Assembly (NCBI RefSeq): GCF_002632615.1
Contig: NZ_NITZ01000023.1
Coordinates: 5,284 to 69,283 of the forward strand
DNA: 64,000 nucleotides
Direction of reading: 5' to 3'
Origin: Xenorhabdus miraniensis
GTDB taxonomy: Bacteria; Pseudomonadota; Gammaproteobacteria; Enterobacterales; Enterobacteriaceae
A program made the position numbers and the translations under genes. Positions 1 to 64,000 of this stretch are shown here, one piece after another (the first letter of the stretch is position 1; each line of letters starts with the position of its first letter). The notes below the pieces were generated by a model. That model was given only the letters and a program-made list of their open reading frames with translations. It was not told the origin of the DNA and ran no database searches.

Positions 1-474
1 GAACCCTATTTTATATGGCGTAACTTTGCCGGTTAATGACATACCGAGGAAGGTACGGCCATGAAAAGCGCCGCTGAAAGCCACCACACCGCTGCGCCCG
101 GTAGCAGCACGCGCGATCTTCACAGCATTTTCTACTGCCTCAGCTCCGGTGGTAACAAAGACAGTCTTCTTCACAAAATTACCCGGCACCAGACGGTTCA
201 GTCGTTCGGCTAATGCTACATAATTTTCATAAGGCACGACCTGATGACAGGTATGGGTAAACTGTTCCAACTGCTCTCTGGCTGCGGCAATGACACGCGG
301 GTGACGGTGACCTGTATTCACCACGGCGATACCGGCTGCAAAATCAATATAGCGTTGCCCCTGAGCATTCCAGATTTCAGCATTTTCCGCACGTTCAACA
401 TAGACTTGTGTGGTCACGCCAACGCCTTTTGCGATAGCCGCATTGCGCCTTTTAGCTAACATAGATTCAGTCAT
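1..474 (-). CDS. 4-aminobutyrate aminotransferase-like protein (N-terminal 158 residues, cut by window edge)
   Basis: A PLP-dependent class III aminotransferase that would pass an amino group from GABA or a related omega-amino acid to 2-oxoglutarate. The visible N-terminus runs from ATG at 474 (GAGGAG Shine-Dalgarno just upstream) to the window edge. It shows the family pattern YIDFAAGIAVVNTGHRHP (about residues 42-59), TTGAEAVENAVKIAR (about 108-122) and FSGAFHGRT (about 133-141), all typical of GabT/PuuE. The Schiff-base lysine lies outside the window. It is the last visible gene of a minus-strand run that starts with an aldehyde dehydrogenase, which fits a GABA or omega-amino acid route. 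The exact substrate cannot be read from this fragment. Confidence 0.88.
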   Translation of the reverse strand, partial: MTESMLAKRRNAAIAKGVGVTTQVYVERAENAEIWNAQGQRYIDFAAGIAVVNTGHRHPRVIAAAREQLEQFTHTCHQVVPYENYVALAERLNRLVPGNFVKKTVFVTTGAEAVENAVKIARAATGRSGVVAFSGAFHGRTFLGMSLTGKVTPYKIGF

Positions 475-511
475 AAAGTAGAAACTCCTCAGCAATCTGA
501 ATAAATGGGCT

Positions 512-1264
512 TCAGCAGACAAACGCCCTGTGTGATTCAGTGTGTGATGACGGTAGAATCACCAGACGCAGTGAAGGTACTTCTCCATCTGCCGATCGGT
601 TAACGTCTTGGCCCTTCAATAGCGAGCCTGAACGTACTCCCGGTACTGTTGAAGTCACGACACGTGCATCATCATTAATGATTAATGCTGGCTGACCGAT
701 AGCGCCCAAAGCCGGAAGAAGTAACCGATCCAGCGTCGAAACCAGCATATCCACCGCCGCAACACCGACAAACGCCTCATTGATAAGCACCGGATGGGCT
801 ATGGTAATTGTGTAGGCGCCGTTGCAGACATAATCCACATAAGGGCCATCGATGACGGGAAGGTGACGACTGGCCGGCTGCCGGAACCACTCAAACAACC
901 GGAAATCCAAGCGCCGGCGCTGCTCCTGATTATGTTCCAGCTGTGCATACTGAATGGTATTCCCTTCCTGCCGCCACCACTCCAGCGTCCAGTAACCTCC
1001 CTGCTCCTCAACCGTCTTCGTTACCGCATAGCTGGCAAATCCTGCCCCGTTACACCAGGCGTTGTTACGCAGTACATCGTGGATATGTTCTTGTAATGCG
1101 CCGCGCTGCTCCCGTGCCAAGCGGACACCTTCCGTATGATATAACGGCTGCCCCAATAAAATACGCGCTGCCTTATCTGCCAGAGCTGCGGTGGCCTGCT
1201 GCGCCGCGACTAAGATATCGTCCAGAATGCCTCTGGCCCGTTCTACGTGTATGTCGTTGTACAT
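512..1264 (-). CDS. Soluble cache (PDC-type) sensor-domain protein
   Basis: A 250-residue protein with a single cache-like ligand-binding fold. The N-terminal half is a long helix (residues 1-60), followed by a sheet region with the cache-style stretch GPYVDYVCNGAYTITIAHPV (about 140-160) and then VGVAAVDMLVSTLD (about 166-180). It has no signal peptide or membrane segment, so unlike most cache sensors it should be cytoplasmic. No output domain is present. It starts at ATG 1264 behind a GGGAGGGAT ribosome site and lies 36 nt after the GntR gene and 37 nt before the aminotransferase gene. I infer that it senses a pathway metabolite or accessory ligand for the neighbouring regulator. The function is not established. 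Confidence 0.72.
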   Translation of the reverse strand: MYNDIHVERARGILDDILVAAQQATAALADKAARILLGQPLYHTEGVRLAREQRGALQEHIHDVLRNNAWCNGAGFASYAVTKTVEEQGGYWTLEWWRQEGNTIQYAQLEHNQEQRRRLDFRLFEWFRQPASRHLPVIDGPYVDYVCNGAYTITIAHPVLINEAFVGVAAVDMLVSTLDRLLLPALGAIGQPALIINDDARVVTSTVPGVRSGSLLKGQDVNRSADGEVPSLRLVILPSSHTESHRAFVC

Positions 1265-1300
1265 ATCCCTCCCCCCTCTCTTGGGATGAATGCAGCCACA

Positions 1301-2056
1301 TTACTCGTGATCAGATCTCTGCAAGAATGGCGCATCAGTATCCATACGCAATTTGTATTCAAGCAGGTGGTCGGTAATTCGGGTAATCATCTTCTGTGCC
1401 AACTGATAACAAGCGAGGTCATCACCCTGATACAGAGAGGCCAGAAGTGTACGCCAGGCGGCGGAAACCTCGCTGTGAATGGCAGTCTCTCGGTACAGAA
1501 ACACCATCAAAGGTGCCCATTCGACCTGAATCTCCAGCTCCTGATTGGCAAGTCTGGCCGACTGTGCCTGGGATGCCAGAGTTAACAGACAGCGCATATC
1601 TGCTTGTATACGAGCATCCGGTTGCGTTGCGGCTGCAAAACTGTCGATCAGTTGCCCAAGTTTTCTCAGTTCACCCGGCGTTGAACGTTGAGCCGCAAGC
1701 CTCGCGCTGTGACCGATCACTGCACAGTGAAATTCGCTGAAATCTGCCAGTTCGCCTGAAGCCATCAACTGCAACGGGTGATATTTCCGCATTGTCTCAA
1801 CGGGAACCTGACACACAAAACTACCGCCATAACGTCCGCGCCGAGTATCGATCAACTGTCTGGCGCGCAGCGTGTTCAGGGCATCACGAACCGTTACCGG
1901 TGACACACCCAACAATCGCGATAGCTCGTTCTCGTTAGGCAGCTGCTCATCGGTCTGCAATATCCCGGAGATGATCGCGTTACTTAAACGTTCCACAACC
2001 TGTTCTGTCCGGGTAGCCTGATCCAGTGGTGCGTAGACGATAGAATATGTCGTCAT
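1301..2056 (-). CDS. GntR-family transcriptional regulator, FadR/FCD subfamily
   Basis: A 251-residue regulator. Residues about 15-80 form the winged helix-turn-helix (NAIISGILQTDEQLPNENEL, then LGVSPVTVRDALNTLRARQL). Residues about 95-240 form an all-helical FCD ligand domain with the usual histidine-bearing helices (FHCAVIGHSARLAA; MITRITDHL near the C-terminus), which in this family bind a metal and a carboxylate ligand. The gene sits between the SnoaL-like gene and the cache gene on the same strand, with gaps of 53 and 36 nt. It therefore probably controls this catabolic operon in response to an organic or amino acid intermediate. ATG at 2056 follows a usable AGGAATTAGAGA site. Confidence 0.85.
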   Translation of the reverse strand: MTTYSIVYAPLDQATRTEQVVERLSNAIISGILQTDEQLPNENELSRLLGVSPVTVRDALNTLRARQLIDTRRGRYGGSFVCQVPVETMRKYHPLQLMASGELADFSEFHCAVIGHSARLAAQRSTPGELRKLGQLIDSFAAATQPDARIQADMRCLLTLASQAQSARLANQELEIQVEWAPLMVFLYRETAIHSEVSAAWRTLLASLYQGDDLACYQLAQKMITRITDHLLEYKLRMDTDAPFLQRSDHE

Positions 2057-2109
2057 TCTCTAATTCCTGATTGAAATGACATGAGATTTCAGCATGTCCT
2101 CATACAACG

Positions 2110-2913
2110 CTAAAAAATACCGTGGCGATGCAGCGCTTGCGCATCCTCTGGCACCGGAGAGATAGCATCCCAAAGCTCAGCCACTTTGCCGTTCTCAACA
2201 CGCCATAGCTCAAAGTAGCTGTGACGTGCTCCGGCAATACTTCCCTCTGAGTGGGTCAGAACAAACTGTCCGTCGGCTACTGTATGGTGGATTTTTGCAT
2301 AATGCAGGCCCTGCCCTTCATCCCTGAGTTGCTTAAGAAACGCAATGACCTCAGCTGTTCCATCGGGAATATCGGGGCTGTGCTGGCGAAACGCCTCACC
2401 ATTGGTGTAGTTTCCAAACTCATCATAATGCCCTTCGATCAGGGTACGCGTGAAAAAATTAACCACCAGTTCTCGGTTCTTCTCTCTGTCATGGTTATGG
2501 CCCGTTTCAGTCGGGCCGTCTAACTGAGTTCGGCCACTGGCATTGGGCGCAGACTGCGGCACTAAGCCATCCCAGTGCTCCACGATTAAACCATCGGCAA
2601 CCCGGTACAGATCGAAACCGACCAACGGCTGATCGTCTAACCCCGTAAAACGGCCGTGGATAGCAACCAGATCTCCGTCCTGTAGTACGCGATACGTTTC
2701 ATGGTGCAGTGCAGGATGTGTCTGAACTAGCTCACGCAGACCAGTAAGGCCATCTTTGACCAATGGGGAATGTTCAATGAAATTCGGCGCAAAATAACGC
2801 TCAAGCGCCCCCACATCACGGTCAGTAAACAGCTCGTGGTGCGCGCGTGACACTATGTTTCGTAAAGAATTGTTCCATGAAGAACCGTCACGCAAAGATC
2901 TATTTTGATTCAT
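2110..2913 (-). CDS. Tandem SnoaL/NTF2-like protein
   Basis: A 267-residue protein made of two NTF2-like (SnoaL-type) cone folds in tandem. Repeat 1 (about 20-128) contains YFAPNFIEHSPLVKDGLTGL and DLYRVADGLIVEHWDGL. Repeat 2 (about 145-262) contains EAFRQHSPDIPDGTAEVIAF and ELWRVENGKVAELWDAI. The paired F-x-x-H-SP and R-V-x-[DN]-G-x-[IV]-x-E-[HL]-WD signatures show the internal duplication directly. Such proteins are often small-molecule isomerases, aldolase-like enzymes or binding proteins, and many have no known reaction. It begins 15 nt after the aldehyde dehydrogenase stop, so the two should be co-transcribed. I infer a role beside the aldehyde dehydrogenase but cannot name the substrate. 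Confidence 0.8.
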   Translation of the reverse strand: MNQNRSLRDGSSWNNSLRNIVSRAHHELFTDRDVGALERYFAPNFIEHSPLVKDGLTGLRELVQTHPALHHETYRVLQDGDLVAIHGRFTGLDDQPLVGFDLYRVADGLIVEHWDGLVPQSAPNASGRTQLDGPTETGHNHDREKNRELVVNFFTRTLIEGHYDEFGNYTNGEAFRQHSPDIPDGTAEVIAFLKQLRDEGQGLHYAKIHHTVADGQFVLTHSEGSIAGARHSYFELWRVENGKVAELWDAISPVPEDAQALHRHGIF

Positions 2914-2928
2914 TATGGGTGTCCTGTA

Positions 2929-4359
2929 TTAGTCGTTGGAACTCATTACGTGTTTGATACGCGTATATTCATCGAAACCATAAGCCGACAGATCTTTACC
3001 GTACCCAGAGTTTTTGAAGCCGCCATGCGGTGCTTCAGCCGTAAGAGGAATATGGGTGTTAATCCAGACAGTTCCAAAATCAAGCTCACGAGACAGGCGC
3101 AATGTGCGGCCATGGTCGCGGGTCCAGACACTGGAGGCCAACCCGTATTTCACATCATTAGCTTTCTCGATAGCATCCTGCTCTGTCAGGAACTTCTGCA
3201 CTGTGATAACAGGGCCAAAAATCTCGGTCTGAATCATTTCATCGCTCTGCTCCAGACCGGTAATCACCGTAGGTTCAAAGTAATATCCCGAACGATCGGC
3301 CTGACGGCCTCCTGTTTCGATACGGGCATGAGCGGGCAGACGGGCAATGAATCCTTTGACCTGCTCTAGCTGGCGGATATTATTCAGCGGCCCATACAGC
3401 GCCTCTTTATCTTCTGGATTGCCAAAACGGGTGGCTTTAGCTGCCGCCACCAATTTAGTGACGAAGATATCGTGAACAGATTCATGCACCAGCACACGTG
3501 AAGCCGCCGTGCAGTCCTGACCGGCATTGAAGTACCCCGCGGTAACAATGGTCTCTACCGCTTTGTCTATATCCGCATCAGCAAAAATAACTACTGGCGC
3601 TTTGCCACCCAGTTCCAGATGCGCTCTGGTGAGATTAGCTGCTGCCGAAGAGGCAACCTGCAAACCTGCACGTACGGAACCGGTGATGGAAACCATAGCC
3701 GGCGTTTTGTGTGAAACTACCAGAGCACCCGCGCTGGCATTACCCAAAACCACATTGAAGGTGCCGGCAGGAAAGAACGGAGCGGACAGTTCAGCCAGTA
3801 ACAGGGTACTCTCCGGCGTAGTATCGCTCGGTTTAAGCACCACGGCATTACCTGCTGCCAGCGCAGGCGCTATCTTCCACACCGCCATCATCAACGGATA
3901 GTTCCATGGGGTAACCTGCCCTACTACGCCCAGCGGTTCACGCCGGATACTGGTAGTCATACCAGAAAGATATTCAGCTGTGGCCTTACCTTCCAAAAAA
4001 CGCGCTGCACCGGCGAAGAAACGGATATGATCCACCGATGTTGCAATCTCCTCGGAGGCAATCAGGTGTTTGAGCTGCCCGGTATTGCGGCTTTGCGACT
4101 CAATCAGGCGTTCAGCATTTTTTTCTACCGCATCAGCCAGCGCTAACAACGCCTGCTGACGTGCCGAGGGAGTGCTGCGTCCCCAAATTTTAAACGCCTC
4201 TTTGGCCGATGCGTAAGCATCATCAACATCCGCCGCGGTCGCGTTAGGAGAACGCGCATAAGATTCACCGGTGACCGGGCTTACCAGATCAAAATATTCG
4301 GAACCTTTAGATTCAGTATACTGACCATTAATGAAATGCCTGAGCGTTGGTACTGACAT
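2929..4359 (-). CDS. NAD(P)-dependent aldehyde dehydrogenase, gamma-aminobutyraldehyde dehydrogenase type
   Basis: A 476-residue aldehyde dehydrogenase close in pattern to E. coli PatD (YdcW), which oxidises 4-aminobutanal to GABA. The active-site pair is visible: Glu249 in LELGGKAP and Cys283 in AGQDCTAASR. The substrate-anchor segment TPWNYPLMMAVWKIAPALAAG lies near 150-170. I chose ATG at 4359 because a perfect AGGAGGT sits just upstream and the protein then starts like its relatives; an in-frame ATG 75 nt further up has no such site. It is the first gene of the operon that ends in a GabT-like enzyme, so an aminoaldehyde to omega-amino acid to transamination route is a reasonable inference. 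Other small aldehydes cannot be excluded. Confidence 0.87.
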   Translation of the reverse strand: MSVPTLRHFINGQYTESKGSEYFDLVSPVTGESYARSPNATAADVDDAYASAKEAFKIWGRSTPSARQQALLALADAVEKNAERLIESQSRNTGQLKHLIASEEIATSVDHIRFFAGAARFLEGKATAEYLSGMTTSIRREPLGVVGQVTPWNYPLMMAVWKIAPALAAGNAVVLKPSDTTPESTLLLAELSAPFFPAGTFNVVLGNASAGALVVSHKTPAMVSITGSVRAGLQVASSAAANLTRAHLELGGKAPVVIFADADIDKAVETIVTAGYFNAGQDCTAASRVLVHESVHDIFVTKLVAAAKATRFGNPEDKEALYGPLNNIRQLEQVKGFIARLPAHARIETGGRQADRSGYYFEPTVITGLEQSDEMIQTEIFGPVITVQKFLTEQDAIEKANDVKYGLASSVWTRDHGRTLRLSRELDFGTVWINTHIPLTAEAPHGGFKNSGYGKDLSAYGFDEYTRIKHVMSSND

Positions 4360-4555
4360 CGCTACCTCCTGATAGATTAAATGTATAAGATATAACCTAT
4401 GATTTAATATATTTAATGGTTGCATTTCAGTCAAACTTGTAGCAGAAATGTAAAAACAAGAGGTAATTTAGATACATACATGTAACTTTCAGTGTTTCTG
4501 TCAGAAAAAAATATTCAGATCTGTGAAGAGGATCGAGGATTTCATATTTACGGAT

Positions 4556-4597
4556 CGGATGTTACGAAGCGGATGTTACGAAACGGACAGTACGAAC
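4556..4597. repeat. Three 14-bp tandem repeats
   Basis: Three head-to-tail 14-bp units lie in the non-coding gap: cggatgttacgaag, cggatgttacgaaa and cggacagtacgaac. The first two differ only at the last base and the third is degenerate. The unit length is not a multiple of three and no ORF runs through it. It lies about 200 bp upstream of the aldehyde dehydrogenase start and 115 bp before a transposase remnant. Nothing else was recognised in 4435-4710. Confidence 0.7.
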
Positions 4598-4710
4598 AAA
4601 CCAGCTGACTCAGTTCGGTTTATGACACTGCACTGTTACAAATAGACTTATCGGTTATCATGAAACCACCGCGAATCGTCATTTGAAATGACGACATCAA
4701 TCAGGAAAAG

Positions 4711-4872
4711 CAGGTCCCTGAAAATGGCGGCTCCGAAAGCCGTTTGCCTGTCGAGCAAAGCGCAGACCTTATCGACTATCTGACCGCCAACTTGTTATAT
4801 ACGATCGCCCAAATTATGGCCTATGTTCGGGAGTGTTGGCAGATTACTTTCATTCTTACGCAGATTTATTAA
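4711..4872 (+). pseudogene. IS630-type transposase N-terminal remnant
   Basis: A 53-codon open stretch ending in TAA encodes SESRLPVEQSADLIDYLTAN followed by LLYTIAQIMAYVRECWQIT. This is the helix-turn-helix region seen in IS630-family transposases of enterobacteria, which share a pattern of the form RL-x-x-EQ-x-A-x-L-x-x-YL and T-x-AQI-x-x-YV. The normal continuation (the paired-type linker and DDE domain) is missing. The reading frame ends shortly after, at the tnaB 3' side. It has no good start codon and no flanking terminal repeats that I can see. It marks an old insertion between the catabolic operon and the tna operon. Confidence 0.6.
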
Positions 4873-4885
4873 CAGCGTATATCAA

Positions 4886-6133
4886 TCAGTGATAAATAGG
4901 TAATAAATTAAACTGTGCCAATAATTGGCAAATGATACCGAATATACCAAATGCAATGACTGTATAAATTAACCCCTTACCGCCCCATACTTTAAAACCA
5001 AATTCAGAAAATTTTTTTCGGGCTTTTAATACCATCACTGCGGGACAGATAATCGCCCAAATACAAGCTGCCATACCAGCATACGCAATAGCAATTAAAA
5101 ATCCGTTTGGAAAAAACATACATAACAACAGAGGAGGAGTAAAACAAATCAGTGCTGATTTCAATCTTCCGCCAGAATTATCCTTAAAATTAAGCGTAGC
5201 CAATATATAATCGAATAATCCAATTGCAACGCCTAAGAATGAGCAAAATACCGCACTAATTGAGAACCATAATAAAAATGTTTCGATATAATCGCTAGTT
5301 AGCACAGTATAAAGAGAATCAATAAACGCGTCTAAATTACCTCCTTTGTTAATAATGGTAATAAATTGTTCTCTTGGTAAATTCCCCATAGTGCCGATCA
5401 TCCAAAGTAAATAAATGATCAACGCAAGAACACATCCGACAATACAACTTTTTACCACTTTTCTTTCATTCTGATTATAAATTTTATATAAACTACACAC
5501 ATTTCCATGATAACCAAATGAAGTAATCGCATATGGAATAATAATAAAAACAAAAGGATACAATGCTAACTGGTTACTTCCCTCTACCGAAAAACTAAAG
5601 AGTAATGAACTTTTTGCTTGTATAAACAAGCCTGAAAAAGCCAATACAAAAAGCACTATTTTAATGAAAAGAAATAGTGAAGTAAGCCGGCTCGCACATG
5701 TCCCTCCCCACCATATGGTTGCACCAAGGACAATGGAAAAGATAATAAAAATCGCTCTCAGGTTGATATTATATCCATAGAGGCGTGAAGCGCCATAAAT
5801 AACAGATCCAGCAGCGGAAATATAGGCATACATTAATATATATAAAACGAAAATCAATGATACATTAGCAATATAACATGCCCACTTTGGTAATAACTCT
5901 TTTGAAATATAAAAGTAATTTGTTCCTGCGCCATACTTTGATGTGCATTCAAGAATATATATTCCAGAATGAAGCATAATAAAACAAACGATAAGTAAAA
6001 CCAAAAGAGAGTTAATAAACCAAGCGCCTGACATTATGGTCGGCAAACTAAACATTCCGGCCCCTATCATTGCACCACCCAGCACAAAACCTCCCACAAT
6101 AATTGAGGGCTCTTTATTAATTAAATGGCTCAT
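4886..6133 (-). CDS. tnaB: Tryptophan permease TnaB (HAAAP family)
   Basis: A 415-residue inner-membrane transporter of the aromatic amino acid HAAAP family, predicted to import tryptophan for the tryptophanase encoded just upstream. The N-terminal signature IVGGFVLGGAMIGAGMFSLP (about residues 12-31) is the family substrate-binding helix 1. Eleven hydrophobic segments follow, with conserved SFGYHGNV (about 205-212), GTMGNLPREQF and GLFDYILA. The pattern resembles E. coli TnaB and the closely related tyrosine permeases, so specificity rests largely on context. The gene begins 65 nt after tnaA, with a hairpin between them. It is the last gene of the tnaCAB operon. Confidence 0.87.
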   Translation of the reverse strand: MSHLINKEPSIIVGGFVLGGAMIGAGMFSLPTIMSGAWFINSLLVLLIVCFIMLHSGIYILECTSKYGAGTNYFYISKELLPKWACYIANVSLIFVLYILMYAYISAAGSVIYGASRLYGYNINLRAIFIIFSIVLGATIWWGGTCASRLTSLFLFIKIVLFVLAFSGLFIQAKSSLLFSFSVEGSNQLALYPFVFIIIPYAITSFGYHGNVCSLYKIYNQNERKVVKSCIVGCVLALIIYLLWMIGTMGNLPREQFITIINKGGNLDAFIDSLYTVLTSDYIETFLLWFSISAVFCSFLGVAIGLFDYILATLNFKDNSGGRLKSALICFTPPLLLCMFFPNGFLIAIAYAGMAACIWAIICPAVMVLKARKKFSEFGFKVWGGKGLIYTVIAFGIFGIICQLLAQFNLLPIYH

Positions 6134-6161
6134 TGTTCTTTCCTTAATAGAATAAGGATAA

Positions 6162-6184
6162 GGCTCCCGTATTGCACGAGAGCC
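6162..6184 (-). other. Stem-loop between tnaA and tnaB
   Basis: On the minus strand GGCTCTCGT and ACGGGAGCC form a nine-pair stem (one G-U pair) around a five-base loop, in the 65-nt tnaA-tnaB gap. No T-run follows, so it more likely protects tnaA mRNA or lowers tnaB expression than terminates fully. Confidence 0.5.
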
Positions 6185-6198
6185 GTTATTAATGATGG

Positions 6199-7602
6199 TT
6201 ATTTGATAGGTTTTAATCTGGCCGTAAAGTGTCTTAATACCGGAGGCTCATATTCAAATTCAAGCCCTTTAAGGGTTGGGAGCTTATCTTTCAGGCCAAT
6301 TAATGTATCTGCAATATAATCCATATGGTCATTGGTATATACCCGGCGAGCAATAGTCAGGCGCATAAATTCCATAGCAGAAGGTTTCTGTTCTCCTGTT
6401 GCCGGATCACGTCCTAAAAGAAACGAGCCAATTTCTACCGCACGCACACCTGATTCCAGATAAAGTGCATTAATAACAGCCTGAGCAGGGAACTGATCTC
6501 CGGGAATATGAGGAACTAATTTTTTACAGTCGACAAAAACAGCATGTCCGCCAGTAGGGTACTGAATAGGAATACCACCTTCCCGCAGGCGATCTCCCAG
6601 ATATTTCACCTGACCGATACGATAATGCAGATATTCTTCCTTCGTTCCTTCTTCTAACCCTTGAACCATTGCTGCCATATCACGCCCAGCGAGTCCACCG
6701 TAGGTGACAAATCCTTCCATAGGAACACAACGTTGTCTTGCTAAAGTAAAGGTATTTTCATCATTTTTAATACATACCAATCCACCGATGTTTAATAATG
6801 GATCTTTTTTCGCTGACATAGTTAATGCATCTGCATATTTGTACATCTCAAAAATAATTTCTTTGATTGTTGCGTTTTTATATTTAGGATCGCGCTCTTT
6901 AATAAAGTAGGCGTTTTCACAGAAACGCGCTGAATCCATGACTACAAAAATATTATGTTGTTTGGCTATTTCATATACTTCTTTTAAATTACTCAGTGCG
7001 ACCGGCTGACCGCCTGCACTATTACAAGTTACCGTTGATACAATAGCAACCACATTATCCCCACCGTGTTCAGCAATAGTGGCTTTTAATTTTTCAATAT
7101 CAAAATTACCTTTCCAATCATAATAATTTTCAGAGTCAAATGCTTTTTCAGTGACAATGTTAATTGCCTTACAACCGTTTAATTCTACGTGTGCTGCGGT
7201 TGTATCAAAGTGGAAATTTGAAATAAAGACAGGCTGTTTCGCTTTACCTTCTTGTTGTTTCATTTTTAACAACACCGGGAAAAGAATATTCTCTGCCCCA
7301 CGTCCCTGATGAGCAGGAATAACATAATCGTAATCAAATAATTCTTTTACCTTATCCTTTAAATCGTAATAATTTCTGGAACCTGCATAAGCTTCATCAC
7401 CAGTCATCATCGCAGCCCATTGCTGGTCACTCATCGCATTTGTTCCGGAGTCGGTTAATAGATCGATATATACCGCACTGCTGGGAAGTAAAAATGGGTT
7501 ATAACCTGCTTCTTTTAATGCCGCCTCACGCTCTTCTCTTGATGGAATGCGGATATTTTCTACCATTTTAATGCGGAACGGTTCTACGATTCTTTTAGCC
7601 AT
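6199..7602 (-). CDS. tnaA: Tryptophanase (tryptophan indole-lyase), Proteus type
   Basis: A 467-residue PLP enzyme that cleaves L-tryptophan to indole, pyruvate and ammonia. It matches remembered Proteus vulgaris tryptophanase almost word for word at the start ([18 protein letters not shown]) and end ([15 protein letters not shown]). Visible PLP and active-site features include [29 protein letters not shown], the D-SARF motif and the Schiff-base lysine in [12 protein letters not shown] near residue 266. Tyrosine phenol-lyase is the close alternative, but the C-terminal [17 protein letters not shown] and the TnaC leader upstream both fit tryptophanase. ATG at 7602 follows AAAGGT. Expression is predicted to be tryptophan-induced by TnaC-dependent antitermination. 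Confidence 0.94.
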
Positions 7603-7710
7603 AACAATACCTTTAATATGAAATTAAATAATTTAAGTAAAATTTTCTGACTCTTTTTGCATGAGCAAAAAAAGCGAAATAAAAATGAAAAGAGGAAAAT
7701 AAATCAGGTA

Positions 7711-7815
7711 TTATTTTTGAGGGAAAAAGAAGGCGAGTTCGGTATCAATATTAAACCATTTCTTCATATTGAAGAAACCTCTTAATACTATTAACACTTC
7801 ATAAGACGAGTACAT
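7711..7815 (-). CDS. tnaC: TnaC leader peptide, 34 residues
   Basis: A short ORF 108 nt upstream of tnaA with a GGAAGGATAAAAGT ribosome site. The peptide carries KKWFNID, identical to the E. coli TnaC core KWFNID, with Trp20, Asp24 and Pro32. Spacing between the Trp, Asp and Pro (4 and 12 residues) is the same as Trp12-Asp16-Pro24 in E. coli. Unlike E. coli TnaC, which ends in Pro, two residues (Gln-Lys) follow before TAA, resembling the longer Proteus leader. In the known mechanism the nascent peptide with bound tryptophan stalls the ribosome and blocks Rho access, allowing transcription into tnaA-tnaB. It is too short to appear in a standard ORF list. Confidence 0.9.
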   Translation of the reverse strand: MYSSYEVLIVLRGFFNMKKWFNIDTELAFFFPQK

Positions 7816-7947
7816 ACTTTTATCCTTCCATTCTGGAACTAGTATACTTTTCGTAACAATGTATATAACAGTTAAGACCATATAGTAATAGTATCAATGT
7901 ATAAATTGAACAATAATCACATTATTAGTAAGTTACTCATAAATAAC

Positions 7948-7963
7948 TTAGACATTCGTCACA
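7948..7963 (-). promoter_or_regulatory. Possible CRP site upstream of tnaC
   Basis: The minus strand reads TGTGA-cgaatg-TCTAA, two mismatches from TGTGA-N6-TCACA, centred about 140 bp upstream of the tnaC start. A second weaker half-site (TGTGA with TTCAA) lies at 7906-7921. CRP activation of tna operons is established in E. coli. A TTTATA -10 candidate near 7900-7905 would put the CRP centre about 60 bp upstream of transcription start. This is inference from spacing only. Confidence 0.35.
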
Positions 7964-8015
7964 TTAATTTTCCTTGTGGTTACTCTGGTCTATTAATAAT
8001 GATGAATGCTCAGAT

Positions 8016-8084
8016 ATGCTAACCCGCCCGAAAAACACCACTATCCGTGATCTGGTCATTTTGCCAAGCAGCGTTGATCTTTAG
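8016..8084 (+). pseudogene. C-terminal scrap of a short-chain dehydrogenase
   Basis: The frame MLTRPKNTTIRDLVILPSSV plus two residues and TAG matches the C-terminal signature of SDR sugar alcohol dehydrogenases (LTRP-x-[NH]-x-x-I-x-[ED]-L-x-[IL]-[ML]-P). No upstream part of the gene remains. It stops 32 bp before the decayed sugar kinase start, the usual gene order for pentitol catabolism loci, so I read it as the tail of a deleted partner gene. Confidence 0.5.
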
Positions 8085-8116
8085 CCACAAAAGAGATAGG
8101 CGCTGAAGGAGAAACT

Positions 8117-8359
8117 ATGAACAATAATGTACAGAGCAGACAGGACAGCAACAAAGTTATCATTGGTATTGATGTCGGTACAGGCAGTGCCCGTGCCGGT
8201 ATCGGTATCGGTATCGGTTTCGATTCCACCTGCTCATTGGTCGTACTGGATAAAGATAAGGAGCCGATTTCTGTCAGTCCGAGTAAAGACCCGAACCGTA
8301 ATATCATTGTCTGGATGGATCACCGGGCGACAGCACAGGCAGAACGCATCAACACCTGA
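8117..8359 (+). pseudogene. FGGY-family carbohydrate kinase, internally deleted and truncated
   Basis: An intact start (AAGGAG ribosome site, ATG at 8117) reads into the FGGY kinase phosphate-binding motif [14 protein letters not shown]. It then jumps directly to the later block [20 protein letters not shown] and [18 protein letters not shown] before a stop at residue 81. Full-length relatives of the ribulokinase type are roughly 540 residues and hold about 60-70 residues between these blocks, so there is an in-frame internal deletion as well as loss of most of the protein. At the junction the hexamer ggtatc is repeated three times, giving GIGIGIG. The product cannot be an active kinase. Confidence 0.8.
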
Positions 8360-8642
8360 AAACAAAAATATATTATTAAACAATATATTAGTCGCGTGTA
8401 ATTACGAACTACCACAAAACTTATCTGCTGACGGTATCAGGAAAAAGTATCGCAATAGGATACATCGTACTCAACTATGACAAATAAAATACATAAGAAA
8501 GTTTTGTGAAAATAATTCAGGTATCTGTGATACTGAATGGGCATTACATATCAAATGCTATCGCAAATGATTATACCAAACCGTTATACTGTTCAAATTG
8601 TTCAAATTCCACCCAGAAAACCTTAATATTCTCAAGTAGTTA

Positions 8643-8671
8643 TTGACATACTATTAGTTATACAACATTAT
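8643..8671 (+). promoter_or_regulatory. Sigma-70-like promoter
   Basis: A perfect TTGACA (8643-8648), a 17-bp spacer and CATTAT (8666-8671, four of six to TATAAT). It points toward the short ORF at 8767 and the NRPS genes further on. It could drive a short transcript ending at the 9017-9052 hairpin or a long leader for the NRPS operon. Confidence 0.45.
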
Positions 8672-8766
8672 TAATATGTAAACTAATTGATTTAAATGTT
8701 GCATGTTTTATAAGTATTGGTCACAACTGCATCGCTGTTGTGTCTTTGTTGTTACTGATAGAGGTT

Positions 8767-8868
8767 ATGCAAGATTATGATGAAAGATCATTATGTAAAA
8801 TTCTTTCCCTGCGTTCATCACTCATGGCTGCAAGAATACAAAAACACTTTAACTCACTATTCATATAA
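8767..8868 (+). CDS. Possible 33-residue ORF, maybe a regulator remnant
   Basis: ATG at 8767 opens a 33-codon frame starting MQDYDERSLCKILSLRSSLM and continuing AARIQKHFN. Its composition and amphipathic helix look protein-like and resemble the first helix of MarR-type regulators, but it ends early at TAA. AGAGG lies only two bases before ATG, which is too close for good initiation. It may be a decayed regulator start or chance. A longer overlapping frame (8777-8986) looks less protein-like. Confidence 0.2.
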   Translation: MQDYDERSLCKILSLRSSLMAARIQKHFNSLFI

Positions 8869-9016
8869 GTTAGAAAAGTTTAACCTTTATTCCTTTAAAT
8901 CCAACCTTAAGACAAACATCAGATCCTTTTCCAAACAACACCCAGCTCCGGCCAAAATCAACTGCCATTCATCATCAACTGGATAATTTATACCGGAAGG
9001 TGATCATAAAATAATT

Positions 9017-9052
9017 TTCATCGCTGTATGATAATTAAAATACAGCGATGAA
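9017..9052 (+). terminator. Perfect 13-bp hairpin
   Basis: TTCATCGCTGTAT and ATACAGCGATGAA pair perfectly around the ten-base loop gataattaaa. The following gattaattta is AT-rich but has no pure T-run, so termination strength is uncertain. It lies 240 bp before the NRPS start. Confidence 0.5.
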
Positions 9053-9292
9053 GATTAATTTATTTATTGCCATCCAAAATCAACCAAGTTTTCTGAATTA
9101 TTATTTTAACTCACTTATACATTGCTGAAATAAGCAAGGTGGACTTTATATGCAAAATTAAATATTAGCGCTTTTTTATTAACCATAAGCACCTACATTT
9201 ATCATGCTGATGCTAAATAACATACCTGAGTGATTAAAAATATCACTTAGTTCTATTTCTATTAATTTTCCGACTGGAACAGAAAGAAAAAA

Positions 9293-12200
9293 ATGTTATT
9301 GCAAAAAATTGAGTATCACTTTTCTTATAATGCCGATAAGGTAGCGATTTATTCTAAAACGGACGCCATGACTTATGCACAATTGGCAACCAATTCTTAT
9401 AATATCGCGAAATCCATTAATCAGCGATTAGCTGAATCTGATTCTCTTATCGCCATTTTAATGAACAGACAGCCTGCTATTATTGCAACGCTTCTTGGAG
9501 TTATGCGATCAGGCAATGCCTATTCCATTGTGGAAGCAGGCAATAATCATCAAGAAACAATGGCAAGGTTGAATGCCATTCAACCGGATTTCATTATCAC
9601 TGACGAAGATAATGAAACGTTCGCAGAGGAAAGCGGTTTCCGTTGGATAACTTACCGTGCAGCAGCCTCTGACCAGAATGATTCAAGGCTTCCATTAATG
9701 CCAGAAGGTCACACTGTAGCCTATGTATTATATACTTCAGGTTCAACAGGAATACCTAAAGGTGTTGAGGTTAGTCATGATAACCTGACCCATTATTGTC
9801 GCTCATTAACTGAACAACTAAACTTAGCGCCTCATTTAACATATGGTCATGTCAGCACACTGGCCGCTGATTTAGGTAATACATGCCTGTTCTTATCTCT
9901 TTGGTCTGGTGGTTCGTTATACCTCGCCAGTGAATCAGAACGAAAAGATCCTGCTGCCCTTGCCCGCCTTATCGCTGACAAAAAAATCCAGTTTTTAAAG
10001 ATAACGCCAACCCATTGGCGACCTGTTCTAACAGCACTACAGGCTCAAAAGTATAATGAACCTCTTTTAGAATACCTGTTGTTGGGGGGTGAGGCCCTGC
10101 AAACAGAACTGGCTCAAACCAGCCTTGATCAACTGACAACACGACATTTAGTCAATCACTATGGTCCAACTGAAACGACTATCGGTGTCACAATCCATCA
10201 AGCTTCTCTTCAGGAGTTAAACGCTACCACCGAATTAACATTACCGATTGGTCAACCTTTCGGGTGTACTCAAATTCTTTTACGTAGGAATGATGGTGAA
10301 TTCAGCGACAAAGGTTCCATTGAAGGGGAATTATTCATCGGTGGCCCTTCTGTAGCAAAAGGTTACAGAAATTTGCCTCAGGCCAGTGCGGAGCGCTTTG
10401 TAGAACTCTCTGGTTATACCGGTCGGTATTACCGCACAGGTGACCGGGTTCGAAAAGAAGCTAACGGGACACTACATTTTCTCGGTAGGGTTGATAGACA
10501 GGTTAAAATTAAAGGTTATCGGGTCGAACTTGAAGCAGTAGAACGAGAAATACGTCACCTTGGCGGTGTCGATCATGCTGTCGCCTTCTGTCACCGTTAC
10601 AATAACCACGATTATTTATTGTGTGCTTACTCAGGCATCGCAAATAATATTGAGGCAATGCGCCATACTCTCAGTGAGCGTGTCCCTTCTTATATGATCC
10701 CTGCCCGCTTCGAATATCTTGGCAGTATGCCGATGACTCCCAACGGCAAAGTAGATTTAGCATCTATCAAGAAAATATTGATTGAAAATTTCGAACAGCG
10801 TCAGTCTAAAGAATCAATAGGCCCTGTCGGTAACCTTGCCGATAAATGCGAACAAGATGTTATACGCGCATTTAAAAAACAGCTTCAAGGCGTGATATTC
10901 ACAATAAATGATGATTTCTTCCAATTAGGAGGAGATTCGCTTGATGCTATTCAACTGGTGTCCGATTTACAGCTTCAGGGTTATCCTCTCACCGCACATA
11001 GTTTTCTTGCCCAACCCTCGGTACAAGGCGTGTTGACGAGTTTACGCAACTCGAATAATCATAAAACAACTCAACGTAAGAAACACAGTGAAGCAACTTC
11101 TTGTTCTCCTTCACAGCAATGGTTCTTCCGGCAAAATATGAAGGAGCCGAACCGTTGGACTCAGGCACTCGCTCTGGAAGCCGGTACCAAACTTGACCAC
11201 CACAAACTGAATACTGCGTTCATGCAGCTTGCTACAGAGCACCCCATGCTCACTGCACGCTTCTTCTGTAATGAGTTACAAGAATGGCAGTTTATTGCCG
11301 GCCAAACCAGCCAACAGCTATTTATCCACGAACGGCTCCACGATAACACGCCTGTCCGCTCTTGGTCAGAAAGAGAATCAGCCGTGCGTGAAGCTTATCA
11401 AAGGCTGGAATCACAATTAGACCTTCACACAGGTCAACTTTGTCGCGCTACCCTGCTTGATTTCTGCGACGGTCCATCAATCTTACTGTTGATCGCTCAC
11501 CATTTAGTCGTTGATATCATTACATGGCGATTGCTATTAGATGATCTGATAAGGCATTACGCAGTTGAAGCAGGTCTGGAAACTTCAACAAAGTCGTTCA
11601 ATATCAGCCAGTTTAATGACTGGTGTCAACATTTGGAATCTGAACGGAATTCATTCGTTAATGACCTCCATTACTGGCAATCACAGCCACAGATGGAAAT
11701 AACGGAATTAAATCCCGGACAAGAAAAAGATTCAAAAACACTATGGCTTGCCCTGACTGAACAGGAATCCAGTCATGTTAATCAAATTGCAGCCAAGAAA
11801 TGGAACTGCACGCTGGACAGATATCTGCTGGCTGCATTCCTTGAAGAAGCAGCGCAACTCAACGGAAAATCAGTTATCAATGTGGATGTAGAGAGTCATG
11901 GTCGTTTGTCACTGCGCTCTGATATTGATGTATCACGTACGGCTGGTTGGTTCACATCCATTTTCCCGCTTACATTCGACATAACTAAAGAAACAGATGA
12001 CACATTAGTCTCTATCGTCAACGACAGGATGAACGCACTCCCTCATCTGGGTACAGCTTATGGTCTGTTGCCAAGAACAATAACAAGTACCGCTCCGGCA
12101 GCACTCTGCTTTAATTATGCCGGGCAATTTAAACTTGGCATGAGAAATGACTGGCAGTTAACGCCAGCCGATGTTGCTCTCCCATCATTAAGAGGAACAA

Positions 12201-13624
12201 CGAATAGCCGCATACATGAGTTAAAACTCACTGGTCGTATGTATAAGCAGCAATTATTGCTGGACATCAATTTTAACAGTCAACAATACAATGATGAGCA
12301 AATGTTAGCGTGGGCACAGCGCTTACATGTTCGTTTGTTACGTCATATGCCTGTGGGCGGTAAAGGAAAACACCCCCCCATTCTGGATAACAACAACTCT
12401 GCCGGCGCTATCTGGAATCCACTGCCTGCTTTACTAACTCGCACAAAACAGGAAAAACAGCGTCAATATAAACAGATACTCCTTACAGGCGCGACGGGCT
12501 TCATTGGTATCCATGTTCTGCAAAAACTACTGGAACAAACGGATGCCTGCATTCACTGCTTAATTCGCCCCCGCACAGAAACAACCGCAGAACAACGTTT
12601 ACAAGAAGCATGGCAAGTATTCTTTGAACTAGAAACGCTGCAACGCCATAAAGATCGAGTTCAATGTCTCTCTGCTGATCTAGTTCAGCCAAATCTTGGA
12701 TTGACTCATTTAGTCTGGGAATCTTTAGGTCAAACCATAGACGCAATCTACCATTTTGCGGCTGATACAAAACTTGTAGGCAGTGGCAATACCGCTCATG
12801 ACAATATTCTCGCTCCGGTAAAAGGTTGTATTCACCTTGCGGAAACCGGCAAACCCAAAGATCTTCACTTTATGTCAACGCTCGCCGTGAGCGGTACTCG
12901 AAAAGGTAAACAGACAGGCTATTTCGATGAAACAAGTCTGGAAATAGGTCAAGAGTTTCAAAACAGCTACGAGCGATACAAGTACGACGCGGAAATTTTA
13001 GTACGTAATTTCGCTTATCAGGGTAGCCAAACATTTATTTACCGTACCGGAAATGTAACCGGACACTCTCAAAGCGGGAAATTCCAACGAAATGCCGCAG
13101 AGAACCGTTTAGTACAAAGCTTAAAAGGCATTGTCGCCCTGGGCCAGATCCCGCTTTCTTACGATGAGGAAATTGTTCTCAGTCCAGTCGATATCGTTGC
13201 TCATGGATTAGTCGCCCTATCTCTAGACACATCTCTAAATGGTGGAACTTTCCATCTGGATTCTGAATACGCATTACCAATACAAACGTTTATTAAGGTA
13301 CTGGAGCGATGTGGTGCTCAAATCGAAAAGGTGAATAGCCCTTCTCTGGAACACTTATTCCGTCAATCAGGCAGGTTAGATCATAAGGATATTGCCATCG
13401 GCTACTTCTGGTCAGCACGGGGTAATCGAAATATCCAATTCAACCATAGGAAAACACTGACGCACTTAGAGCGTCACGGTATTCAATTCAAACAACTTGA
13501 TCGGGAATGGGTCGAGAAATTCATCAAACATTTGCTGGATCAGCACGTTATCCAACCATTCTTGATTCATTCAACAAAAGAAAAAGCCACTGCTTGTCAT
13601 TCTGAAACTTTAGGAGCGTTATAA
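9293..13624 (+). CDS. NRPS with domain order A-T-E-R (adenylation, carrier, epimerase, reductase), predicted Asp
   Basis: A 1443-residue single-module synthetase. The A domain (1-500) shows YTSGSTGIPKG near 144 and NGKVDL near 484. By hand alignment its pocket reads D-L-T-K-L-G-H-I-G-K, one change from the known Asp code and three from Asn. The carrier domain has LGGDSL near 546; the D in place of the usual H is typical before an epimerase. Residues about 605-1020 carry all epimerisation motifs: SPSQQWFF, HHLVVDIITW, LDRYLLAAF, VESHGR, RTAGWFTSIFPL, PHLGTAYGLL and FNYAGQF. Residues 1060-1443 are an NAD(P)H thioester reductase (TGATGFIG, Y-x-x-x-K in YERYK). It should load Asp, invert it to D and release it as an aldehyde or alcohol. 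There is no condensation domain. The stop overlaps the next ATG by one base. Confidence 0.9.
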   Translation: MLLQKIEYHFSYNADKVAIYSKTDAMTYAQLATNSYNIAKSINQRLAESDSLIAILMNRQPAIIATLLGVMRSGNAYSIVEAGNNHQETMARLNAIQPDFIITDEDNETFAEESGFRWITYRAAASDQNDSRLPLMPEGHTVAYVLYTSGSTGIPKGVEVSHDNLTHYCRSLTEQLNLAPHLTYGHVSTLAADLGNTCLFLSLWSGGSLYLASESERKDPAALARLIADKKIQFLKITPTHWRPVLTALQAQKYNEPLLEYLLLGGEALQTELAQTSLDQLTTRHLVNHYGPTETTIGVTIHQASLQELNATTELTLPIGQPFGCTQILLRRNDGEFSDKGSIEGELFIGGPSVAKGYRNLPQASAERFVELSGYTGRYYRTGDRVRKEANGTLHFLGRVDRQVKIKGYRVELEAVEREIRHLGGVDHAVAFCHRYNNHDYLLCAYSGIANNIEAMRHTLSERVPSYMIPARFEYLGSMPMTPNGKVDLASIKKILIENFEQRQSKESIGPVGNLADKCEQDVIRAFKKQLQGVIFTINDDFFQLGGDSLDAIQLVSDLQLQGYPLTAHSFLAQPSVQGVLTSLRNSNNHKTTQRKKHSEATSCSPSQQWFFRQNMKEPNRWTQALALEAGTKLDHHKLNTAFMQLATEHPMLTARFFCNELQEWQFIAGQTSQQLFIHERLHDNTPVRSWSERESAVREAYQRLESQLDLHTGQLCRATLLDFCDGPSILLLIAHHLVVDIITWRLLLDDLIRHYAVEAGLETSTKSFNISQFNDWCQHLESERNSFVNDLHYWQSQPQMEITELNPGQEKDSKTLWLALTEQESSHVNQIAAKKWNCTLDRYLLAAFLEEAAQLNGKSVINVDVESHGRLSLRSDIDVSRTAGWFTSIFPLTFDITKETDDTLVSIVNDRMNALPHLGTAYGLLPRTITSTAPAALCFNYAGQFKLGMRNDWQLTPADVALPSLRGTTNSRIHELKLTGRMYKQQLLLDINFNSQQYNDEQMLAWAQRLHVRLLRHMPVGGKGKHPPILDNNNSAGAIWNPLPALLTRTKQEKQRQYKQILLTGATGFIGIHVLQKLLEQTDACIHCLIRPRTETTAEQRLQEAWQVFFELETLQRHKDRVQCLSADLVQPNLGLTHLVWESLGQTIDAIYHFAADTKLVGSGNTAHDNILAPVKGCIHLAETGKPKDLHFMSTLAVSGTRKGKQTGYFDETSLEIGQEFQNSYERYKYDAEILVRNFAYQGSQTFIYRTGNVTGHSQSGKFQRNAAENRLVQSLKGIVALGQIPLSYDEEIVLSPVDIVAHGLVALSLDTSLNGGTFHLDSEYALPIQTFIKVLERCGAQIEKVNSPSLEHLFRQSGRLDHKDIAIGYFWSARGNRNIQFNHRKTLTHLERHGIQFKQLDREWVEKFIKHLLDQHVIQPFLIHSTKEKATACHSETLGAL

Positions 13625-14379
13625 TGAAAAACCATCAAGTTATTGCTATCTCTGGTGCTACCGCTGGCATGGGCAAAGCAGTGTTAGATCTCGCCGCACA
13701 AAACCAAACCGACGTTGTCTTCAGTGGCCGCAGAGCTGAGCGTATTCGTCAAATCGAAGAAGAACATCAGCAAATGGGCCACAATGTTATGGGGCTATGT
13801 GCCGATGCGACTGAGAACAACCATTATGACCAACTCCACTCACTGGCAGAGCAAAAAATCGGTCAGGCACCTACTGCTTTTGTATTGAGCGCAGGGCGAG
13901 GATTGCCGGGGACACTGACGACTTCCGATTCAGGGCAATGGCAGGATCTCATTAACATCAATTTATTAGGTGCCATGCACCAATTACGTTCTTGTGCAGC
14001 CCTGTTTTCGCAACAAGCACTCGTAGAACCCAGAGTCCGGGACATTGTTGTGATAGGCTCAACGGTCGGCCGTACCGTATCAGCCGGAAATCCCGTATAC
14101 GGCGCCACTAAATTTGCCCTGCATTCTTTAGTTGAATCACTACGCCAGGAACTGTGCGGAAAACTCATTCGTGTCACATTAATCGAACCCGGTTTTGTCC
14201 ATTCAGAGTTTCAGGCTACCGCTGGATACAATATGGAATGGTTCGAACAGATAGAACGCGAGCAAGGGCCTTTCTTACACGCTCAAGATATTGCGGATGT
14301 TATTCATTTCGCTCTGGAACTGCCTGCCCATGTCCATGTCGATGATTTTCGCATTCGTCCAACCAGACAACGTGCCTGA
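13624..14379 (+). CDS. SDR-family NAD(P)-dependent oxidoreductase of the NRPS locus
   Basis: A 251-residue classical short-chain dehydrogenase. It shows the nucleotide motif SGATAGMGKAV (about 10-20), the central NLLGAM, catalytic Ser in VVIGSTVG and YGATK (Tyr-x-x-x-Lys, about 159-163). ATG overlaps the stop of the A-T-E-R gene (TAATG) and has its own TTAGGAG site, so translation is coupled. I infer that it reduces the aldehyde released by the reductase domain to an alcohol, or otherwise tailors the NRPS product. It could instead oxidise a hydroxyl group made by the monooxygenase domain of the next protein. Confidence 0.85.
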   Translation: MKNHQVIAISGATAGMGKAVLDLAAQNQTDVVFSGRRAERIRQIEEEHQQMGHNVMGLCADATENNHYDQLHSLAEQKIGQAPTAFVLSAGRGLPGTLTTSDSGQWQDLININLLGAMHQLRSCAALFSQQALVEPRVRDIVVIGSTVGRTVSAGNPVYGATKFALHSLVESLRQELCGKLIRVTLIEPGFVHSEFQATAGYNMEWFEQIEREQGPFLHAQDIADVIHFALELPAHVHVDDFRIRPTRQRA

Positions 14380-14464
14380 TTGGCAACGGAAAATTTTGAC
14401 GCAATAAGTCCCCAATAATCTAAACATCGCCGTAAAGATACGGCTGGAAAATTAGAAAGATAAA

Positions 14465-17400
14465 ATGATGGAACACATCTCATGCTCAAAACGACAATTA
14501 GTCGTTGAATTATTTGAAAGAAGCGCTGAGTGCCACGCCAATAAACCCGCTTTAATTAGCGCTCATGATACGCTGACCTTTAATCAATTAAATCAGCACG
14601 CAAACCAGCTCGCTTCTTTCCTGAGCAAAAAAGGTATTACCAAGGGAGATCCCGTTCTGTTCTGCTACGAACGCGGAGCGAATGCCATTATTTCATTAAT
14701 TGCATTACTAAAAATGGGTGCTTTCTATGTACCAGTAAATCCGGATTTTCCAAGCGATCGCATCGCAATGGTTGCTGAAGATGCGCAAACACACTTTGCG
14801 CTCACAGATACTGCAACATCACAGGCCCTTGATGGATTGGATATTGATGTCATCAACACCAGCACTCTTACACAGCTAGACCATTTTCCAACAGAAAATC
14901 CCGGCACAATATTGTCAGAAACAGACATTGCTTGGATCATTTATACCTCAGGCTCCACAGGCCGCCCCAAAGGCGTCATGGGCACGCATCTTGGGATGAT
15001 CAACCGGCTAGAATGGATGTGGCAGGCTCAACCCTTCCAGCCTGACGAAGTGTGTTTTCAAAACACCGCATTCACAACGGTAGACTCTTTCTGGGAAATT
15101 TTTGGCCCCCTTTGTCAAGGTGTGCCACTCCAGCTCTTGCCTGACAACGTCGTAAAAGATGCCAATTTGTTGGTACCCGCACTGGCACGTTACTCTATTT
15201 ACCGAATTTGCCTCGTGCCTTCCTATCTCAGCACCATGCTGACTATCTTCCCTGATCTCGGACAGCGTGTGCCAACCACTAAACTTTGGGTTGTGAGTGG
15301 GGAGTCATTAATTATCGATATCTGCAAACGGTTCTACGACAGCATGCCTGATGGCTGGCTATCTAACCAATATGGCCTGACCGAAAGCTGTGCAGATGTG
15401 ACCTATTTTGATACACGTTCACTGCCATTCACGCAATATGAAAGCGCCGGAGAGTTTTCTGTACCCATCGGTCGCCCAATAAACAATGTCCATTTATTTG
15501 TTCTTGATGAAAAAATGGTGCAAACGCCGATTGGAATCGAAGGCGAGCTCTATATTGGCGGAGACAGTGTATCAGCGGGTTATCTCCGCCAACATGAACT
15601 CACCCAGCAGCGGTTTATACCGATAGTCCCTGACTCGGATATTTCCCGACAACTGGGTTTTCACGGAATTTTACTGCGCACAGGCGATCGCGCAGCCTGG
15701 CGCCAGGATGGTGAACTGGCCTACCTTGGTCGTGGGGATGATCAAGTGAAGATGAACGGCTACCGCATCGAACTGGGTGAAATAGAATCCGTGTTACAAC
15801 GTCACCCCGATGTTCAGGACTCCGCTGCCACTGTTCAGCGAAACAGTCAAGGCCACCAGCGCCTGACCGCATTTGTCACCATTAAGCCGGATGCCATCGC
15901 GCGTTCACATACAATTCTGGCTGAAATACGCCAGTTGGTGGTTGCCAGACTGCCAGCCTATATGGTGCCTGGTCTTATATCATTTCTGGATGCCATACCG
16001 AAAACCAACTCCGGCAAGTTAGACCGTAAGGCTCTTGAACATCTGGTCGTTGATGTTCTTGCATTATCCCCCGATAAATATGTTGCCCCATCGGGTAAAA
16101 CAGAAATTTGGCTCAGTCATCACTGGTCAAAACTACTGGATATCACCACTATCAGTGCCGATACCAATTTCTTTACTCTGGGCGGCCACTCTTTGCTGGC
16201 AACACAATTACTGTCAGCCATCAACAAACAGTTTGGCATGGAGCTTAGTTTGCGGCGCTTCTTTCAGGCACCCACAATCCGTGCTTTAGCGACACAGATA
16301 GATAGCGCTTCAAAAACAGAACACCGCTCAGAAATAGTGATTCCGCGTCAGGCGATATCTGAAAAATACCCGCTGTCTTTCCCTCAGCAACGACTTTGGT
16401 TCCTGTCACAACTGATGCCCGATTCAGCGGTTTATCATATCCCCATCGCCTTTGAATTGAACGGCACTTTAGATATCAAACGGTTGCAACAGGCCTTCGT
16501 ACATGCCGCAAAATATCATCCATTGCTGCGTGCACGATTTATGCAAGAACATAATCAAGTAGTGCAAGTCTTAGCTAATGCGATGACGGAGCTAAAAGTC
16601 CAGCATTGTGAAGAGCTGGCAAACCTTGATAGAGCCAGTCTGCAAACCGAGTTGGCCCAATTGCTCAGTATTGAAGCTACACATACCATGGATTTGGAAA
16701 ATGAAGGCGGATTGAGAGCAACCTTATTCCAGATCCATGAGCAGAAGCATTATTTGGCACTGACTTTTCACCATCTTATTACGGATGGCTGGTCACTCAG
16801 CTTGTATCTTCGCCAACTGGGAGAAGCCTACAACGTGCAGTGTGAGGAAAAGACTTCACTTTCTACACCGCAAGATATCAGTTATTTTGATTTTGCCGTT
16901 TGGCAGCAGACGCAAATCATGTCATCGGATATCAACAAACAGCTTGATTATTGGAAAGCGCATCTGCAAGACAGTGATGCCCTTCTGCCTCTTCCAACAG
17001 ATATGCCCCGTCCTAAATCCACCACTTATCGTGGCGCATTGCACCAGAGCAGAATCAGTAAAGAGACGCTGGAATCTATCAAACAGTTAGGTCTGAAACA
17101 GGGTGCAAGCCCTTTCATGTCCTTAATTGCTGTTTTTTCCTGCTTGCTCGCCCGTTACAGCGGTCGGGAAGATATTATTGTGGGCACTCCGGCAGCCAAC
17201 CGTCATTATCCGGGTGTAGAAAATGTATTTGGCCTTTTCGTCAATACCGTTGTTATCCGCAGTGGGTGCCGTGGAGAGTTAACTTTCCCTGCCCTTCTGG
17301 AACAAGTACGGGATACCACGCTCACCGCGTTTGAAAATCAGGATGTGCCATTTGAAAAAGTGGTAGAAATACTGCAACAAGAACGTGATCTCAGCTTTAA

Positions 17401-20400
17401 CCCTATATTTCAGGTGATGTTCGATTATCAGCATCGGGATGAACTCCGGTTACAAATGCAAGGCATTCATAGCCAGCCATTGCTGGTGGATTCAAACAGT
17501 TCTCGTTTTGATTTATCGATGACAGTATTGGAAGACGATGATGGTGCCCAGATCAAACTGGAATACTCAACCGATCTGTTCCAGTCAGCGACTATCAAGC
17601 GATTCTGTGCAAACTTCAATACCCTATTAGATGCCATCGTACAGCAACCAAATGCTGCGCTGTACACCCATTCAATCACGAATACTGAAGAAAACAGAAC
17701 GTTATCACAATGGAATGAAACAAGTGCCGATTTCGATCCAGCGCGCAATGTCAGCGAAATATTCAGCCAGCAGGCAAGTATTCGTGGTGATGCCATCGCC
17801 GTAGTTTGTAAAGATCAGCAACTGAGTTACACAGAACTCGACAACCGTTCTAACCAATTAGCGCATTATCTTCGCACCAAAGGGGCAGAGCCTGACAAAT
17901 TGGTGGCGGTGTCGCTTGAACGATCTGTAGATATGGTCATCGCGCTGATGGCAGTGATGAAATCCGGTGCAGCTTATGTCCCGATTGATCCTGCATACCC
18001 CGCAGACAGAACCGAATACATGCTGACCCAGTCCAATGCCATTGTTTTAATCACCTCAGCTTCATTGAAAGATCAGCAAAACTGGCCGCAAGATAAAACG
18101 CTATTAATCGATACCAATTGGCCTGTTATTGCTGAATCAAGCAATTCTGCATTACCTGTACTTAGCAGGCCAGAAGATCTCGCTTACGTTATTTTCACAT
18201 CTGGCTCAACAGGCGCGCCAAAAGGTGTTCAGGTCATCCACCGCGGACTCAGTAATCTGCTTCTCGATATGCAGCAACGGTTGAGAATAACAGCAGAGGA
18301 TACCCTTTTGTCAGTCACGACGATCTCATTCGATATCGCCGGGCTAGAGCTATATCTGCCATTAATTTCTGGGGGTCAGTTACTGATTGCAGATAAAGAG
18401 GAAGCCGCTGACGGTGAACGGTTGGCAGAGCTTATCACAACAAGCCATTGCTCGATGATGCAAGCAACGCCTGTGACCTGGCGGCTCCTGTTAGAAGCAC
18501 ACTGGCAATGCCCGGCTGGATTCAAGATCCTTTGTGGCGGAGAAGCTCTCAGTGAAGAGCTTGCTCATTCACTCGTCGGCACAGGAGCTGAGTTATGGAA
18601 TGTATACGGACCAACAGAGACGACCATTTGGTCTACCGCGGAGCGACTGTATCCTGATTTTGATAAAATCACCATTGGCCGCCCTATTGCCAATACCACT
18701 ATCTATATCTTCGATAACCAGATGCAGCCAGTACCGATTGGGGTGATCGGCAATCTTTATATTGGTGGTGCAGGCTTAGCGCGTGGCTATCATCAACGCC
18801 CGGATTTAACGACGGAACGTTTTATTGAACATCCCTCGTTAGGTCGCCTCTATTTCACCGGCGATGTTGCACGGTTTTTAGCTGATGGCCGCATTGAATA
18901 TCTCGGCCGTTCAGACAACCAGATAAAATTGCGGGGCTTCCGCATTGAGTTAGGTGAAATTGAACAGTGTCTGGAACAAGCTCCGGCGGTAAAACAAGCA
19001 GTGGTTGTTCCTGTCAAAGGCCAATCTGGCGATACCAGTCTGGTTGCCCACATTATTCCAAAACATGAACACACATCCACAGCAATGGATTTCAGCCTGT
19101 TCTACTTCTCTGCGGGTTTCGAGACGTCGGCAAAAGAGAGCTATCAGCTTTATCTGGAAAGTGCAAAGCGGGCGGATGCCCTCAACTTTAAAGCAATATG
19201 GACACCAGAACGCCATTTCCATGCCGTAGGCGGTCAGTTCCCTAACCCTTCCGTTTTGGGCGCGGCTATTGCTATGATCACGAATAAGATCCAGATCCGT
19301 GCAGGCAGTGTCGTTCTGCCACTTCATAATCCGATACGGGTTGTTGAAGAGTGGGCTGTTGTCGATAATTTGTCTAACGGTCGGGTCGGATTGGCTTTTG
19401 CTTCTGGCTGGAACCCTAAAGACTTCGCACTATTGCCTGAGAATTTTGCTGACAGACGCGAAATCATGACCGAACACATTGAAACGGTCAAAGCGCTGTG
19501 GCGTGGCGAAGCAATTACTGTCAAAGATGGCATTGGTAATACTGGCGAAGTCAGCGTATATCCAAGACCACAACAGGCAGATCTGGAAACATGGATTACC
19601 GCAGCAGGCGATCCCTCTACTTTTGTAGAAGCGGGAAAAACAGGAGCCCATTTACTGACTCACCTTCTGGGCCAATCCGTAGAAGTTCTACAGGAAAAAA
19701 TAGCGCTTTATCGACAAACTCTACGGGAATATGGGCACAATCCAGCCGAAAAAACCATTACCTTAATGCTTCACGCCTTTGTCTGGAAGGATGAATCAGA
19801 CGCTGTGGAAATCTGCCGCAAGCCTTTCTCTGATTATTTGCGTGCTCATTTATCCCTCGAAAAAATGGCAAAATCCTTTGGTAAGGAGGAAATGTTCGAA
19901 ACAGAAGAAGAAGCGGAATCCATCATCGAGCTTGCGTTTGAAAGATATTCCAAAACGTCTTCACTCATCGGCAGCGTTGAATCTTGCTTGAATATGGTAC
20001 GCCAATTAAAAGAGATCGGTGTCGATGAAATCGCCTGTCTGGTTGATTTTGGTATCCAATCATCACTGGTATTGGAGGGACTTGATTATCTGGGGCAATT
20101 ACAGGAGAAAGCCAAAACCCTGTACTCAGTAGATCGCAACCTGCTGAAAGAACACATGCGCAGCCAGCTTCCTGATTATATGGTTCCGGCACACATTATT
20201 GTTGACCAAAGTTTCCCGATGACGTCCAACGGTAAAGTGGATCGCAAACGCCTTATTAAGGACACGCAAAAACAAGGGCTCATCCATATTGAAGAAGAAG
20301 AACGCCCTGCTCAAACGGATACTGAACATCGTTTAATATCACTATGGAGTGAAGTACTTGGTTTAGAAGTACGTAGTATCGGCGCAAACTTCTTTACTCT

Positions 20401-23400
20401 GGGAGGGCATTCATTACTCGCCGCACAGTTGATCGCAAAAATCCGCAGTTCGATGCAGATCAATTTGCCTCTGCGTGCAATTTTCGATGCCCCAACGATT
20501 ACTCAGTTGGCCCAAAAAATTGATGGATTGCTGGACAATAGCGTAAATCAGGCTTCCCCAACTCACACTGAGAGGACATCAGATTTACTCTCCTGCGCGA
20601 TTTCACGTGTTGCACCTTTATCATTTGCTCAAGAGCGATTATGGTTCATTTCCCGACTGCAACCAAATTCGCCGCTATACAATGTTCCTATCGCCTTTGT
20701 CTTAGAAGGTCTGTTAGACAAGCCTGCATTCGTTCGGGCATTTCATGAATTGTTGGTATCTCATGAAGTTTTCCGTTCAACGATTAATCAGGAGAATGAG
20801 CAACCTGCGCTGCATATCAGCGCCAACGCCCCTGATATCTTGCAATTTGTTGATGGTAAAGCGTTCGCCAATGATCAGCACTGGTTGCATAATCTCAATA
20901 TGTCGTTGCAAAGCGAAGCAATCCAACCTTTCGATATTGAGCATGGGCCACTTATTCGGGCCAGCTTGATAGAGATAAGCGCCACTCGCAATGTCTTTTT
21001 CATGAATGTTCATCATCTGATCTGGGATGGCTGGTCACGTACCCTCTTCCTGCATGAACTTGGACAACGATACAGCGCTATCATCGACAACAGATCGATC
21101 CCCATCGATAAGCAAGGACTGTGTTATAGCGAATTCGCTACTTGGCAACGTCAGTATCTCGCTAATCCAGATCTTCAACATCAGGCAGATTATTGGCGCA
21201 CTAAGCTATCCGGTGCCCCGGATTATTTAGCCTTGCCAACCGACTATACACGTCCGGCACAACTGGGTTATCACGGAAAAGTACTCAACTCCCGGATACC
21301 TTACGAAACCTATATGCAATTACGTAAATTAGGCGAACAGAGCGGTGCCACTTTATTTATGATGCTGCTTACCGCCTATAAGGCCCTGTTGTTCCGTCTG
21401 ACCACCCAAGAAGATCTTGTTGTCGGCGTTCCCATCGCTAACCGGCATTATCAAGGAGTTGAAAAAACCATTGGCCTGTTTGTTAACACCGTCGCTATCC
21501 GCAGCCAGTGTGCTCCTGAGATGCCATTCAGCCAATTCTTGGAAGTCGTCAAGGACAATACACTGGATGCTTATGAACATCAGGATATTCCGTTTGAACG
21601 AGTCGTGGAAATCTGTCAGGCTAAGCGCGGGCTTAACCAGCATCCGGTGTTTCAAACTATGTTTGATATGCAAAACGAAAATGAATGGCAACTGGATTTG
21701 CCTGATGTAAAAACCACGTTCTTCGAAGTCGACACGCAAATCGCCCGCTTTGATCTATTACTTGCCGTTAAAGAAGATAGCCACGGACTTGAGCTTGCTT
21801 TTGAGTATTCGACAGAACTGTTCCGTGAAGAGTCTATCCGTCACTTTGCTGACAGTTTCACTAACTTACTTCAGGCAATCTCGAACACGCCAAAACTGGC
21901 GCTGGCAAGCATACCGCTGCAAACAGGTTCGTTGTCCATGCCTATGACATCAATATCTAAGGCCGAAGGTAATGTTGTGTCGATCTTCAGGCAACAAGTC
22001 AACGCTAATCCTGATGCCATTGCACTCATCGCAGGAGAACGCTCAATCAGTTATGCTGAATTAGATGCAAAATCATCAGAACTTGCAGACTTCCTGCAAC
22101 TCAAAGGCGTTTCGTATGAAACACCGGTCGGTATGTTGTTACGCCCTTCGCCAGAAGCCATTGTCACGATTCTGGCAATACTTAAAGCGGGGGGAATGTA
22201 CGTCCCTGTTGATAATGACTATCCAATAGAAAGAATTAATCTCATCCTGAACGATGCGAAAGTGCGATGTCTGATTACTGACAATGACACAAAGGACAAA
22301 TGTAAAGCGTTTGAGGGTGAAATCATCTATCTAAACTCAATTAACGAGTTGCCTTACGCTGAAGGTGCCATTTCTGAAGCTATCTCTGAGCAGATAGAGA
22401 TAAAGCAGGACAATCTGGCCTATGCTATTTATACCTCCGGTTCCACAGGCCTGCCCAAAGGCGTTTGTGTTGAACACCAAAGTATTATAAGGCTGGTGAA
22501 AGAAAACGGTTTTCTGGATATATCGCCAGAAGATCGGATTGCTCTCGCATCCAGTCTGGCATTCGACGCTGCCACATTTGAGATTTGGGGAGCACTACTC
22601 AACGGTGCTACGTTGGTCATTTTGGATAAAACAACCGTGCTGGACCCTCACAAATTGTTCTCCGCCATTCGTGAAGCGTCTCTCAGCGTGATGTGGTTAA
22701 CATCCAGCCTATTCAATCAACAAATCTCCGCTGTCCCGGATATGTTCCGGCCATTGCGTGCTCTCATTATTGGTGGTGAAGCCTTGAGCGTTCCGCATAT
22801 CCGAGAATTGTTAAATAGCGGAAAAGGGCCAGAAAAACTCATTAACGGTTATGGACCAACCGAAAATACCACTTTCTCAACAACATATGATATTACCAAC
22901 CATAAGAATGACTTCGTACGAGGAATTCCTATCGGGCGCCCAATCAATAACACTTGTGCCTTTATTCTGGATAAGCAATTAAACCCATGCCCTGTCGGTG
23001 TTGTCGGTGAATTGTATTTCGGGGGACAAGGTCTGGCTCGTGGTTATCTCAACCGACCAGAGTTAACCCGCGAGCGCTTTATTGAACTTCGCACAACAGA
23101 TAACCTCTCTTTGCGATTGTACAAAAGTGGTGACTATGCCCGATATCTCTCCAGCGGTGATATTGAATATCTCGGCCGAGCAGATGATCAAGTGAAACTT
23201 CGTGGTTTTAGGATCGAATTAGGGGAAATTGAAGCCGCCATGCTGACATATCCCGGCATTCACGCCGCAGTTGTTGTCATGCTCCAAGAGGAAAAGGGTG
23301 ATAAAGAGCTGGCCGCTTACTTTTGTACCAATGTAACGCCAACACCTGAATGGATCAGACAGCTCCGACAAGCACTTTCAACACGTATTCCAGAATTTAT

Positions 23401-24505
23401 GATCCCGGCATCTTTTACGCCTGTTGATGAGATCCCGCTCAACGCGTCTGGCAAACTTGAGCGCCGTCGTTTACCTGCGGTTTCTCGTCTGCAACTCAAA
23501 GACAATGCTTACCAAGCACCTCGTACGCATATTGAGCGAGCGTTAACCGAGTCTTTCCAGGAGGTTTTGGGACTGGAGCAAGTAAGTATTACCGATAATT
23601 TCTTCCAGATTGGAGGCCACTCATTACTCGCCTTGCGACTTATTGTCGCTATCGAAAATAAGTTGGGTAAGCCTGTACAAATCATAGATATTTTCCAGCA
23701 CCCAACACCAAAAGAGCTGGCAAAAATCTTTGATGAAGTGACGCTGGGTCCAGACAAAGAAATCTTGTTAACCATTTCAGAAACGGATTCCGATGAAGCT
23801 ATTTTCCTTGTGCATCCTGTTTTTGGTTTGGCGTTTCCATATCTTGCCCTGAGTAAACGTATGTCGGGCAAACGTATCTTTGGATTAAATAACCCTACCT
23901 TTGGTCAAAAACAGGGGCGTTTTATCAGTATAGAACAACAAGCTGAGCACTATGTTGCAGCAATTCGCAAAGTACAACCCAACGGGCCTTACCATTTAGG
24001 AGGATGGTCTTATGGTGGCGTAATTGCTTATGAAATGGCTCAACAGTTGCGTACCATGGGTCAAGAGGTTGAAATGCTTGTCCTGATAGATAGTTTCTTT
24101 GCATCAAATCGCCATTGGCAACAACCTGATGAGATCGCGTTGAACGACTTTATGTCTAAGGAGGGCGTTGATCCTGAGAGTACATTTGGTAAAGCGTTCT
24201 CGGTTGAGTTACAGCACAATCCAGAATTGCTGATGAACTATCAGCCGCGTCCTTACGTGGGTCGGGTCGTACTGATACAAGCGTCACAGAAACGAGAGCA
24301 CAACAATCCGCTTATTTTTGACAATCTTGTTAATCATTGGGAAGCGTTAGTTGAGGGTGAATTTAGCACCTATCGCATTAACGCTACCCATGATGATATT
24401 TTTAAGGAAGATAATATCGAGGAAACAGCGGATATCCTCAAACAGGTATTTGCCCAACAAGGTGCTTTATCTGAAACCAATATACTCATCAGTGAAACAG
24501 AGTAA
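14465..24505 (+). CDS. Three-module NRPS with luciferase-like monooxygenase insert: A-T-C-A(LLM)-T-C-A-T-TE
   Basis: A 3346-residue synthetase. A1 (1-520; YTSGSTGRPKG near 160) has hand-read pocket V-D-W-C-V-S-Q-A-D-K, like known beta-alanine codes lacking Asp235. T1 (LGGHSLL near 571). C1 (636-1070; HHLITDGW near 769). A2 (1090-1930) reads D-I-L-Q-L-G-V-I-W-K, one change from a known glycine code. After its RGFRIELGEIE motif it is interrupted at about 1540-1880 by a flavin-dependent luciferase-like monooxygenase (WTPERHFHAVGGQFPNPSVL, GLAFASGWNP) before resuming at NGKVDRK (1922). T2 near 1979. C2 (2051-2480; HHLIWDGW). A3 reads D-A-F-W-I-G-G-T-F-K, a valine code. T3 near 3050. The thioesterase (3110-3346) has Ser in GGWSYGG and His near 3310. 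Predicted backbone: beta-Ala-Gly-Val, with oxidation at Gly. Confidence 0.9.
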   Translation: MMEHISCSKRQLVVELFERSAECHANKPALISAHDTLTFNQLNQHANQLASFLSKKGITKGDPVLFCYERGANAIISLIALLKMGAFYVPVNPDFPSDRIAMVAEDAQTHFALTDTATSQALDGLDIDVINTSTLTQLDHFPTENPGTILSETDIAWIIYTSGSTGRPKGVMGTHLGMINRLEWMWQAQPFQPDEVCFQNTAFTTVDSFWEIFGPLCQGVPLQLLPDNVVKDANLLVPALARYSIYRICLVPSYLSTMLTIFPDLGQRVPTTKLWVVSGESLIIDICKRFYDSMPDGWLSNQYGLTESCADVTYFDTRSLPFTQYESAGEFSVPIGRPINNVHLFVLDEKMVQTPIGIEGELYIGGDSVSAGYLRQHELTQQRFIPIVPDSDISRQLGFHGILLRTGDRAAWRQDGELAYLGRGDDQVKMNGYRIELGEIESVLQRHPDVQDSAATVQRNSQGHQRLTAFVTIKPDAIARSHTILAEIRQLVVARLPAYMVPGLISFLDAIPKTNSGKLDRKALEHLVVDVLALSPDKYVAPSGKTEIWLSHHWSKLLDITTISADTNFFTLGGHSLLATQLLSAINKQFGMELSLRRFFQAPTIRALATQIDSASKTEHRSEIVIPRQAISEKYPLSFPQQRLWFLSQLMPDSAVYHIPIAFELNGTLDIKRLQQAFVHAAKYHPLLRARFMQEHNQVVQVLANAMTELKVQHCEELANLDRASLQTELAQLLSIEATHTMDLENEGGLRATLFQIHEQKHYLALTFHHLITDGWSLSLYLRQLGEAYNVQCEEKTSLSTPQDISYFDFAVWQQTQIMSSDINKQLDYWKAHLQDSDALLPLPTDMPRPKSTTYRGALHQSRISKETLESIKQLGLKQGASPFMSLIAVFSCLLARYSGREDIIVGTPAANRHYPGVENVFGLFVNTVVIRSGCRGELTFPALLEQVRDTTLTAFENQDVPFEKVVEILQQERDLSFNPIFQVMFDYQHRDELRLQMQGIHSQPLLVDSNSSRFDLSMTVLEDDDGAQIKLEYSTDLFQSATIKRFCANFNTLLDAIVQQPNAALYTHSITNTEENRTLSQWNETSADFDPARNVSEIFSQQASIRGDAIAVVCKDQQLSYTELDNRSNQLAHYLRTKGAEPDKLVAVSLERSVDMVIALMAVMKSGAAYVPIDPAYPADRTEYMLTQSNAIVLITSASLKDQQNWPQDKTLLIDTNWPVIAESSNSALPVLSRPEDLAYVIFTSGSTGAPKGVQVIHRGLSNLLLDMQQRLRITAEDTLLSVTTISFDIAGLELYLPLISGGQLLIADKEEAADGERLAELITTSHCSMMQATPVTWRLLLEAHWQCPAGFKILCGGEALSEELAHSLVGTGAELWNVYGPTETTIWSTAERLYPDFDKITIGRPIANTTIYIFDNQMQPVPIGVIGNLYIGGAGLARGYHQRPDLTTERFIEHPSLGRLYFTGDVARFLADGRIEYLGRSDNQIKLRGFRIELGEIEQCLEQAPAVKQAVVVPVKGQSGDTSLVAHIIPKHEHTSTAMDFSLFYFSAGFETSAKESYQLYLESAKRADALNFKAIWTPERHFHAVGGQFPNPSVLGAAIAMITNKIQIRAGSVVLPLHNPIRVVEEWAVVDNLSNGRVGLAFASGWNPKDFALLPENFADRREIMTEHIETVKALWRGEAITVKDGIGNTGEVSVYPRPQQADLETWITAAGDPSTFVEAGKTGAHLLTHLLGQSVEVLQEKIALYRQTLREYGHNPAEKTITLMLHAFVWKDESDAVEICRKPFSDYLRAHLSLEKMAKSFGKEEMFETEEEAESIIELAFERYSKTSSLIGSVESCLNMVRQLKEIGVDEIACLVDFGIQSSLVLEGLDYLGQLQEKAKTLYSVDRNLLKEHMRSQLPDYMVPAHIIVDQSFPMTSNGKVDRKRLIKDTQKQGLIHIEEEERPAQTDTEHRLISLWSEVLGLEVRSIGANFFTLGGHSLLAAQLIAKIRSSMQINLPLRAIFDAPTITQLAQKIDGLLDNSVNQASPTHTERTSDLLSCAISRVAPLSFAQERLWFISRLQPNSPLYNVPIAFVLEGLLDKPAFVRAFHELLVSHEVFRSTINQENEQPALHISANAPDILQFVDGKAFANDQHWLHNLNMSLQSEAIQPFDIEHGPLIRASLIEISATRNVFFMNVHHLIWDGWSRTLFLHELGQRYSAIIDNRSIPIDKQGLCYSEFATWQRQYLANPDLQHQADYWRTKLSGAPDYLALPTDYTRPAQLGYHGKVLNSRIPYETYMQLRKLGEQSGATLFMMLLTAYKALLFRLTTQEDLVVGVPIANRHYQGVEKTIGLFVNTVAIRSQCAPEMPFSQFLEVVKDNTLDAYEHQDIPFERVVEICQAKRGLNQHPVFQTMFDMQNENEWQLDLPDVKTTFFEVDTQIARFDLLLAVKEDSHGLELAFEYSTELFREESIRHFADSFTNLLQAISNTPKLALASIPLQTGSLSMPMTSISKAEGNVVSIFRQQVNANPDAIALIAGERSISYAELDAKSSELADFLQLKGVSYETPVGMLLRPSPEAIVTILAILKAGGMYVPVDNDYPIERINLILNDAKVRCLITDNDTKDKCKAFEGEIIYLNSINELPYAEGAISEAISEQIEIKQDNLAYAIYTSGSTGLPKGVCVEHQSIIRLVKENGFLDISPEDRIALASSLAFDAATFEIWGALLNGATLVILDKTTVLDPHKLFSAIREASLSVMWLTSSLFNQQISAVPDMFRPLRALIIGGEALSVPHIRELLNSGKGPEKLINGYGPTENTTFSTTYDITNHKNDFVRGIPIGRPINNTCAFILDKQLNPCPVGVVGELYFGGQGLARGYLNRPELTRERFIELRTTDNLSLRLYKSGDYARYLSSGDIEYLGRADDQVKLRGFRIELGEIEAAMLTYPGIHAAVVVMLQEEKGDKELAAYFCTNVTPTPEWIRQLRQALSTRIPEFMIPASFTPVDEIPLNASGKLERRRLPAVSRLQLKDNAYQAPRTHIERALTESFQEVLGLEQVSITDNFFQIGGHSLLALRLIVAIENKLGKPVQIIDIFQHPTPKELAKIFDEVTLGPDKEILLTISETDSDEAIFLVHPVFGLAFPYLALSKRMSGKRIFGLNNPTFGQKQGRFISIEQQAEHYVAAIRKVQPNGPYHLGGWSYGGVIAYEMAQQLRTMGQEVEMLVLIDSFFASNRHWQQPDEIALNDFMSKEGVDPESTFGKAFSVELQHNPELLMNYQPRPYVGRVVLIQASQKREHNNPLIFDNLVNHWEALVEGEFSTYRINATHDDIFKEDNIEETADILKQVFAQQGALSETNILISETE

Positions 24506-24534
24506 TCAGTAACAAGGTAATAGCTAAAAACAAC

Positions 24535-24562
24535 TGCCCCACAGCCATTCTTCTGTGGGGCA
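24535..24562 (+). terminator. Hairpin after the NRPS genes
   Basis: TGCCCCACAG and CTGTGGGGCA form a perfect ten-pair stem with an eight-base loop, preceded by an A-rich stretch and followed by tatttataaattt. It lies between the NRPS stop and the MATE exporter, so exporter expression may be partly uncoupled from the synthetases. T-run is weak. Confidence 0.65.
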
Positions 24563-24591
24563 TATTTATAAATTTGAGCAAGGATGTAAAT

Positions 24592-26028
24592 TTGAATAGA
24601 TACCTTCGAATAAAAAATATGATTCAGCCCCCTGATTGGCTGGACGATATACGTTCCATTCTGATACTTGCGATTCCGTTAATTATTTCTCAATGTGCGC
24701 AAAGCGGAATTTTATTCATCGATACATTACTGATGGGGAAACTCGGCCCACAGGCATTGGCAGCAGGTGCATTGGCTATTTCGGCATTTTACTTATGCTA
24801 TATATTGTCATTCGGCGTCATCTCCGCTGCCGGCAACCTGGTTGCCATCTATCATGGCGCAGGCCGACGCCGTGATATTGTTTCTGCCATTCGTTGTGGA
24901 TTACTTCTTGCACTGCTTTTATCTTTTGGAATGGGAATACTCTTGTGGAATATTACCCCACTGATGTTGATGCTTGGACAACCACCAGATACAGTGGAAA
25001 TGGCTCAGGAATTTTTGTACATACTCGTTTGGGGGATGCCATTTGGCCTTTTATTTCTCGCATTGAGAGGATTCACCGCCGGCATTGGTAAACCGGGCCC
25101 TATTCCCTTCATTATGTTCAGTGCACTTATCCTCTCCGGTAGTTTAGGGTGGATTTTATCCAAAATGATGGGGATATGTGGTATCGCCATTGCTTCTGCC
25201 ATTACATATGGTTATATGGGAATTATATTCGTTGTGGTTCTATGCCTGCATCCCGACTACAAACGCTATCCAATCTTTACCCGATTAACCCGCAAAGACT
25301 TAGCTACCATGCCCGAACTCCTTAAAATTGGGATACCTACCGCGGGAACTCTTGGTCTGGAAAATAGCTTGTTTAATGGCTGTGCCTGGCTAATGGGCGC
25401 TTTAGGTGCTATCACGCTGGCTGCTCATCAAAGCCTCATGCAATTGGTCATCACAGGTTTCACTGTGCCACTGGGTCTGATGTATGCAGTTTCCATGCGT
25501 GCAGGGCAAGCTTCAGGTGCTGGAAACTGGCATAAAGTACGTAACTTATCCTGGATTGGAAATGCCTTAATCCTATTATGGTCATCATTGGCTATCTCAA
25601 TCTTATTGCTGATCCCAAATGAATTATTGTCCCTTTTTCTACCTTCAGATGTAAATCAGGCAACTGAGGCCAAAAATATAGCGTTAATGTTAGTGCCGTT
25701 TGCTGCCCTGCTATGCTTGCTGGATGGTTGGCAAACAATGGTATGTGGACTTCTCCGTGCTCTCAAGGATGCACAAGTTACGGTTATTATTTCTGGAGTA
25801 AGTTATTGGGGAATTGGATTACCCATCGCATGGTGGCTATCGCAATATTCTCTCGGCCCTGCGGGTGTATGGTGGGGCATGTGTACCGGATTGTTTATCG
25901 CTTGTCTTGTAATGCAAATCCGGTTGCGAATGCTGTTACGGCATCAGAAGACAACGTTCTCTGCAACAGCAAAATGCCCTGCTTCAAGAGCAACTGCATC
26001 CCTGCCTACAGCAGGACATGATTGCTAA
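24592..26028 (+). CDS. MATE-family efflux transporter with altered C-terminus
   Basis: A twelve-helix inner-membrane exporter of the MATE family, predicted to use a cation gradient. Family features are visible: SQCAQSGILFIDTLLMGKLG (helix 1-2) and GMPFGLLFLALRGFTAGIGK, with a matching second half (GALGAITLAAHQSLMQLVI). I prefer the TTG at 24592 as start, because AAGGA lies seven bases upstream; an upstream TTG at 24574 and an ATG at 24619 have no good site. It follows the NRPS genes on the same strand, so product export or self-protection is a natural inference. The last roughly 28 codons (after RLRMLLRH) are read out of frame through a fragment of another gene, so the native C-terminus appears replaced. 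Transport helices seem complete. Confidence 0.82.
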   Translation: MNRYLRIKNMIQPPDWLDDIRSILILAIPLIISQCAQSGILFIDTLLMGKLGPQALAAGALAISAFYLCYILSFGVISAAGNLVAIYHGAGRRRDIVSAIRCGLLLALLLSFGMGILLWNITPLMLMLGQPPDTVEMAQEFLYILVWGMPFGLLFLALRGFTAGIGKPGPIPFIMFSALILSGSLGWILSKMMGICGIAIASAITYGYMGIIFVVVLCLHPDYKRYPIFTRLTRKDLATMPELLKIGIPTAGTLGLENSLFNGCAWLMGALGAITLAAHQSLMQLVITGFTVPLGLMYAVSMRAGQASGAGNWHKVRNLSWIGNALILLWSSLAISILLLIPNELLSLFLPSDVNQATEAKNIALMLVPFAALLCLLDGWQTMVCGLLRALKDAQVTVIISGVSYWGIGLPIAWWLSQYSLGPAGVWWGMCTGLFIACLVMQIRLRMLLRHQKTTFSATAKCPASRATASLPTAGHDC

Positions 26029-26119
26029 CTCCAAGCCCATGCGGAACTTCTTAAGGTTGTTCGAACAAGTGATTCCCAGTGATGCCAGCATCGGTACATT
26101 TAAACAGTTATACGGATAA
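25943..26119 (+). pseudogene. Fragment of a sigma-54-dependent activator, out of frame with the MATE gene
   Basis: In the +1 frame relative to the exporter, the sequence encodes RQRSLQQQNALLQEQLHP, then DMIANSKPMRNFLRLFEQVI and PSDAS. This matches the linker and first helix of NtrC-type AAA+ activators just before the Walker A motif (pattern MI-x-x-S-x-x-MR-x-x-L-x-x-x-EQ-V-x-P-[ST]-DA). The Walker A motif does not follow; the frame ends shortly after at TAA. It overlaps the last part of the MATE gene, which implies a deletion or recombination joining the two. Confidence 0.6.
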
Positions 26120-26170
26120 GATTAAACAGCGTCTATATGTTTATGATGCTTGAAAAGCAGAAATGCCATA

Positions 26171-26198
26171 AGCTTCCGGTAACTTACTACCGGAAGCT
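26171..26198. terminator. Likely bidirectional terminator hairpin
   Basis: AGCTTCCGGTA and TACCGGAAGCT pair perfectly over eleven bases with a six-base loop, in the gap where the plus-strand NRPS/MATE region meets minus-strand pdxY. Flanks are A/T-rich (tataattta on one side). Confidence 0.65.
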
Positions 26199-26339
26199 GA
26201 ATATAATTTATACCCTTAATCTTTCAAGTTGCCGCTTTGCTGGCTGTGCTCACCCCATACATAATTTCTATGCTCGGAGATTCGTTCTTTTGCCGTTGTG
26301 CGACATACTGAAATTCACTGGGTATATCATCTTTAACGA

Positions 26340-27218
26340 TCAGTCAATTTGTGATGCGTTGAATTGATGTGTTGGTTTAACTATCTTATCTTGAGCAGCA
26401 ACGAGCTGTAATTCAAACTCCTCACTTTTTTGCGTTTCCAACATCACTTCATAAACTGCCGCTGCAATATGTTCTAATGCAGCTTGTAGTGCTACGTTTG
26501 TCAAAGATGGGCTTTTCAATAGATTGACGAGGAATAAGCCACTGGTTAAGTCACCAACACCAACTGGTTGACGCACTCCTGTATCAATCAATGGGCGACT
26601 AACATGCCAACTATGTTCTTTAGTCACTAAGAGCATTTCAAAACAATCTGTTCGGTAACCTGCACGGCTTAAGTGCTTAACTAACACTATCTTAGGGCCT
26701 TTTTCACATAATTCACGCGCTGCGGATATGGCTTGTTCTACATTTTCAATTTTCCGCATAGCCAGTGTTTCAAGTTCCAGTAAATTAGGCGCAATAATAT
26801 CACTGACGGGTAATACCTTCTCACAAAAAAATTCAGCAACACCGGATGCAACAATACATCCCTTTTCTGGGTGTCCCATGACAGGATCGCAGAAATACCA
26901 TGCTTCAGGATTAGCTTTCTTAACCTGCTTCACAATATCGAGAATATGATTCCCCTGCTCCGCAGAGCCGATATAACCACTCAGAACAGCATTGCAGGAT
27001 GCCAATTTATCAATTTCGCTAATCCCCCGCACAATTTCTGTCAGATGTTCTGGCGGCATTACACACCCACGCCATTGAGGATATTGGGTATGGTTAGAAA
27101 ACTGCACCGTATTTAATGGCCATACGTTCACTCCCATACGCCTCATAGGAAAAACAGCCGCGCTGTTTCCCGCATGACCAAAGACTACATGAGACTGAAT
27201 TGAAAGAATATTTTTCAT
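26340..27218 (-). CDS. pdxY: Pyridoxal kinase PdxY
   Basis: A 292-residue ribokinase-fold kinase of the PdxY/PdxK family that phosphorylates pyridoxal in the PLP salvage pathway, close to the 287 residues of E. coli PdxY. The start [20 protein letters not shown], the substrate-side [14 protein letters not shown], the [10 protein letters not shown] segment and the anion-hole motif [12 protein letters not shown] are all present. It lies downstream of tyrS and pdxH on the same strand, the order known in E. coli (pdxH-tyrS-pdxY). A strong hairpin after tyrS separates it, so it may have its own promoter in the 27219-27277 gap. Confidence 0.95.
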
Positions 27219-27277
27219 TATAAGGCCTAATTTATATTTTAAGATCCGTGAGTAGCTGATAAAGATGCCAGATACTT

Positions 27278-27303
27278 AAAGGGCAACATCACTGTTGCCC
27301 TTT
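27278..27303 (-). terminator. tyrS terminator
   Basis: A perfect eleven-pair stem (AAAGGGCAACA with TGTTGCCCTTT, loop tcac) directly after the tyrS stop. It ends in a T-run on the minus strand. Confidence 0.8.
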
Positions 27304-27320
27304 AATAACATCTTTATGAA

Positions 27321-28592
27321 TTATTTCCAGTCGATAAGGCAATAATGTTTTTTACCACGACGTAACAAAGTATAACGCCCGAACAAACGATCACTGTCCG
27401 TAAATACATACATAGGCTCAGATTGTTTTTCGCCATTGATGGAAACTGCATTGGAACTGATCATAGTACGCGCTTGCCCACGGGAAGGAACAAACTCAGC
27501 AGAAACCAGGACTTGTTGCAAATCAGCCCCATTTTCAAGTTCAATCGCTGGCATACCGTCTTGAGCCAGTTGAGCAAAGTCATCTTCAGTCAAATCAGCC
27601 ACAGCACCGGAGAATAAACTCTCAGTAATACGCTTAGCCGCAGCAAGACCTACTTCTCCATGCACTAATTTGGTGACTTGCTCCGCCAATATATACTGAG
27701 CACGTGGTGCCTTACCGCTATTTTTATCTTCTTCTTCCAGTGCATTAATTTCTTCAATGCTCATGAAAGTAAAGAATTTCAGGAAACGGTAAACATCTGC
27801 ATCTGCTGTGTTAATCCAGAACTGGTAGAATTTGTACGGACTGGTTCTCTTCGGATCCAACCAAACTGCCCCACCTTCAGTCTTACCGAATTTAGTGCCA
27901 TCTGATTTAGTGATCAGTGGCACTGTCATACCAAACACTTGTTTCTGGTGTAAACGACGAGTCAAATCAATACCTGAAGTAATGTTGCCCCACTGATCCG
28001 AACCACCAATCTGCAATTCAACACCATATTTTCCATTCAGGTTAGCAAAGTCATAGGACTGTAACAGGTTATAAGAAAATTCTGTGTAGGAAATACCAAC
28101 ATCATCGCGATTTAAACGTTGCTTCACCGCTTCTTTGTTGATCATCTGATTAACGGAAAAATGCTTACCAATATCACGCAGGAAAGCCAGCACATCCATT
28201 TTACCAAACCAATCATAGTTATTGGCTAACTCTGCACCATTTTCACCATCAAAACTAAGGAATGGCGAAACCTGCTTGCGAATTTTTTCAACCCATTCTT
28301 TGACTGTTTCTTCTGTGTTTAATTTGCGTTCAGTTGCTTTAAAGCTAGGATCGCCAATCAAACCTGTCGCACCACCGACCAACGCAATAGGCTTATGCCC
28401 AGCAAGTTGGAATCGTTTTAAACACAGCAAGGGAACCAGATGACCCAAATGCAAGCTGTCAGCGGTAGGATCGAAGCCACAATAGAGAGAAACCGGACCT
28501 TGCGCCAGTCTCTCAGCTAACGCCTCTTCATCCGTTACCTGGGCAACAAGGCCCCGCTCTTGCAGTTGTTTTATCAGGTTATTGCTAGACAT
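27321..28592 (-). CDS. tyrS: Tyrosyl-tRNA synthetase
   Basis: A 423-residue class I aminoacyl-tRNA synthetase charging tRNA-Tyr. The HIGH-type motif appears as HLGHLVPLL (near 48), the tyrosine pocket as [20 protein letters not shown] and the KMSKS-type loop as [14 protein letters not shown]-terminal S4-like RNA-binding domain holds [21 protein letters not shown] start it at ATG 28592 ([10 protein letters not shown]), where GGAG lies six bases upstream, rather than at the ATG 12 nt earlier. It matches E. coli TyrS closely over its whole length. Confidence 0.97.
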
Positions 28593-28806
28593 TAATGACT
28601 CCATCGGTTTGTATACTTTACCTATATATCTATATAAGTATCTCGTTATAAATCACGTGCTATAGCATAAAACGCCAGTAATATAAGTGCCAGTATTAAA
28701 AACGGTAATTACCCCCTTTACCTTTCAAATCACTGCATTATTGACTGCAATTCGAAGGTCATTGAGGTTCATTCGGTACAGGGCATTTTGTAATAAGGCA
28801 AGGTTG

Positions 28807-29460
28807 TTAAGGCGCTAAGCGATCAATATGCCATTCATCACCTTCACGCTGATACAAAAACCGATCGTGAAGACGATGGGCGCCTCCCTGCCAGAATTCC
28901 ACAGAATCAAATTCAACTCTGAATCCTCCCCAAAAACTGGGCAAAGGAACTTCTCCATTAAGAAACTTTTGCTTCAGCTCCAAGAACTTACCTTCCAAAA
29001 TACCTCTGGCAGAAATTCGTGAAGATTGTTGGGAAGCCCAAGCGGCAATTTGGCTATCTTTTGGACGGCTATGGAAATATTTTACGACTTCAGCAGGTGA
29101 CAGCTTTTCCGCCTTACCAAGAAAACTGACCTGCCTTTCCAATTGATACCATGGGAAATGGAGGCTAATTCGATTATTCTGGGACAGATGTTTCGCCTTC
29201 CGACTACCAAGGTTGGTATAAAAAACTAAGCTGTGAGCGTCAAAATGTTTTAATAGAACAATACGCTGGTAAGGTTGACCATGTTCATCTACCGTAGCAA
29301 TACACATTGCCGTCGGATCGCTTAGTTTAGCTTCACAGGCCTGCTTTAGCCAATGTTCAAAAAGTTCAATGGGTTCTTTAGTAAGATCTTTGCGCCTTAA
29401 TCCACCGCGTATATATTCGCGGCGCAATTCCGCAATGGCTGTTTCATTATGTTCAGACAT
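28807..29460 (-). CDS. pdxH: Pyridoxamine 5'-phosphate oxidase
   Basis: A 217-residue FMN enzyme that oxidises pyridoxine or pyridoxamine 5'-phosphate to PLP. Family segments are clear: [13 protein letters not shown] (residues 14-26), [30 protein letters not shown], an [17 protein letters not shown] stretch and the C-terminal PLP-site [15 protein letters not shown]...WHIDRLAP. The length equals E. coli PdxH within one residue. It sits upstream of tyrS and pdxY, so three steps around PLP and tyrosine tRNA charging are grouped as in E. coli. The mliC gene that lies next to it in E. coli is absent. Confidence 0.96.
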
Positions 29461-29578
29461 TTCTAGCTCTCGATTTTTTAATGAGTATTAGCATATCATT
29501 GCTATCTACTGGCTAACTTATAAAGCTAACGATATAGAACTAACTATATAGCCACGCCAAATAGCTACCAACTGATTT

Positions 29579-30688
29579 TTAGCTCACTACAGGGTAAATT
29601 GCCCCTAAAATCGTTTCCCTGTCTGCTCCCGTTACTGATGGCAAATTACCAGACAACCCGGACATGGTTCGGAATGCCAACCAAGCAAATGCCAGTGCTT
29701 CCATGTCATCACCACTTAATCCATATTTGTCTGTCGTAGCCACTTCAGAATCTGGCAATAAAGCTGATAACCGACCCATCACAAGCGGATTTCGGGCCCC
29801 ACCACCACAAACCAGAAGACGATCACATCCGCCACTCAATTCAACTTGCTGGGCAATACTTACAGCCGTTAATTCAGCCAGTGTTGCTTGAACATCCACA
29901 GGTGAAACATCAGGGAAATCAGCTAACTGCTTTTCCAGCCATGCCATATTAAAGTATTCGCGCCCTGTGCTCTTTGGTGCAATACGTGCAAAATAAGGGT
30001 CAGAAAGCATTTTCTGGAGTAAAGATTCATTGACAATGCCTTCACTGGCCCACAACGCATCTTTGTCATATGGTATTTGCTTATGCAGCCATGTCCAGGC
30101 ATCCATCAACATATTCCCAGGCCCGGTATCATATCCCTTAACCGCAGAATTAGGCAGAAGCGCGGAAATATTCGCAATGCCACCAATATTCAAAATGACA
30201 CGCCTCTCTGTCGGGTGACCTAATACCGCCATATGGAATGCCGGAACCAAAGGCGCTCCCTGACCACCATAAGCCATATCACGTCGTCTGAAATCACCTA
30301 CAGTTGTAATATTGGTCAGTGCTGCCACACGATTATTGTCGCCAATTTGCATAGTAAACGGTTTCTCTCCATCTGGCTCATGCCATACCGTCTGCCCATG
30401 ACACCCGATTGCAGTAATATCGCTCGCGGTTAGAGCTGCCTTATCCAACAACCCTTGCACAGCCTCGGCAAAAAGAGTACCAAGTTCATAATCAAATCTT
30501 CCCACCATTGATAATGTCGTTTGCTGCCCTTGGCAGATGGAAAGCAATTTTTGTTTCAGTTCTTGCGGGAAAGGATGGTTATAACTGACTTGCTGAGTAA
30601 CGGCTTTATCACTAATCTCCGCTAGAATAACATCAACTCCATCCATGCTGGTGCCAGACATAACACCAATATAACGCCCTGACTTCAT
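29579..30688 (-). CDS. anmK: Anhydro-N-acetylmuramic acid kinase
   Basis: A 369-residue ASKHA-fold kinase that converts anhydro-MurNAc to MurNAc-6-phosphate during cell wall recycling, the same length as E. coli AnmK. The N-terminal ATP motif [17 protein letters not shown], the middle GQTVWHEP...TMQIGDNN, the second phosphate loop [13 protein letters not shown] and the [14 protein letters not shown] motif are visible. I start it at ATG 30688, behind a GGGGGA site, because an in-frame ATG 60 nt upstream has no ribosome site and adds residues that relatives lack. It is divergent from slyB with about 330 nt between them. Confidence 0.95.
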
Positions 30689-31023
30689 AAATATTCCCCC
30701 TCTTAAAGAATGGATTACATTTAATCTTGAGTAAACTATAAAGCACATCGATTCGGACTATATATGTTTAATGATTATTATCAGAGATAAAATCTGAGTT
30801 TTGGAAAGCTCTTCACAAAACATGCTAAACTTTTGGTCAGGAATTATTCCTTTCGGAGTTGATTGTGAACACTTATTATATATGTAGATATGAATCATTA
30901 GTGGTTGGCAAATTTATTCTTCCTGCCGCTAGCAATAGTATCTGCTACTAACAATAGTAGCCGAATGCTTGATTATAGGTTTATTATCAAGCTTCTCTAT
31001 CGGGTATTAAAATAGGAGTGACT

Positions 31024-31497
31024 ATGTTAAAACGTTTCCTGGTTGGTGCAGTTGTCCTTACCACATTGTCTGGTTGTGCAGATATGGGTGCGCTTTCTAG
31101 TGATACTTATTCCATTGGTCAAGCCAAGCAAGCTCAAACTGTAACCTATGGCACCATTCTGTCTGTACGTCCTATCACTATCAAAGGTAATCAAGCTGGC
31201 GATCCTAATATGTTAGGTCTCATTGGTGGCGCTGTTTTAGGCGGGTTGTTAGGTAATACGGTCGGGGGTGGTTCTGGTCAAAAGCTTGCTACAGCCGCAG
31301 GTGCTATTGCCGGTGGTCTGGCTGGACAAGGCATCGAAGGTGCTATAGACCAAACGAAGGGTGTTGAGTTAGAAATTCGTACGGACAGCGGAAAAAATAT
31401 CATCGTAGTACAAAAACTAGATCAGGTCAGATTCAACAGAGGACAACGAGTCAGAATTGCCAACAGTGGAGATTCTCTGACTGTATCACCACTCTGA
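31024..31497 (+). CDS. slyB: Outer membrane lipoprotein SlyB
   Basis: A 157-residue lipoprotein with signal peptide and lipobox LSGC (Cys18). A glycine-rich 17-kDa surface antigen domain follows (GLIGGAVLGGLLGNTVGGGS, LATAAGAIAGGLAGQGIEGA) and then a beta-rich C-terminal part (ELEIRTDSGKNIIVVQKLDQ). In enterobacteria SlyB is PhoP-regulated and forms rings around outer membrane proteins under stress. I prefer ATG at 31024 to the GTG two codons earlier because AGGAG is then five bases away. A strong terminator follows at 31522. Confidence 0.94.
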   Translation: MLKRFLVGAVVLTTLSGCADMGALSSDTYSIGQAKQAQTVTYGTILSVRPITIKGNQAGDPNMLGLIGGAVLGGLLGNTVGGGSGQKLATAAGAIAGGLAGQGIEGAIDQTKGVELEIRTDSGKNIIVVQKLDQVRFNRGQRVRIANSGDSLTVSPL

Positions 31498-31521
31498 AAC
31501 ATTCAAGTAGCACAAAACTAA

Positions 31522-31557
31522 AAAATCGCGGATTGCCAGTATCTGGACCGCGATTTT
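31522..31557. terminator. Terminator between slyB and slyA
   Basis: AAAATCGCGG and CCGCGATTTT form a perfect ten-pair stem with A-run and T-run flanks, so it can serve both convergent genes. Confidence 0.85.
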
Positions 31558-31574
31558 ATATTATTAATTCACTT

Positions 31575-32012
31575 TTATATAACCTGTTTATGTAATTGGC
31601 TAATATTTTTTTCGATTTTTTTTATTACGGAGGCTAGAAGAATTAACTCATCATGAGTAATTCCCTCCAAAATTTCTTTCCTTGTCAAATCAATAACACT
31701 ATCCACTTCTCTGATAAAAGTTTCAGATTCTCCGGTTAATTTGATTCTTTTGGCTCGCCGATCATTGGCACATGTGTGACGCGTAATCAGTTTCTTTTCT
31801 TCTAATTGATCAAGAGTTCTCACCAGAGATGGCTGCTCAATACCAATAGCTTTCGCGAGCTGTATCTGTGACTGCTCTGGTGGCAGCTGACTAATATTGT
31901 ATAGAGTAACCCAATGCGTCTGAGTTAATTTCAACGGTTTCAAACGATGATCAATTAAAGCGCGCCAAACACGAACTAAACGTGCCAGGTCTGATCCCAA
32001 TGTCAATTCCAA
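31575..32012 (-). CDS. slyA: MarR-family transcriptional regulator SlyA
   Basis: A 145-residue dimeric winged-helix regulator. The N-terminal helix [20 protein letters not shown] (about 4-23), the recognition region [20 protein letters not shown] and the wing [18 protein letters not shown] are typical of SlyA. It acts in the cytoplasm and is known in enterobacteria to counter H-NS silencing of virulence and envelope genes, often together with PhoP. It is convergent with slyB as in E. coli. A 7-bp inverted repeat 99 bp upstream resembles SlyA binding sites. Confidence 0.94.
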
Positions 32013-32565
32013 TTACCCCTCCTTATAATTAGAGACTCATATAACATCAATGAATTACCCAATCAGTTTATTCATATGAATAATGGATACGCACCCTATA
32101 TCATTCTTACATTAGCAGAGTCAGAAATTTTGCTAATTACCTAATTAGTGTCGCGTTGGCTTGTTACTCAAAGTTGACATCTTCGTCGCCCTAAAGAGCG
32201 AAGTTTTACGGCGCACCGAATAAAATCGCGCATTAATCCACCAACGATATAAACTGTATAAAATAATCCTCTAACTAAACTATTGTAATTTTAAATATCA
32301 ACTAAAAAAATACAATCCCCCAAAATATATACATTTCCACTCGGTTAAAGTTCTATAAGAATAACCGCCATCCAAATACTAATCTATATATTTTTACATT
32401 AATATCATTTTTCTCTTACTGATAGCGTCAACATTAGAATAAAAAACATAAAAAACAATAAGATAACAAAACAGCACTTTTATTGTTCAATAAATAATTC
32501 TTTAATAAGAAATTTTTACTGAAACATTTCAATTATCCAATGCGAGCGATATTTTAGAGTTACTT
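32013..32565. other. AT-rich non-coding region upstream of slyA
   Basis: About 550 bp with no supported gene. It holds the inverted repeat at 32111-32137 and long A/T tracts. The E. coli neighbours of slyA (ydhIJK, sodC) are absent here. Confidence 0.5.
32111..32137. promoter_or_regulatory. Inverted repeat resembling a SlyA operator
   Basis: ATTAGCA and TGCTAAT are perfect inverted arms separated by 13 bp. Each arm is half of the published SlyA consensus TTAGCAAGCTAA, but the arms are spread apart. It lies 99 bp upstream of slyA, so autoregulation is a possible role. Confidence 0.35.
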
Positions 32566-32697
32566 ATGTCAAATAAAAGATATTTAATACAGATATTACA
32601 TCATTTATTACTGGTAATATTTCTTATTTCCACGGTAATTATGAAATATTATTCATATAAGATTTTTTTTCGGCAATTCAGGATAAAACTAAAATAA
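32566..32697 (+). CDS. Possible 43-residue single-span membrane peptide
   Basis: ATG at 32566 opens a frame starting MSNKRYLIQILHHLLLVIFL and ending in basic residues (FFRQFRIKLK). The peptide has one hydrophobic segment (about residues 7-26) between positively charged ends, which looks like a small membrane peptide. The upstream tagagttactt is a poor ribosome site, and the surrounding AT-rich DNA raises the chance of a spurious frame. Its end overlaps the end of the convergent DUF1289 gene by 9 bp. Confidence 0.22.
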   Translation: MSNKRYLIQILHHLLLVIFLISTVIMKYYSYKIFFRQFRIKLK

Positions 32698-32928
32698 CCC
32701 TGGATGCTCTGGTATAATATTTCTTTCTTCCGCTTTTATTTTTAACTCTCTTAGATATCTATGATGACATAAGTGCAATATTTTTCTTTTTTCACCATCT
32801 GATAATTTCATCCATATAAATCGCTCCTCTCTGCTCCGATAGCACCCTCGACAAAAACCACGGGAGTCAGATTCACAGATCCCTCGGCAAGGGTTTGGAA
32901 TAGCAAAAAATTCTAATTGTTCAGCCAT
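32689..32928 (-). CDS. DUF1289 family protein (E. coli YdhL-like)
   Basis: A 79-residue protein with the DUF1289 cysteine cluster: NPCRGICESDSRGFCRGCYR (four cysteines at about residues 13-30), followed by W-x-x-LSDGEK and a basic helix. The cysteines suggest metal binding, but no function is known. Start at ATG 32928 (MAEQLEFF) matches E. coli YdhL and has GAGG five bases upstream; an ATG 15 nt further up lacks a site. The nemRA genes that follow ydhL in E. coli are absent, and the gene stands alone here. Confidence 0.85.
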   Translation of the reverse strand: MAEQLEFFAIPNPCRGICESDSRGFCRGCYRSREERFIWMKLSDGEKRKILHLCHHRYLRELKIKAEERNIIPEHPGLF

Positions 32929-32943
32929 CTCATCCTCCCGCAT

Positions 32944-33445
32944 TCAGGTTTATAAGCCTCTTCTCCACAAAGAGTTTACTATGTTGACCAGTATAAAATC
33001 ATATTGTAACAATTTATAACAAAAATAATAACAAAATGAAACAAAATAAATAAAAGGACGAAATGAATTATTTTATCTATACACGTTATAGTTGTATCAA
33101 CTATAAAAGAAAACCATCTGTGCTTCACTGGATAAGCCCGTAATCAGCCATCATCTCATTGAAATTACTGTTTTTTCATTTTGCTTGTTTTCGTGCATTC
33201 AAGGCTATTTTGTTATTATCAGCACCCCATACAGCCCCCTGAACAGCACGAGGTATCCAAGCAGAAGAGTACTACTATCGTATTATATAGTATAGAAAAA
33301 CGCCGTGGGCAGATGGTACTATGCGTTACCGTTGCTCAGGCGCAGACTGACGAGGAACTTCATCTTAAATTGGAGGGAATAGAATGAGCAAAAGCTTGAT
33401 GATTACCGCTGCCTTCTGGGAAACAACCAAGTAGATGGTAATAAC
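32944..33445. other. Intergenic region with degenerate small frames
   Basis: No supported gene. On the plus strand, a frame ending at 33387 reads TTIVLYSIEKRRGQMVLCVT and AQTDEELHLKLEGIE, whose end carries GGAGGGAATAG in good position for a second tiny frame (33384-33434, MSKSLMITAAFWETTK). The coupled layout looks like the junction of two once-longer genes, but I recognise neither. Confidence that anything here is expressed is low. Confidence 0.3.
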
Positions 33446-33477
33446 AAATATTTTGAGCTATTTCTTTTTAATAGCCC
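33446..33477 (-). terminator. Probable arn operon terminator
   Basis: On the minus strand GGGCTATT and AATAGCTC pair (one G-U) around a short A-rich loop, just after the arnF stop. The downstream strand continues AAAATATTTG, so the T-run is imperfect. Confidence 0.45.
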
Positions 33478-33490
33478 AATGCTCCAGTAG

Positions 33491-33877
33491 CTACGTATTT
33501 TCTGGTCGGCTAATTAACCAAACACCTAATAAGATAAAAACCACCCCTGCCGTTTTCAATAATGAAACAGTTTCATTGAACCAAGGCAATAAGGCCGCCA
33601 TTAAATAAACAAAAGCATAACTCAAGCTAATAATAGGATACGCTTTATTCAATGGCAGATATTTCAAGGTAAAAAACCAACATAACATGGACAGCGCATA
33701 CCCCGCCAACCCAGCCATAACCATCAGCAAAGGAGTATGATTTGCCCAAAGCCAATCGATATCCAGCCAATGTGCGGACAACGAAAGTTCTGGCAAACGG
33801 GCCACTCCCCATTTCAATAGCAATTGTGCTAACGTGACCAACAAGGCGCTCGCTATTCCCCAAAGATAACCTTTCAT
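33491..33877 (-). CDS. arnF: ArnF, subunit of the undecaprenyl-P-L-Ara4N flippase
   Basis: A 128-residue small multidrug resistance-like membrane protein with four helices. With ArnE it is proposed to flip undecaprenyl-phosphate-aminoarabinose to the periplasmic side for ArnT. The hydrophobic blocks ([73 protein letters not shown]) match E. coli ArnF. I start at ATG 33877 (MKGYLWG), which shares a base with the arnE stop (TAATG). The much longer open frame upstream is the shadow of arnE. It is the last gene of the operon. Confidence 0.92.
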
Positions 33878-34224
33878 TAACTCAGGCTCATCAATAAAAT
33901 TCCCAACATAATCGCAAAAACGCCGATCCAGTGTTTTAGCCCCACTTTTTCCTGATATAAAAATTGCCCAATCAGAGTCACTATTACAAAATTCATACTG
34001 AGCATAGGATATGCAATGCTCAGCGGCAGAAATTGTAATAATCGCAGCCAAAATATCATTCCTATGCCCAACAGAAGAATAGCACTGGACAGCCATATCG
34101 CCACAGATACCCCTTTATGAGGGGTATCTTTTTTTTGCCAACAAATAACTGCCTGTTTCTGGCATAGTTGTCCGGCACAGGTTAGTAAACTAACCAAAAA
34201 TAATAATACTATGTTGCTGCTCAT
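33877..34224 (-). CDS. arnE: ArnE, subunit of the undecaprenyl-P-L-Ara4N flippase
   Basis: A 115-residue four-helix SMR-like membrane protein, partner of ArnF. The segments [60 protein letters not shown] and [14 protein letters not shown] fit E. coli ArnE. Its ATG overlaps the arnT stop by four bases (ATGA) and its stop overlaps the arnF start by one base, so the three are translationally coupled. It acts in the inner membrane. Confidence 0.92.
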
Positions 34225-35882
34225 GGTTGTTTCTGATAAATCACTAGGACAAAACGATGGTTACTGCGTATTCTATCTGGCTTAGGTAACTCAGGCAGCT
34301 CCCCTTTTGAAGACAACAGGAAAACAATAGCAACCTGACCTTCTTTACGCGCTTTCTTTAACCATTCAGGAAATTCTCCGTGTGTTACATATCTATATCG
34401 GCTATCTGGGTAATTAAGCCCATATTCCAATTCGCCCGGACGATCAAACATATAAATGTCATTGCGTTTTAATTCCCATGCAATCGCCGCGCCTACCCCA
34501 ACGGACTGAGACAGGATATATTTACTATCTGCCAATTCTTTTTCATTTTGTCTAACAAAGTGCTGAGGAAGTTTGGAGTTAATCGTTTTGTTAGGCAGTG
34601 CAGCTCCGATTGATAAACTGAGCACGATGGAACAGGCCGCAGCCCATAACCAATATTTACCATTATGAATGAAGCATAGATAACCAACCCCACCCCAAGC
34701 CCCAAAGGCAATAATGCCCATAATCCATTTCAGCCATTCATTGGGTTGGTAGAGAGGCTGACTAATCAACGTTTCCATGACAAAAAGCACTAAAATAGCA
34801 ATCACTCCAATGAAAACATTCACTAGTCCATTTATTTTTAATGCTTTCATATTGCCATTTTTGACACAATCAATAGCATATTTTGCCATCATCAATGCCA
34901 ATGAACCGATAAATGGTAAAACGTAAGTTGGTAATTTTCCTTTTGCTATACTGAAAAATGCAAATGGAACAATGAACCAACAGAACAAAAAAAACATCTC
35001 TGGATGGCTCTTTTTCTCTTTCCAGCTTTTAACCAGCGCACCAGGTAGTAATCCTAACCACGGAATCACACCTAATACTAATATCGGCAAGTAATACCAA
35101 ATGGGTGCAATATGTTGTGCTTTCTCAGAAGCAAAACGTTGTATATGCTCTACCCAGAAGAAATAATGCCAATAATCCGGCTCGCGCAAAGCAACTGCAA
35201 TCACCCACGGCAAACTAATTAAAACAGCAAATATAACGGCAATAGGTCCAAAACGAACCATTTCCAGAAAACGTTTCTGGTATATTGTGATGGGTACCAT
35301 TGCTATCACAGGTAACGCCAATGCCAGAAATCCTTTGGTCATAAAAGCCATGCCGCAAGCCAGCCCTAATACAGACCATGCCAGAACCCGTTCTCGAGTA
35401 CTTCCTGCCTTAAGCGCCCAATAGCAACTCACTATCCCCGCGGTAACCCATAAAGAGAACATCGGATCCAAGACACTATAAGTACCAATGGAAAGAACAA
35501 TAAACATGGAAACATAAATCAGGCTAGCAACGAAAGCCGTCTGGCGACATTGCCACATCATCATGGCAAGCCGGTAAAGCAAAAATGCACTCAGTAGGAT
35601 ACTGAATACAGAGCCAAAACGAACAGCAAAGTTATTATGTCCAAAAATCCATTGGCTAATATTATTAAGCCAATAACCAGCAACAGGCTTTTCAAAATAG
35701 CGGATATCTAAGAAGTAAGGAACAATCCAATCTCCACGTTGCAGCATTTCCCGGCTAATTTCAGCATACCGCGTTTCATCCGGTTGCCATAATAGGCGGC
35801 TATCCAGAGGTAATAGGTAAGTAAGAATAAAAAAAAGAGCCATCAGAACGGCTCCAGCTTTACTCGTCCGAGTATTCAACAT
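34221..35882 (-). CDS. arnT: ArnT, lipid A 4-amino-4-deoxy-L-arabinose transferase
   Basis: A 553-residue GT83-type glycosyltransferase with about a dozen membrane helices in its first 400 residues and a periplasmic C-terminal domain. It transfers L-Ara4N from the lipid carrier to lipid A phosphates, lowering binding of polymyxin and host antimicrobial peptides. The first periplasmic loop motif QPDETRYAEISREMLQRGDW is the catalytic region conserved in ArnT. FEKPVAGYWLNNISQWIFG and TKGFLALALPV also match. Length agrees with E. coli ArnT (550). The start at 35882 is seven bases after the arnD stop. Confidence 0.95.
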   Translation of the reverse strand: MLNTRTSKAGAVLMALFFILTYLLPLDSRLLWQPDETRYAEISREMLQRGDWIVPYFLDIRYFEKPVAGYWLNNISQWIFGHNNFAVRFGSVFSILLSAFLLYRLAMMMWQCRQTAFVASLIYVSMFIVLSIGTYSVLDPMFSLWVTAGIVSCYWALKAGSTRERVLAWSVLGLACGMAFMTKGFLALALPVIAMVPITIYQKRFLEMVRFGPIAVIFAVLISLPWVIAVALREPDYWHYFFWVEHIQRFASEKAQHIAPIWYYLPILVLGVIPWLGLLPGALVKSWKEKKSHPEMFFLFCWFIVPFAFFSIAKGKLPTYVLPFIGSLALMMAKYAIDCVKNGNMKALKINGLVNVFIGVIAILVLFVMETLISQPLYQPNEWLKWIMGIIAFGAWGGVGYLCFIHNGKYWLWAAACSIVLSLSIGAALPNKTINSKLPQHFVRQNEKELADSKYILSQSVGVGAAIAWELKRNDIYMFDRPGELEYGLNYPDSRYRYVTHGEFPEWLKKARKEGQVAIVFLLSSKGELPELPKPDRIRSNHRFVLVIYQKQP

Positions 35883-35889
35883 AACTGTG

Positions 35890-36783
35890 TTATACCCCTT
35901 GTTGGCAACCTAACCAGCCTTCACGACCGGGAAAACCTGAACGTACAATTTTCCCAACAGGAAGCGTGTCTCTATTTTCAGGTAATAAATGACTTAACTT
36001 ACAGAACTGAACACCTTGCTGATGAAGCATGTTCAATAGTGTTTCAAACTGTGAAGACTTCGACATACCTTCAACTTCGGTATGAATGGTATAAACCGGA
36101 ACCCCACGATCATTTTTGATGGCTTCAAGGATAAAATGATTAAAGTCATCATCGCTGACCTGTGTGCCAACAACTTCATCATAAGTCGGTAATGTGACAG
36201 GAATTTGTACAGTGCCCAAGTTTCCATCCGGCAAAAGTGGTCTAAATGGATGCGTCCCTCGACAATCGCTATTGTAATCAAACTCAAAACCCTGTTTAAC
36301 CGTCAGTACACGTTCGTCCGCTCGCCAGCCAGCGACAGCCGAACATGTAACTGGCTGCCCTGTCGCCATTTCCAATGCCCTAATTCCCAATCGCACTTGC
36401 TCTGCTAGTTCAGCTTCGGACCAGTGCCCCACTTTAGCTTGCCAGCCTTGATGATCCCACGCATGCAAACCAACTTCATGACCTGCATCCCTCGTTTGTT
36501 TCATCAAGTAGCCCAGATCTTTTGCGATTTTTTTACCTGGCCATGCTGTACCCGCCAGCAAGATATCCAAGCCATAAAGGGATGCTGCATTTGATCTCAA
36601 CATTTTCCAAAGGAATTTAGGTCGCAACAGGCGCCATAAATGGCGCCCCATGTTATCCGGCCCAACACTGAAGAAAAAGCTGGCTTGAATATCATACTTC
36701 TGCAAAATTTCAAGCAATCGCGGTACACCTTCCTTTGTGCCTCGATAAGTATCCACATCAATTCTCAAACCAACTTGTTTCAT
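35890..36783 (-). CDS. arnD: ArnD, 4-deoxy-4-formamido-L-arabinose-phosphoundecaprenol deformylase
   Basis: A 297-residue NodB-type polysaccharide deacetylase that removes the formyl group from undecaprenyl-P-L-Ara4FN. The metal-site motif 1 appears as [11 protein letters not shown] (residues 6-16), and the [16 protein letters not shown] block supplies the H-x-x-x-H-type ligands. [12 protein letters not shown] and [15 protein letters not shown] are the later conserved motifs. It lies between arnA and arnT, 41 nt after the arnA stop, in the standard operon order. Confidence 0.95.
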
Positions 36784-36824
36784 TACATTTAGTTCCCGAT
36801 GCCGTTCTAATTTCCAATGGTTCT

Positions 36825-38810
36825 TTAGTGTTTTCTTTTCAGTTCTTCAACCGCTCCACACAAGAAGAAATCCAATGTTTCATCAATGGTTTGCTTCATA
36901 TCAATAGTGGGTTTCCATCCCAACAAACGCTCCGCGTTTTTAATGCTGGGTCTGCGATGTTCAACATCCTGGTAACCTTGACCATAATAGCTACTACTTT
37001 CAATCTTCTTAAACCCGGCAAAGGGTGGGAAATGCCCCCGAAGTTCGTGTTTTTCAAAGCTATCTAACAGCATTTCAGCCAATTGCCGTATGCTGGCTTC
37101 ATTTGTCGGATTACCAATATTGATAATTTGTCCGTCACACGCTCCATCCCGGTTTTCGATGATCCTGAACAGTGCTTCAATGCCATCATGAATATCGGTG
37201 AAACAACGTTTTTGCTCACCGCCATCGACCAGCTTAATCGGAGAACCTTCAACTAAATTCAGAATTAATTGGGTAATTGCCCTTGAGCTACCAATACGGG
37301 CCGAATTCAGGTTATCCAATCTTGGCCCCATCCAGTTAAATGGGCGGAATAAAGTGAATTTCAGGCCTTCTTTCACACCGTATGCCCAGATAACCCGATC
37401 AAGTAGTTGTTTGGAAACAGAGTAGATCCAGCGCTGTTTATTAATTGGTCCCACAATTAAACGTGAAGTATCTTCATCGAATTCCTTGTCATCGCACATA
37501 CCATAAACTTCAGATGTTGAAGGGAAAATAATCCGCTTGTTGTATTTCACACAATAACGAACGATTTTCAGGTTTTCTTCAAAATCCAGTTCAAAGACAC
37601 GTAATGGGTTACGGGTATATTCAATCGGGGTAGCTATCGCCACTAATGGAAGTACGACATCACATTTTTTGATGTGATATTCAATCCATTCCGTGTGGAT
37701 ACTGACATCCCCCTCAATAAAATGAAAACGCGGATTGCCAATAAACCGTTCAATAGCAGAAGAACCAATATCCATTCCATAGATGTCATAATTGTCATCA
37801 GCCAACAAACGTTCTGTCAGATGGTTACCAATGAATCCGTTAACCCCCAAGATCAAGACACGTTTCCGACGACTCACTTGTGCCGTGGCTTTAGGGCCAA
37901 CATAAACCCCCGTCACAATGCCCATTTCAAGCGTGAGCCGATTGCCTTGTACATAAAGCCCTGACTCGCCCTGCCCGCTGATAATTTCCAACGCACCTTC
38001 ACCACAGGCAATGACAAAGGGTTCCGTGGAAATGACGGTTCCGGGAAGTTTACCATGAGCCTGATTGAGTGGTTTTGAACGCCAAATTGTAATTTTACGC
38101 TCACCCAAGAAAGTAAATGCACCTGGGTATGGCTCTGTCACTGCTCTGACTAAGTTATTAATTTCTTTAGCTGATTTATGCCAGTCTATTTCACCATCTT
38201 CAGCCGTGCGACGACCAAAATAAGTCGCCTGACTTTCATCCTGTGGAATCGATGGATAATGACCCGATTTAATCTGAGGCAGGATGCCATTCAATAATTC
38301 AACGGCTGCTTCTCGTATTTTTCTATGGATATTCAGCGAAGTATCAGTTTCATCTATTTGTACAGCCTGCTGCGCGACAATATCCCCTGCATCCGGTTTT
38401 GCCAGCATTTTGTGCAATGTGACGCCTGTTTCTGACTCGCCGTTGAGTACTGCCCAGTTGACCGGAGCCCGACCACGATATTTCGGCAATAGGGAGCCAT
38501 GAAGGTTAAATGAGCCTTTCTCAGCCAGTGATAAAATTTCCTGACTAAGCATATTGCGATAGTAAAAAGAGAAAATAACATCTGGTTTCATTTCACGGAT
38601 ACGCTCGACCCAAAGTGGGTGATTCACATTCTCTGGTGCAAATACAGGCAACCCTAAATCAGCACCAATGCGCGCAACAGATGAGAAAAAGTTATTTTCA
38701 TGCGGATCATCTGTATGCGTAAATACAGCCTGAATATCAAAACCCGCCTTTACTAAAGCATCAAGTCCGATACAACCAATATCATGATAGGCAAAGATAA
38801 CTGCTTTCAT
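36825..38810 (-). CDS. arnA: ArnA, bifunctional UDP-Ara4N formyltransferase / UDP-glucuronate decarboxylase
   Basis: A 661-residue two-domain cytoplasmic enzyme. Residues 1-305 are the formyltransferase, with catalytic Asn and His in [19 protein letters not shown] near 100-118. Residues 316-661 are the NAD-dependent decarboxylating dehydrogenase, with Rossmann motif [15 protein letters not shown] and the S-x-Y-x-x-x-K set ([21 protein letters not shown]). It makes UDP-Ara4O and later formylates UDP-Ara4N. The length equals E. coli ArnA within one residue. ATG shares one base with the arnC stop (TAATG). Confidence 0.96.
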
Positions 38811-39784
38811 TAGCTTTCTTCCTGATTATCGTTGGTCTTTCTAACTCCGACCACTTTTTGAATAAAATAACGCGGACGGGCACGAACGTCGTTATATATC
38901 CTGCCGATATATTCACCAAGTAATCCCATTGCGACGAACTGTGCACCAATGAACATGAAAAGGATAGCAAATAGGGTAAACACACCTTCAGCAGCCCACA
39001 TTGAGCCAAAAATAAGGCGTAGAGTAATCAACAATACCGCTAACAAGAAGCCCGTGACGGCAATGACGCTTCCCACTACACTCAATAACCGCAATGGAGC
39101 AGTAGTCAGGCAGGTCAGAAGGTCATACATCAGGTTTACCAATTTCATGAAATTGTACTTGGAATCCCCGAATTCACGCTCTGCATGAGCCACATCTATT
39201 TCTATCGTTTTACGTGCAAAGGTATTAGCGAGTATGGGAATAAAAGTACTACGTTCATGACATTGCAGCATCGCACGTACAATATGACGGCGGTAAGCCC
39301 GCAACATACAACCATAATCCCCCATTGAACGCCCCGTAGCTTTGGTGATCATCGCATTGATCATTTTGGAGGCACTTTTACGGAACCAAGAATCCTGACG
39401 GTTAGCACGACGTGTACCCACGACGTCATAACCCTCTTCTGCTGTCTTAACTAAACGAGGGATCTCTTCTGGCGGATTTTGTAAATCAGCATCAAGCGTA
39501 ATAATCAGATCACCATCAGCCTGATGAAATCCCGCCATAATGGCGGAATGTTGCCCATAATTGCGGTTAAGCAAAATAGCAATCACATGATTTTCTGGGA
39601 TTTCAGCCGCTTGGGTTAAAATATCGGCAGAGTTGTCACGGCTACCATCATCTATCAAAATTACTTCGTATTTCTGCTCAAGTTGTTGGCAGGCTGCGAT
39701 CGTTCTTTTCAACAATTGGGGTAAACTTTCTTCTTCGTTATAAACAGGAATAACGATCGAAACTTTTTTAATCTTCTCAAACAT
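38810..39784 (-). CDS. arnC: ArnC, undecaprenyl-phosphate Ara4FN transferase
   Basis: A 324-residue GT2-family membrane glycosyltransferase that puts Ara4FN on undecaprenyl phosphate. The N-terminal nucleotide-sugar fold shows [18 protein letters not shown] and [13 protein letters not shown], then [12 protein letters not shown]. Two C-terminal helices ([20 protein letters not shown] and [20 protein letters not shown]) anchor it in the inner membrane. I choose ATG 39784, with a GTG one codon upstream as alternative; either lies within six bases of the arnB stop, so the two are tightly coupled. Confidence 0.95.
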
Positions 39785-39787
39785 CAC

Positions 39788-40933
39788 TTACTTATGCTCC
39801 AAAAGAATTTCAGTTATCGCGTTCACAACACGATCTACATCATCGTTGTTCATATCTGGAAAAAGTGGCAGTGAACAGAGTGTTGACGAGTTCCATTCAG
39901 ATACAGGCAGGGAAAGATGAGGATAACGCTCCCTGTAATATTTTTGTGTATGCGTGGCCTTAAAATGCAAACCAGTGCCAATATTTCGATCCTTCAGGCG
40001 TTCCATAAAAGTATCCCGATCAATACCACAGATACTTTTGTCAACACGTACCATAAAAAGATGATGGGAGTGCAAATGCGCATATTCAGGAACACTCAAC
40101 ATTTGCAAAGGTGAGTTGCTAAGGGCAGCAGAATATCGAGCCACCAACTCACCACGGCGTGCGTTCATTGATGCTAATTTCCCTAACTGCACAACCGCTA
40201 TCGCCGCATGGATATCTGATAAATTATATTTAAAACCCGGTTCAATGACTTCTGCCTGAGGTTTTCTGCCTTGAATTTGTCGATCAAAAGCATCAACAGC
40301 CAATCCATGAAATTTTAAACAGCGGATCCGCTGTGCCAGTTCATCATCATCTGTAACGAACATACCGCCTTCAGCACAGGTCATGTTTTTAATAGCATGG
40401 AAAGAAAAGATAGCTGTTCCTCGCTCCCCTACCCACTCGTTTTTATAGCGGGTTCCGACGGCATGCGCCGCATCTTCAATCAGAGGAAGATTGGCTTCTT
40501 GAGCAACGGTGCGCAGTGCATCAAGATCACAAGGTGCTCCTGCGTAATGAACGGGAATAATAGCTTTGGTTTTTGGTGTAATGGCTTTTTTGATTGTTTC
40601 TGCGTTGACCATTAACGTATCACGGTCAACATCAACCATGACAGGCTCTGCGCCCAATAAACAAATCATATTGATCGTGGAAACCCACGTTTGGGACGGA
40701 GTAATGACTTCATCGCCAGGGCCTATGCCTAATGCCAGCAAAACCAAGTGCATGCCTGCAGTAGCAGAACATAAGGCAACCGCATGCTTACACCCGAACA
40801 TGCGAGAAAAATCTTGCTCTAATTGGTGATTTTGCGGCCCTGTCGTAATCCAACCTGAACGTAAAACTTTCTCTACTGCTTCTATCTCTTCGCTGCCAAT
40901 CGCAGGACGAGAAAATGGCAAAAAACTATCCAT
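39788..40933 (-). CDS. arnB: ArnB, UDP-4-amino-4-deoxy-L-arabinose aminotransferase
   Basis: A 381-residue PLP-dependent DegT/DnrJ/EryC1-type aminotransferase that makes UDP-Ara4N from UDP-Ara4O with glutamate. Visible features are [35 protein letters not shown], the PLP-binding [13 protein letters not shown] and IEDAAHAVG, and the Schiff-base lysine region [19 protein letters not shown] at 40933 ([10 protein letters not shown]) follows an AAGGCG site and matches relatives; the open frame extends further upstream but without a start that fits. It is the first gene of arnBCADTEF, behind a PhoP-type promoter. Confidence 0.95.
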
Positions 40934-40980
40934 AATCGCCTTATGCCTTGCGTAATCTAAATTTGTTTTATAATTGAACG

Positions 40981-41015
40981 ATTCTAGATGATGCTTGTTT
41001 AACGAAACATCAACG
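40981..41015 (-). promoter_or_regulatory. PhoP-box promoter of the arn operon
   Basis: On the minus strand CGTTGA-tgttt-CGTTAA forms two PhoP-like half-sites (GTTTA consensus, one mismatch each) with the correct five-base gap. Twelve bases further on lies TAGAAT, a five-of-six -10 box. This geometry, with the PhoP box in place of the -35, is the known class of PhoP-activated promoters. The -10 is 48 bp upstream of arnB. PhoPQ control of the Photorhabdus pbgPE operon is established; this exact site is my reading. Confidence 0.6.
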
Positions 41016-41091
41016 AAGAAACAAATATTAGTCAACCAAGACACCAAAAAAGATAGGCTTTAATGATTATGATAGATTTCAATTACAGAAA

Positions 41092-41859
41092 TTACAGTTG
41101 GTTGACCCTCCATAATTTATAGTCAGTATTTTTAATATGTCTAATTTTTACTTCAAAAATTTCTGATAAATTTCGTTCTGTCATTACATTCTGCGGTATG
41201 CCAGATGTTAATAATTTTCCATGTGAAAGTAACCACACACCCGTCGCTTGCTCATAAGTATGATCAAGGTCATGGCTACTCACCAGTACCGTTCCCCCTA
41301 ATGAACAGAATTGTTTGATCAACTTATCTAAAATAGCTTGTTGGGTAATATCAAGATTATTTGTAGGTTCATCAAGCAAAAGCAGTCTTCCGTCAGGATT
41401 CAATTCCGGCCATACCTGAAAAAAAGTTCCGGCTAATCTGACACGCTGCCACTCTCCACCTGATAGCTGACTAATTGGAGAAGAAAGTAATGGAAGGAGC
41501 TTCAGTTGCTGGCAGAGTTCATATAATACGTTTTCACTCTGCGCCAGTGGGGCCAATTCAGGGCGGAACATGTCCAAGTATTGGAAGACCGGCATAATGG
41601 GAGTAGACGATGATTGAGAAAACCAAGCTCGGCATCTTGCCTGTTCGTGTTGACGATAATGTCTCAACTCCCGGCCAATTAAATGAATACAGCCGCTGTA
41701 GGATAAAATTCCTGCAATCGCTGAAAGCAAAGTACTTTTCCCTGAGCCATTTAATCCAACCAAATGAATTTGCTCTCCAGCCATCACAGATCCAGATAAT
41801 GCTTTCAGTCTGTTGTTAACACTAACGTTATCCAATTCCAAGATAGGTTTGTTAATCAT
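41092..41859 (-). CDS. btuD: BtuD, vitamin B12 ABC transporter ATPase
   Basis: A 255-residue ABC ATPase: Walker A GLNGSGKST (near 36-44), Q-loop WFSQSSS, signature LSGGEWQRVRLA, Walker B RLLLLDEPTNNLD and switch histidine in SSHDLDHT. With BtuC it powers cobalamin import from the periplasm. It lies 53 nt downstream of btuC. The btuE gene usually between them in E. coli is missing here, and nlpC does not follow. Similar ATPases serve iron-siderophores, but the BtuC partner and position after ihfA support B12. Confidence 0.88.
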   Translation of the reverse strand: MINKPILELDNVSVNNRLKALSGSVMAGEQIHLVGLNGSGKSTLLSAIAGILSYSGCIHLIGRELRHYRQHEQARCRAWFSQSSSTPIMPVFQYLDMFRPELAPLAQSENVLYELCQQLKLLPLLSSPISQLSGGEWQRVRLAGTFFQVWPELNPDGRLLLLDEPTNNLDITQQAILDKLIKQFCSLGGTVLVSSHDLDHTYEQATGVWLLSHGKLLTSGIPQNVMTERNLSEIFEVKIRHIKNTDYKLWRVNQL

Positions 41860-41912
41860 GTTATTACTCTTACCTTATTTGCCTTTATTAATAGTTGGAT
41901 AACCGTTTGTTT

Positions 41913-42908
41913 TTAATAATGATGTGCTCTTAATAAAAGCCATATAAAAACGGGAGCACCTAAGGTCACAGTAACGACTCCAATCGGTATCTCTGCGTGA
42001 GATAATGACAATCGGGAAAATAGGTCAGCCAATAACAAACCACAGCTCCCCGCTAACGCACTGGCTGGAAGCAGCGCCTTATGATCAGTCAAGCCAATCA
42101 ACCTTAAGATATGAGGAATAACTAAACCGATAAAACTTATCGCTCCTGCAAGAGCAACGCTCAATCCAACTAATAATCCAACCACTGATACAAATAAATT
42201 GCGCCATTTGTGATGAGATATGCCTAGTTGTCGTGCCTGCAATTCTCCAAGCGATAGATAATTCAAAATGTTCCCCTTGCGGATTAGCCATAAGATAGCG
42301 GGGAATAATGCAATTACTAACCATTTCTGACGCCAGTCAATGCCGCTGAAACTTCCCATCATCCAATACATCAACTGCCTTAGATCCAAGCTTGTGCTGA
42401 AATAAACCATCCATGTCATCAAAGCCCCAAATATCACTCCGAAAGCAACGCCAATCAATAGCAAACGAGTATTCGTCACTTGATGCCTTCGGGAAAATCC
42501 CAGCAAAATTGCTGTCATAAAAAGCGCTCCAAATACCGCTCCAGCGCTTAATAACCATAATGGGGCAACACCATGAAAAGCCAGTATCAAACATACCACG
42601 ACAACGCCTGCACCATTACTGACTCCAAGTAACCCCGGCTCTGCCAACGGATTTTCAAACAACGCCTGCATAATAGCGCCTGATACAGCCAAACTAGCCC
42701 CGACAGCCATCACTGCAAGCGCTCTGGGTAATCTCAATTGCCAAATAAATAACCGGGCAGAATCAGATAACCATTGATCAGGCCAGAACCAAATTTCACC
42801 TGCACATAATGACAAAACAAACAGGATAATAAAAAAAACAGACAGAATTGCTATCACTTGATGGTTACGTTTTCTCTGATAAGTGATCAACTCATAAACA
42901 GAGTGCAT
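41913..42908 (-). CDS. btuC: BtuC, vitamin B12 ABC transporter permease
   Basis: A 331-residue FecCD-type permease with about ten membrane helices. Typical motifs are [40 protein letters not shown] (both FecCD signatures) and [19 protein letters not shown]. It forms the channel of the BtuC2D2 importer. It is downstream of ihfA, as in E. coli, but a strong terminator lies between them at 42976-43003, so it likely has a separate promoter. Length is close to E. coli BtuC (326). Confidence 0.9.
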
Positions 42909-42975
42909 GGTGATATAGGACCATTTAGGAAAAGGAAATTCATCCCGTTGCTGACAATGGGATATGAAAGATAAG

Positions 42976-43003
42976 AAAAAGACCGCACAAGTGCGGCCTT
43001 TTT
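42976..43003 (-). terminator. ihfA terminator
   Basis: CCGCAC and GTGCGG with flanking G/C pairs, an AA loop and A-run/T-run on both sides form a classic intrinsic terminator directly after ihfA. Confidence 0.88.
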
Positions 43004-43009
43004 GTGTAT

Positions 43010-43306
43010 TTATTCTTTGGGTAACGCTTTTTCTACCCGATTTTTCAACTTTTGGCCTGGGCGAAAAGTGACAACACGGCGAGCCGTAATCGGAATATCC
43101 TCTCCTGTTTTTGGATTTCGGCCTGGACGTTGATTTTTGTCTCGCAAATCAAAGTTGCCGAATCCAGATAACTTAACCTGCTCCCCGTTCTCTAAAGAGC
43201 GACGCACTTCTTCAAAGAACATCTCCACTAGATCTTTAGCGTCACGCTTGCTAATACCCAGTTTTTCAAAAAGATTTTCTGACATTTCAGCTTTAGTAAG
43301 CGCCAT
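43010..43306 (-). CDS. ihfA: Integration host factor subunit alpha
   Basis: A 98-residue HU/IHF-fold DNA-bending protein. It has [20 protein letters not shown] at the start, the [20 protein letters not shown] body with the beta-arm [19 protein letters not shown] and the terminal [12 protein letters not shown]. It forms a heterodimer with IhfB that sharply bends DNA at replication, recombination and promoter sites. It starts four bases after the pheT stop and ends the thrS-to-ihfA operon, as in E. coli. Confidence 0.97.
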
Positions 43307-43310
43307 AAGT

Positions 43311-45698
43311 TCAGTCCCTCAAGGATGCTTGGAATCGCTGTTCTAATGCAGCAACGCATTTGTTAACGGTCGCAGCAATTTCTTCTTCTTCCAGTGTACG
43401 CATGGTATCCTGCAAGATTAAGCTAATAGCAAGGCTCTTGTAGCCTTCCGCGACACCTTTACCACAATACACGTCAAATAAGTTTATGCCAACTATATGA
43501 TTTACGCCAACTTTCTTACATTCAGCAAGAACATCTTCTGCGGCTACATTTTCAGGCACAACGACTGCGATATCACGGCGGTTAGATGGGAAGCGAGAAA
43601 CTTCCGTCATCTCAGGAATTACGCGGTCTGCCAGACTAGGCCATAATAACTCGAATACCACGGTACGGCCGTTTAAGTCAAGCTTACGCTCCAGTTCTGG
43701 ATGAACAACACCAATATAACCAATGTAACTATTTTCCAGATAAATCCCAGCACTTTGCCCAGGATGCAAAGCGGAATGTTCTTCTGATTTAAAGGAAATG
43801 CCTGACATTTTACCTGTTAATTCTAAAACAGTTTCTAAATCACCCTTCAAATCAAAGAAGTCAACCGCTTGTTTTTCAATCGACCAGTGTTCTTCGAAAC
43901 GATTTCCTGCAATAACGCCAGCAAGCATCAATTCCTGACGAATGCCATTCTCCGCATTTTCATCTGGTACAAATCGCAAACCAGTTTCAAATAAACGCAC
44001 ACGGTTCTGTTGACGATTCTGATTATACGCAACAGTAGTTAATAATCCCGTCAGCAGGGATAATCGCATCGCAGACATATCCGCCGAAATTGGATTAGGC
44101 AGGATTAATGCTTCTTCCTGTGGATGCAGATGTTGCTGAACCTTAGGATCAACAAAGCTATAGGTAATTGCTTCTTGATAACCTCTGTCCACCAGCATTG
44201 TTTTGACACGTTTCAGAGACAAATCGGCTTCGCGATGCGAAGTCATCACAAGATCAGCACGCACTGGCACGTCAGGAATATTGTTGTAACCGTAAATACG
44301 GGCAACTTCCTCAACCAAATCTTCTTCGATCTGCATATCAAAACGCCAGCTAGGTGCAACAGCTTGCCAACTATCACTCTGGACTGTTACCTGGCAACCT
44401 AAACGTGTCAGAATATCTGTCACCTGTTCATCAGAGATATAATGACCAATAAGGCGATCCAATTTCTTACGGTGCAGTGTAATAGTTGCGGGTTTTGGCA
44501 AATGAGACTCACTCGTCACATCAACGATCTCTCCCGCCTCTCCACCACAGATGGCAATCAACAACTGAGTAGCATATTCTATCGCTTTATGCTGAAGTTG
44601 TGGATCAACCCCACGTTCAAAGCGATGAGAAGCATCCGTATGCAGACCATAACGACGAGCACGTCCTGCAATTGCCAACGGAGCAAAAAACGCAGACTCC
44701 AGCATAATATGCTGAGTTTCCACATTAACTCCCGAATATTCTCCACCAAAAATCCCGGCTATAGCAAGTGGTTGCTTTTCATCAGAAATCACTAGCGTTT
44801 CAGCAGAAAGTTCCGCTTCATTGCCATCTAATAGAGTGAGCTTTTCACCTTGCTCAGCCATGCGAACAATAATTGAGCCATTTAAACGCGCTAGATCGAA
44901 CGCATGCAACGGTTGCCCTAGTTCAAGCAAAACATAGTTGGTGATATCAACCACTGGATCAATGGAACGAATACCACCACGGCGCAGTTTTTCACGCATC
45001 CACAACGGAGTAGTAGCCTTGACATTCACATTTTTAATAACGCGCCCCAAATAACGAGGGCAAGCTTCAGGAGCGTCAACACGGATAGGGAATTTCGTGT
45101 CTATGGTTGGTTTAACCGTTTCGATTTTTGTTTCGGTCATAGACAATTTATTGATAACTGCTACGTCACGGGCAACACCCATGATGCTCAGGCAATCAGC
45201 ACGGTTTGGTGTGATGCTGATTTCAATCGCGTTATCATCTAATTTCATGTAATCACGCAGATCAGTGCCAATCGGGGCATCTGCTGGTAATTCGATAATT
45301 CCGTCATGATCGTTAGCAATACCTAGTTCAGAAAATGAACACAGCATTCCTTCTGACGGCTCTCCGCGCAGTTTGGCGGCTTTAATTTTGAAATCACCGG
45401 GTAGTACAGCTCCAACTGTAGCCACAGCGACACGAAGACCCTGACGGCAATTTGGTGCACCACAAACAATATCCAGCAGACGTTCGCCGCCGACATTAAC
45501 TTTAGTCACACGCAATTTATCTGCGTTTGGATGTTGGCCACATTCGACAACTTCACCAACAAATACACCGTGGAACTGGCCTGCCACTTTTTCAACACCA
45601 TCAACTTCCAAACCAGCCATGGTGATTTGATCAGACAATGCTTCACTGTTAATGGCTGGGTTTGCCCACTCGCGTAACCAGAGTTCACTGAATTTCAT
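43311..45698 (-). CDS. pheT: Phenylalanyl-tRNA synthetase beta subunit
   Basis: A 795-residue subunit, the same length as E. coli PheT. It contains the N-terminal tRNA-binding (EMAP/OB) domain (residues about 40-150, [20 protein letters not shown]), B3/B4 editing region ([20 protein letters not shown]), B5 domain, the catalytic-like core ([20 protein letters not shown]) and the C-terminal anticodon-binding FDX-ACB domain ([20 protein letters not shown]). With PheS it forms an alpha2-beta2 enzyme. It starts 14 nt after pheS. Confidence 0.97.
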
Positions 45699-45712
45699 GA
45701 GATATACCCGCC

Positions 45713-46741
<1,029 letters not shown>

Positions 46742-46773
46742 CTATGCCCTCAAATTATCTATTAATGAGGCCA

Positions 46774-46804
46774 TAAAAATAAAAAAGCCTCCACACTGGA
46801 GGCT
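46774..46804 (-). terminator. pheST attenuator terminator
   Basis: On the minus strand GCCTCCA and TGGAGGC form a stem with loop gtg, followed by a TTTTTTATTTTT run. It lies between the pheM stop and pheS. Upstream, CGTTTCTTCTTTTAC within pheM can pair with GTAAGAAAAGAAACG, the alternative structure expected for attenuation. Confidence 0.88.
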
Positions 46805-46851
46805 CAAGCGCTATTTTTCGTTTCTTTTCTTACGCGCAAAGCCCCCTGTTC

Positions 46852-46896
46852 TCAGGTGCTAAAGTAAAAGAAGAAACGAAAAAAGGCTAACTTCAT
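46852..46896 (-). CDS. pheM: PheM leader peptide, 14 residues
   Basis: ATG at 46896 encodes MKLAFFRFFFYFST and a TGA stop. The E. coli PheM leader is also 14 residues, with the same RFFFYFST ending, and this one has six Phe codons. It is followed at the right distance by the pause and terminator hairpins of the attenuator. An ATG one codon earlier is also possible. Ribosome stalling at the Phe codons when Phe-tRNA is scarce would favour the antiterminator and raise pheST expression. Confidence 0.92.
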   Translation of the reverse strand: MKLAFFRFFFYFST

Positions 46897-47037
46897 CATG
46901 TCGGTTCTCTCTCTTGTATCCTTTTTAAACCGGCTACTCGTAATCTGGTTATGATTCAAATCTAAATAATAGACTAAGTAATAATAACTTAAACAACAAT
47001 AACCTAAACAATAGTAAGCCACATTTTGGAAAAAAGT

Positions 47038-47063
47038 AAAAGAGGGAGCAAGCTCCCTCTTTT
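47038..47063 (-). terminator. Terminator after rplT
   Basis: AAAAGAGGGAGC and GCTCCCTCTTTT are a perfect twelve-pair stem with an AA loop, eight bases after the rplT stop. It separates the infC-rpmI-rplT transcript from the pheM leader. Confidence 0.88.
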
Positions 47064-47071
47064 AATCTGAC

Positions 47072-47437
<366 letters not shown>

Positions 47438-47470
47438 CTATCGTCTCTGAGTTCTAATCTAAAAAATTGC

Positions 47471-47689
<219 letters not shown>

Positions 47690-47763
47690 TTAATTACAAC
47701 GAACTAGTAAGGCGAATAGACTCCATCCAGAAACTGGCTGGAGCCCATTACTTGTTTGCCTGA

Positions 47764-48306
<543 letters not shown>

Positions 48307-50235
48307 TTATTCCTCCAATTGATGAAGATTACGACTGCGTATTTCTGTCAGCAGTTTTTCTGTAAATTCACTGACGTCAATGCTACCTAAATCCTTGCCG
48401 CGGCGAGTACGGACAGATACTTTTCCTGACTCGACTTCTTTATCGCCACAAACGAGCATGTAAGGTACACGACGCAGAGTGTGTTCACGGATTTTAAAAC
48501 CAATCTTCTCGTTTCTCAAGTCTGCTTTTGCACGAATGCCCGCATCTTGAAGTTTTTTAACCAATTCCTGTACATAATCTGCCTGACCGTCAGTAATATT
48601 CATGACGACGACTTGCTGAGGAGCCAACCATGTTGGGAAAAACCCAGCATATTCTTCTGTCAGGATACCGATGAACCGTTCCAGAGACCCCAGAACCGCA
48701 CGGTGAATCATTACAGGAACCTTACGTTCGTTATTTTCACCTACATATGACGCACTCAAACGCGCTGGCAGTGAAAAATCGAGTTGCACAGTACCACATT
48801 GCCACGCACGATCCAAACAATCATGTAGAGTAAATTCAATTTTAGGGCCATAAAATGCACCTTCGCCCGGTTGGTATTCAAATTCAATACCTTTTTGGGT
48901 CAATGCTTCAGCAAGATCGGCTTCTGCTTCATCCCACTGTTTTTCTGTACCAATGCGTTTCTCTGGGCGAGTTGATAATTTAACGACAATCTTCTCGAAA
49001 CCAAATGTACTGTAGACATCGTAAATCATTTTGATGCAGCTACTGACTTCCTGGAGAATTTGATCTTCAGTGCAGAAGATATGAGCATCATCCTGAGTAA
49101 AGCCACGTACACGCATTAAGCCATGCAAAGCCCCTGATGGCTCATTACGGTGACAACTACCAAATTCAGCCATACGCAGAGGTAAATCACGATAAGATTT
49201 CAACCCTTGGTTGAAAATCTGGACGTGCCCTGGGCAGTTCATTGGTTTTACACAGTATTCACGGTTTTCGGATGAAGTCGTGAACATATTTTCTTTATAG
49301 TTTTCCCAGTGCCCCGTTTTTTCCCACATGATGCGATCCATCATGAATGGGCCTTTAACTTCTTGATATTGGTACTCTTTCAGTTTTGTACGGACAAAAG
49401 TTTCCAACTCACGGAAGATTGTCCAGCCATCATTATGCCAAAACGCCATGCCTGGTGCTTCTTCCTGCATATGATACAGGTCAAGCTGTTTACCGATTTT
49501 ACGGTGATCACGTTTTGCCGCTTCTTCCAAGCGTTGCAGATAAGCATTAAGCTGTTTCTTATCAGCCCATGCAGTACCATAAATACGTTGCAACATTTTG
49601 TTGTCGCTATTACCGCGCCAATATGCTCCAGCAACTTTTTGCAGTTTGAAATGATGGCAGAAGCGCATATTAGGAACATGCGGCCCACGGCACATATCAA
49701 CATATTCTTCATGGTGATACAGACCCGGACGATCATCATGGCTGATATTTTCATCCAAAATCTGGATCTTGTATTCTTCGCCACGAGCTGCAAAGGCATC
49801 ACGCGCTTCTTGCCAACTGACTTTTTTCTTAATGACATCGTAGTCTTTTTTGGCAAGTTCAAGCATGCGCTTTTCAAGCAACTCGATATCTTCCTGCGTC
49901 AAAGAGCGATCCAAATCGACATCGTAATAGAAGCCATTATCAATCACTGGGCCGATAGCCATCTTCGTATCAGGCCACAATTGCTTAATGGCATGCCCCA
50001 ACAAGTGTGCACATGAGTGGCGAATGATTTCCAGACCTTCTTCATTCTTGCTCGTGATAATTGCGAGATTGGCATCGGTTTCAATTAATTCACACGCATC
50101 AACCAACTCACCATTAATACGGCCGGCAATACAGGCTTTTGCCAAGCCGGCACCGATATCACGCGCCACATCCATTACGGAAACAGCATGCTCAAATTGA
50201 CGTTGACTACCGTCAGGAAGAGTAATTACAGGCAT
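48307..50235 (-). CDS. thrS: Threonyl-tRNA synthetase
   Basis: A 642-residue class II synthetase, the same length as E. coli ThrS. Domains: TGS (1-62, [20 protein letters not shown]), editing domain with the H-x-x-x-H motif in [15 protein letters not shown] (near 73-87), catalytic core with zinc-site and motif residues ([14 protein letters not shown]; motif 2 [20 protein letters not shown]; motif 3 near [14 protein letters not shown]) and a C-terminal anticodon-binding domain. E. coli ThrS represses its own mRNA through a leader that mimics tRNA-Thr; the 280 nt upstream may hold a similar operator, which I did not resolve. Confidence 0.97.
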
Positions 50236-50517
50236 TTAAAATCCTTATATACAGTGGTGACCCACACGCAAGATCACTTGTATTAAATCAAATTTATTAT
50301 TAATCAGCACGTTAGAAACAAATTCTTGCTTCACTCCGCAAGATGTGTACGCATTTTAAGGACACATTTTGAAAACGTATCCGGTACATTTGCCTAACTC
50401 GCTCGACATACTATCACACAGAGTAGGTGTTAAAATAGCTTATCTTGATATTACATCAGGTTAATCAATTGATTGATAATTATTCTGGTGCAAAATCCAA
50501 AACAACTCTTTTGAAAA

Positions 50518-52089
50518 TTACCAATGTGAGGAAAGTGACCGAATTCCATCATAGAGCGTTTCACACCATGAGACATAATCATGCCCACTGGGTAACTCAC
50601 GGGTTTCTAATGGATAGCCTTTCTGGGTTAATAACTCACTCAACCGATAGTGATTCTGAATAATGCCTCCCCAGCTTCCCCGTTTTTCAAATAACCCGGC
50701 CTCAAGATAAAAACGAATTGGTTTCTTTTCCATCGTTGCCATTTTTCGCAATAACCACTCGTGCTCTTCCCCTTCAGGCGCCCACCAATAAGAGCCTGAC
50801 ATACTCAGTACATTGCCGAACAGTTCCGGGTGCTGCAATGCGTTCCAGGTAGAAGCCAGACCGCCATAGCTTGAGCCAGCAATAATCGTTCTGCCAGCCG
50901 GCACTGTAATACCTGTCGCAGCAAGTGCCGGCATCAGCTCCTCTGCGAGAAACTGCGGAAAATGTTCATTAGGTGGCAATTCCTTTCTTCGCAGCTTTGG
51001 ACTGATGCTGTCGACAAATACAATATACATTGCGGGCATTTTCCCTGCGGATATCCAGTTATCAAAAAAATCGGCCATCTGATAGGTATGCAGATAAATC
51101 TGCCCATCAAGTAACACCAACATTGCTGGAGTTGGCGTCTCTGTAGCAGGGTGTAATACCGCAATCTCCCGGCTGTTACCCATCACTTTACTTTCAAGAC
51201 GGAAACTCTCCAGCCTGCCTTTGCGATGGTAATTTTCTATTTCTCTGAAATGGCATTGGCGCTGTTGCGGAGTAAGTGATAACAATGAAAAATGATTGTA
51301 TTTATCCCGCCGTGATGTCGGAGAAGGAAAATGGTTCAAGGGATCGGCCTGTGCGGTCGTCAGTATCGCCTTACGTTGAGCAATACCGTCTTGAGCTATT
51401 TTAGGAACATCTGGGGCAATCTTGTACTGCATCAGAGTGTCATCAGGAGTGATAAACGTTCTGTACCAAACATCTGAACCGGGCAAATGAGACATCACCT
51501 CATGATTACCGGAAGGGGCTCCCAGAATATAAACGTTAGATTTCGCACCTCGCCACAGGAAAGTCACTTTCATTTGTTTTTCTGAATGAGGCTCAACAAG
51601 CGGTGTTCCTATTGTACTGATTTCATTCCAGAAGTGTGTCGTAGAACCGCCCTCTTCTATTGTTTTCTTTAATTGCTGTAACTTTGGGCTGATAAGCTCA
51701 TCTTCAACCTGAATAGCTAAAGGTTGATAATCCTGTATATCGAAGCTTATCTGCCACCCTTGCTCTGGCTCTCCTTGCAGTTGCAGATGGTATTGCTCTG
51801 TTATCGGCACAATGTAAGAAACTGATTGCGCTTCCTGAACCGGAACACGTTCAAGCAATACTCTGTAAGGTTGGTTATCAGCATCTGACAGAATTATGGA
51901 TGAAAAACCCTGCCCCTTTAGCTGAATATATTGTTGGTCTGAAAACTGGATAGTCAGGCAACTTTTGCCTTCTTTATCATGTATACCTTCAATTAATGGG
52001 TTTTGAGCAATCGTCTGCATACAATCCGGCTCTGAAGCTATAGCCAATGTTGATATCAACATAGCGCCAATGAGTGGGAGAGATTTCAC
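50518..52089 (-). CDS. Secreted enterochelin-esterase-type hydrolase (Fes/IroD-like)
   Basis: A 523-residue protein with a signal peptide (first about 19 residues, cleavage near AIA-SEP). An N-terminal enterochelin-esterase domain (about 170-270, MKVTFLWRGAKSNVYILGAP, LPGSDVWYRTFITPDDTLMQYKI) leads to an esterase-D-type alpha/beta hydrolase (about 290-523) with nucleophile Ser in AGSSYGGLAS and His in LPSGHDYVSW. Cytoplasmic Fes lacks a signal peptide, so this one should act in the periplasm, like PfeE or IroE, on a catecholate siderophore ester. It starts at GTG 52089 with AGGA six bases upstream. A Fur box 26 bp upstream supports iron control. Photorhabdus siderophores are one possible substrate. 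Confidence 0.82.
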   Translation of the reverse strand: MKSLPLIGAMLISTLAIASEPDCMQTIAQNPLIEGIHDKEGKSCLTIQFSDQQYIQLKGQGFSSIILSDADNQPYRVLLERVPVQEAQSVSYIVPITEQYHLQLQGEPEQGWQISFDIQDYQPLAIQVEDELISPKLQQLKKTIEEGGSTTHFWNEISTIGTPLVEPHSEKQMKVTFLWRGAKSNVYILGAPSGNHEVMSHLPGSDVWYRTFITPDDTLMQYKIAPDVPKIAQDGIAQRKAILTTAQADPLNHFPSPTSRRDKYNHFSLLSLTPQQRQCHFREIENYHRKGRLESFRLESKVMGNSREIAVLHPATETPTPAMLVLLDGQIYLHTYQMADFFDNWISAGKMPAMYIVFVDSISPKLRRKELPPNEHFPQFLAEELMPALAATGITVPAGRTIIAGSSYGGLASTWNALQHPELFGNVLSMSGSYWWAPEGEEHEWLLRKMATMEKKPIRFYLEAGLFEKRGSWGGIIQNHYRLSELLTQKGYPLETRELPSGHDYVSWCETLYDGIRSLSSHW

Positions 52090-52114
52090 GTATTTTCCTA
52101 ATATTATATTTTTT

Positions 52115-52133
52115 GATAATAATAATTATTATC
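52115..52133. promoter_or_regulatory. Fur box upstream of the secreted esterase
   Basis: GATAATAATAATTATTATC matches the 19-bp Fur consensus at 17 positions and is palindromic. It lies between the DUF gene and the esterase start, so the esterase should be its own iron-repressed transcript. Confidence 0.75.
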
Positions 52134-52150
52134 AAATAACTCCCCCTCTC

Positions 52151-52672
52151 TCAATCTTCATTTATCTGTTTCTGCATTAATTGATTTATCAAATGTAATA
52201 CGCTCAATAAGCGATAACGCTGTTCTGGTGTTAAACGTAGATAACGACGAGTCGCCGGGATCCGGCTGACCATTTCAGAAGCAGCAAAATGTTCAACTTC
52301 GCAACGCCATTTTCCCTCTCTGATTTGCAGGTTACACAACCGAAAATCAAGCTCTTCTAAGGTCTGCCGGATAACTGAGTATTGCTCAAATTGCTTAATC
52401 AATTTAAGACCCTCTTCCTGTTTTGAAACGAAACGTATATGTTTTTTGCGCAGGATACCTTCTGTTTTCACCTGTATATCTGCATTCAAAGGCTGATTTA
52501 TCGTTCCTGAAACAGAAAACCGTGTATAAACAATAAATGCCATAAACAGGGTTTTTACCCTTTCGTTTACATATATTATCAATTGCTCTTCTGGTTTGAC
52601 GATCAGCTCACCCGGCCCCATCCACTCACAGCTATACGGCTGGAGATCACATTCCAATTTATTGAGGGTCAA
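52151..52672 (-). CDS. Uncharacterised 173-residue protein (possibly DUF3156-type)
   Basis: A soluble protein without signal peptide or membrane helix. It has an N-terminal beta-rich region (GELIVKPEEQLIIYVNERVK), a middle segment with paired polar residues (LKLIKQFEQYSVIRQTLEEL, then DFRLCNLQIREGKWRCEVEH) and a C-terminal helix with RRYLRLTPEQRYRLLSVLHL. I have a weak recollection of DUF3156 proteins beside APC permeases but cannot confirm it. It follows the APC permease gene on the same strand with 62 nt between, so co-transcription with it is likely. The esterase downstream has its own Fur-controlled start. Confidence 0.6.
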   Translation of the reverse strand: MTLNKLECDLQPYSCEWMGPGELIVKPEEQLIIYVNERVKTLFMAFIVYTRFSVSGTINQPLNADIQVKTEGILRKKHIRFVSKQEEGLKLIKQFEQYSVIRQTLEELDFRLCNLQIREGKWRCEVEHFAASEMVSRIPATRRYLRLTPEQRYRLLSVLHLINQLMQKQINED

Positions 52673-52734
52673 GCCTGCCTGATAACCGGCCGGCAGGCAG
52701 ACGCTGTTTATTGACCTTTTGCCAGAAGGCAGTT

Positions 52735-54228
52735 TTAAGGAAGGCTGCGTAATGACTCAAGCTTAATCTCCTTCAATTCAGTTTCAGAGAATGTTTTAGA
52801 CAAAACTGATTCCACATCAACGGGTTTGAACGGATTTACTTTTTGAACAAATATCGTCCATATCAGCGCATAACTTGCTGTCAAGCCCAGCATAATTATG
52901 AACGGAATATAAATATCGGCTTTATTCATACCTGGAGGTGTGATGTAAACAATGGCTAAAATAATCCCCACACTGGAAATAATCTGTGGTAGCGGAAAAA
53001 ATGGGGACTTATACGCGCGATGCAGGTCTGGACGACGAATGCGCAGCAGGATAACTGAGATAGTGACCAGCAAGTAGGCTGTCCCCCAGGAACATACCGC
53101 AGCCAATACCAGCGGAATAATACGGCCCAAATCTCCCTGAATGGCGAAAGCATGCAGGCAAGGGATCATAACAGCGACTAAAATACCAAATATCGGCGTC
53201 TTGAACCTTGGATGCAGGTAGGTAAAAATACGAGGTAAAGCACCATCAAGTGCCATGCCGTATAAAATACGGGGAACAGCCGCCATCAGTGTATTAATGG
53301 TTGCCGCGCCAGCCAGCAGCAGACCGAAACCAATCCAGTATTTACCGAAATCACCCATTATCTGTCCTGCAAAAGCCGGAATTGCCATCGGAGTTTCCAG
53401 TAAGCTGACATTATTTTCAGAATCAACAATGACATTTTCCACCTGATGACTCATTGCTGCACCGTACATAAACATACAGAGCGCTACACCACACAGACCG
53501 GTTGCCATCGCACGCGGAATCACTTTGGCAGAATTTTTGATTTCCGGTGCCATTGGAGTAACCAGTTCACAGCCCACGAACATAAACATAGCCATACCGA
53601 TCAGGCTTAATACCATTGTCGGATCAGAAACATTAAGCGCCTGACCAAACCAGCCATCGACTGAAGCATGAAACGGCATTAACAGGCCACATAAGCTAAA
53701 GATCACCAACGTACTCCACATGGCAAACGTCAGTACAATTTCCACTTTACTGAATGCCTCAATACCAAACGCATTAAGAAGCCCGAAGGTGATCACTAAC
53801 CCCACCCCGACCATCCAGGAAGTATTGTTACTCTCCATCACTGCATTAAGGCTTTCAAAGTTAATCAATGCCATAATGCCGGAAAGAATTGTTTCCGCAG
53901 TACCCGCAAAAACATGCACAACCAAATAAGCAGAAAGCGCTCCGGTTATTGCCCAGAAACGCCCCATGCCACAAGAAATATAGTCATATACCGACCCAGA
54001 GGTAGGTAAAATCGCCGCTGCTTCAGAGAAAGTCGTTAATTGAGCCTGCATCATGATAAAGCTGAGTAACACGGCCAAAGCAAAAGTATCACCACCAATA
54101 CCAAACCCGCTGGTTACCGTTAAAATGACCGGACTTGCCATAATCACACCGACAGAACTGGCAAGTGTAGTCGGAAACCCTATCTTACCTTTCTCGATAT
54201 GTGATGTTAATTTTGAGGACATATTCAT
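52735..54228 (-). CDS. APC-superfamily amino acid permease
   Basis: A 497-residue inner-membrane transporter with about twelve helices. The helix 1 motif GFPTTLASSVGVIMASPVIL and the later GMAMFMFVGCELVTPMAPEI, followed by PRAMATGLCGVALCMFMYGA, place it in the APC superfamily (amino acid/polyamine/organocation). IRRPDLHRAYKSPFFPLPQI is the usual APC loop between helices 10 and 11. Substrate cannot be read; glutamate, GABA-like or aromatic amines are possible. It runs with the DUF gene and diverges from a LuxR-type regulator, with a 20-bp palindrome 105 bp upstream of its start. Confidence 0.8.
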   Translation of the reverse strand: MNMSSKLTSHIEKGKIGFPTTLASSVGVIMASPVILTVTSGFGIGGDTFALAVLLSFIMMQAQLTTFSEAAAILPTSGSVYDYISCGMGRFWAITGALSAYLVVHVFAGTAETILSGIMALINFESLNAVMESNNTSWMVGVGLVITFGLLNAFGIEAFSKVEIVLTFAMWSTLVIFSLCGLLMPFHASVDGWFGQALNVSDPTMVLSLIGMAMFMFVGCELVTPMAPEIKNSAKVIPRAMATGLCGVALCMFMYGAAMSHQVENVIVDSENNVSLLETPMAIPAFAGQIMGDFGKYWIGFGLLLAGAATINTLMAAVPRILYGMALDGALPRIFTYLHPRFKTPIFGILVAVMIPCLHAFAIQGDLGRIIPLVLAAVCSWGTAYLLVTISVILLRIRRPDLHRAYKSPFFPLPQIISSVGIILAIVYITPPGMNKADIYIPFIIMLGLTASYALIWTIFVQKVNPFKPVDVESVLSKTFSETELKEIKLESLRSLP

Positions 54229-54332
54229 TTTGCTTCCCTCTTTATCCTGAAATACAGTCGGTCTAATTGTGAATTTTTTGTAAACAAAGGATGACTGTGA
54301 TCCAACTATAGGAATAAGGGGAAAAGTGCCGC

Positions 54333-54352
54333 TATCGTTCTAAAGAACGATA
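54333..54352. promoter_or_regulatory. 20-bp perfect palindrome in the permease/LuxR intergenic region
   Basis: TATCGTTCT and AGAACGATA are exact inverted arms around a central aa. The size and symmetry fit a LuxR-type dimer operator. It sits in the 404-bp divergent region between the APC permease and the LuxR-type gene. Nothing else clear was found in this gap apart from A/T-rich tracts. Confidence 0.5.
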
Positions 54353-54632
54353 CCCAAAGGAGGTATAACAGGCTTATTTCTGCCGAAAAGTACCAAAGAA
54401 AAGGGTGAAAAATACTATAACTCACGGGATATCAAACAATAAGGATAAGGTTATTTATTAATATATTAATTAAAGCGATATAGGATGTACCAAAGGAGTC
54501 TAAAATCCATCCTAATCTAGGAAAGCAAGTTTTAAATAATGTAATCAAATTCACATTATTAACATGTTTATTTTATATTGAAAGTGAGAAAAGACATGAT
54601 GAGTACAGTGTTGGGTCAGACAAGAGTAGCTA

Positions 54633-55313
54633 ATGAACATACCTCCATTCAGCCATCATCAGCAGACACTGATTAATTGCTGCCTGAATACGATTGCTCA
54701 TATTATTCCTGTGTCTGCTGCCGTTTATTATCTTGTCGATGAACAAGGGGAGCCTGAACATCACATTCTGTATGGTATCACTCCCCGAATACATCAGACG
54801 TATTTAGAGCATTTCAGCCAGTTAGATCCTCTGCGCCCAAATAATTTCAGAAATGATGAGCAGCGTCTTATCTGTATGAACGACAACATGAAAGAAAGTG
54901 ATCAACTGTTTTACCATGATTTTATGCGACCAAATAGCTTAACAGATATGGCAGAAATTTTTATTCGTCATAGGAGCAAAATTATCGCCGGCATCTCAGT
55001 TCTCAGGGACGACCCGTTTCAGCATCAGGAAGTGATGAGGCTCAATGCTATTCTTCCCGTCGCTGAATTAATGACTTTTGACATTTTGCCCGGGCCACAG
55101 ATTACATTCACGCCAAAAGAACAAGAAATTATTCATTTTGTCAAGGAGGGCGCCAGTAATAAACGTATTGCATTACTGCTTGGTGTCTCGCTTTCCACAG
55201 TGAAAACTCACCTGCGTAACATCTTTACCAAAGCCAATGTGACTAATCGTACAGAATTAGTTTCTTCTGGCTTTGTTATCCACAAAGAAAAAGTTTTTTA
55301 TGATTATGGTTAA
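54633..55313 (+). CDS. LuxR-family transcriptional regulator (solo, no luxI)
   Basis: A 226-residue regulator. The C-terminal LuxR/FixJ helix-turn-helix is clear (FTPKEQEIIHFVKEGASNKR, then IALLLGVSLSTVKTHLRNIF, residues about 155-205). The N-terminal 150 residues are a sensor-like domain (PVSAAVYYLVDEQGEPEHHI, YGITPRIHQTYLEHFSQLDP) that I cannot assign firmly; it lacks an obvious set of acyl-homoserine lactone pocket residues. There is no luxI gene in the window. A short overlapping frame (54596-54676, 26 codons starting MMSTVLGQTR) precedes and overlaps its start, which could allow coupled translation. It is divergent from the APC permease, likely its target. Confidence 0.85.
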   Translation: MNIPPFSHHQQTLINCCLNTIAHIIPVSAAVYYLVDEQGEPEHHILYGITPRIHQTYLEHFSQLDPLRPNNFRNDEQRLICMNDNMKESDQLFYHDFMRPNSLTDMAEIFIRHRSKIIAGISVLRDDPFQHQEVMRLNAILPVAELMTFDILPGPQITFTPKEQEIIHFVKEGASNKRIALLLGVSLSTVKTHLRNIFTKANVTNRTELVSSGFVIHKEKVFYDYG

Positions 55314-55501
55314 AATTGGCGGACTCACCAACTTAATAAAAGACCAAGGAAGCGAGCTTCTGGGCAATGAAAATTAGCCTAATAAATTTATGCAAATAAG
55401 AAGTTCAAAGTTTACAACTGATAAGAAATTTTCTATGAAAAGAACTGAAGATGAACCAAAATTTTTTTAAAAAATGATTCATCATAATTTATAAATTGCA
55501 A

Positions 55502-56182
55502 TTATTGCGTTATTACTAAACCACGATAAGCATTTTTCACTTTCCACAAATAACGCGGAGCCTGTGGTGCAGGGTGATTATTTTGAACATATTGATAAAA
55601 TTGGTCAGGCGTCATTCGATTGATCTTATTAATTGCCACAGTTCGGTTTGAATCAAATGTACGTAACAATGCCCCTGCACCATTTACATAAGCGACTATT
55701 GTTGCATAATACAGCGTTTCCGGGTTCGAAATACCTTCCAAATGCTGTTTTTTCAAGATACTGATATAAGCAGTGCCAAGGTCAATGTTCGTTTCAGGAT
55801 CTTTCAATTCACGTACTGTCGGCTGCCCTGATTTTCCTTTCATTCTGTAGGCATCTCGCCCGGCCGTCGTTGCTTTAATTTGCATTAACCCAACAGCATT
55901 CGATTTGCTGACAACTTCTGGACGAAAACCTGACTCCACTTGAATAATCGCTTTAATAAGGGTTTCATCAACACCATAACGTTTTGCAGCTTGCCCAATG
56001 AAGGCATCAAACGGAGTGGGTTCAGATCGATTGCTCAATTTAGGAGAACTAAAAGTAGCTCTATTACCATCCAGCATACGTTTTGCTGTTGGTTGTCTGT
56101 TAATGTCTGATTGATGCCCTTTTTGGCCTGCACATCCCGTCAACAACAGTGCCAACACAATATAACGTAGTCTTAATTTCAC
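55502..56182 (-). CDS. emtA: Membrane-bound lytic transglycosylase EmtA (MltE)
   Basis: A 226-residue lipoprotein: signal peptide with lipobox LTGC (Cys17), a linker of about 45 residues, then an SLT-type catalytic domain. The catalytic Glu is in IIQVESGFRPEVVSKSNAVG, followed by LMQIKATTAGRDAYRMKGKS, AYVNGAGALLRTFDSNR and the C-terminal NNHPAPQAPRYLWKV, all matching E. coli EmtA (203 residues). It cuts murein in the outer-membrane side of the wall with formation of 1,6-anhydro ends. The longer linker is the only difference noticed. Confidence 0.9.
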   Translation of the reverse strand: MKLRLRYIVLALLLTGCAGQKGHQSDINRQPTAKRMLDGNRATFSSPKLSNRSEPTPFDAFIGQAAKRYGVDETLIKAIIQVESGFRPEVVSKSNAVGLMQIKATTAGRDAYRMKGKSGQPTVRELKDPETNIDLGTAYISILKKQHLEGISNPETLYYATIVAYVNGAGALLRTFDSNRTVAINKINRMTPDQFYQYVQNNHPAPQAPRYLWKVKNAYRGLVITQ

Positions 56183-56422
56183 GCAGTATCCCCTAAATAA
56201 AATTAATCCTATAAAGGATATATAATTTTATCGATAAGCCAAAAATATTTTTCCATTGCTTATCAAAATAAGTTAATCCATTGTTCTTGGGTAATTCTGG
56301 ACAATATGCTGTTTTTTTGTTCGCATGTAGTTCACTACTGTCATACCAATCAACAAAGAATAAAGGTGTATCTAACAAATCTATTATCAATTTTGCTGAT
56401 ATCACCTTGACTTCATACAAGT

Positions 56423-56441
56423 GATATTGATAATCATTATC
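56423..56441 (+). promoter_or_regulatory. Fur box upstream of yfeA
   Basis: GATATTGATAATCATTATC matches the 19-bp Fur consensus at 18 positions. It lies 36 bp before the yfeA start, over the expected promoter. Fur control of yfe is established in Yersinia. Confidence 0.85.
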
Positions 56442-56476
56442 AAAGATAATATGTATAACAAATAGGGTCTGCCATA

Positions 56477-57391
56477 ATGAATAAAAAACGTTCTCTCTCT
56501 GCTGTACCGATATTTAACCTAATCATTGCGCTACTAACAATGATTTTATTCAGCCAACACGCTCATGCAGATAAGACGTTCAGAGTCGTTACGACATTCA
56601 CTATCATTCAAGATATGGCACAAAATATCGCTGGTGATGCTGCTATTGTTGAATCCATCACAAAGCCCGGCGCAGAAATCCACGATTACCAGCCAACACC
56701 TAAAGATATTATCAAAGCACAGCGTGCAGACCTCATTCTTTGGAATGGCTTAAACTTAGAACGTTGGTTCGAACGCTTCTTTGAAAATATGAAAGATATA
56801 CCTACTGCTGTCATTACCGACGGGATTACTCCTTTGCCTATTCGCGAAGGACCTTACAATAAAAATCCCAATCCCCACGCTTGGATGTCACCTAAAAACG
56901 CATTGATATATATCGAAAATATTCGTAGTGCCTTTGCTAAATACGATCCGGCAAATGCGGAAATTTATAATCGCAATGCCAAAGCTTATGCAGCAAAAAT
57001 AGCCCAATTAGATGCTCCGCTCAGGGAACGCCTCTCGCGTATTCCTGAAGAACAACGTTGGTTAGTCACCAGTGAAGGTGCTTTTAGCTACCTCACACAA
57101 GACTATGGTTTCAAGGAGGTGTATTTATGGCCAATTAACGCTGAAGAACAAGGTTCCCCCCAGCAGGTTCGTCGTGTCATCGATACAGTAAGGGCTAACA
57201 AGATCCCTGTTGTTTTCAGCGAAAGTACTGTTTCAGATAAACCAGCAAAACAAGTCAGTAAAGAAACAGGAGCCCGTTACGGCAGTGTACTCTACGTTGA
57301 TTCTCTTTCTACCCAAAAGGGGCCAGTGCCTACTTATATTGATCTGCTGAATACCACCGTAGACACCATTGCGAAAGGATTTAATCAATGA
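56477..57391 (+). CDS. yfeA: YfeA, periplasmic iron/manganese-binding protein
   Basis: A 304-residue cluster A-1 (ZnuA/PsaA-type) metal-binding lipocalin-like periplasmic protein. The signal peptide ends near [10 protein letters not shown]. Metal ligands are visible in the usual order: His in AEIHDYQP (about 72), His in [12 protein letters not shown] (about 135), Glu in [10 protein letters not shown] (about 203) and Asp near the C-terminus in LYVDSLS. It delivers Fe2+ or Mn2+ to YfeBCD. The stop overlaps the yfeB start by four bases (ATGA). In Photorhabdus and Yersinia this system supports infection, which is knowledge from other strains. Confidence 0.93.
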
Positions 57392-58299
57392 ATCGCTCAT
57401 CGTTAAACCGCCAACCATTATTTGAGCAACCACACTTGATTGTTGATAACGCGACTGTCACTTACAACAATGGACACACCGCTATTTATGATGCCAGTTT
57501 TGATATTGCCGGCGGCACGATTTGTGCGCTGGTCGGTATGAATGGCAGTGGAAAATCCACACTATTTAAAACAATCATGGGACTAGTTACCCCTTCTCAA
57601 GGAAAAGTGACTCTCAATACACAATCTATAAAAACTGCATTAAAACAAAATATCATCGCCTATGTTCCACAAACTGAAGATGTAGATTGGAACTTTCCGG
57701 TTTTAGTTTCAGATGTCGTGATGATGGGACGTTACGGAAAAATGGGATTCTTACGCCGCCCCAGTAAACGGGATCATCAAGTCGTGAATGAAGCTCTTGA
57801 GCGTGTTGGATTAAAAGAACTACGTGATCGTCAAATTGGTGAGCTTTCAGGAGGCCAGAAAAAACGCGCATTTTTAGCCCGCGCACTCGCCCAAGAAGGA
57901 AAAGTCTTACTGCTGGATGAACCTTTTACCGGTGTAGATGTGAAAACAGAAAATGCCATCATTAATTTACTTCGTGAATTACGGGATGAAGGGCATTTAG
58001 TCTTGGTATCGACGCACAACCTCGGCAGTGTTCCTGAATTTTGTGATCGTGTGATTTTGATCAATCGCACAGTGTTGGCTAGTGGTCGTACTGAAACTAC
58101 TTTTACCCAAAAAAATCTGGAAATCACCTTCGGCGGTGTCCTGCGCCATATTAATCTTTCCGGTTCTGAACTGCATGAAGATGATGATCCTCGTTCATTG
58201 ACCGTCATTACTGATGATGAACGTGCCGCTGTCTTCTATGGACATGACCACCATATCCCACCGCGGCAAAGCCCAAAACAAAAGGAAAACCAACCATGA
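57388..58299 (+). CDS. yfeB: YfeB, ATPase of the iron/manganese ABC transporter
   Basis: A 303-residue ABC ATPase of the metal-uptake type: Walker [10 protein letters not shown] (near 51-59), Q-loop [10 protein letters not shown], signature [15 protein letters not shown], Walker [13 protein letters not shown] and switch His in VSTHNLG. The C-terminal part has a His/Asp-rich tail ([20 protein letters not shown]), a possible metal-binding stretch. It overlaps yfeA and yfeC by four bases each and works at the cytoplasmic side of the inner membrane. Confidence 0.94.
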
Positions 58300-59171
58300 T
58301 GGAATTGCTTTTACAGCCATTCAATTACAACTATATGGTAAAGGCCATGTGGGTAAGTGCCATCGTCGGTGCTGTTTGTGCTTTTTTATCAGCTTACCTG
58401 ATGCTGAAAGGTTGGTCATTGATGGGAGACGCACTCTCCCACTCTGTTGTACCCGGAGTAGCAGGTGCGTATGCTCTTGGCTTGCCTTATGCTGGAGGTG
58501 CTTTTTTTACGGGGATGCTTGCGGCACTATCAATGACATTGGTGCGTCATATCACTCGATTGCGTGAAGATGCGGTAATCGGCTTTATATTCTCCACCTT
58601 TTTTGCTGCCGGATTACTGATCGTCTCCCTGAACCCTACATCCGTGAACGTACAAACCATTATTCTGGGTAATATTTTAGGCATTGCTGACGAAGATGTT
58701 TTACAAGTTGAAATCATTACCGCCGTTTCTTTTATTATCCTAATGTTGCTTTGGAAAGATTTGTTGGTTGTTTTTTTTGATGAAACTCACGCGCGTTCTA
58801 TCGGGTTATCACCATTACGGTTAAAAATCATTTTCTTTACTTTATTAAGTGCCTGCACGGTTGCCGCATTACAGACGGTAGGTGCCATCTTGGTTATCGC
58901 AATGGTTGTTACCCCCGGTGCAACCGCCTATTTACTGACCGATAAGTTTAAAAACCTGCTGATCATCGCTGTTGCCATCGGTTCACTCACAAGTGGTATT
59001 GGGGCATATTTAAGCTATTTTCTTAATGGCGCAACTGGCGGTGTCATTGTCACCCTACAAACAGTGGGTTTCCTGTTAGCGTTCTTCTTTGCCCCTAAAC
59101 ATGGCATGCTGGCTTCCCGCAAACGAGCGAGAAAGGAATCTCTGGCGTTGACTCAGGAAGGACGCCCATGA
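58296..59171 (+). CDS. yfeC: YfeC, permease of the iron/manganese ABC transporter
   Basis: A 291-residue ABC-3-type permease with about eight to nine membrane helices. The segment [20 protein letters not shown] is the ABC-3 family EAA-like signature. [20 protein letters not shown] is the conserved late helix. It overlaps yfeB and yfeD by four bases each. It pairs with YfeD as a heterodimeric channel; the two are clearly paralogous. Confidence 0.93.
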
Positions 59172-60064
59172 ATACATTTATTGAATTATTAACTGAACCT
59201 TTTATACATGAATTTATGCAGCGGGCTATCTTTGCTGCCATCATAGTGGGTACGGTTTGTGCTGTACTTTCTTGTTATCTGGTCTTAAAAGGCTGGTCTT
59301 TGATGGGTGATGCGATTTCTCATGCCGTGCTGCCCGGTATCGTATTGGCCTTTGCAGCAGGCATCCCACTTGCAGTAGGTGCTTTTCTCTCAGGCATATT
59401 TTGTGCGTTTGCCACCGGATATCTGAAAGAACACAGCAGAATCAAAGAAGATACTGTCATGGGAATCGTTTTCTCTGGAATGTTTGCGTTTGGCTTAATC
59501 TTATTTACTCGTATAGATACGGATCAACACCTGACACATATTCTATTTGGCAGCATACTCGGCATTACCCAACATGAATTGATTCAAACACTGTGTATTG
59601 CAGGAGTCACGCTGGCTATTGTTTTGTTGAAACGAAAAGATTTCATGCTCTACTGCTTCGATCCCAATCAGGCCCGAGTTGTTGGCCTGCCAGTGAAACT
59701 TCTTCATTACAGCTTATTGTCTCTGTTAGCTCTAACAATCGTCGCCTCTTTGCAAGCCGTTGGCATTATTCTGGTTATAGCCATGCTGATCTCACCAGGT
59801 ATTATTGCTTTTATCCTTTGCCGGAGTTTTGATCACATGCTGATTGTTGCAATGATTGCTTCCGTATCATCCTGCGTGCTCGGTACTATCATCAGTTTCC
59901 ATATTGATGGTGAAACAGGGCCTTGCATCGTAATCATTCAAGCCATTTTCTTCACTATCTCTCTTATTTATAACCAAATAAAATTGGCTCGCAAGAAAGT
60001 GAACAGGGAGCTCTCAGAAAAAGTGCCTTCTCAAACATTGTCAACACCCAAAAAATCCAATTAA
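59168..60064 (+). CDS. yfeD: YfeD, second permease of the iron/manganese ABC transporter
   Basis: A 298-residue ABC-3-type permease paralogous to YfeC. The repeated motif reads [20 protein letters not shown], followed later by VGIILVIAMLISPGIIAFIL. It completes the yfeABCD operon. A GCCATATC/GATATGGC hairpin lies 12 nt after its stop as the likely end of transcription. Confidence 0.93.
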   Translation: MNTFIELLTEPFIHEFMQRAIFAAIIVGTVCAVLSCYLVLKGWSLMGDAISHAVLPGIVLAFAAGIPLAVGAFLSGIFCAFATGYLKEHSRIKEDTVMGIVFSGMFAFGLILFTRIDTDQHLTHILFGSILGITQHELIQTLCIAGVTLAIVLLKRKDFMLYCFDPNQARVVGLPVKLLHYSLLSLLALTIVASLQAVGIILVIAMLISPGIIAFILCRSFDHMLIVAMIASVSSCVLGTIISFHIDGETGPCIVIIQAIFFTISLIYNQIKLARKKVNRELSEKVPSQTLSTPKKSN

Positions 60065-60075
60065 CAATCCAGAGT

Positions 60076-60099
60076 GCCATATCCAATTTAAGATATGGC
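60076..60099 (+). terminator. Probable yfeABCD terminator
   Basis: GCCATATC and GATATGGC form an eight-pair stem with a loop of eight bases, followed by cttatta. The T-run is weak. Confidence 0.55.
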
Positions 60100-60194
60100 C
60101 TTATTAATTGCTATTAAAGTCCTTTTTAACCTGTTCAAATGTTGCATCTATCTGTAATATGAGCTTAGCAATTGTCAACTTAATGAGGTGAATC

Positions 60195-61058
60195 ATGTGG
60201 CAAACCGTGAACCGTCTATTAAGTGAGCATTTTGATGACACTGAAATTCACGATAAAACGGAATTAGCAGGAGGCGATATTCACCGTTCTTGGTGCATTA
60301 AATATGGTGAACAGCATGTTTTTGTCAAATCTAACGTGAAAGAAATGCTGCCAGTTTTTAAAGCTGAAGCAGAGCAATTGGAATTACTGGCCCGCAGCAA
60401 AACAACCCGCGTTCCCGAAGTTTATGGTGTAGGGCATGATCGCAACTATAGCTTCCTTTTACTGGAATATTTACCTATAAAGCCATTTAATGCCCATAGC
60501 GCGTATTGTTTTGGTCAACATCTTGCGAAACTACATCAGTGGAGCGAACAACCTAAATTTGGTTTTGATTTTGATAACATGCTTTCAACCACCATACAGC
60601 CTAATGGGTGGCAAAAACGCTGGAATCAATTTTATGCGGAGAAACGCATAGGATGGCAATTACAACTTGCTGCTGATCAAGGGATGGTCTTTGGCGATAT
60701 CAACCTCATTGTCCAAATAGTCAGTGACAAATTACACTCCCATCATCCTCAGCCTTCCCTCCTTCATGGTGATTTATGGCCTACAAATTGCGCATCGTTG
60801 AATGATGACTGTGCTGTAATATTTGATCCTGCCTGTTATTGGGGAGATCGTGAATGTGACTTAGCGATGCTGCCATTTTACCCGGACCTTCCCTTACAAA
60901 TTTTTGATGGTTACCAAAGTATCTGGCCATTGCCACAAGACTTCATTGAACGTCAGCCCATTTATCAACTCTACTATTTACTGAACCGATGCAACCTTTT
61001 CGGAGGTGATAACTTCATGATTGTGCAAAATATGGTAGATAAGCTCTTATCTGAATAA
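60195..61058 (+). CDS. yniA: Fructosamine kinase family protein YniA
   Basis: A 287-residue aminoglycoside-phosphotransferase-fold kinase of the fructosamine/ribulosamine kinase family. Visible are the N-lobe GGDIHRSWCIKYG and FVKSN (nucleotide lysine), the catalytic loop LLHGDLWPTNCA (Asp in HGDLW) and the metal-binding IFDPACYWGDRECDLAM. It is likely a protein-repair kinase acting on glycated lysines, though its real substrates in bacteria are little known. Near thrS in E. coli too, so the broad order is kept although this window has an insertion between. Confidence 0.9.
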   Translation: MWQTVNRLLSEHFDDTEIHDKTELAGGDIHRSWCIKYGEQHVFVKSNVKEMLPVFKAEAEQLELLARSKTTRVPEVYGVGHDRNYSFLLLEYLPIKPFNAHSAYCFGQHLAKLHQWSEQPKFGFDFDNMLSTTIQPNGWQKRWNQFYAEKRIGWQLQLAADQGMVFGDINLIVQIVSDKLHSHHPQPSLLHGDLWPTNCASLNDDCAVIFDPACYWGDRECDLAMLPFYPDLPLQIFDGYQSIWPLPQDFIERQPIYQLYYLLNRCNLFGGDNFMIVQNMVDKLLSE

Positions 61059-61214
61059 TGATGAGAAAATTTTATCGGCGTCACATTTGAAAATAAAAAT
61101 CATTATTGTGAGCTCTGAATGACACTTCTCTACAAAAATCAGGGTGAGCTTTTTGATTTTTAAATTCAATCAAAATCAAGAGAAAAATTTATATATTAAA
61201 GCTATATTTTTGCA

Positions 61215-61754
61215 TTACCAACCCAATAATTTAAATAAGAAATAAGCTATCGCACCAATAATAATTGGAGAGATATAAAGGGTAAAAATCTGACTGAATA
61301 AAGAATGGCGGGGAAATTTAATTTTAGCTTCCAACTCTTCCTTAGTTATTCCGCTTTCCTTAGCCTGTTCCAGAACCATTTGATCTTCAATATGTTCCTT
61401 GATGAATTTAAATTGACGATACATTCTCAAACCAGATGCACTCATCGCTAAACCAACGAACATTAAAATATAAATAATGAAAAAACTAATATTTTCTCCT
61501 GTAATTCCAGCCATGCGATCGGGAGTTGGAGAGTGCTTCCAAAAGAAATCCAAAAATGGTGTATTAAATTTAACCATTTCTGCCATCATCTTAAGAAAAT
61601 CATTCAATACCGCACTAATACCATCACCTTTGGCACTATGTTGCCACGCCAGATTAATCACAGAAACTAAAGTTGATAAAAAAGCGGGTACAAAAATAAT
61701 CCAACCCAAGATCCGTTTAGCCATAGCAACATATCCAGCTTGTTGATAAGTCAT
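61215..61754 (-). CDS. yniB: YniB family membrane protein
   Basis: A 179-residue membrane protein with three to four hydrophobic segments (ILGWIIFVPAFLSTLVSVIN; ISFFIIYILMFVGLAM; IFTLYISPIIIGAIAYFLF). It starts MTYQQAG, like E. coli YniB, at ATG 61754, where AGGA lies six bases upstream; an ATG six nt earlier is less well placed. Between helices lies FNTPFLDFFWKHSP, also conserved. Function is unknown. It is convergent with yniA, as near E. coli thrS. Confidence 0.88.
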   Translation of the reverse strand: MTYQQAGYVAMAKRILGWIIFVPAFLSTLVSVINLAWQHSAKGDGISAVLNDFLKMMAEMVKFNTPFLDFFWKHSPTPDRMAGITGENISFFIIYILMFVGLAMSASGLRMYRQFKFIKEHIEDQMVLEQAKESGITKEELEAKIKFPRHSLFSQIFTLYISPIIIGAIAYFLFKLLGW

Positions 61755-62176
61755 TAACATTCCTCATTAACATCAATTATTTTATTTTTACCCAATGATA
61801 GCTGATAGCTCATAAGGAACCAACTTTAATCCTATTCGCAGATTAATACTCTTGTTTTTACCAGAAAACTATTTTTTTCTTTGTTATCAATCTATAACGA
61901 GATTTAAATCACAGAGGTTGTTACAATCAAACCTTATCAATTATTATCATCACCGCGAGAAATATGAGATGTCATTTTGTTTATCTATAGATGCAGCCAT
62001 TTTTGATATGAATAGTTTTAATTTTTAAATTAACTTTAAAATCAATAAATTAAACAAATAATATTCATTATTAATTGAAAAATGGACGCAATCATGTACA
62101 AACAGAAAAAGCACGCCATACAGCATATACCAATTGATTTTGCACTCACTAGATAGGGAAAGTGGAGAGTTCCAAG
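61755..62176. other. Non-coding gap between yniB and the hairpin array
   Basis: About 420 bp of AT-rich DNA in which I see no supported gene, RNA or repeat. A 63-residue frame on the minus strand (62025-62216) is low-complexity and overlaps the first hairpin, so it was not accepted. Confidence 0.5.
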
Positions 62177-62513
62177 GTGGGATGTTGCTATAGGGCAGAA
62201 ACTTGCCCTTTAACATCCCACATGGACAAAAGCAAAGGTGTTGTGATTTCCACCATACCCAAGATGGAATATCACACCTTGCGGCAACTATAGTGATTTC
62301 CGCAATAGTTGGTTAACTCATTGATTTATCCGAGGCCGTCACTTTGACCCCATAGAGGATTTTGCGCAGAAATAAGCAGCAAGTTAAAAGTGAGATATCT
62401 CACCTTTAGCTAACTGGTTGATTTTGCTTAATTACCGCTCAGGACAGGAATTCAATTAAATCAATGGGTTAAAAGAGGACAATTGTCCCCTTTAGTTAAC
62501 TGATTGATTTTAT
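62177..62513. repeat. Array of five hairpin units with a shared flank
   Basis: Five inverted-repeat units in tandem. Unit 1 (62177-62221): GTGGGATGTT/AACATCCCAC around AGGGCA/TGCCCT. Unit 2 (62235-62280): AAGG...CCTT with TTCCA/TGGAA. Unit 3 (62285-62311): CAACTAT/ATAGTTG. Unit 4 around GTGAGATATCTCAC (62390-62403). Unit 5 around GGACAATTGTCC (62477-62488). Units 4 and 5 share the frame ttaaaag-core-cctttag[ct]taactg[ga]ttgatttt, while their palindromic cores differ completely; unit 3 is followed by a related ggttaactcattgattt. Arms covary in sequence yet keep pairing, which points to selection for structure. It may be a REP-like mobile repeat family or a structured RNA. Confidence 0.65.
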
Positions 62514-62581
62514 GTATTTCTGTCACAGGGGCAGATATTAGGGAAATCAAGGGTTGTGCGGGAGGGGAGGGGTATTACTAT

Positions 62582-62602
62582 AAAAGCCCCGCACGAGGCG
62601 GG
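62582..62602 (-). terminator. Terminator of the toxin-antitoxin operon
   Basis: On the minus strand CCCGC and GCGGG pair around ctcgt, followed by GCTTTTAT. It ends directly at the toxin stop. Confidence 0.75.
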
Positions 62603-62977
62603 TTAATTTAAATAAGAGGATAGCGGCATTTTAAACGGCGGATGACCAGAAAAATCTACTACTTTTATCTCGTCAGGAACTAGCTGATTTATGTAATGAA
62701 GAACATACTCAGAAGTTCTATCGCCGAACGGTTTAGAGAAATCATATTCAACAACGCCAATGTGGTAATGCCATAACTTATACTGCTGGGCAAATGTCAC
62801 TTTTGTGGGGAAAAAAGGATCATCTTTGTCAACATCATCAGATGATTTATTTCTGCCCTCCAGCCCACACAGCCCATTTTGTTGAGTATGTTTAATAAAT
62901 GCCAAAATTTTCTTTTTATCTTCAATCGGATAATTAAGGATTTCTTTAGCGAATTGTACGCCCATTTTAACAATCAT
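62603..62977 (-). CDS. Putative YafO-like toxin of a Panacea-type toxin-antitoxin pair
   Basis: A 124-residue protein. The central motif GLEGRNKSSDDVDKDDP and the following KLWHYHIGVVEYDFSKPFGD RTSEYVLHYI, ending with VVDFSGHPPFKMP, resembles the YafO/RelE-like ribosome-dependent mRNA interferases that carry a GR(N/D)K, HxH and HPPF pattern. I start at ATG 62977; two other in-frame ATGs (62986 and 62956) are possible. It overlaps the end of the antitoxin gene by 11 bp or more, so translation is coupled. RNase activity is inferred from pattern and context. Confidence 0.6.
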   Translation of the reverse strand: MIVKMGVQFAKEILNYPIEDKKKILAFIKHTQQNGLCGLEGRNKSSDDVDKDDPFFPTKVTFAQQYKLWHYHIGVVEYDFSKPFGDRTSEYVLHYINQLVPDEIKVVDFSGHPPFKMPLSSYLN

Positions 62978-63599
62978 TATCAACAATTCCTCTCAGCCAT
63001 TCATCCATATCTTCTATGCTATTAATGTCTGTTGGTACTGCTACAAAGTCATCGTTTACTCTACATTTCAACTTTTCTAAGTCAAAATGAACACCAAAAT
63101 CCCTCGCACCAAAAAAGCGCCCTTCTTCAGTCACTATACACTCTTTCAGTAACTTATTATCTATTGCTGATTTCTCACTGTTTGCCTTTGACCAAGCCGA
63201 GCCAGGTAAGTGAGTAATTTTAGATAAGTAAGCCGCTGACATACAGCCATAAACAGAAACAACGCTATCAATTATCCGATGCATCCAGATATCATTTGCC
63301 GGTATGACTGGCGTCACTTGTTCATTATAACCATTTTCAGAAAATTCTAATGACCCTATGAGGTTACCAATCGTTGAACTACCATATTCCTTCACAGCAT
63401 GATAAAGGGATGGAATTACTGGTCCGTATTCCCATTTAGCAAAGAATTCATCGACTAATGGTTTATTAAAAATACGCAAGCACCATGATTGAGCGAAGAA
63501 AATTAACTTCTGCAACTTCATTGGGGAAAGGTTTGGTACCTGCCCGCTAATCCCTCTTTCGATAAAGGCATTCGCGACAGCGAAAGTTGAATATGCCAT
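62967..63599 (-). CDS. Panacea-domain (SocA-like, DUF4065) antitoxin
   Basis: A 210-residue protein with the Panacea/SocA fold. The N-terminus AYSTFAVANAFIERGI and the segment PMKLQKLIFFAQSWCL (the M-x-LQKL-x-[FY]-x-[AY] signature), then FAKWEYGPVIPSLYHAVKEYG, define the family known from the GepA/SocA antitoxins and the PanAT modules. It starts at ATG 63599, where GGAGG lies five bases upstream; an ATG 18 nt earlier lacks a site. The gene comes first and overlaps the toxin gene, the usual order for these pairs. In known cases the Panacea domain binds and neutralises its partner toxin directly. Confidence 0.82.
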   Translation of the reverse strand: MAYSTFAVANAFIERGISGQVPNLSPMKLQKLIFFAQSWCLRIFNKPLVDEFFAKWEYGPVIPSLYHAVKEYGSSTIGNLIGSLEFSENGYNEQVTPVIPANDIWMHRIIDSVVSVYGCMSAAYLSKITHLPGSAWSKANSEKSAIDNKLLKECIVTEEGRFFGARDFGVHFDLEKLKCRVNDDFVAVPTDINSIEDMDEWLRGIVDNDC

Positions 63600-63615
63600 C
63601 TTGCCTCCTACAATC

Positions 63616-63631
63616 ATGTATATTCATACAG
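63616..63631 (-). promoter_or_regulatory. LexA-like box upstream of the antitoxin
   Basis: The minus strand reads CTGTATGAATATACAT, one base from the SOS consensus CTGT-N8-ACAG and preceded by TA as in strong boxes. It overlaps the palindrome TGTAT-attc-ATACA at 63617-63630, 17-32 bp before the start codon. It could equally be an autoregulatory operator. Confidence 0.4.
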
Positions 63632-63877
63632 TAATACAGATGAGTTAATGATAGCAGATTGCATGCAGTTGTCTATATCTGACAAATAATTTTATAAATG
63701 TCAACACCCAAATGACCTTGTATGACTAAAATCATGCCTTAGGAAGATGTGCTCACATTCGAAGCGTATTCGATATAAACTTCGAACTAATAACATCACA
63801 TTGCCGGCACTTTGTATTAAATTTCATATGTGTGATGAGAGTCAAACACCGAATTTATAGTCTTGACACTTTCCCCA

Positions 63878-64000
63878 TCACGGCCCCAAATTACCCACCT
63901 CCCCCTGCCTCACATTCCACACCGAATCTTCCGGCATCTGGACACGGACATCCAGTCGAGTGCCTGCGGGTAAATCACACGGTTCATCATCGGTGTAATA
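63878..64000 (-). CDS. C-terminal end of an unidentified protein (cut by window edge)
   Basis: An open minus-strand frame enters from the window edge and ends at TGA (63878). The 40 visible residues include YYTDDEPCDLPAGTRLDVRV, then QMPEDSVWNVRQGEVG. The composition is acidic and regular, and codon choice (GGC, CTG, CCG rich) is more GC-rich than the DNA around it, as expected for an acquired element. The family is not recognised. It lies 260 bp beyond the toxin-antitoxin promoter, a gap with no other feature seen. Confidence 0.45.
   Translation of the reverse strand, partial: YYTDDEPCDLPAGTRLDVRVQMPEDSVWNVRQGEVGNLGP

Follow-up and report, generated by a model that had tools for sequence, protein, structure and literature searches.

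A free-standing A-T-E-R synthetase and its coupled reductase in Xenorhabdus miraniensis form a candidate source of (R)-β-homoserine

What does a peptide synthetase make when its epimerisation domain hands over to a reductase? The question is raised by a free-standing protein (ATER) encoded in the 64-kb stretch of Xenorhabdus miraniensis DNA analysed here (the window), in which adenylation (A), carrier (T), epimerisation (E) and thioester reductase (R) domains follow one another. In the initiation modules GrsA and TycA, the E domain likewise acts on the aminoacyl-T right after the A domain, and these E domains are among the best solved relatives of the one in ATER. There, however, a downstream condensation (C) domain comes next, whereas in ATER it is a thioester reductase within the same protein.

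A single open reading frame encoding 1443 residues spans exactly the ATER coordinates in Table 1. Pfam places AMP-binding at residues 13-358, PP-binding at 536-580, one condensation-superfamily stretch at 603-1014 and NAD_binding_4 at 1064-1304, while the motifs LGGDSL, HHLVVD, VESHGR, RTAGWFT, FNYAGQF and TGATGFIG are all found; the general model TIGR01733 stops short of its cut-off (310.7 of 317.4 bits). Together with matches to solved structures, these confirm the A-T-E-R order lacking a C domain that had been proposed from a sequence-only reading. PF00668 is a superfamily model that spans both C and E domains, so the possibility of a condensation domain in the middle of the protein calls for a finer test than Pfam. 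Searched by sequence against solved structures, this domain finds its ten top matches in stretches of bacitracin synthase 3, PvdL (four), tyrocidine synthases (four) and gramicidin S synthase 1, with E values of 2e-42 to 4.9e-29; the next match reaches 5.6e-6. The E-domain signatures hhlvvd, hGR, GWFTS and fNY.GQ are visible in the alignments to bacitracin synthase 3 and two PvdL entries; the remaining stretches among the ten we take to be E domains too, and the four weaker matches are presumably C regions. On these matches, whose domain identity is in part presumed, the domain is closer to E than to C, so that its reading as an epimerase stands and that as a condensation domain is rejected. 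TIGR01720, which we take to be a model accompanying E domains, scores 36.6 bits, short of the 74.2 required.

Table 1. Features of the ATER locus, in window coordinates
Feature	Coordinates	Strand	Evidence
Conserved non-coding stretch upstream of ATER; promoter-like TTGACA-17-CATTAT at 8643-8671	8598..8862	+	blastn; consensus match only
ATER, free-standing A-T-E-R synthetase, Asp-type	9293..13624	+	Pfam, motifs, structure-sequence matches, code
ATER A domain, code DLTKLGHIGK	9293..10792	+	Pfam, script-read code
ATER T (carrier) domain, LGGDSL	10865..11062 (limits approximate)	+	Pfam, motif
ATER E (epimerisation) domain	11099..12334	+	Pfam, motifs, solved-structure matches, conserved positions
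ATER R (thioester reductase) domain with conserved Thr, Tyr and Lys	12473..13546	+	Profile and structure-sequence matches
SDR of NF038213 (SDR_TniO_fam), predicted aldehyde-to-alcohol reductase	13624..14379	+	330.5 bits, cut-off 300; start overlaps ATER stop
NRPS with 3 A, 2 C, 3 T, 1 TE and inserted monooxygenase; predicted product user	14465..24505	+	Pfam, motifs
NRPS A1, code VDWCVSQADK, predicted β-homoserine-activating starter A domain	14492..16054	+	Code, clade
TIGR04020 FMN luciferase-like monooxygenase inserted in Gly-type A2	19091..20101	+	468.6 bits, cut-off 244.45
MATE exporter, probably for the product	24574..26028	+	Domain match; export role from gene position

Conservation was read from an alignment of 124 proteins, made up of the window ATER, the best 120 of its 1084 relatives and three plasmid proteins. 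The HHxxxD motif and catalytic Glu of E domains are present in ATER, and the two His, the Asp and the Glu are kept in 123, 124, 124 and 124 of the 124 proteins. Judged by this near-invariance, the epimerase is under selection, as would be most readily understood if the stereocentre is retained in the product. The R domain carries the glycine-rich Rossmann motif TGATGFIG and keeps its Thr, Tyr and Lys in 123, 124 and 124 of the aligned proteins; its matches among solved structures in the sequence search include MxaA (2.6e-32) and the AusA reductase, and it scores above the cut-off of NAD_binding_4 and below that of TIGR01746 (184.4 of 213.35 bits, E 3.6e-54). A script using motif anchors, for which we assume the GrsA numbering, reproduces the pocket code of the sequence-only reading, and DLTKxGHxGK recurs in all 123 aligned proteins that have an A domain. 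The closely similar DLTKVGHVGK is assigned to Asp, with OH-Asp in the product (PMC10391617), and is also found in some Asn domains (PMC12283262). By its code, the ATER A domain is predicted to be Asp-specific.

The arrangement is not singular, a point that the sequence-only reading missed: among 1084 relatives, all but one of the best 120 (119) have the same domain order and the Asp-type code, and we reject a one-off. In 119 of these 120, the A domain also begins at the N-terminus (A3 motif at residue 110-168). This bears on whether ATER could serve in trans as a terminal release module, so that the peptide of the downstream NRPS would end in a C-terminal D-aspartal. Such a role might be suggested by a C-A-T-E-R protein of Nostoc that has two condensation-superfamily stretches and an Asp-type code. 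Given the N-terminal A domains, the lack of a C domain in the window ATER and the TE that the NRPS itself carries, it is barely credible. Upstream of ATER, the conserved non-coding stretch matches X. indica at 87.9% over 265 bp and is part of a longer region, 8502-8862, that matches X. hominickii at 78.5%. It holds a promoter-like site of a type not above chance in our scan (7 such sites found, 9.8 expected), and Rfam models give no match in the region upstream of ATER.

The claim that an SDR is coupled downstream of ATER is supported by the overlap of the ATER stop and the SDR ATG as TAATG and by a score above the curated cut-off of NF038213, which the SDRs of Paraburkholderia phymatum (367.1 bits) and Rhizobium leguminosarum (319.4 bits) exceed as well. 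The library entry for this family states no reaction; our literature search on TniO did not find the source cluster of the name, and excerpts of a diazeniumdiolate siderophore paper (PMC6771848) do not mention a tni cluster. The SDR adjoins ATER in the window and in P. phymatum; in R. leguminosarum it lies 1.8 kb away in divergent orientation, with another SDR in between. The family travels with ATER, as 36 of the best 120 ATER relatives match SDR relatives (best 120 of 449) by identical longest-contig size. Among 72,556 plasmid records, the SDR occurs in two (E<=1e-30), and these are the two C-less ones of the three covering at least 80% of ATER. Fusions of the two enzymes were not seen among the best 120 ATER relatives, none of which the SDR matches at E<=1e-5; the two longest (P0041 and P0049), with about 300 extra C-terminal residues, were rejected as fusions on the same search. 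The unit used might instead be the aldehyde, 3-amino-4-oxobutanoate, with the SDR acting on another intermediate: aldehyde release is typical of R domains (excerpts of PMC7586950), the SDR substrate is a prediction, and the R. leguminosarum cluster encodes a TPP enzyme as well as a further SDR. Because the same SDR family stands beside ATERs in clusters otherwise very unlike one another, the SDR substrate should be the ATER product, and we give the aldehyde little probability.

An enzyme of related design, the ATRed of Xenorhabdus indica, is likewise free-standing, C-less and releases a single amino acid reductively, but it has no E domain, acts on an aromatic substrate (Phe) and yields a pyrazine (PMC7586950, in excerpts that mention no coupled SDR). 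Minimal ATRed synthetases are defined as A-T-R only, and ATER departs from this in having E between T and R. On the ATRed precedent, the ATER amino-aldehyde would dimerise to a pyrazine, while the SDR and the NRPS serve other jobs. This is highly unlikely, since pyrazine formation destroys the stereocentre and would render so conserved an epimerase pointless, and the SDR is both coupled to and co-travelling with ATER.

From the domain order, conserved active-site residues, Asp-type code, gene pairing and the code and clade of A1, all read from sequence, we infer a series of chemical steps and their stereochemical outcome. Here, the A domain would adenylate the α-carboxyl of L-Asp and load Asp onto T, the E domain would convert it to D-Asp-S-T, and R with NADPH would release (R)-3-amino-4-oxobutanoate, which the SDR would reduce to (R)-3-amino-4-hydroxybutanoate, that is, (R)-β-homoserine (L-series β3-homoserine). 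The CIP order, assigned by hand, is NH2 > C1 > CH2COOH > H whether C1 is COOH, CHO or CH2OH, so D-Asp yields the R alcohol, matching L-serine with CH2COOH in place of COOH. Rather than an unusual end product derived from D-Asp, the predicted compound is best read as a β-amino acid belonging to the L-serine series, and this would account for the epimerase.

The predicted user of this unit is the downstream NRPS, with an inferred order of A1-T-C-A2(MOx)-T-C-A3-T-TE. A1, which the sequence-only reading did not cover, has lost Asp235 (Val in its place), as β-amino-acid A domains do, and its exact code is shared with an NRPS A domain 3.7 kb from the ATER of R. leguminosarum (39% identity). A1 would activate the free β-amino acid as the N-terminal unit, to be followed by Gly, on which the inserted monooxygenase would act, and by Val, before TE frees the peptide and the MATE pump, judged by its position, probably exports it. 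The monooxygenase lies in an A2 with the code DILQLGVIW(R), whose last position is unreliable; MOX-Gly domains carry DILQLGMIWK (PMC12283262). On balance, we consider it probable that ATER and the SDR make (R)-β-homoserine and that it starts a β-hSer-Gly-Val-type peptide via A1. The Gly and Val code assignments are presumed, as is that of VDWVISLADK to β-Ala, and our search of literature text for the β-Ala, Gly and Val code strings found none.

A1 also resembles the VDW-type A domains of cyanobacteria, which we take to be of β-Ala type (VDWVISLANK in Nostoc, VDWIISLANK in Chroococcidiopsis), in having Val for Asp235, Asp at 236 and Trp at 239. A1 might then take β-alanine or another β-amino acid, with the β-homoserine used elsewhere or released free. 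The P. phymatum pair, which has no NRPS within 20 kb, speaks for this. The VDWC[VI]SQ[AS]DK code is found in 13 of the best 120 of 2859 relatives of the R. leguminosarum NRPS (itself, P0241, included; P0248 has no readable A motif). One of the 13 (P0261) pairs with an SDR (P0158) by longest-contig size (58673), but the other 12 show no size pairing with the best 120 ATER or SDR relatives, which also favours this reading. This comparison covered the first 55 of the 120, all 13 included, and two non-VDWC relatives also pair by size (10548 and 7475). However, four of the ten residues of the A1 code differ from those of Nostoc, and at position 322 Gln replaces Leu; the 13 proteins and A1 form a clade of their own (0.999); and code and clade recur beside ATER and SDR in R. 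leguminosarum, so that use of another β-amino acid by A1 seems unlikely. Among 712 plasmid records with A1-like domains, the code was sought in 10 (one of them, H27, unreadable). VDWC domains are shown to lie near ATER and SDR only in Xenorhabdus (the window and X. hominickii) and R. leguminosarum, and the link is certain in just these two lineages.

In genome samples, ATER (E<=1e-130, with scores for no more than two candidates in each genome among those listed) has no holder beyond X. hominickii (G001, the centre), one of 369 genomes for the class and one of 398 for the phylum; the SDR is again confined to X. hominickii, one of 30 for the genus (E<=1e-40) and one of 394 for the order (E<=1e-45), as is the Rhizobium NRPS (one of 369, E<=1e-130). 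The R. leguminosarum ATER, only 28% identical to that of the window, finds itself alone in plasmids at E<=1e-100, and the two are therefore distant; its cluster DNA as query matched its own plasmid only. The window and P. phymatum MATE pumps are not close relatives (24% over 277 residues). A tyrosyl-tRNA synthetase gene at 27321-28604 of the window was rejected as a self-resistance gene on its neighbour domains and on the pdxY-tyrS-pdxH order, which is that of E. coli. The Rhizobium cluster also contains a seryl-tRNA synthetase gene. Tentatively, the two-gene cassette may be patchily distributed and make free (R)-β-homoserine in Proteobacteria and Actinobacteria, root-nodule bacteria included, some clusters using the VDWC[VI]SQ[AS]DK clade to build small serine-mimic peptides, which would explain the Rhizobium synthetase gene as self-resistance.

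Our literature searches found nothing relevant on A-T-E-R synthetases, nor any link of 3-amino-4-hydroxybutanoic acid or β-homoserine to an NRPS or gene cluster. A query on luciferase-like monooxygenase or reductase domains in Xenorhabdus surfaced only the ATRed work (excerpts of PMC7586950), and excerpts of a Xenorhabdus and Photorhabdus genome-mining study (PMC10676414) held nothing relevant. The predicted product is the same molecule as the plant immune primer (R)-β-homoserine (PMC12680377, PMC9528079, PMC10933464), termed synthetic in one review (PMC12680377) and xenobiotic in another (PMC9528079); excerpts of all three describe no biosynthesis. If our reading is true, ATER and its SDR, a cassette small enough for testing in E. 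coli, would be a natural enzymatic source of this compound, whose ecological role could then be tested in root bacteria. The cassette would also give a clear reason for an epimerase ahead of a reductase and a candidate A-domain code for a β-amino acid, and the combination of ATER, an NF038213 SDR and a VDWC A domain would become a genetic tag for serine-mimic peptides.

The A-T-E-R synthetase (ATER) has, by Pfam, an AMP-binding domain, a PP-binding domain, a condensation-superfamily domain and a reductase (R) domain, in this order. Because the superfamily name covers both condensation (C) and epimerization (E) domains without distinguishing them, we compared the middle piece with the sequences of solved structures. 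The ten top matches are bacitracin synthase 3, PvdL (four entries), the tyrocidine synthases (four) and gramicidin S synthase 1, with E-values of 2e-42 to 4.9e-29; the eleventh lies at 5.6e-6. The E motifs GWFTS and fNY.GQ are visible in three of these alignments; the stretches matched in the remaining seven are presumably E domains, and the weaker matches C domains. MxaA is among the reductase domains that the C-terminal piece matches. The order A-T-E-R lacking a C domain, claimed in the sequence-only reading, agrees with both the Pfam order and these best matches. The A-domain code read by script, DLTKLGHIGK, equals the pocket earlier aligned by hand and taken to suggest Asp. In the literature, DLTKVGHVGK is listed for Asp, in a product containing OH-Asp (PMC10391617), and occurs in both Asp and Asn domains, with most sequences favoring Asp (PMC12283262). 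The start of the short-chain dehydrogenase gene (SDR) overlaps the ATER stop codon, and at 330.5 bits its product exceeds the cut-off of 300 for NF038213 (SDR_TniO_fam). The coupling proposed earlier is supported by sequence. The name TniO suggests an already described cluster, in which case novelty could drop; a literature search for that cluster did not find it. The SDR C-terminus, DDxRIRPTRQ, is identical in three distant members, and might serve as a carboxylate-binding element.

Features of the ATER locus and of related loci (L001, Paraburkholderia phymatum; L002, Rhizobium leguminosarum; L004, X. indica; L005, Nostoc sp. UHCC 0926)
Feature	Position	Remarks
Permease and lyase, left flank	window 4886-7602	aromatic amino acid permease; tryptophanase-like lyase
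ATER	window 9293-13624 (+)	1443 aa
SDR	window 13624-14379 (+)	predicted aldehyde-to-alcohol reductase
Next NRPS	window 14465-24505 (+)	three A, two C, three T, one TE, TIGR04020 monooxygenase
TIGR04020 luciferase-like monooxygenase	window 19091-20101	within Gly-type A domain of middle, not terminal, module
Kinase and tyrosyl-tRNA synthetase genes, right flank	window 26340-28604	
D-Ala-D-Ala-ligase-like ATP-grasp gene	L001:16456-17529	divergent, upstream of ATER and SDR; 147.4 bits, cut-off 245.65
A-T-R synthetase	L002:7299-10397	second reductive synthetase; Asn-type code DATKVGEVGK
serS	L002:19476-20786	within ATER cluster
Broken ATER remnant	L004:9974-11014	347-aa frame; pieces match window 9400-9480 and 10522-11014
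C-A-T-E-R synthetase	L005:13546-19431	Asp-type code; C domain in front

In the proposed chemistry, E would act on Asp-S-T and R would then reduce the thioester, taking D-Asp to (R)-3-amino-4-oxobutanoate, which the SDR would convert to (R)-3-amino-4-hydroxybutanoate. The stereochemistry was assigned by hand from CIP rules, where R stays R because the order NH2 > C1 > CH2COOH > H is unaffected by reduction. This scheme implies alpha-activation of Asp, since the product of beta-activation would be ordinary aspartate semialdehyde, with no substrate left for E. The R form of HOCH2-CH(NH2)-CH2-COOH is the beta-homologue of L-serine. (R)-beta-homoserine is termed ‘synthetic’ (PMC12680377) or ‘xenobiotic’ (PMC9528079) in reviews, and is described as entering plants via LHT1 and not being perceived by IBI1 (PMC10933464). 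Open-access literature on NRPS and gene clusters yielded no biosynthesis of it, which falls short of proof of absence.

The ATER arrangement is, from sequence comparison, more than a one-off. The protein search returned 1084 relatives at E<=1e-3, and organisms named among the best 120 include Paraburkholderia, Burkholderia plantarii, Pseudomonas, Vibrio, Polyangium, Streptomyces, Kitasatospora and Amycolatopsis. The A-T-E-R order is found in 119 of these 120, whose A3 motif lies at residue 110-168 and therefore leaves no C domain ahead; the exception, P0010 (822 aa), has neither A nor T. We aligned ATER, the best 120 and three plasmid proteins (n = 124), these being the nearest relatives, so that the remainder of the 1084 may differ. 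DLTKxGHxGK was read in all 123 proteins having an A domain; the E-domain H, H, D and Glu are conserved in 123, 124, 124 and 124, and the R-domain Thr, Tyr and Lys in 123, 124 and 124. Two of the best 120, P0041 and P0049, carry about 300 additional C-terminal residues (about 1450-1754) that are not the SDR and for which Pfam gave no family at E<=0.001. The extension looks, on visual inspection, like a PhyH-type dioxygenase, and the product may be hydroxylated in some pathways.

The SDR has 449 relatives at E<=1e-40. Between the best 120 of these and the best 120 ATER relatives, 36 ATER entries share an exact longest-contig size with an SDR entry, a proxy for co-location that compares one contig per protein. 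Of the 72,556 plasmid records searched, three (P. phymatum, R. leguminosarum and Nostoc) cover at least 80% of ATER. The SDR is found at E<=1e-30 in the first two, with none at this threshold in the Nostoc record, whose ATER-like protein carries a second condensation-superfamily stretch. The SDR directly follows ATER in P. phymatum; in R. leguminosarum, whose ATER is only 28% identical to that of the window, it lies 1.8 kb away and divergent, with another SDR in between. In genome draws around Xenorhabdus the cassette is rare. X. hominickii DSM 17903 has a protein 89% identical to ATER; none of the window flank genes is matched within the 38 kb examined there, so the cluster flanks partly differ. 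The X. indica remnant locus also retains a conserved upstream stretch.

The first A domain (A1) of the next NRPS reads VDWCVSQADK, with Val in place of Asp235, presumably a feature of beta-Ala domains (VDWVISLADK). Its plasmid matches include A domains reading VDWVISLANK in Nostoc and VDWIISLANK in Chroococcidiopsis. The third code, DAFWIGGTFK, we take to be Val, and the second, DILQLGVIW, whose last position is unreliable because of an insertion, to be Gly-type. Gly domains with MOX read DILQLGMIWK in PMC12283262, and the TIGR04020 monooxygenase may hydroxylate the alpha-carbon of Gly. An R. leguminosarum NRPS, encoded 3.7 kb from the ATER of that species and among the best plasmid matches of A1-T (39%), has the identical A1 code, as does X. 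hominickii. This Rhizobium protein has 2859 relatives, and among the best 120 of them VDWC[VI]SQ[AS]DK occurs in 13, itself included. With A1, these 13 domains form a single clade (local support 0.999; FastTree, 40 A domains), neighboring VDW-type and separate from DVWHxSL domains. The code is certainly tied to ATER and SDR in the Xenorhabdus and Rhizobium lineages. A third may show this tie, since in it P0261 (VDWC) and the SDR P0158 have equal contig sizes (58673). The other twelve have no contig-size match to the best 120 ATER or best 120 SDR relatives; two non-VDWC relatives of the Rhizobium NRPS also show matching sizes.

The Rhizobium cluster also holds the A-T-R synthetase, a TPP enzyme, a dioxygenase, a phosphopantetheinyl transferase and serS. 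At E<=1e-40, serS is found in 87 of the 72,556 plasmid records, and among the 14 others listed the best match is 37.6% identical; since the predicted unit mimics L-serine, self-resistance is tempting as a reading but is only a guess. In P. phymatum, a MATE gene also lies upstream of the pair, and the ATP-grasp gene, scoring far below Ddl cut-offs, may encode a dipeptide ligase. Because no further A3 motif lies within 20 kb in any ORF of 250 aa or more, the product there may be ligated or exported as a free amino acid.

Pocket codes and clades point to the predicted substrates, short of proof, and the twelve VDWC proteins without a link to ATER or SDR slightly reduce our confidence in the overall reading. 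On balance, ATER and the SDR probably make (R)-beta-homoserine, which would be the starter unit for A1 of the next NRPS.
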